In this document: positions 1 to 23,568 of the stretch, one piece after another | How the letters are laid out: every line of letters starts with the position of its first letter | Position numbering within the stretch: position 1 is the first letter of the stretch | DNA from: a virus | Reading direction: 5' to 3' (one strand) | IMG/VR virus record: IMGVR_UViG_3300030450_002023 | Location: 1 to 23,568 of that record | Length of the DNA stretch: 23,568 bases | Notes under the pieces: model-generated | Told to the model about the DNA's origin: nothing | Database searches by the model: none | What the model saw: only the letters and a program-made list of their open reading frames with translations | Program-made: the position numbers and the translations under genes

Positions 1-156
1 TACCGCAACGGCAGCAGTCGCAAAGGCTGTCACGGTCACAGCCGGTACAGCAGCAACTCCGGCTATCACCGAAGGACTTACTGTTGTATCCGACTGGGTG
101 TACTTGACGCTTGAACTTGCGTAGGTAACCGCAGATGAACTGTAGTTTATTGTCAC
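1..156 (-). CDS. Repetitive Ala/Val/Thr-rich protein, N-terminal part only
   Basis: The first 52 codons of a gene that continues beyond position 1. The reading frame is open from a GTG at 154-156 to the window edge. The sequence starts V/M-TINYSSSAVTYASSSVK and becomes rich in Ala, Val and Thr (VSPSVIAGVAAVPAVTV), the low-complexity pattern I associate with tail-related or adhesin-like proteins of uncultured phages. GTG is chosen because GGGGAT lies about five bases upstream and because the start sits 13 bases after the holin stop, matching the packing of neighbouring genes. The plus strand is also open here in one frame, but every other gene reads minus. Function is not recognised; a structural role is a guess. 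Confidence 0.6.
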   Translation of the reverse strand, partial: MTINYSSSAVTYASSSVKYTQSDTTVSPSVIAGVAAVPAVTVTAFATAAVAV

Positions 157-169
157 CTGCTATCCCCAC

Positions 170-415
170 TTATTCGTCGCCGTAAAGAGTCTCCTCAGAT
201 TGAGTCTTGCGACCAACAAGTGAGAATGAACTATCTCCAACTTTAGTAGCAGCCCAACCTTTAAGAACAGATAACACGGCAGCGAAACCGGAAGCTACAA
301 CGAGTTTCCAGTTGCTTACGCCCATCTCAAGGAAGGAGTTACCACTGATTGTGGCTACTGCTGCTTGTACGAACGTCGCTCCGCAGCGTTCAAGTAAATC
401 TAGGTATTCTTTCAT
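170..415 (-). CDS. Holin, r1t-like (81 aa)
   Basis: Probable holin that permeabilises the cytoplasmic membrane and lets the endolysin out. The 81-aa product has two hydrophobic stretches, about residues 12-24 (ATFVQAAVATI) and 36-52 (WKLVVASGFAAVLSVLKG), joined by a short turn. A short polar tail follows, ending in acidic residues (EETLYGDE). The order short charged N-terminus, ATFVQAA, WK-hydrophobic helix, VGDSSFSLV is what I remember of the r1t-type holins common in actinobacterial phages. Its ATG overlaps the endolysin stop as ATGA, so the lysis pair is translationally coupled. Size, topology and position beside the endolysin all agree. The exact holin family is a memory-based call. Confidence 0.8.
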   Translation of the reverse strand: MKEYLDLLERCGATFVQAAVATISGNSFLEMGVSNWKLVVASGFAAVLSVLKGWAATKVGDSSFSLVGRKTQSEETLYGDE

Positions 416-1137
416 TTTCTTAATAAAGCCTTCCAGGTATTAGGACCAACGATCCCATCAACATATAATAGACGACGTTTCTGGAACTCTACAACAGCCT
501 TCTTCGTAAGTTTCCCAAAATCTCCATCGACTTTGTACCGATACAACCCCTTATTGCCAAGAAGCCCCTGGACTACTTTCACAGGTTGCCCTTTCGAGCC
601 TTTCTTCAATGGGTGTCGTCGGATGAGTTCTTCTATCTCAGCTAACGCAGCGCCAATGCCTTTAACGTCTTGCTTGGCTTTCTTCTTAGCTTTCGTTCCC
701 TTCAAAGCAGGAGCATCAAACCACTGAATCTTGCCTTTAACTACCTTGCAAGGCTGATGATGCCACCACTCACCCGGAACGTATGCAACCATGCCATACG
801 ATTTAGCTATGGCGTTCACTTGAGAAGTACTGATTCCTCGACCAGTAATTCTAAAGTCAACGGCATAACCCCAGTTATCGAACGCTGGTTGTTGCATGTG
901 GTATGACCCTTGGAAACCTGACGCTGTTTTGCGGTCAGGGTTGGCTGCTAGGTTGAAACCTGCTCTGCCACTTTTGTATCCGTCGTAGAAGTATTTTTGT
1001 TGTGCGTAGGTGCGTACAGCGGACACGACTTTGACTTTGCCAGAGATTCTGTCATCGGCGAAGAACGCTTCTAACCTGCGTTTGAACTCAGGGTGTAGAA
1101 GTTTAGTGTTTATACTACTGTTCGTCGTCGGTATCAT
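412..1137 (-). CDS. Endolysin: M15 peptidase plus PG_binding_1 domain (241 aa)
   Basis: Cell-wall hydrolase for host lysis. Residues about 1-145 look like a zinc D-Ala-D-Ala carboxypeptidase/L,D-endopeptidase of family M15. H80 (in GSYHMQQ) and D94 (in GYAVDF) are likely zinc ligands. E123-W-W-H126 gives the E-x-x-H catalytic base and third ligand. H80 and D94 are 13 residues apart, wider than the 6-residue spacing of VanX-type enzymes, so the loop holds an insertion. A Lys/Ala linker (KGTKAKKKAKQD) leads to a C-terminal PG_binding_1 repeat at about 175-240, with VDGDFGKLTKKAVVEFQ and VDGIVGPNTW. No signal peptide is seen, consistent with holin-dependent release. The start overlaps a 43-aa gene upstream. 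Confidence 0.92.
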   Translation of the reverse strand: MIPTTNSSINTKLLHPEFKRRLEAFFADDRISGKVKVVSAVRTYAQQKYFYDGYKSGRAGFNLAANPDRKTASGFQGSYHMQQPAFDNWGYAVDFRITGRGISTSQVNAIAKSYGMVAYVPGEWWHHQPCKVVKGKIQWFDAPALKGTKAKKKAKQDVKGIGAALAEIEELIRRHPLKKGSKGQPVKVVQGLLGNKGLYRYKVDGDFGKLTKKAVVEFQKRRLLYVDGIVGPNTWKALLRK

Positions 1138-1246
1138 CTTGTTCTTCTGTTAACTTTCTAATCTGGACTGCTTGTACGCAAATCATCAATTCTTTAGGGA
1201 ATTGGTTTTGCACTTCTTGAAGTATCTCTACTGGGCTGAGTTGCAT
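1115..1246 (-). CDS. Small hypothetical protein overlapping endolysin (43 aa)
   Basis: A short gene filling the gap between fibre and endolysin. ATG at 1244-1246 lies four bases after the fibre stop, with AGAAG about eight bases upstream inside the fibre's last codons. It runs 43 codons to TAG at 1115-1117 and overlaps the endolysin start by 23 bases in another frame. The product starts MQLSPVEILQEVQNQF, has a middle segment PKELMICVQAVQIRKL and an acidic tail (EEQDDTDDEQ). It is mostly helical in appearance with one Cys; no membrane helix or signal peptide is convincing. I do not recognise a family. Position between fibre and lysis genes could suit a fibre-assembly or lysis-accessory role, but nothing in the sequence decides this. 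Confidence 0.6.
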   Translation of the reverse strand: MQLSPVEILQEVQNQFPKELMICVQAVQIRKLTEEQDDTDDEQ

Positions 1247-1250
1247 CTTG

Positions 1251-3029
1251 TTATTCTTCTTCCTCTGTTATTGGAGCTTGCTCGTATTCAACTACCAGCT
1301 TACCATTACTGTCTGTTATATCGCTTTCAATGATTGACGTATCTTTGCGTTCCCCAATTACCATCCAAGAACAAACTGCTCCGTTAGGTCCAGTAATTGT
1401 TAAAGTCTTACCTGATAGCGCCCAAGTAACAGCATTGCCAGAACTAGCCACCATCGACCAAGGATTAGTGTTCAACGCTTCCCATGTACCATCTGTCATA
1501 CCTGAAACAGCGTCAAGGTCTATTGATACAGAGCTTCCACTAATCGTGGCGGTTCCTCTATAAATGTTATCCGCTGTTGGTCCTTCAACAAATGAATGCC
1601 TAAGTCGCCAATCCCCACCTTTAGTTGGATGAGGTATATCAAACGAACCAGAAGTTTTACTAAGCGAACCCCCAACTGTTATACCTGATGAAGTTACTGT
1701 TAATCTGGGAGTTGTAGAGTCGCAGAAAAAAATGTGCTTATTCGCATTAGACGAATCATTATCTGCGTACATGTTGTATCCTGCACCAGAAGTTAAAGAA
1801 GAACCTGATCGGAACTCCATAATTTCTCTACCTGTGGCAGACGATGATTGAATCGTGAAAGTGTGATTGCCGTAAACTGCTAGCCTACCTGTAGTTTGGA
1901 GACCGACTTTCGGGACTGCGTCAATGCAAAGATAAATTTCTCTACTTCCTGAATCATGCCCGATATACATAGCGTCACCGTCAAGGCTTATACCGCCTTT
2001 ATATCCGTTACCGTCAATCGTAAAATGCCCATTCCAGTGACTGTTATTAGGAGTAACATCATCGTTACTACCGCAGGCTAGAGAAACGCTACCCAAATTA
2101 TCTATGCTGTCAATAGAAGTACCAATATATACTTGACCCTTGACATTAAGATGATCGACTGACTCATCCCACTCCATGTAATTACCCGAAGTGGCTCCAA
2201 AAAACTTAACATCATGCCCAGTGTCGTCTGCCCCAACAGTCAATGTTCCAACCATTGAAGTATTACCAGTAACATCAAGCGAGCCAGTCACATCAAGCTG
2301 ATCCGCTGACTCATCCCACTCCATGTACTTGCCAGCCGTAGCGCCAAAGAACTTAACATCATGTCCAGTATCATCAACACCGACAGTAACCGTGTTATCA
2401 ATCTGAACAGCGCCATCTAAATCAGTAGCTCCATCAATTTCAACTGCCCCAGCAAACGTAGCTTTCTTAGCAGGGCTAATCGTCAAAGCAGTAGCAGGAG
2501 TTTCCGAACCCCCATCAGGAGTAACCTGGAACAACAACTCCGTCGGCATATCGCCATCTGCTGCTGTACCATCTACCAATGCTTGGATAACAGCACCAGT
2601 AGCCCAAGAATTACCGTCATAACCCTGAAACATGACCTTACCAAGAACAGCGTTATCATCGACAAGCGCCGGAGAAGCCTTAGACCCATCCGACTTACGC
2701 AACGTCAACTCAGCAGCAGTCGCCTCAGTATCGTGATGAGCAGTTAAATTAATAACCGCATCAGCAGAATCCTTAGCAACCGACAAAGAACCAACAATCG
2801 ACGGATCAGTAGTCCACGCAGACGTTCCAGCAGCCGTACCATGTAACACAGCACCAGTAGAAGCAGTCGTATCACCAATACCCAGCTTCTCCTCGATCTG
2901 AAGAACAGCACCATTTACATTATTATGAATCGTCGCATGATTAGGAGAATCAAGCGTATCAGAATCAGCTATATTATCAGGAATCTCATTTGGGTCACGA
3001 TCCAACGCACCCGGATATCTAGTTGCCAT
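1251..3029 (-). CDS. Tail fibre / receptor-binding structural protein (592 aa)
   Basis: Likely tail fibre or appendage protein. The N-terminus (MATRYPGALDRDPNEIPDN, then NHATIHNNVNGAVLQIEEKLG) is the style of attachment region seen in fibres of uncultured marine phages. The middle is Gly/Asp/Thr-rich and beta-like, with a tandem duplication of 34 residues at 216-249 and 265-298 (core DDTGHDVKFFGAT, then YMEWDES). The last ~130 residues, from about 461, match a C-terminal domain I remember from marine phage fibres: FDIPHPTKGG, then HSFVEGPTADNIYRG, and finally SWMVIGERKD. The protein ends in EEEE. AGAGGTGA precedes the ATG, and the upstream stop TAA overlaps this ribosome-binding site. No depolymerase active site is evident. 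Confidence 0.82.
   Translation of the reverse strand: MATRYPGALDRDPNEIPDNIADSDTLDSPNHATIHNNVNGAVLQIEEKLGIGDTTASTGAVLHGTAAGTSAWTTDPSIVGSLSVAKDSADAVINLTAHHDTEATAAELTLRKSDGSKASPALVDDNAVLGKVMFQGYDGNSWATGAVIQALVDGTAADGDMPTELLFQVTPDGGSETPATALTISPAKKATFAGAVEIDGATDLDGAVQIDNTVTVGVDDTGHDVKFFGATAGKYMEWDESADQLDVTGSLDVTGNTSMVGTLTVGADDTGHDVKFFGATSGNYMEWDESVDHLNVKGQVYIGTSIDSIDNLGSVSLACGSNDDVTPNNSHWNGHFTIDGNGYKGGISLDGDAMYIGHDSGSREIYLCIDAVPKVGLQTTGRLAVYGNHTFTIQSSSATGREIMEFRSGSSLTSGAGYNMYADNDSSNANKHIFFCDSTTPRLTVTSSGITVGGSLSKTSGSFDIPHPTKGGDWRLRHSFVEGPTADNIYRGTATISGSSVSIDLDAVSGMTDGTWEALNTNPWSMVASSGNAVTWALSGKTLTITGPNGAVCSWMVIGERKDTSIIESDITDSNGKLVVEYEQAPITEEEE
2136..2384 (-). repeat. Tandem 34-residue duplication in fibre
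   Basis: Two copies of a 102-base segment, at 2283-2384 and 2136-2237, start 147 bases apart and encode 34 residues each. Both contain DDTGHDVKFFGAT and YMEWDES. Most differences are synonymous or conservative (AGKY/SGNY, ADQLDVTG/VDHLNVKG), so the duplication is not recent. The period suggests repeated units of a trimeric beta-rich shaft. Confidence 0.85.
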
Positions 3030-3039
3030 CAGTCACCTC

Positions 3040-3465
3040 TTATGGAGTTAAATCAATCGTGAAAATGCCACTAGCATTCCACGCAATAGTAAACGTTCCG
3101 TTACTGGAAGAATAATCAGCGCCAAAATCAATATATGCAATCAACGGATCATCCGTTAAAGTATCATCATAAATCACAGCGCCTCTAGCGGTAATCGTAG
3201 AAGAACTCCACGCAGTATCCGCAGCATCGAACGTAATCGTGCCACCAGACTGGGTGACCGTAACGCTACCAAGCGTCGCACCACCAGAAGTATAGCCAGT
3301 ACCCGAAACCTCATTAGACACATCATCCTTAAAGTCATGCGTGCCAAAGTTCGGGCTGTACGAAGAAGTCACCAACATGATCTTCAGCGTGTCACTGTCC
3401 AGGTCCAACGCCAGTGTGTTCTTCAAAGCATTTAGAAAAGTTATTCCATAAAGTCCGCTAGCCAT
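3040..3465 (-). CDS. Small phage virion protein, probably tail or head decoration (141 aa)
   Basis: A 141-aa beta-rich protein of a type often found beside capsid or fibre genes in tailed phages. It begins MASGLYGITFLNALKN, followed by DSDTLKIMLVTSSY, then EVSGTGYTSGGATL, a run of alternating beta residues, and RGAVIYDDTLTDDPLIAYIDFG, ending GIFTIDLTP. The KIMLVTS, SGTGYT-GGA and AVIYDD blocks are conserved in my memory of this family, usually annotated only as a phage structural protein. The start is supported by AGGAGA eight bases upstream. No signal peptide or catalytic motif is present. It is the first substantial gene after the terminator hairpin that follows the capsid gene. The precise place in the virion cannot be read from sequence. 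Confidence 0.72.
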   Translation of the reverse strand: MASGLYGITFLNALKNTLALDLDSDTLKIMLVTSSYSPNFGTHDFKDDVSNEVSGTGYTSGGATLGSVTVTQSGGTITFDAADTAWSSSTITARGAVIYDDTLTDDPLIAYIDFGADYSSSNGTFTIAWNASGIFTIDLTP

Positions 3466-3544
3466 CAGCGTTCTCCTCGTCTGTTACGACCCTGGCTTCA
3501 ATCGGTTCCGGGGTTATCGCAACATCTACTCGTTCATCATTCAT
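3458..3544 (-). CDS. Possible 28-aa acidic peptide
   Basis: A short minus-strand frame from ATG at 3542-3544 to TAG at 3458-3460, overlapping the start of the 141-aa gene by eight bases. The product starts MNDERVDVAITPEPIEARVV and ends in an acidic tail (DEENADG). In favour: it fills an otherwise empty gap and its stop abuts the next start in the same manner as its neighbours. Against: it is very short and has no clear ribosome-binding site. A TTG three codons upstream is an alternative start. It may instead be untranslated leader. Confidence 0.3.
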   Translation of the reverse strand: MNDERVDVAITPEPIEARVVTDEENADG

Positions 3545-3583
3545 GATGTCCAATAATAATATAATCGAATACAGAAAGATAGA

Positions 3584-3618
3584 GGGAAGGCTAACCTCCC
3601 AGTAAAGTCAGCCTTCCC
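3584..3618 (-). terminator. Hairpin terminator after major capsid gene
   Basis: On the minus strand GGGAAGGCTGAC pairs with GTTAGCCTTCCC over 12 base pairs (one G-T wobble), with an 11-base loop. It is followed by TCTATCTTTCTG, which is U-rich but not a clean U-run. The stem is GC-rich in AT-rich surroundings and lies 22 bases after the capsid stop. It probably causes partial termination, raising capsid transcripts relative to the fibre and lysis genes, or protects the 3' end. Confidence 0.75.
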
Positions 3619-3639
3619 AAACTATCTAATTAGGAACTA

Positions 3640-4581
3640 TTAGTTAGCTCCTATTGAGGATGATGTTTCAATCCTTCGGATACATGCTTCACGGAAGCGA
3701 CCATATCCTACAAGGTGATACCAACCAACTGTGTTGAATCGACGCAAGCTGTCGGTTACAGGACCGAACACTACGCTTGGATCAGCACCGAAACCGGCTG
3801 CCCGGCTGTGTGCTTTCGCAAGAGCTTGTCTACCAACTATTACAGTTTTGTATTCATCAACGTTAGAAGCACCAGCATCCGCTGTTAGCGTGATTCTTGG
3901 TGTTTCAATAAAGTCAACTCCACCGAATGTACCGATGCTACCTTGTCGGACAGCATTTCCATCTTGGCGGATTTGGTGTTGAATAACGTCAGTTACGGCT
4001 GTAGCTGCACGAAGGTCGTAGGAAACGTCAGGATGGATAAATCCAACATAAACGTTACCGTTGAACGCAGGTGCAGAAGCAGTTCTAAGGTTAGCAACAG
4101 CTTTACGGATAAGACCAGCGGTGATAATGTCACCTGCTGCTAATTCTCCAGTAGCTGTAGCATCGCCACCATATAGTACGTTACTTCCTTCAGTCACAAC
4201 GTCGTGAACGATGTGATCGAGGCTGTCACCCATATTGTAACCAATAATGTTCGCAGCATCAGCATCTATGTTTAAGAAGCTGGTTCCACGAGCTTTAGCG
4301 GTTGTTTGCATTGTATTACCGTATTCAGCAAGTGTTACCGTAACCTGTGAATCGCTCATTGTTACAGGAGTGATGTCAGAGGTTTCGGAGATTGCTGAAG
4401 TGATTTGAGCTGCATCTGCATACGTTGTGAACTTAACGCTTGCTCCAGCGTGCGATTGGTTTGTCGTTTTGACATCCGCAACCATCTCGAAAAGAGGTTG
4501 TGATCGCAACGCAAAGTAAGCGAGCTGTTCAAACGCTGCATTACCAGCAGAGTTCAGCGAACTCATTTGTGTTATTGCCAT
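3640..4581 (-). CDS. Major capsid protein, HK97 fold, N4-gp56-like (313 aa)
   Basis: Forms the icosahedral shell. The product resembles the N4-gp56 family of major capsid proteins: an N-terminal helical arm, ATVTLAEYGNTM-type beta segment (here VTVTLAEYGNTMQTT), a middle helix with RKAVANLRTA, then NGNVYVGFIHPDVSYDLR. After that come GSIGTFGGVDFIETPRI and a VIVGRQALAK segment near the C-terminus. It lies directly after a scaffold-like gene. I place the start at ATG 4579-4581 (MAITQMSSLN), with GGAGA eight bases upstream. Opening at TTG 4594-4596 would put the start inside that ribosome-binding site, so it is unlikely. The ribosome-binding site sits in one arm of a hairpin. A terminator follows. 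No protease or separate decoration domain is fused to it. Confidence 0.9.
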   Translation of the reverse strand: MAITQMSSLNSAGNAAFEQLAYFALRSQPLFEMVADVKTTNQSHAGASVKFTTYADAAQITSAISETSDITPVTMSDSQVTVTLAEYGNTMQTTAKARGTSFLNIDADAANIIGYNMGDSLDHIVHDVVTEGSNVLYGGDATATGELAAGDIITAGLIRKAVANLRTASAPAFNGNVYVGFIHPDVSYDLRAATAVTDVIQHQIRQDGNAVRQGSIGTFGGVDFIETPRITLTADAGASNVDEYKTVIVGRQALAKAHSRAAGFGADPSVVFGPVTDSLRRFNTVGWYHLVGYGRFREACIRRIETSSSIGAN

Positions 4582-4590
4582 TAGGCTATT

Positions 4591-4609
4591 CTCCAATTAA
4601 ATTTTGGAG
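4591..4609 (-). promoter_or_regulatory. Hairpin masking the capsid gene ribosome-binding site
   Basis: In the 34-base gap between scaffold and capsid genes, CTCCAA pairs perfectly with TTGGAG around a 7-base AT loop (AATTTAA) on the minus strand. The downstream arm holds most of the GGAGA ribosome-binding site for the capsid ATG at 4581. A six-pair stem is modest in stability, so it could tune or couple capsid translation to the scaffold ribosome. Pairing is seen directly; the regulatory role is inferred. Confidence 0.45.
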
Positions 4610-4615
4610 CCTACC

Positions 4616-5080
4616 TTACGTCATTGCGTTAAAAGTACCGCCATTAGATTCCCACAACTGTCGTAATTCATCAGCATTATTAGTTTGTCTAATTAAACTC
4701 TCAAATTGAGGATCTGCCACAGGACCAGCATCGTCACCAGCTTCAGCGATTCTTCGTTCCGCTTCGACTTGCTGTGCAAACTGCTCCTGTTGCTCCGAAT
4801 AAGACGTATTCGCCTGGCTTACCACATTCGATAAACCTGCGCTATTAGCTTCAGCTTGTATCGCTTCGACAGATAACTCGCCTTCGTAGCCTTTCATAAA
4901 ATACTCAGTCATTTTATCCGTTGGATTCAGACCAGCATCACGAAACACTTCTTTACGTTGCATCTGCTGAACTTGCGCTTCAAGCTCATCAGCTCTCTTA
5001 GCTTTCGCTTCGAGATCTCTACGCCAATTCTTGGATTCAGTACTAGAAACTTCTTCCGTTTCTGTAGACTCATTTTCCAT
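4616..5080 (-). CDS. Capsid scaffolding protein (154 aa)
   Basis: Probable internal scaffold that directs capsid assembly and is removed before or during packaging. It is acidic, lacks hydrophobic core patterns and is rich in Glu/Gln. An N-terminal ENESTETEEVSSTESK tail precedes a coiled-coil-like stretch at about 19-45 (RDLEAKAKRADELEAQVQQM). A segment FRDAGLNPTDKMTEYFMKGY, then GELSVEAIQAEA, follows, a pattern I associate with scaffolds of actinobacterial phages. A second Gln-rich helix (EQQEQFAQQVEAERRIAEAG) precedes a short C-terminal domain (NNADELRQLWESNGG), which may contact the capsid protein. GAGG is placed just upstream of the ATG. It sits immediately upstream of the capsid gene, the usual scaffold position. 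Confidence 0.82.
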   Translation of the reverse strand: MENESTETEEVSSTESKNWRRDLEAKAKRADELEAQVQQMQRKEVFRDAGLNPTDKMTEYFMKGYEGELSVEAIQAEANSAGLSNVVSQANTSYSEQQEQFAQQVEAERRIAEAGDDAGPVADPQFESLIRQTNNADELRQLWESNGGTFNAMT

Positions 5081-5102
5081 TATGTCCTCACCTTCTCATA
5101 CA

Positions 5103-5127
5103 CGCTAACAACGGTGGAATGCTAGCG
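5103..5127 (-). promoter_or_regulatory. Leader hairpin upstream of scaffold gene
   Basis: Minus-strand CGCTAGC pairs with GTTAGCG (one G-T wobble) around an 11-base loop, 22 bases before the scaffold ATG. It lacks a following U-run, so it is unlikely to be a terminator. It may stabilise the 5' end of the capsid transcript or be a processing site. Confidence 0.35.
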
Positions 5128-5182
5128 GAGTTTAATTTTGTGTGAACGGCTCACCCTCTTAATGGGGCAGATCACATAACTA

Positions 5183-5211
5183 AATATAGAGAAAATGTCT
5201 TACTTACGCAA
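5183..5211 (-). promoter_or_regulatory. Candidate sigma-70-like promoter for scaffold-capsid genes
   Basis: Minus strand: TTGCGT (5206-5211), exactly 17 bases of spacer, then TATATT (5183-5188). The -10 box matches five of six consensus bases, the -35 three of six. It lies in the longest gap between late genes, about 100 bases before the scaffold ATG, where an extra promoter would boost the most abundant virion proteins. Similar matches arise by chance in AT-rich DNA. Confidence 0.45.
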
Positions 5212-5218
5212 TAGGCTG

Positions 5219-6235
5219 CTAATTTTGTGCAGATCCAAGCCCTGAAGCGCCCACATTAGTAATCAAACCACCTGTTTGACGTTGCGCTGTTGCTTGCCTA
5301 CGTTGCCGTAATCTTTTAATCTGAGCTGTCGAATCCGGGTCTAAACCAAATGAAGATGCTGCTAACTCGCTAGTAGTAGCGCCTTTATCCGATAACGTAG
5401 CTTGCGTTAAACCAGCTTGAGGATTTAACCTTGCAGTCACTTCACGTTGTTGCACATTCTGGCTAGCTAATTTCTTAGCTAGCCCCACATTAAGACCTTG
5501 CCCTGTTGCTTGTATCGCTGCGGAAGATAACCCTGCTGACTCAAGTTGTAATCGTTGCTCAATAGCAGTTACGCCACGTTCAGGGTCTAAGAAATACGCA
5601 ACAAGCTCACCTTCATCTTCGACCCCTACTCCATAAAATTCTCGCAACTGGTTTTTAAGTTCAGGGTCTACGTTAGCTACTGCTGCTGATGCCATAGCAA
5701 CACGCTGTGACAATTCAGCTTGAGAAACATCATTAGCAATAAATTCAGCTATGTCGTCATCTTCCATAAAGGCTCTAGGAATACCGGCTGATAACATTAA
5801 TTGCCTGGTGTTATCTTCGTATCCGATGTACTCTGCTTCACTCATTGGACCCAAACCGTTCAATCGACGCATTTCTAAGCCCTTAAAGCGCTCTTTGTAT
5901 TCTTCGGTTTGTCGTAAATCGAATAACACAGAGTCAGGGGGTGTCCCATCTAACATCATTTGCCATGCTTTTGGACCTAGATTACTTAATCCGTATTGCT
6001 CCAACGTGTCGCTTATTATTTGGAAAGCAGTTCGGTCATCTTGTTCTTCTTGCGCTGCTGTTATAGCATCATCAGTTAATACGGTCTTTCCGTCGGGTCT
6101 TGGTTTCAAGGTGTCGCCAGTGTATGGCAACGGACCAAACAGGTGTGACATATTTGGTCCATCTAGTTGCTGTTGCGCTTGATAATCTTGCCATGCACTA
6201 GGATTTGACGGATCTAATTTGCGTGGTTCAGCCAT
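5219..6235 (-). CDS. Putative internal virion protein (338 aa)
   Basis: No enzyme motif is visible. The protein is mainly helical. About residues 70-120 read FQIISDTLEQYGLSNLGPKA, then LFDLRQTEEYKERFKG, then MRRLNGLGPMSEAEYIGYE. This block of 'L-x2-YGL' helix plus 'LR-T-x-YK-RF' I remember from uncharacterised virion proteins of actinobacterial and marine phages. The C-terminus carries a Gln/Arg-rich helix (IKRLRQRRQATAQRQTGG) and a flexible Gly-rich end (ASGLGSAQN). The gene starts at ATG sharing one base with the previous stop (TAATG). It is the last of the block between portal and scaffold, so a capsid-internal or portal-associated role is likely but unproven. A candidate promoter follows its stop. 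Confidence 0.6.
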   Translation of the reverse strand: MAEPRKLDPSNPSAWQDYQAQQQLDGPNMSHLFGPLPYTGDTLKPRPDGKTVLTDDAITAAQEEQDDRTAFQIISDTLEQYGLSNLGPKAWQMMLDGTPPDSVLFDLRQTEEYKERFKGLEMRRLNGLGPMSEAEYIGYEDNTRQLMLSAGIPRAFMEDDDIAEFIANDVSQAELSQRVAMASAAVANVDPELKNQLREFYGVGVEDEGELVAYFLDPERGVTAIEQRLQLESAGLSSAAIQATGQGLNVGLAKKLASQNVQQREVTARLNPQAGLTQATLSDKGATTSELAASSFGLDPDSTAQIKRLRQRRQATAQRQTGGLITNVGASGLGSAQN

Positions 6236-8016
6236 TATGCTACCTCCCCAAATGTCTTACCTATCGCATAAGATAAAGACTTAGCCTGGTTCTTCGCATC
6301 ATCAGTCTGTTGCCATTCAGGTAACCCACGAACAAACGTGCGTACCTCAGAAAGACTCATAGGTCGAGAAGTAGTCGAACCAGCATCAGGCATGTACTCG
6401 ATAACGTCAGAGAACTCCTCCAACATATTTACCTGCCTACCCAACATGCCTTCAATCTGGTTTTTGTACGGTGCGAAATACTGCGCCGGGGAAACACCCA
6501 TTTCATTAATTACCTTGTCAAGCGTAGGGAACCTCGATACCGCTGTAGCTTTCAAGAACTGTTCATATTCAAGTTCCGTAGATTCACCAGTGTAAATAGC
6601 TTCAGCCCATTCATTAGCGGACTCATCATCTAACGGCGTGTAGTACTTATACGCTAATTGTTGCAATGAATCACGGGCAGCTCCAAAGCCAGAAATGTCA
6701 TTAGACATTGAATCAAATTCAAGTTCGTCAATTAATTTGCCTCGTATATAATCCTGGTCTTGAGATTCACCCATACGCATAATGTCGTAAGCCAAATCTG
6801 CTTTGCGTTCGTCACTCAAGCTAAACCCTAAGAATTGCGCTTCTTTATCAAGAATGTCCGCTACACCTTCTAGGTATTCGGTTTTCCCTGGTCCGCTTAA
6901 TTGCGCCCAGGTTACGTCGAAAGATCGCATTGCGTTGTCTGTGTCTTGCCACCAATCGGTTTTTTGCAAGAGTGTCAGCACCCTAGATTGGTCTGTTATG
7001 CCGTTATTTACGATGTAGTCCATTATTGGGACTTGAGAAACAGCGTTGGGGTCGTTAACGTCTACTGGTGATCCGTCAGCGGTTAAACCTATTTGTAGTC
7101 CTTGTTGGTTTGCTTCAAAGAAGAATGCTGATCCTCCGAATTGTTCAGCTAGCAATGTTTGTACTTCGCTTCGATCAGCTTGTCTTTGTTTCGCTAACCA
7201 AGGACCAGAACCAGGACCATCAACTTTTTTCTTTTTTTCTTTTTCGCTTGGTATCTCGCCTGCTGCTCCTTGTCCTTCGATTCCTTGCCCTAACCAACCT
7301 GCCCAACCAGCGAAAGCATCCTCGCCTTTAGCCATCTCATCGCCGACAATCGCTGCACCACCCTGGTCATCAAAAACCTTGCCTGTCTCTCTAGCTTTGC
7401 CTTGAGCTTCTAAACCTCTTTCAAGTGTTTCAGCGTATGGTGAAGGAGGTGGAGTAGGTGGAGCCGTAGGCGCACCAGACGGATTAACAAAATTTGCTGC
7501 TGCTTTAGGAGATTCAATTAACTGACTAACTACCCCTGGGTTATCTTTATTAATTACCAAAGCTGCAACTGTTTGAACATCCTGTTCTTCGTTTAATGCT
7601 TTATAGAAATCGAACTTAGGAGCAAAACTTTCTTTAATTTCGGTTTTAATAGTTTGTAATTCAGTAGCTTCTAAGCCTTTAACGTCATAATCAGACTGAT
7701 CTGCTAACTTAGTTAGCATTTGTTCTTTGTTGTATGAACCACGACTAGCATCAAGAAATCCGTGTTTCTTTTCTGCTTCTGATTCACTTAGACTTCCACT
7801 AAGCAAACCAATAATCGTGTCAATGAGATCTGCTTGCCTATTAGCTTCTTCAATTTCTTTCCTAGCATCTCTTACAGCAGATTCATAATTTTTGTATGTA
7901 TCAGTATTACCAGTGTATTCAGCGCCAAGAGAAGGGTAATAATCATTTCTTGATTTTTCTCCGGTTACTCTTTCTTTCTCACGTTCTGCAACAGAATCAA
8001 GATCAAATAAACTCAT
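6235..8016 (-). CDS. Putative internal virion / DNA-ejection protein (593 aa)
   Basis: A large soluble, helical, acidic protein without recognisable catalytic residues. The first ~165 residues are charged and coiled-coil-like (DARKEIEEANRQADLIDTII). A Pro-rich linker (APTAPPTPPPSPY, about 179-195) and a basic patch (EKEKKKK, about 258-266) separate this from the C-terminal half. There LLQKTDWWQDTDNAMRSFD, then a long helix pair ending DLAYDIMRMG, and a final segment with MSLSEVRTFVRGLPEWQQTD are the conserved blocks I remember from large virion proteins of actinobacterial phages. Its start overlaps the preceding stop as ATGA, and its own stop overlaps the next start as TAATG. Being sandwiched between the giant protein and scaffold favours a packaged protein over a tail tube component. 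Confidence 0.6.
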   Translation of the reverse strand: MSLFDLDSVAEREKERVTGEKSRNDYYPSLGAEYTGNTDTYKNYESAVRDARKEIEEANRQADLIDTIIGLLSGSLSESEAEKKHGFLDASRGSYNKEQMLTKLADQSDYDVKGLEATELQTIKTEIKESFAPKFDFYKALNEEQDVQTVAALVINKDNPGVVSQLIESPKAAANFVNPSGAPTAPPTPPPSPYAETLERGLEAQGKARETGKVFDDQGGAAIVGDEMAKGEDAFAGWAGWLGQGIEGQGAAGEIPSEKEKKKKVDGPGSGPWLAKQRQADRSEVQTLLAEQFGGSAFFFEANQQGLQIGLTADGSPVDVNDPNAVSQVPIMDYIVNNGITDQSRVLTLLQKTDWWQDTDNAMRSFDVTWAQLSGPGKTEYLEGVADILDKEAQFLGFSLSDERKADLAYDIMRMGESQDQDYIRGKLIDELEFDSMSNDISGFGAARDSLQQLAYKYYTPLDDESANEWAEAIYTGESTELEYEQFLKATAVSRFPTLDKVINEMGVSPAQYFAPYKNQIEGMLGRQVNMLEEFSDVIEYMPDAGSTTSRPMSLSEVRTFVRGLPEWQQTDDAKNQAKSLSYAIGKTFGEVA

Positions 8017-8780
8017 TGCCTAGCCCCCATTCCCAAAGCACTAAGAATAGTTCTCCCAGCATTAACATACTCCATAGCCTTAGCCTCCTCCGGGTTCTGC
8101 TGTGCAGCAAAATCCATTGCCTGAGCGCCAGGACTTAATTGCATATCAGGATTCGACGCTTGCAAACCATGAATATGTTTCACAAACGCTTGCATCTCCG
8201 CAGCAGTAGGCGCACGCCCAATAGAACCACGGTACGTTTCTTTCAACATACCGTTCAAAGCAGCCGGATCAATATAACGAATGACTCTAGGAGCTTCTTT
8301 TTCAGATTCTTTAATTTCTGCTACACGATTATCAAACAACGTTTTGATTTCCTCACGGGAAAGACTCGCTAAACTCTCTCTCGTCAAAATATCAACAAAA
8401 TACGGGTTATCAATCGCTGCTGCTTGACCTGCTAAAGTAAACGTCTTAGATAAAGCGCCCACATACTCAACCTGGTTCAAAGAACCATCTTCGTTAAAAA
8501 TATCTTCATAATCTGAATACGCCCCTGGCACAGATATAAACATTTCCATAGCCAACAAACCTTGATCCGCTACAGAAAGCTCACTCAATATGTCATAAAC
8601 ATCCTCGACAGTTACATAGCTTGCTGTAGAAACCTGCATACCGCCTTGGCTGGCTCCACCCATACCCCCCGGGGTGTAATAAGAATCCGAATAAACCGTA
8701 TTTGTTTTTAACACGTTGTCAGGAACAGCTTTAGTAACCCCTGATTGAGCTTCATTAAAACGATCTTCTATCTCAGGCAT
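8013..8780 (-). CDS. Putative internal virion protein (255 aa)
   Basis: Function not recognised. The N-terminus is flexible and Gly/Met-rich (YYTPGGMGGASQGGMQVS). A helical middle follows (VTVEDVYDILSELSVADQGL), then DPAALNGMLKETYRGSIGRA-PTAAEMQAFVKHIHG near residue 190, the most distinctive block. 'YR-x-LGR-x-PT-x-xE-x2-F' occurs in my memory of uncharacterised virion proteins from the same phage group. There is no signal peptide or membrane segment. Start shares a base with the giant gene's stop (TAATG), and the stop overlaps the 593-aa start (ATGA). This tight coupling to both neighbours argues for one complex with fixed stoichiometry, probably an internal core or ejection apparatus. That is inference from context alone. 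Confidence 0.58.
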   Translation of the reverse strand: MPEIEDRFNEAQSGVTKAVPDNVLKTNTVYSDSYYTPGGMGGASQGGMQVSTASYVTVEDVYDILSELSVADQGLLAMEMFISVPGAYSDYEDIFNEDGSLNQVEYVGALSKTFTLAGQAAAIDNPYFVDILTRESLASLSREEIKTLFDNRVAEIKESEKEAPRVIRYIDPAALNGMLKETYRGSIGRAPTAAEMQAFVKHIHGLQASNPDMQLSPGAQAMDFAAQQNPEEAKAMEYVNAGRTILSALGMGARQ

Positions 8781-11700
8781 TACGCAGCAAGCCTACTTCC
8801 TTTAAGAACCGAAACGAAACTTTCTTCAGGAATCATATCCCTCGCAAAATAACGATCATAAATTTTAGAAAATTCTGGTATCATCCCAAATTTCTCTCTT
8901 TCAATTTCCCAATACAATAATAGATCAGAATTAGTCTTTGCCGAAAGATCCAAACTACCATCTTCTTCTGTTTTCCTTCTGACAAGTTCTTCTTCGATAT
9001 CTCCTCGCATATCGAAATACCGTACAAGATGTCTAGTTGAAGGTCGCTGTTGAATATGCGGATCGTTCAAAGCATCTAAGAATCCATCAACATACGCAAC
9101 AATGTTTTTCTTAACACCCGAATTGTCCAAGGCAACCCCCCATTGAGGATGTTCTTCTCGGATCATATCTAATTCCTGGTTCTTCCAATCACGCAACCAA
9201 ATCAACGAGCTATGATTCAAACTTGTCGGAAGCCCAGAAGCAAGATTCTCGTCTTGCACTTTTCTAACAAAGCCCATTACTTCATCATATTTTTTCCAAC
9301 CAAGTTCGACCTCAACATCGGAAAGGGTCTCGAACACAGTTTTACGTTCACGACGTTTCCTCGGATCTGCTGGACTGATCTGTTCTTGCTGTTGCTTACG
9401 ATATGCTGCCTGGTTGAATTTATATTCCTCATCTGACCCACCCAAACTAAACGTTAGGTAAGCACCTATCGCTGGGTGAGCTTCAACTAATTCTTGAACA
9501 ACTTCTCTAGCTTTCTCTGAAGTAGCTGAAGCAGCTACACCATCATTCAAACGAGTCATCCTTGCCGTAAGCGCAAACAAATCCTCGCCGTACTCAGCTA
9601 AGAACCTTGAATCGCCTTCTCGGACACCGTACTTCTTTTGATAATCTTTAGCGATTTTCATAAGATCGTAGTAAGGAGAAACTGCTGTGGTAGAAGTTGG
9701 AGAGAACAACCCTGTAGCAGCTCTAAAGATAAAGAACTGCTCCGTTCTATGGTTAGCCTCACTGATCCACTGGTTAACAGCTATCTCATCTGATAAATCT
9801 ATTGGCTTCCCGAGTTCTTCTGCTTCTACATAAATTTGCAAAGCCATTGATTGAACCATTCGTTCCCTGGTAGGAGTTTCCCAGAACCAGTTAACAACGT
9901 TTTGCTGCCAAGCAGGTAAATAACCTGAAATCATTCGTTGTGTTAAGCCACCTTCAGGATGCCCCAACGGGAACATGAAACTAACTGTTTCTTCTAAAGA
10001 AGGATCAGCTAGAACCGCTTCTCTTACCGGAATAGTTAACAAAGGACCGAAACCAGGAATGCCACTTTGCAGCATCGAGAACAACCCTTCCTTGCTGAAA
10101 CGGATGTTTCTCTGCTCAGTTATATCACCTAACACACCCGGGCGTAAGCTCTTAGGGATTTTAGATACATACTCAGGTAACCTAAACACATTGTATTTAG
10201 TGCCTTCATCATCCACGATTTCAGTGACTCCAATAGCTTCAAAGTTCCAAGGTGCTTGATACAAGCGCCATGTTTTAGCCACGAACGCTGGGTTTTCTGT
10301 AGCAAGCCTGCCCCATCTTGTTAACACTTCTTGCCATGCGTTAAAGAATGGGAATATCAACCTAGTCATTTCACCAAACCGTGATTCCTCAGCTAAATCG
10401 TACAACAAGTCTTTTGTTTCTCCCAGAGCTTTTGTTCTAGCTGTTTCTTCAATCCTTTGTAATTGGCGTTGAGTTAAATTAACTTCACCAGATTTATCAA
10501 TATGCTTACTGACCAAACGAACAACTTCACGTTCATACTTAGTTCTGAAATATGGGTGTCTTGAAAGTTCATCAGAAGGAATAGTTCCAAGCGTGTCAAA
10601 CATTTCTTCAACCCATGCGTTCACTTTGGCATTAACTCCAGGGATTCGACCTGCGTCTACTGTCCTGTGATTAGGTGCGTTAGCTACTCCGAAATCTCTG
10701 TGAGCTTCAAATGCTCTGCCTTCCTGGGAAGTGCGAATAATGTTAATTAAGTTCTGTTGCTTGATCGACGCTTGCTGTTGTCGGTAAACCTTTAGTTCAT
10801 TTGTATACCCTTCACGCATTTCTTCAGGCAAGTATTTTTCTGGGTTTTTGAGAAATTCTTCTTCTGATATTTTATTTGCTTTTAAGAAATCATCAAATTC
10901 AAATGCGTCATCATCAAGCCCCCTCATCCTCAAGTAATACTCTTTAGGACTAGGTTCCTTCATCAGCTCGATATCACCCAAAAGAGATTTAACAACATCT
11001 GGGTTAGCTAAGACATCTTCAACGTCTTTCCAAACTACAGGTTCGCCTTCTTGGATTCTAGCTCGGAGTTTAGCAAATGTCGGACCTTCACTTTCAACTA
11101 AGATTCTTGGAACAACCTGGTCAAATTCTTCAATTATATGACTTGCTGCGGTTGCGTATGCTTCCTCCGCATTCTCGAATCTGTTAATTTCTAAGACATT
11201 TAATCGTGTCCGTAAATCTTTACTATTTGCAAGTTCAGCAGCAAGTCTTTGCACACGTTCAACTTTCGGAGCGTCGCTCCAAATAATTCTGAATACTCCC
11301 TCGAAACCATTGCCGATAGCTTGGTAACGATTTATTAATCTATTCCAACCATCAACAAACGCAGCTTTATCCGTCGCTTCGTCACCTAACCTCCATGTGA
11401 CCCAATCAGCCGAAGCAGTTTTCTTAAATTCTTTGATATGGAAATTTCTCCTGCTTTTAACTGCTGCCATTTGAGAAGAAGAAGCAGAGTTCTCAGAAGC
11501 GATCATCTCTCTATGAGCTGAATCATCCCCATAAGCGTTCCGAACTATAGCGCCATTTATATTCAAATTACCAAATCCGCTATTTTCTATTAGAGCATCA
11601 GCCTTCTCTACGTTGTTCACTATCAGGTCAGTGTCGACTGTTGCATGGCGACCAGTGTTTTTAGGCTGTTCTTTTATAGTCCCACGGTTTGTTGCTTCCC

Positions 11701-14700
11701 TAAGTAGTTCCTGAACAAATTTTTCAGTATCTTCAGCACGACTTAACATGCCCTTAGCAATTTCTTGCAACACCAGATCTTCTTCGTCAATAGCTTCTCT
11801 AAGAAGTTTTTTAGCTTCACGCATTAATTGATCCGCTATTGCCATCCCGGTATTTAATTGAGCGACATTATTTAGACGTTGCCATCTTCTAATACCATGC
11901 ACGCCAGCCCAAGCTGCGCCAACAACAGGATTCAACAAAGCTGCACCGATCACAAATCGAGCTGCCGAAGGTCGGTACACCTTTCTTTTCCCTGCAATTT
12001 CTCTAGCTTCTTTCGCTGCTTTATCACCAAAGTATTCGTGGAAATTATCCACCGTATAATTAGTTCCATGTAGCTTATTAAAATCTTCGATATTGTCTTG
12101 GATCATTCTCATCTGATCCCCGATGCTTTCAGGGTCGTAAACCCTGCCGTATTTCTCCCTAAACGCAGGTTTCTTCCCAGTCCCATGCCCTGCTATTTCA
12201 GTAGCATCTACCACTAAAGAATCCATCATACTTTTCATATCAAACTCGATGCCATTAGCAGCAAGAGTATTTTTCCACCTACGAGTATTGACAATAAGAT
12301 TAGTAAGTTCTGATAAAGCTCCTATATCTGCTGCTCGACGTAACGTTTCATCTAATTGGATACGCAGCCCCCACTTAGGAGTAAGCAACACCAAAGGTCG
12401 CCACACCGTCATAGTCCCTTCAGCTAAAGCATTCACCGCCCCAGCAGCACTCATTTGTGCTTCTTTAGCGATAGAAACTGAATCTAGCTTAGATAGTTCT
12501 TCTGCTTCTGCTGCACTAAGTTCTTTTAATTCCTTTTTCCTTTGATCCAATTCTTCTCGGCTAATTTTGCCCCTGTATTTATCATCAATTTTTGCTCGTT
12601 TAGTCGCATACTTTTCTTCGATTAACTGAACTTTTGATTTCCCACCTTTACGCCGTAAAGAAGAACGACCTGTTTCAGAGATAGCGTCGTCTACAGCTTT
12701 CCCTAATAAATCCCAACGAGGCACAACCGAAGCCTGTTTAACTTCATGCGTAGACATGTTCAGATTTATTGAGAAAAACTCACCGTTCTCATCTACACCT
12801 GAAATAACAGTTCTTTTAAGTTTGCCTTCCTGAACACCTTTCGCCTGGTCTGCTAATCCTGTCCCTACAGGAGCTTCCGAAGCTCCTTCTTGAACACCCA
12901 TCTGGCTTCTAGGTTTACGTCGCCCTCTGCCAGTTTCAACTTCTTTGCCAGTCCGCAACTGGTTGTTTTTCATATCGCCAGATTTCTTATACGCTTCTTG
13001 AAGCGAAATTTCTGTCTCGACACCTAATTGCTTTAGTAACTTATCCCCTCTCTCAGCCAACGTGTCCATTTTGGTTTCAAAAAGATTCTTCAAATTATCG
13101 TGTTGTACCGGACCGCCATCTGTCGCAATCCGAGATATTTCACCCATAAATTCAACAACCTCATCCAAACCAATTAATTTGATTTCAATACTGGAAGCCC
13201 CTTCAACAACAAACGCCCTACCAGCTTTAACTAATTTTTCTAAATCTTCTGGTTTCAAAGCATTCGCAGGTATTTTGAATGCAACTTTTGATGCTTGTTC
13301 AAGTACCCGTTCAACCTGCCTTGTCACCCCTTGAGTGTTCGCCCAATTTATGAGCGAGTGAGGTAAACGTTGATTAAAAACCCGTAATGTCCTAAAGCCA
13401 AGCGGACTTAACGTCGAAGGGATACGGTAATCATCAACAATTTCGCTAGCCCATTTTTCCGGGTCAGACGTTTTTGCTCTTTGATACAGTTCAGAATAGC
13501 TTAAGCCAGATTCCCCAGCTTCTCGCAATTCCCTATGTCGAGCGTACAACGTAGCCATACGACTTTCGTAATACCCAATAATCTGACCTGAATAAATAGT
13601 TTCGATAGGCGCATCTACAATCCTTGCAAATTCAACTCCCCCGTTTTCGGTAATTAATTCGGCTACGATATTTAACCGATTTGTGAAATTAGGGTCATCC
13701 ATCAATAGCTCTGCTACTGAAGGCGTATCCGCAGGATTTCCAGTCCCAAACACAGAACTCTTTCGGGGCATATTCATTTTCAACGTGTAATCAACGTCAA
13801 TCAATGTTTCCCAATCAACACTATGTAACTTTCCGTGACCTTCAGTAACTTCGTCTATCAACTCATCTATTCTGGCTTGCCGAGCTAACTGAGCTTCGCT
13901 ACTTGTTGTCGCCCTGGATACTTCAAAGTCATTCCACCAGTTATTAACTTCTTGGACAGCTTGCTCCATAGTCGTAATTGCGGTTGTTTCAGGTTCCGCT
14001 ACTTGCCCGAGTAACGCAGCTTCTTGATCTACTGTTCTTGCAGCAGTTTCAACATCAGCTACAGTTGCTGGGCGACCTTCACGAATTAATACCCCTTCTT
14101 CATTTCTGACAAGAGGTGAACGTTTCTCAATAATTTCTCCATCAATAATTACTGTGATAGCCCCATCTTCATCAACTATTTGCACAGAGGCTTCTTTACC
14201 TAATTTCATTTCAGCATCTTGCAAAACAAATACGCCATCTTCTTCGACAAAATCGTCGATTGTTAAACGACCTGCTAAATGCCCTTTCGCAGCTAGATGG
14301 GCTTTAGCATCAGCTTTATTTGAATCATTTACGTTGCCTCGCAGACGAGCTGTCGGAGGGGTGTAGCCTGGTTTTACTTCACCTTTAGCGGTGAATTTGT
14401 CGGTCATTTGGAAGCCATGCAACTCAGCTACTACATTGTCAAATACTTCTTTTGTGGTTTTGCCGGATATCTTTTTCGACCCTGGTGATTTTCGCCCTAC
14501 TGCCACATAGTGTTCCTCTGTTAAAGTCACACTGTAGGTACCAGCTTGGGTTTTTGCGACTCGAATTGCGATAGGGTAATCCATACTCTTTGCCGTTACC
14601 AGTTCAATTCTTTTGCTACTTCCAGTTATAGGTTCTACAGGGTTATATTTCCCTACGATTCTGCCTTCTCTGTCTCGCACTACATAATTTGTGTGCGCCC

Positions 14701-17700
14701 TAACGGTTCTATCTCTTTTACGATCAAAAGTGCCATCTATGAACTGTTCATCAACTTTTTCTGCCTCAACTGTAAATTCGCCGGAAAGATCTTCTACAGC
14801 TCCGGTCTCATCCTTAACGGCTTTCTTACGAATCGGATGATCGTACCTTAAGCCCTTGCTTGTAGTTTCATCTTTATTTCTACGAATTAATTTATTGAAA
14901 AGATCTTTAGATGATTTCCCTACTAGATCATCTCCAAATTCGTCAACAACTACGAATCCCATTTCTTCCAGAAGCGTAGTATCAACAAACATGTGTCCTT
15001 TGCCTTCTACTTTGACTGTTTCAACAACTTCTCCCCTTCGAGTCCGTTGAGGAACATCTGATCTTCCGAATCCCCTTGCAAGTTCACTCCCTGTAAATTC
15101 ATCCAGATCGACTTCATAAAGATCTCTAACTCGATCTCGACCCGTCGATGTTAACTCCCTTTCCCTCCGCAGAGCTGGAGTCCCTACATCCGGTGGGAAC
15201 GTTTCCATACCAACTTCTACAACTTGCCCCTCGTCTATGACATGCGGATGCACTTTAATTCGTTCGTTGCCCTTAACGCTTTTGCCAGCAGTATAACTAA
15301 TTAACCTGACAGGCTCTCCAACACCTTCCTCTCCAAGCAAATGTGTCTCATCGACGATTCGCCATTCTATAATCTCGTAACTAGATTCAGGAAGATGGAC
15401 CATGCGTGAATGCAGCTCATACTCTACGGGTTCGCCGGTACTTTTAGAACTGTGTAGTAAACCTACGGCAGAGCCATCATCAATAGCTTCGCCTAACGCA
15501 ATCGCTTGTTCCCTGGCTAACATATCTTCTTTTAATTTAGGGATATCTGATACTCCCATCGGTCTGAACTTAGTTCCCCATTTCTTTTGATGGTCGTAGC
15601 TCTTGATTCTTCTTATTTCTTCAACGGTTCCGTCAGCTTTAACTAATAATTCGACCCAGATTGGGGCATGTCTCCCCTTTTCCATCCTCGATACCTCTAC
15701 AAGAATTACGTTGTTAGTTGTGTCCACATCTACAACTGTACGACCATTAAGCTCACCGAATATCTCCGAGTTGAGAACCATTTCAGTATGTTTCTCTGTT
15801 CGTTCTATAACCCCGATTAGGTTTTCGTTTTCCAAAACATCCAGAACCGGCATGTCTGGAATAAACCCGGAATCTCCTACCTCAAGCGCTTCTGGCGATT
15901 TACCCCACAATGGACCAACCCCAAATTCTCCCATTTCAGTCGTTCCAACAGGAATCCCTCTAGCTCGTTCCTTGTATGTAAAACTTTTCCAGCTCTCAGA
16001 TTCAAGCATTGTGACTGGGGCAAGTACTTTACTTCCTCCATGTAAGCTAGGATCCCATATTTCTGGACCCCACCTTGTACGGAAAAGTTTTGTCTCCGTA
16101 CCTGGTGTTAAACGACTCCTGAAATATGCAAGGGCTTGGTCAGTATCATCACCTATTTGCTTTATTAATTCATCGATTACCCCTTCGTCAACTTTACCAA
16201 TCTCGCCTTCCCTTTTTAGAACTCTTAACGTGTCCCGGATCTCTTGAAGCATGAACAGCTCTTTAAGAATGCGTTTACCCAACGGAGATAAACGCCCGAT
16301 TTCTTTACGACCAGCGTATCCTTCCCCGGTGTTAAATGGGGAATTTCCTAGAGTTCCCCTATCGACTATTCCCCCCGTCTTACGGCGAAGCGTATTTTCT
16401 TCATCCCAGCTATCAGCTATTCTTCTGATTTGTTTCCTAGTGGTCATGTGCCTTTCTAAGAACACTCTTACAGCCTCGGCTAATGATATGCCAGTTCGTG
16501 TAATTATTGTATTTATTGCTTCGGTAGCGTTAGCGACATCTTGTATATCTGCCCAATCTTCTACAGGTTTTGTTCTAGTTTCTGGTATTGTTGCTGCTTC
16601 TTCGACTAAAGCTGGTGTCGGAGTTTCAGTAACTGCTTCTTCGACTACTTCTTCAACAGTTTCTTTTGAAACTTCATCTATTTTCTTTGCTAATGCCCTA
16701 GCACTAGCTCGCAGCCCTTTGTCAAAATCATCTCCATCAGCGTAAAATTTTGCATCTTCAAAAAGATCTACAAAACCTTCATTTGAAAAATCTGCTTTAA
16801 TAAAATAATGAGTTTTTGTTTCTTTAACGATCTCTGGCATAGGTAAATCCCTAGACAAATGATCGTCTACAAACAGTTTTGTAACTTTAATTACTTGAGG
16901 TTCTTTAACTGCTTCTTCAACAGTTTCTTCGACTACTTCTTCAACAGTTTCTTTTTTTTCTGTTTTCCGAGCATCTCTTTTCCGAGCATTATCACGTTCA
17001 CGTTTCTTAGCTTCTTTTTCAGCAGCTCGAGCTTCTTCATCTAGCTTCCGTAAATGCCTAATTTCCCGAACTTTTTCATAAAACGTTTGACCATTATCAT
17101 CGGGTCCAAGCATCTCTCTGATCTCATCACCAAACTCACCTACATCATCCCAGACTGACATATCCCCCATCAAAGCACGAAACGTTAAATCTCTAGCTTC
17201 CGGGGTTGCGCCTCTAGCGATCAACTCAAACGCTTGTTCTGGCATACCTTTACCTTTACCAGCCATACGCCGAGGGATAGCATCCTTTAATCCTTGTAAT
17301 CTCCCATTTTTAGCTTCAGAAAGATTCACTTCTTCAAACACATCTAAATTATCGAAAGCTCCCATGTTGCTTTGCGCTCTTTGCCACCAAGCTAAATTCA
17401 AAGCACTTTGCGCTCTTAAAGAGTTAATTGGCTGGGCGATCATAGCTCGAGCTGTTCGTTGCTCCCTCGTTAACGTTTTTGTTTTTTTGCCAGGAAAGAT
17501 ACCTTTTGATTTGATAAGTTTTCCTTCAGCGTCAGCAGATCTCCAACCTTTACCACCTCCACGCACATACACACGTTCCGGGGATAATTCCAAACCCATT
17601 CTATTATGAGCAGTCCTACGACCTATAACATGGGCATCTCCAAAATCTTCAACTTTGTCAAGAAGCCGACCTGTTTTACTTACCGCAACTACTGTTTTAC

Positions 17701-18307
17701 CAGTGGCAAGATTCTTAGCCCCTCTAGCGAAACGCTCAACCGGATCTAAATAAATTTCTTGCACGAAATCAACAAACCCTGACATGAGATCAAATAATGG
17801 GTCATCTTCAATTTTGGCGTATTCTGCTTCATCAAAAGGGTCGATACGATAAATAGCTGCTGCAACAGATTGCCCTAGCGTTCGTTTATCGTTAATATCC
17901 CATGCACTTGCCCAAGCGGAACTATCAAATATCTTGTCAGGTCTGCCATTTATAGAAGCGCTTAACATAGTCGCAACTGTTCCTAAAGGTCTATCAACAA
18001 CTTCTTGCATCACCCAATCCCACGCTTCAAAAGCAGGACCAACTACTTGTCGCCCAGGGGAACGCACTTGTTCCGGCAACGCTCCTATCAAAGAACCCAC
18101 AACTCCTTCAGGTCCAAAAGCACCTGATAAAGTTTGTCCCATTAAATCTTCTTGAACGCTGCCTAAAAGAATTTCAAAACCATCATCGAAATCGCCTTGC
18201 GCTATTTCATACCCTGAATGAACAACGTCAATGCCAAATTTGCCGACACCTAAACCGATATCGACAAACCCTTTAGCTATGTTACCTACTCGATCAAATA
18301 ATCCCAT
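8780..18307 (-). CDS. Giant internal virion protein, candidate DNA-ejection protein (3175 aa)
   Basis: A single uninterrupted 9.5-kb frame. Visible regions: residues 1-120, Gly-rich amphipathic helices (MGLFDRVGNIAKGFVDIGLG); about 423-470, a Lys/Arg/Glu coiled coil ending in ETVEEVVEETVEEAV; about 545-570, the same repeat again; about 700-1400, a long beta-rich stretch with few recognisable motifs; about 1960-2000, WRPLVLLTPKWGLRIQLDET; 2116-2138, a hydrophobic Ala/Gly segment (FVIGAALLNPVVGAAWAGV); about 2646-2715, LIFPFFNAWQEVLTRWGRL and following. The last two conserved blocks resemble very large virion proteins of actinobacterial and marine phages in my memory. A membrane-active, ejected protein is the best reading. 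Size is comparable to the N4 virion RNA polymerase, but I cannot find the polymerase motifs. TAATG junctions at both ends. Confidence 0.72.
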   Translation of the reverse strand: MGLFDRVGNIAKGFVDIGLGVGKFGIDVVHSGYEIAQGDFDDGFEILLGSVQEDLMGQTLSGAFGPEGVVGSLIGALPEQVRSPGRQVVGPAFEAWDWVMQEVVDRPLGTVATMLSASINGRPDKIFDSSAWASAWDINDKRTLGQSVAAAIYRIDPFDEAEYAKIEDDPLFDLMSGFVDFVQEIYLDPVERFARGAKNLATGKTVVAVSKTGRLLDKVEDFGDAHVIGRRTAHNRMGLELSPERVYVRGGGKGWRSADAEGKLIKSKGIFPGKKTKTLTREQRTARAMIAQPINSLRAQSALNLAWWQRAQSNMGAFDNLDVFEEVNLSEAKNGRLQGLKDAIPRRMAGKGKGMPEQAFELIARGATPEARDLTFRALMGDMSVWDDVGEFGDEIREMLGPDDNGQTFYEKVREIRHLRKLDEEARAAEKEAKKRERDNARKRDARKTEKKETVEEVVEETVEEAVKEPQVIKVTKLFVDDHLSRDLPMPEIVKETKTHYFIKADFSNEGFVDLFEDAKFYADGDDFDKGLRASARALAKKIDEVSKETVEEVVEEAVTETPTPALVEEAATIPETRTKPVEDWADIQDVANATEAINTIITRTGISLAEAVRVFLERHMTTRKQIRRIADSWDEENTLRRKTGGIVDRGTLGNSPFNTGEGYAGRKEIGRLSPLGKRILKELFMLQEIRDTLRVLKREGEIGKVDEGVIDELIKQIGDDTDQALAYFRSRLTPGTETKLFRTRWGPEIWDPSLHGGSKVLAPVTMLESESWKSFTYKERARGIPVGTTEMGEFGVGPLWGKSPEALEVGDSGFIPDMPVLDVLENENLIGVIERTEKHTEMVLNSEIFGELNGRTVVDVDTTNNVILVEVSRMEKGRHAPIWVELLVKADGTVEEIRRIKSYDHQKKWGTKFRPMGVSDIPKLKEDMLAREQAIALGEAIDDGSAVGLLHSSKSTGEPVEYELHSRMVHLPESSYEIIEWRIVDETHLLGEEGVGEPVRLISYTAGKSVKGNERIKVHPHVIDEGQVVEVGMETFPPDVGTPALRRERELTSTGRDRVRDLYEVDLDEFTGSELARGFGRSDVPQRTRRGEVVETVKVEGKGHMFVDTTLLEEMGFVVVDEFGDDLVGKSSKDLFNKLIRRNKDETTSKGLRYDHPIRKKAVKDETGAVEDLSGEFTVEAEKVDEQFIDGTFDRKRDRTVRAHTNYVVRDREGRIVGKYNPVEPITGSSKRIELVTAKSMDYPIAIRVAKTQAGTYSVTLTEEHYVAVGRKSPGSKKISGKTTKEVFDNVVAELHGFQMTDKFTAKGEVKPGYTPPTARLRGNVNDSNKADAKAHLAAKGHLAGRLTIDDFVEEDGVFVLQDAEMKLGKEASVQIVDEDGAITVIIDGEIIEKRSPLVRNEEGVLIREGRPATVADVETAARTVDQEAALLGQVAEPETTAITTMEQAVQEVNNWWNDFEVSRATTSSEAQLARQARIDELIDEVTEGHGKLHSVDWETLIDVDYTLKMNMPRKSSVFGTGNPADTPSVAELLMDDPNFTNRLNIVAELITENGGVEFARIVDAPIETIYSGQIIGYYESRMATLYARHRELREAGESGLSYSELYQRAKTSDPEKWASEIVDDYRIPSTLSPLGFRTLRVFNQRLPHSLINWANTQGVTRQVERVLEQASKVAFKIPANALKPEDLEKLVKAGRAFVVEGASSIEIKLIGLDEVVEFMGEISRIATDGGPVQHDNLKNLFETKMDTLAERGDKLLKQLGVETEISLQEAYKKSGDMKNNQLRTGKEVETGRGRRKPRSQMGVQEGASEAPVGTGLADQAKGVQEGKLKRTVISGVDENGEFFSINLNMSTHEVKQASVVPRWDLLGKAVDDAISETGRSSLRRKGGKSKVQLIEEKYATKRAKIDDKYRGKISREELDQRKKELKELSAAEAEELSKLDSVSIAKEAQMSAAGAVNALAEGTMTVWRPLVLLTPKWGLRIQLDETLRRAADIGALSELTNLIVNTRRWKNTLAANGIEFDMKSMMDSLVVDATEIAGHGTGKKPAFREKYGRVYDPESIGDQMRMIQDNIEDFNKLHGTNYTVDNFHEYFGDKAAKEAREIAGKRKVYRPSAARFVIGAALLNPVVGAAWAGVHGIRRWQRLNNVAQLNTGMAIADQLMREAKKLLREAIDEEDLVLQEIAKGMLSRAEDTEKFVQELLREATNRGTIKEQPKNTGRHATVDTDLIVNNVEKADALIENSGFGNLNINGAIVRNAYGDDSAHREMIASENSASSSQMAAVKSRRNFHIKEFKKTASADWVTWRLGDEATDKAAFVDGWNRLINRYQAIGNGFEGVFRIIWSDAPKVERVQRLAAELANSKDLRTRLNVLEINRFENAEEAYATAASHIIEEFDQVVPRILVESEGPTFAKLRARIQEGEPVVWKDVEDVLANPDVVKSLLGDIELMKEPSPKEYYLRMRGLDDDAFEFDDFLKANKISEEEFLKNPEKYLPEEMREGYTNELKVYRQQQASIKQQNLINIIRTSQEGRAFEAHRDFGVANAPNHRTVDAGRIPGVNAKVNAWVEEMFDTLGTIPSDELSRHPYFRTKYEREVVRLVSKHIDKSGEVNLTQRQLQRIEETARTKALGETKDLLYDLAEESRFGEMTRLIFPFFNAWQEVLTRWGRLATENPAFVAKTWRLYQAPWNFEAIGVTEIVDDEGTKYNVFRLPEYVSKIPKSLRPGVLGDITEQRNIRFSKEGLFSMLQSGIPGFGPLLTIPVREAVLADPSLEETVSFMFPLGHPEGGLTQRMISGYLPAWQQNVVNWFWETPTRERMVQSMALQIYVEAEELGKPIDLSDEIAVNQWISEANHRTEQFFIFRAATGLFSPTSTTAVSPYYDLMKIAKDYQKKYGVREGDSRFLAEYGEDLFALTARMTRLNDGVAASATSEKAREVVQELVEAHPAIGAYLTFSLGGSDEEYKFNQAAYRKQQQEQISPADPRKRRERKTVFETLSDVEVELGWKKYDEVMGFVRKVQDENLASGLPTSLNHSSLIWLRDWKNQELDMIREEHPQWGVALDNSGVKKNIVAYVDGFLDALNDPHIQQRPSTRHLVRYFDMRGDIEEELVRRKTEEDGSLDLSAKTNSDLLLYWEIEREKFGMIPEFSKIYDRYFARDMIPEESFVSVLKGSRLAA
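16637..16955 (-). repeat. 31-bp direct repeat encoding ETVEEVVEE in giant gene
   Basis: The identical 31-base segment occurs at 16637-16667 and 16925-16955 within the giant gene. It encodes KETVEEVVEE in the same frame each time, and a degenerate extra unit (ETVEEAV) follows the 16925 copy. Identity at the DNA level over 288 bases separation suggests recent duplication or slippage, or gene conversion between the copies. Confidence 0.85.
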
Positions 18308-18672
18308 TAAAGTTCTTCTATCGGACCTACAAATGATTTCATTTCACGGACAAGATTTCTAAGCTGAGGCGATGAATGAGGCTCTGAAGCCATTTGTTCC
18401 AACACAGGTAACATAGATAAAGTTTTTTTACGCCTCATCATGTTATCTTCTGGAGTTGGAGCGTTAACCCCATCGCCCATAGCTGTTATAGCTTCCCCTG
18501 GTCTTTCAGAGGGTCTTTTGAAACTTGCCTCACCTGGGCGCATTGCAGGAACTCCAGGTTCCATTTTAGGTAACGGAACTATTCCTTGTGATTCTTCTTG
18601 CGCTTTAGCTTCACCATACTGTTGCCCTGTGACAGTTTTAGCTGCCTGTTGTCCTTTTCCTTTTCTTGGCAT
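18307..18672 (-). CDS. Small protein between portal and giant gene (121 aa)
   Basis: No family recognised. The first ~80 residues are disordered-looking: basic MPRKGKGQQAAK start, then Pro/Gly/Glu-rich (PLPKMEPGVPAMRPGEASF and PSERPGEAITAMGDG). The last ~40 residues form a probable amphipathic helix pair (TLSMLPVLEQMASEP, then QLRNLVREMKSFVG). Overlaps by one base at each end with portal stop and giant start (TAATG both times). A small, partly disordered protein in this position could be a head-tail connector accessory, a chaperone for the giant protein or a minor packaged protein. Sequence does not choose among these. Confidence 0.65.
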   Translation of the reverse strand: MPRKGKGQQAAKTVTGQQYGEAKAQEESQGIVPLPKMEPGVPAMRPGEASFKRPSERPGEAITAMGDGVNAPTPEDNMMRRKKTLSMLPVLEQMASEPHSSPQLRNLVREMKSFVGPIEEL

Positions 18673-20435
18673 TACATAGCTCCAAGAAGTTCAGCTAAAC
18701 CGGCAGGTCCACCCTCGGCTGGAGGAGCAGCCATAGCTTCAGCTCCAGCTCCGGGTAGAGCTATGCCAGGTTGTGCTTCAGGGGATGTAGGCGAAACCAT
18801 TTCGGCTTGCCTTTCTTGCGCTTCACGCTGTACTTTCTCAACAGCGCCAGCAAGTTCTTCTTTGTCAGCTTTAACAAGATCAATGATACGAGCAATATCC
18901 GCAGGCGGTATTGCCCCTGTCGCTGCTTGCTGTTGCAAACCAGATAACAAACTTTGCTCCAACTGTTCAGCAGTCACAGCGTCACGTTCAGCTTCAACAT
19001 CTTCAACAAGAGGATCTATCTTCATAAAGGACTCTTTTGACATTGTTCCCATTTGAAGCCTTTGACCGCCAGCAATAACAAGATTATTGATGTCAGCGCC
19101 AGCATGGCTGTAAGACACCACATTGTCATCCGTTGTAAAGTGTTTATTCGGGACATAATCTACCTTACCTTTCACCTTGCCCATAGAAACATAAAACGAT
19201 TTAGATTTGCTACCGGCATGGGACTTAGCCATAGCGATAGCTATTTTGTTTTCAGCTTCTAATGAACGAGCAAGGATACGTTGCGATTCTTGGACAGCGA
19301 AATCAACAACAGCGGAAAGCACAGCGTCACCACGGCGACCAGTACGAATGTTGCTAGTAGATTCACCACCGAACTCGGCAGGGACACCAGCAGTTAAACG
19401 CTGCGCCCTTTCCAAACGATCAATCGCAGGGTTAGTCATAAACCCTGGCTGTAATTGCATGTCCCGTAAGTCACCGCCACGGATAACACCAACTTCACCA
19501 GTCAGTCCGTTCGCTGCGTTAATAATTGAAGGCTGTTCACCAGCTCTACCAACAAGCCAAGTATCAGGAAAGATACCTTTCTGCACAGCTATAACTTCCA
19601 AAGCCATCAGCTTCGCCTGCTGCTGGTACATTCCAAGAATGCCATCGAACTGTCCGCTAGGTTCATCCAACGAAATACGTTGCGACATAACAACAGGACA
19701 TACCCCTGTCCGGTTAGGGACACGTTCTAATTCTGCAACAACAAGTTCATGGTCATCTTTCGACGACCACATGCCTACACTGTGAGCAGGATTGCGAACA
19801 GCGACAAGCACATATTCTTCATGGTCAACGTATTCGATAAGTTCTATAGGTCGAGATTGATCGTAAGGAGCGTCAGCAACGCCAGCAAACCGCAAAGCAG
19901 CATCAGGATATTGTTTACGAACCCAACCAAATGAACGCTCATAACCAAACACGCAATCCGAAGGACTCATATCATCAGCCCCACGCAAATTAGACGGATA
20001 CGCTGTTAACGGATCACGAACATGCCACGTTGGGCAACCCTTATCGTGGTCAAAACGTATCTGAACAATCGTGTTGGCATACCCAATTAAATGTCTTGCT
20101 CTCTTAGCTAGTTGCATGTCAATTCTTGAGTTCTGCCACCACCCGAAAAGCGCTTTACGACGAATCGCAGCAAACTTCTGAGCTTGCTTAGATGACTCAT
20201 CTTCAGGTGGACACACAATGTCCGGGGTTACCGAAGCTATCCGCATAGCTGTCTGATCTAAACCTTGCGCTAACAAGTTAGCAACAGCGGAAGATTCGGT
20301 GGTATCTATCTCAGGTAAAGGAATGATAACGTCACCATTGTAATGGTCACGGATATTTCTCATTCTTTCTTTCGCACCAGCATGATTAGATGATCTGGCA
20401 TAATACAGATCTACAATTTCTTCAACGGTTTTCAA
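18672..20435 (-). CDS. Portal protein (587 aa)
   Basis: Forms the dodecameric vertex ring through which DNA enters. It directly follows the large terminase and has portal length. Features: N-terminal helices (VEEIVDLYYARSSNHAGAKE), a beta-rich wing with VRDPLTAYPSNLRGADD, a central segment ending LERAQRLTAGVPAEFGGEST, and then SNIRTGRRGDAVLSAVVDFA followed by the long helix QESQRILARSLEAENKIAIA, typical of the portal crown/stem. The C-terminal ~45 residues are disordered and Pro/Ala/Gly-rich. The start is TTG at 20433-20435, four bases after the terminase stop. GGGG lies eight bases before it. The next in-frame ATG is 24 codons in and would remove conserved-looking helix, so TTG is preferred. 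Coupling to terminase translation is likely. Confidence 0.88.
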   Translation of the reverse strand: MKTVEEIVDLYYARSSNHAGAKERMRNIRDHYNGDVIIPLPEIDTTESSAVANLLAQGLDQTAMRIASVTPDIVCPPEDESSKQAQKFAAIRRKALFGWWQNSRIDMQLAKRARHLIGYANTIVQIRFDHDKGCPTWHVRDPLTAYPSNLRGADDMSPSDCVFGYERSFGWVRKQYPDAALRFAGVADAPYDQSRPIELIEYVDHEEYVLVAVRNPAHSVGMWSSKDDHELVVAELERVPNRTGVCPVVMSQRISLDEPSGQFDGILGMYQQQAKLMALEVIAVQKGIFPDTWLVGRAGEQPSIINAANGLTGEVGVIRGGDLRDMQLQPGFMTNPAIDRLERAQRLTAGVPAEFGGESTSNIRTGRRGDAVLSAVVDFAVQESQRILARSLEAENKIAIAMAKSHAGSKSKSFYVSMGKVKGKVDYVPNKHFTTDDNVVSYSHAGADINNLVIAGGQRLQMGTMSKESFMKIDPLVEDVEAERDAVTAEQLEQSLLSGLQQQAATGAIPPADIARIIDLVKADKEELAGAVEKVQREAQERQAEMVSPTSPEAQPGIALPGAGAEAMAAPPAEGGPAGLAELLGAM

Positions 20436-20439
20436 TTTA

Positions 20440-22353
20440 TTAACCCCAGTTTTCTGTCACCCAGGAAGGTCGCCATTGCTTTACTGGTTCTGCCATTGGC
20501 GTATATAATTTTTCTAGGTTATGTTCTACGAACCATTGTGCCATAACACAGTCGTCAGTCCTAGACCCTGTGCCTTCTGGGTTCCATTTTGTTACTTCAT
20601 TTACCAAAAGCAAAGAATGGGGTCTAGCATCAGTACGTTGCTTACCGGGAAGTCGAATACGACCTAAACGGTACAAAGGCGCTAACATCTGCACCCCATA
20701 CTTAGGATCACCCTTGTTTCGAGCATGTGTATAATGCGGAACAAGCTCAACTCCTCTAAGAGCTGACCACCTTCGGAAATGATCGTACTGCAAAATAAAT
20801 TTCTGAGCAGCGTTCGCTTCAACTATCCAATGCGTAATCGGATTACCTATCTCGTTACTAATCTGCCACCACTCCTCAGCTATCCCAGTGAACGTTTGCG
20901 TGTCATGGTTCCAATCCAAAAACGCTGGAGCATCCATCTTACGACGATACGACTCCAACAAATAACGGTACTCACTATCAGGACAATACGCCCAGCATTG
21001 CAAAGCCCAAAAATTAGATGGGGAAGGATCGGCTGAAGCAACTACCATGACATCTCCTGGAAGATATCGTGGTATTTCCCACAGGTCACGTTCTTTATCC
21101 CAACATCCAATGTAATCCACCCCGTTTTTGCCCTCTCCTCCGCTAATCCAAAGAGGATCAACTAAAACAGAAGCAGGGTCAGAGTCCTCCTGCTGGTACA
21201 AAATCTCATAACGGTCAGGTGTTTGCGCTTTCACATGACGTATCTTCCGCCACGGCAACCTCCGAGGATACAACATGCACCCTTCCGGGTAAGCAGGATC
21301 ACTTATCTTATGGAAACCTTCACATCTATCTTCATAATGCGCTTTGAATTTCAAATGGCTGTACTTGCGTTCCCCTTCACCATCTACTTTGTCCTCATCT
21401 ATCTCTATTTCTTCTTCTTCTTCAAGCGGAGCGAACTTATCTAACGCATAACGGTAAATATCATCAGAAGCCATACGCTGCCCCTGCAACACCAACAAAC
21501 CACCCGGCTCCAACCGTGTTTCAGCCACCTCATCCCACCAACGATACATGTCAGAACGAGACTCCGAGTTACGCATCTTACGAGGATCCCAAACATCATC
21601 CCAAATAATAAGATCAAAACGACCACCAAGAAAACCAGAGTCCATACCGAACGCTGACCATGACGGTTCCTTCTGAGACAACGCCACATCCCCTGGTTGC
21701 ACAATCGTGAACGCTTCTGCACGCCAGATTTCTTTAGCGTCAGGCTTAAACTGACCAAAGTCCTGCTGTAAAGTACGTTCAGCGTCAACCGCTAATTTCA
21801 ATTTAACATCGTTTAATTCGGCTCGGGCGACATGCTCTCGTTCAAACTCCGCACGCAAACGTCGTGTATACCATTCTGCTAATCGTTGCGTCGAGGAACC
21901 GAGCATTCCACGAATTGCCCTATTGCGGACCGTCGCCCAAGCCGGAAGCACCTTCGCAAAGAACGTTGATTTACCGCTGCCAGGGGGTGCATTGATAACA
22001 ACGTATTCTTCTAAAGGTGTTTCAAAAAGCGAAAAAATTTTCTCAGTGGCTTCTATCTGCCACGGTTGCAAGATAATGCCAAAATAGCGTAAAGCGAATT
22101 TCTCAATGTTATCCCAGCATTCCTGCACCTCCGATGGAAGTTCCTCATAACTAGGAATATCAGAAACCCCAACCTTATCAACCTGTTCTTTCGCTATTAC
22201 ATAATTTCGGGTTGATACACGCCCAGATTCATTATCTCTAGCAGAATGATAATTAACACCAGCCTGCTGCGCTGCTTTCCACATACTGTTACTACGTCTG
22301 AGAATAAGGTACTCAACCCATTTCTCAACTGGGGTAGCTTTACCAGAAGCCAT
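20440..22353 (-). CDS. Terminase large subunit with N-terminal HTH-like segment (637 aa)
   Basis: Motor ATPase and nuclease for DNA packaging. ATPase: LQPWQIE near 96-101 (Q-motif), Walker A APPGSGKST at 122-130, Walker B RFDLIIWDD at 245-253, and LVLQGQR at 287-293 as coupling motif. Nuclease: acidic residues at D442 (ASADPSPSNF), E512 (HWIVEANAAQ) and D600/D601 (SRTDDCVMAQW), the usual three-carboxylate RNase H-like site. A run of acidic residues (EEEEEIEIDEDK, 311-322) lies in the linker between domains. Residues about 12-45 (EYLILRRSNSMWKAAQQAGV) look like a helix-turn-helix usually found in the small terminase subunit. No separate small subunit is visible in this window. Start ATG overlaps the preceding stop as TAATG. 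Confidence 0.95.
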   Translation of the reverse strand: MASGKATPVEKWVEYLILRRSNSMWKAAQQAGVNYHSARDNESGRVSTRNYVIAKEQVDKVGVSDIPSYEELPSEVQECWDNIEKFALRYFGIILQPWQIEATEKIFSLFETPLEEYVVINAPPGSGKSTFFAKVLPAWATVRNRAIRGMLGSSTQRLAEWYTRRLRAEFEREHVARAELNDVKLKLAVDAERTLQQDFGQFKPDAKEIWRAEAFTIVQPGDVALSQKEPSWSAFGMDSGFLGGRFDLIIWDDVWDPRKMRNSESRSDMYRWWDEVAETRLEPGGLLVLQGQRMASDDIYRYALDKFAPLEEEEEIEIDEDKVDGEGERKYSHLKFKAHYEDRCEGFHKISDPAYPEGCMLYPRRLPWRKIRHVKAQTPDRYEILYQQEDSDPASVLVDPLWISGGEGKNGVDYIGCWDKERDLWEIPRYLPGDVMVVASADPSPSNFWALQCWAYCPDSEYRYLLESYRRKMDAPAFLDWNHDTQTFTGIAEEWWQISNEIGNPITHWIVEANAAQKFILQYDHFRRWSALRGVELVPHYTHARNKGDPKYGVQMLAPLYRLGRIRLPGKQRTDARPHSLLLVNEVTKWNPEGTGSRTDDCVMAQWFVEHNLEKLYTPMAEPVKQWRPSWVTENWG

Positions 22354-22535
22354 TAATCATTCCACTCGATCCAAGCCCTAGCGCCACACGACAACGGCTT
22401 ATCAGACTGCACAACCTTAGCCCCTTTAGGAATCTCAAACTCTTGATGATACTCAGATCCCTTGTACGTTCGATGTATAACAGCAGGGAGTCCTTTTCGG
22501 AGCCTTTGCTGGTGTATATGAACCTGATGTTTCAT
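22353..22535 (-). CDS. Small conserved phage protein (60 aa)
   Basis: Basic at its N-terminus (MKHQVHIHQQRLRKGLPAVI), then a beta-rich segment with HQEFEIPKGAKVVQSDKPL and SCGARAWIEW. The ending 'VV-S-x-KPL-x-CGAR-W-E' is a pattern I remember from small uncharacterised proteins next to terminases in actinobacterial phages. It has no recognised function. A nucleic-acid-binding or packaging accessory role is possible from the basic N-terminus and the location. It starts two bases after the 70-aa stop and its stop forms TAATG with the terminase start. Confidence 0.75.
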   Translation of the reverse strand: MKHQVHIHQQRLRKGLPAVIHRTYKGSEYHQEFEIPKGAKVVQSDKPLSCGARAWIEWND

Positions 22536-22537
22536 AA

Positions 22538-22750
22538 TCAGCCATTAACACCGTAATGGATATGCACTACCGCCCAACAAAAATCACGCTCACCATACTG
22601 CTCCCAATACTCCTGCCACTCAGCCTCATCATCACGATGAACACCATCATGGTTCTCACAATACAAGTCAGAACAATACCCCTTATCATAACCTTCAGCT
22701 AACCAACGCACAAAATCTGATTCACTAGGTTTCTTCGTAGGTCTCCTCAT
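22538..22750 (-). CDS. Small Cys/His protein, possible zinc binder (70 aa)
   Basis: Starts MRRPTKKPSESDFVRWLAEG and continues DKGYCSDLYCENHDGVHRDD, then an acidic helix and a C-terminal beta segment (DFCWAVVHIHYGVNG). C26, C31, H34 and the C-terminal C58 could bind a metal. 'GYCS-x3-C-x-x-HDG' is a block I remember from small actinobacterial phage proteins of unknown function, sometimes found far from the terminase. It follows the basic 87-aa gene with a TAATG junction. No stronger statement on function is justified. Confidence 0.72.
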   Translation of the reverse strand: MRRPTKKPSESDFVRWLAEGYDKGYCSDLYCENHDGVHRDDEAEWQEYWEQYGERDFCWAVVHIHYGVNG

Positions 22751-23013
22751 TATTTTTTACCCCTGTTTCTCGCCCTATTCTTAGAAGCGTTCTCCGTAGT
22801 ATACCCACCACCTTTCTTATGCGAAACGTCTTTACCCCCCTTTCCTGCAATACCACGCTTAACACGCTCACGCTGCAAATCAGCACGATACTTCTTACGC
22901 TTCGCAGACTTATGATACGCCGTATCATACGCCTTCTTCTTCGCCCTAGCTTTAGGATTCTTCGCATAATACTGGGCTGACTTCTTAGGTCTAGCGCTTT
23001 TTCTTGGAGCCAC
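22750..23013 (-). CDS. Highly basic small protein, HNH-like remnant possible (87 aa)
   Basis: Lys/Arg-rich throughout (starts with APRKSARPKKSAQYYAKNPK). A helical basic region of 'KARAKKKAYDTAYHKSAKRK' type is followed by GIAGKGGKDVSHKKGGGYTT and ENASKNRARNRGKK. The pairing 'KD-V-S-H-x3-G' with a later 'N-R-x-R-N' is the ending I remember from small proteins common in uncultured marine phages. It is reminiscent of, but shorter than, an HNH nuclease core, and lacks a full set of ligands. Start is GTG at 23011-23013 because no ATG occurs in the first third; GAAGAAG precedes it inside the 31-aa gene, which it overlaps by 23 bases. DNA binding is likely from charge alone. Confidence 0.7.
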   Translation of the reverse strand: MAPRKSARPKKSAQYYAKNPKARAKKKAYDTAYHKSAKRKKYRADLQRERVKRGIAGKGGKDVSHKKGGGYTTENASKNRARNRGKK

Positions 23014-23086
23014 GCTTCTTCTTCTTCTTCACTTTCTTAGACGGTCTACCAACCTTACTACCATAAGTACCTTTACCATAAGGCAT
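22991..23086 (-). CDS. Very basic 31-aa peptide (MPYGKGTYG type)
   Basis: ATG at 23084-23086 forms TAATG with the preceding stop, and the frame ends at TAG 22991-22993. The peptide begins MPYGKGTYGSKVGRPSKK and continues with a Lys/Arg-only tract of seven or more residues. 15 of 31 residues are Lys or Arg and none is acidic. 'MPYGKGTYGSKVGRP' is a start I remember from tiny proteins in uncultured marine phage genomes, whose function is unknown. It could coat DNA or bind the capsid interior, as small basic core peptides do in some viruses. Because it is coupled to both neighbours and not simple noise, I count it as a gene. Confidence 0.7.
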   Translation of the reverse strand: MPYGKGTYGSKVGRPSKKVKKKKKRGSKKKR

Positions 23087-23310
23087 TACTTTGCGTTCCT
23101 TCTATTTCTTCTTCCAATAGCTTGATTTCTCATACTTCTTTGAATAGCTCGACCCATCATCACATAATAATTAGTTGTTACTGTATGTTTTGATCTTGTT
23201 TTCTTTGTAGCTTCTCGATAAGCAGCATCAATAGAACCAAACCCTTTACCGCTTCTACCTGATCTTGTTTGTATATCAGGAATCTTGTTTACATTTCTTT
23301 TTTTAGGCAT
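23086..23310 (-). CDS. Small basic protein (74 aa)
   Basis: Begins MPKKRNVNKIPDIQTRSGRS, then GKGFGSIDAAYREATKKTRS, a short hydrophobic-ish beta segment (VTTNYYVMMG) and an Arg/Asn-rich end (IGRRNRRNAK). Strongly basic with very few acidic residues. AAGGAGA six bases before the ATG is the best ribosome-binding site in the window, so this gene is well expressed. Its stop overlaps the ATG of the 31-aa gene (TAATG). No family recognised. Nucleic-acid binding is likely from composition. Confidence 0.72.
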   Translation of the reverse strand: MPKKRNVNKIPDIQTRSGRSGKGFGSIDAAYREATKKTRSKHTVTTNYYVMMGRAIQRSMRNQAIGRRNRRNAK

Positions 23311-23322
23311 AACTAATCTCCT

Positions 23323-23433
23323 TCACTGACAACTCTCACAATACTCGGGATTCTCTAACCCACACTCTAACACCTCATCATCATCATCATCAACCATCGA
23401 CCAATCCAGATCAACCAACTTCTTACCCTCCAC
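23323..23433 (-). CDS. 36-aa acidic protein with three cysteines, GTG start
   Basis: GTG at 23431-23433 has GGAGG five bases upstream, a strong ribosome-binding site. The frame ends at TGA 23323-23325, which lies just before the ribosome-binding site of the 74-aa gene. The product begins V/M-EGKKLVDLDWSMV, has a run of five Asp and ends in ECGLENPEYCESCQ, with cysteines at 24, 32 and 35. C-x7-C-x2-C could form half of a zinc site, perhaps in a dimer. 'LENPEYCESC' resembles endings I remember from small actinobacterial phage proteins. Being acidic beside three basic proteins, it could be a partner of one of them; that is speculation. Confidence 0.6.
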   Translation of the reverse strand: MEGKKLVDLDWSMVDDDDDEVLECGLENPEYCESCQ

Positions 23434-23508
23434 AAAAACCTCCAAACACTCGTTGATAAAATTACCAAGACCAGATACCCTACACTATACCGCAAAACCA
23501 AACGGGAA

Positions 23509-23532
23509 CTGTGGACCCTTGACCAACCACAG
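23509..23532. repeat. Inverted repeat CTGTGG-N12-CCACAG upstream of operon
   Basis: Perfect 6-base arms separated by 12 bases, 76 bases before the GTG of the 36-aa gene. No U-run follows on the minus strand. It might be an operator or a weak hairpin. A -10-like TATAGT (minus strand) lies about 22 bases further downstream but I find no matching -35, so no promoter is called. The rest of 23434-23568 shows no gene I can support. Confidence 0.3.
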
Positions 23533-23568
23533 CAACGCTTGTAAGAAGCGCCCGACTAACTATCGGTG

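Follow-up and report, generated by a model that had tools for sequence, protein, structure and literature searches.

Described ejection proteins come so far mainly from podoviruses of Gram-negative hosts, and none are reported for phi29-like phages of Gram-positive bacteria (PMC8954989). In the gp14-gp15-gp16 ejectosome of T7, and in its counterparts in SP6, phiKMV, P-SSP7, and P22, they form a block of large proteins devoid of Cys, the muralytic domain of the T7 block being the SLT domain of gp16. The lack of Cys has been tied to passage through the tail and the periplasm (PMC3715699, PMC2784036, PMC3915230). The virion RNA polymerase (vRNAP) of N4, gp50, has 3500 aa and no Cys. In crAss-like phages, the cargo proteins C1 and C2 and the vRNAP are very large, partly unfolded, carried in the capsid, and ejected via the short tail (PMC10136315).

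The window analyzed here (the whole stretch of 23,568 nt) contains a gene for a giant protein that is homologous to gp9 of the Beephvirinae FlowerPower, Immanuel3, Manuel, and WRightOn, which are podoviruses of Streptomyces. The homology covers the C-terminal 600–800 residues and parts elsewhere, and gp9, uncharacterised as well, has the same position in the operon. In Abafar, a related podovirus, the tail measures 16 nm (PMC11536984). We propose, with a probability of roughly 0.7, that the giant is carried inside the virion of a marine podovirus, probably actinobacterial, as an ejection protein and belongs to a trans-envelope delivery complex.

A Giant Gene Conserved in Position

The gene starts with ATG and continues for 3175 codons without interruption. 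A sequence-only reading of the window had already described an unbroken gene of 9.5 kb, leaving its strand (minus) unstated. The frame is not a chance one, because homologous uninterrupted frames are found at the same position in more than 60 contigs. These homologues, all from marine viral contigs, range from 1570 to 3409 aa, a twofold variation in length among related phages. The one PHROG family matching the protein is phrog_10618 (E = 2e-27), which is uncharacterised. FlowerPower matches the giant in tblastn (7e-24) and with the family HMM (4.9e-102). Its gp9 has 1635 aa, zero Cys, and no central cassette of 1000 aa (see following), and the hosts are terrestrial; its genes 1, 3, 7, 9, 10, 11/12, 13, and 36 are syntenic with the window. 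The operon order is TerL, portal, 121-aa gene, giant, 255-, 593-, and 338-aa genes, (scaffold), and MCP. The placement of the giant between portal and scaffold in the sequence-only reading is thus right but loose, as the 255-, 593-, and 338-aa genes precede the presumed scaffold and the MCP. That reading had also seen no enzyme motif, and searches of Pfam, NCBIfam, and PDB sequences agree in recognising no enzyme family in the protein. A scan of genome contigs found no prophage copy of its C-terminal core.

Features of the window (residue numbers refer to the giant protein)
Feature	Position	Strand	Remarks
Terminase large subunit (TerL)	20440..22353	minus	
Portal protein	18672..20435	minus	homologue of FlowerPower gp3
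121-aa Cys-free protein	18307..18672	minus	homologue of FlowerPower gp7
Giant gene, 3175 aa	8780..18307	minus	member of phrog_10618; presumed internal virion protein, ejected
N-terminal module, residues 1-430	17018..18307	minus	38-55% identity to nearest relatives
Charged, probably coiled-coil stretch, residues 404-470	16898..17098	minus	near 5' cassette junction; basis sequence
Orphan central cassette, residues about 431-1476	13880..17017	minus	strictly unmatched core 510-1457
Middle conserved region, residues 1477-1975	12383..13879	minus	
C-terminal conserved core, residues 1976-3175	8783..12382	minus	predicted all-alpha
Hydrophobic Gly/Ala/Pro segment, residues 2118-2136	11900..11956	minus	conserved
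FPFFNAW block, residues 2652-2658	10334..10354	minus	among most conserved stretches
255-aa Cys-free protein	8013..8780	minus	presumed ejection partner; homologue of FlowerPower gp10
593-aa Cys-free protein	6235..8016	minus	presumed ejection partner; homologue of FlowerPower gp11 (NlpC/P60), gp12 (SLT)
338-aa Cys-free protein	5219..6235	minus	presumed ejection partner; homologue of FlowerPower gp13 (phrog_8424)
Major capsid protein (MCP)	3640..4596	minus	PF13252 / phrog_1357

Cysteine Avoidance and Wall Hydrolases

There is no Cys among the 3175 residues of the giant. The whole family has 14 Cys in 137,861 aa (0.10 per 1000), versus about 6.5–6.6 per 1000 for the portal and about 11.2 for TerL, and no member above 2500 aa has any. 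The families of the 255-, 593-, and 338-aa neighbours show 0.05–0.28 Cys per 1000, and the MCP 6.0. Known ejected proteins of T7, SP6, phiKMV, P-SSP7, P22, epsilon15, and N4 have together 7 Cys in 17,623 aa, whereas in the same phages, with lambda in place of N4, other proteins of the virion and of packaging have 183 Cys in 22,448 aa. The giant resembles the ejection class in being large, free of Cys, and clustered with other Cys-free virion genes. The tape measure of lambda (853 aa) and scaffolds (1,497 aa) also lack Cys entirely, so that this lack marks passage or transience, not ejection alone.

A tape measure, or another fixed tail or structural protein, is one alternative, the giant being large, helical, and Cys-free like lambda gpH. 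However, its homologue is found in Streptomyces podoviruses with tails of about 16 nm, whereas 3175 residues at 1.5 Å each would span about 476 nm, which argues that it is not a tape measure. Its gene adjoins the portal side, ahead of the MCP, its length varies twofold between related phages, and fold matches to tape measures are at chance level only. Such a role is very unlikely.

A muralytic domain is found in the ejection block through the FlowerPower homologues of the 593-aa gene: gp11 matches NlpC/P60 (1.7e-29) and gp12 matches SLT (3.6e-05). Among the eight marine homologues of the 593-aa protein that were scanned, none has a recognised muralytic domain, and one has a peptidoglycan-binding domain alone. 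SLT was also considered as a domain of the giant itself and discarded, since in the marine records SLT matches only small frames apart from the giant. The hydrolase is on a neighbour of the giant, unlike in T7 gp16. The gene order also differs from that of T7, the giant coming directly after the portal and before the MCP, and the hosts are probably monoderm, unlike that of T7. No profile or fold homology to T7-type ejectosomes was found; in particular, the comparison with T7 gp16 made in the sequence-only reading finds no echo in profile searches. In an HMM search of 474 phage frames, true and reversed, P22 gp16 ranks first (E = 0.00096), a match treated as due to chance because seven homologues scored lower and family profiles do not uphold it, hhalign giving a probability of 0.4 on a scale of 0–100. 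Matches to the type III translocators AopB/SipB are weak, below threshold, and were set aside. By sequence, profile, or fold, no link was found to a protein of demonstrated ejection. The case for ejection, which the sequence-only reading had also suggested, is indirect but well supported by gene position, podovirus relatives, absence of Cys, and neighbours related to wall hydrolases.

Comparison with Virion RNA Polymerases

The giant might be an RNA polymerase encapsidated in the virion, of either the N4 gp50 type (T7-like fold) or the crAss-like two-barrel type, injected for early transcription. It is similar to N4 gp50 in size and in its zero Cys, and the window MCP belongs to PF13252, a family that also holds gp56, the MCP of N4. 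There is also a match to the Pfam domain RPOC_hybrid (RNAP beta-prime hybrid domain) at residues 1336–1430, but it is below threshold (E = 0.016), and the stretch lies within the orphan cassette, which is missing from relatives, so the identification was rejected. The giant lacks polymerase motifs and any match to an RNAP family: DxDxD, the motif of the crAss-like vRNAP, is nowhere in the 3175 aa, and a search of PDB sequences gave no RNA polymerase. PF00940 matches nothing in 23 related marine records and FlowerPower, while detecting T7 and phiKMV, though this is a weak test, the vRNAP of N4 itself being found only at E = 0.007. The invariant residues of the C-terminal core are Gly, Pro, Arg, Phe, and Ala, which are not catalytic. 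The giant is also at the opposite end of the structural block relative to N4 gp50. Hence, the analogy with N4 drawn in the sequence-only reading holds for size and Cys content and fails for any polymerase signature, and a polymerase is highly improbable. To C1, C2, and the vRNAP of crAss-like phages, the giant is similar in its size and its own proposed ejection, with no sequence link found.

Domain Layout of the Giant Protein

The Gly-rich N-terminus seen in the sequence-only reading is present and includes a conserved GAFGPEG motif; the N-terminal module also contains the invariant motif SG..D......DP. The coiled coil of that reading corresponds to the charged stretch near residues 404–470. 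Its conserved-looking C-terminal blocks are truly conserved among relatives, with the consensus PFxNAWQEV..RW around the FPFFNAW block. The C-terminal 1200 residues are modelled as all-alpha (pLDDT 76). Matches of this core are confined to phage proteins of the giant's own family, and Foldseek and VIA-align comparisons with the PDB returned common helical arrangements and no significant match. T7 gp15/gp16, portal, and polymerase folds are not among the PDB matches listed, a result that excludes none of them.

The Ala/Gly hydrophobic segment, earlier placed at 2116–2138, is recovered at 2118–2136. It is the most hydrophobic stretch of the protein (mean hydropathy 1.76), and its position is hydrophobic in 61 of 66 relatives, versus 6.5% of random positions. 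This fits the membrane-crossing channel once suggested for the protein, although a single segment is little for a channel.

An Exchangeable Central Cassette

Judged by sequence comparison, the centre is a replaceable cassette, missing from nearly all relatives, even from phages with TerL up to 94% identical. The site is empty in relatives L005, L006, L007, and L072, and in L106/L003 an unrelated segment of 830 aa takes its place. No relative of the cassette was found in viral contigs, bacterial genomes, phages, or plasmids, the contig scans using short exact peptide patterns whose reach is limited to close relatives. A further scan with the N-terminal module gave 16 loci and no new relative bearing the cassette. 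The sequence-only reading had singled out this centre as different in kind, as indeed it is, and as beta-rich. The fraction of V, I, T, Y, and F supports the latter, being 0.26–0.30 in the centre versus 0.22 in the N-terminal module and the middle region, but the last 675 residues also reach 0.26, and single-sequence structure prediction of the cassette has a pLDDT of 34.

Across the family, cassettes occur at three sites and are unrelated between sister phages. This is what one would expect if the protein were ejected mainly as a carrier of toxins or effectors, resembling polyvalent proteins, with the core as vehicle and the cassette as cytoplasmic payload. The lack of Cys in all giants above 2500 aa and a ParB-C-like segment within an insert of two relatives are consistent with this. 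Yet a large cassette is missing from most relatives, 16 giants of the family gave no match to an enzyme family, and the BFVD entries named "large polyvalent protein" are matched weakly, with borderline significance at best. This role is unlikely. A tentative, rather doubtful possibility is that the centre consists of one or more new Cys-purged domains with a putative activity of their own, the ejection protein being an exchangeable carrier in which actinophages swap payloads of 1000 residues at fixed sites. Most likely, the cassette is an adaptor specific to the host or the envelope, or else an accessory domain that is delivered.

Hosts and Proposed Mechanism

WhiB scores above the cut-off in FlowerPower and in 16 of the 23 related viral contigs, making 17 of 24 records, so the hosts are probably Actinobacteria. 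None is in view within the 23,568 nt of the window, and the assignment draws on the WhiB of relatives.

As an ejection protein, the giant would be packaged close to the portal and, at infection, would thread unfolded via the portal and the short tail, ahead of the DNA. The Gly/Ala/Pro segment may then insert in the cell membrane, and the conserved all-helical part could form or anchor a trans-envelope DNA conduit with the 255-, 593-, and 338-aa neighbours, whose Streptomyces counterparts would supply the enzymes that cut the wall. The central 1000 residues would be an exchangeable cassette carried along by the ejection machine.

Avoidance of Cys would be a simple marker of ejection blocks, open to testing across phages. 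If the proposal is true, ejected proteins that are giant, modular, and Cys-free form a family widespread in probably actinobacterial podoviruses, able to gain and swap very large cassettes. The family would then offer a system for how a short-tailed phage crosses the thick monoderm wall, with some of the podoviruses culturable on Streptomyces.

Genomic Context and Family of the Giant Protein

The sequence-only reading described a 3175-aa virion-type protein encoded in one frame and did not state its strand. The window, a 23,568-base viral fragment, indeed holds a single ATG-started frame of 3175 codons, on the minus strand and within an operon. Four small frames lie upstream of TerL (22353-23310), two of them very rich in Lys/Arg (87 and 74 aa).

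Operon of the window, in coding order
Feature	Position	Strand	Remarks
TerL	20440-22353		first in operon
Portal	18672-20435		
121-aa gene			between portal and giant
Giant	8780-18307	minus	3175 aa
255-aa gene			
593-aa gene			
338-aa gene			
154-aa gene			presumed scaffold
Major capsid protein (MCP)			PF13252, phrog_1357
141-aa gene			
592-aa gene			tail-fibre-like
Endolysin			weak M15/VanY-type match plus PG_binding_1
81-aa gene			presumed holin; last named

IMG/VR searches based on TerL and on the giant retrieved about 90 related loci and, in every locus with a complete region, a frame of 1570-3409 aa follows the portal and one small gene. Among isolated phages, the giant matches only Streptomyces phages (27 records); the two whose taxonomy was checked, FlowerPower and Abafar, belong to the Beephvirinae, and the latter is a podovirus whose tail measures 16 nm (PMC11536984). 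Marine-protein profiles find their FlowerPower counterparts in conserved order: portal (gp3), 121 aa (gp7), giant (gp9), 255 aa (gp10), 593 aa (gp11 and gp12), 338 aa (gp13), and MCP (gp36). The giant falls in PHROG 10618, annotated as "unknown function." It belongs to the uncharacterised gp9 family found in Streptomyces podoviruses and is extended by an orphan cassette.

WhiB, an actinobacterial regulator, is found above the cut-off in 17 of 24 related records, FlowerPower included; in the control set it matched only in Corynebacterium glutamicum, the sole actinobacterium named there. The presence of WhiB in these records suggests that the hosts of the family would be actinobacteria.

Viral contig G007:C1 (59,966 bases; L111 and L112) encodes two different giants, of 1837 and 2915 aa, 40 kb apart, either because two related phages were merged during assembly or because the structural block is duplicated. 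The TerL frame of another contig (L076:10001-12793; 931 aa) exceeds its relatives by about 290 aa, possibly through an intein or insertion.

An Orphan Cassette in the Giant

In pairwise alignments the window giant matches its relatives over residues 1-430/460 and again from about 1476 on. Both matched parts adjoin directly in four relatives (L007, L006, L005, and L072), which identifies about 1000-1046 window residues as an insert. Another relative, L106/L003, has both flanks (aligned parts 47% and 41% identical, reaching 71% close to the C-terminus) and bears a different 830-residue segment at this place: the Smith-Waterman score between segment and cassette is 57 (shuffled mean 52, sd 7.5), versus 1129 and 512 for the flanks. 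In the TerL tree, the window groups with five cassette-free phages (a set of 6 rows, 100/80) and L003 branches just outside (100/96); the highest TerL identity to the window (94%) is that of the cassette-free L004. A third cassette bearer at the central site, L075 (giant L114), is far from the window, and cassette presence at the site thus requires at least two changes on the tree. The window cassette may have been gained by the window, or lost in the five cassette-free phages.

Other relatives have large insertions at two further sites, near residues 180-380 and 1970-2240, and residues 2580-3133 are nearly constant in length (536-671). Segments of two giants, at another insertion site, match the C-terminal part of PHROG 2579 "ParB C-terminal domain": L008:14056-21366 (residues 1265-1341; E about 1e-14) and L016:12233-19624 (residues 1311-1409; E about 1e-12).

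The GC content of the cassette resembles that of its flanks. No relatives were found in the viral contigs, phages, bacterial genomes, and plasmids searched, and a single-sequence structure model gave no usable fold and was worthless. An active payload seems rather improbable for the cassette, which is more probably an adaptor or spacer.

Wall Hydrolase Domains Lie on Neighbouring Proteins

As anticipated from the sequence, the giant has no recognised enzyme motif: it contains no Pfam or NCBIfam family and has no PDB sequence match. In T7 the SLT domain is on gp16, whereas here wall hydrolase domains are on neighbours of the giant. FlowerPower gp11 has an N-terminal NlpC/P60 peptidase (1.7e-29) and gp12 an SLT lytic transglycosylase (3.6e-05), each fused to a C-terminal part common with the 593-aa protein. 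These adjacent paralogues (L091:12173-14767) are annotated "minor tail protein," and the sole Cys of gp11 falls in the peptidase domain. Members of the 593-aa family (186-875 aa) vary in the N-terminal half; the family is modular, like the giant. No known hydrolase was found in the eight longer marine members scanned. One of these eight (L107:4614-6650, minus strand) has a peptidoglycan-binding domain (PF01471) at 205-259.

A Conserved Core Predicted To Be Helical

The C-terminal 1199 residues, modelled with 50 homologues, are predicted to be essentially all-alpha (pLDDT 76). The model has no significant match among PDB structures; its seven BFVD matches at E<1e-3 are all uncharacterised or unnamed phage proteins, one from Streptomyces phage Manuel, as would be expected of a single family. 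Conservation extends to the hydrophobic segment previously noticed, now confirmed at 2118-2136: in 61 of 66 relatives a 19-mer of hydropathy >=1.0 occupies this place (6.5% at random positions) and is often the protein's most hydrophobic, and the 2127 column is Pro in 53 of 66. Since the segment falls, in the model, where two long helices meet (H115-149 and H152-197, model numbering), a membrane-inserting hairpin is plausible. A conduit role for the core is slightly favoured.

Cysteine Avoidance and Probable Ejection

The window giant has no Cys, where about 26 would be expected at the ordinary podoviral virion rate of 8.15 per 1000 (Poisson probability of zero near 6e-12). The 69 giants analysed contain 14 Cys in 137,861 aa (0.10 per 1000), and the nine above 2500 aa none in 27,410 aa, cassettes counted; portal and TerL of these loci have 6.6 and 11.2 per 1000. 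The neighbours are poor in Cys as well (per 1000: 121 aa, 0.12; 255 aa, 0.22; 593 aa, 0.05; 338 aa, 0.28), unlike the MCP (6.0) and the 141-aa protein (8.8). Among annotated proteins of control phages, ejected or internal proteins (T7, SP6, phiKMV, P-SSP7, P22, epsilon15, and N4) have 7 Cys in 17,623 aa, compared with 183 in 22,448 aa for other virion and packaging proteins (the same phages, with lambda in place of N4); this second pool contains the lambda tape measure, itself with 0 in 853 aa. These counts indicate that freedom from Cys is a mark of proteins that travel through a channel or exit the capsid. Eight P22 gp16 homologues also lack Cys, and published remarks connect the lack of Cys in N4-like polymerases with their transit across tail and periplasm (PMC3715699, PMC2784036, PMC3915230).

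The suggested parallel with the N4 virion RNA polymerase stands for size and lack of cysteine (none in the 3500 aa of gp50) but not for any polymerase signature: the giant has no DxDxD motif, and no T7-like RNAP was found in 23 marine records or FlowerPower by a search that matched its T7 and phiKMV positive controls, but N4's own vRNAP only weakly.

Scaffolds have 0 Cys in 1,497 aa in the control count, and Cys absence alone cannot distinguish an ejected protein from a tape measure or a scaffold. It is the 16-nm tail of the podoviral relative, with the gene position, that tells them apart. Together with Cys absence, these support the initial proposal of an ejected protein, with a probability of roughly 0.85. 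The profile tests made here place the giant outside the homologous families of T7 gp16 and P22 gp16, although it most likely works like such podoviral ejection proteins.
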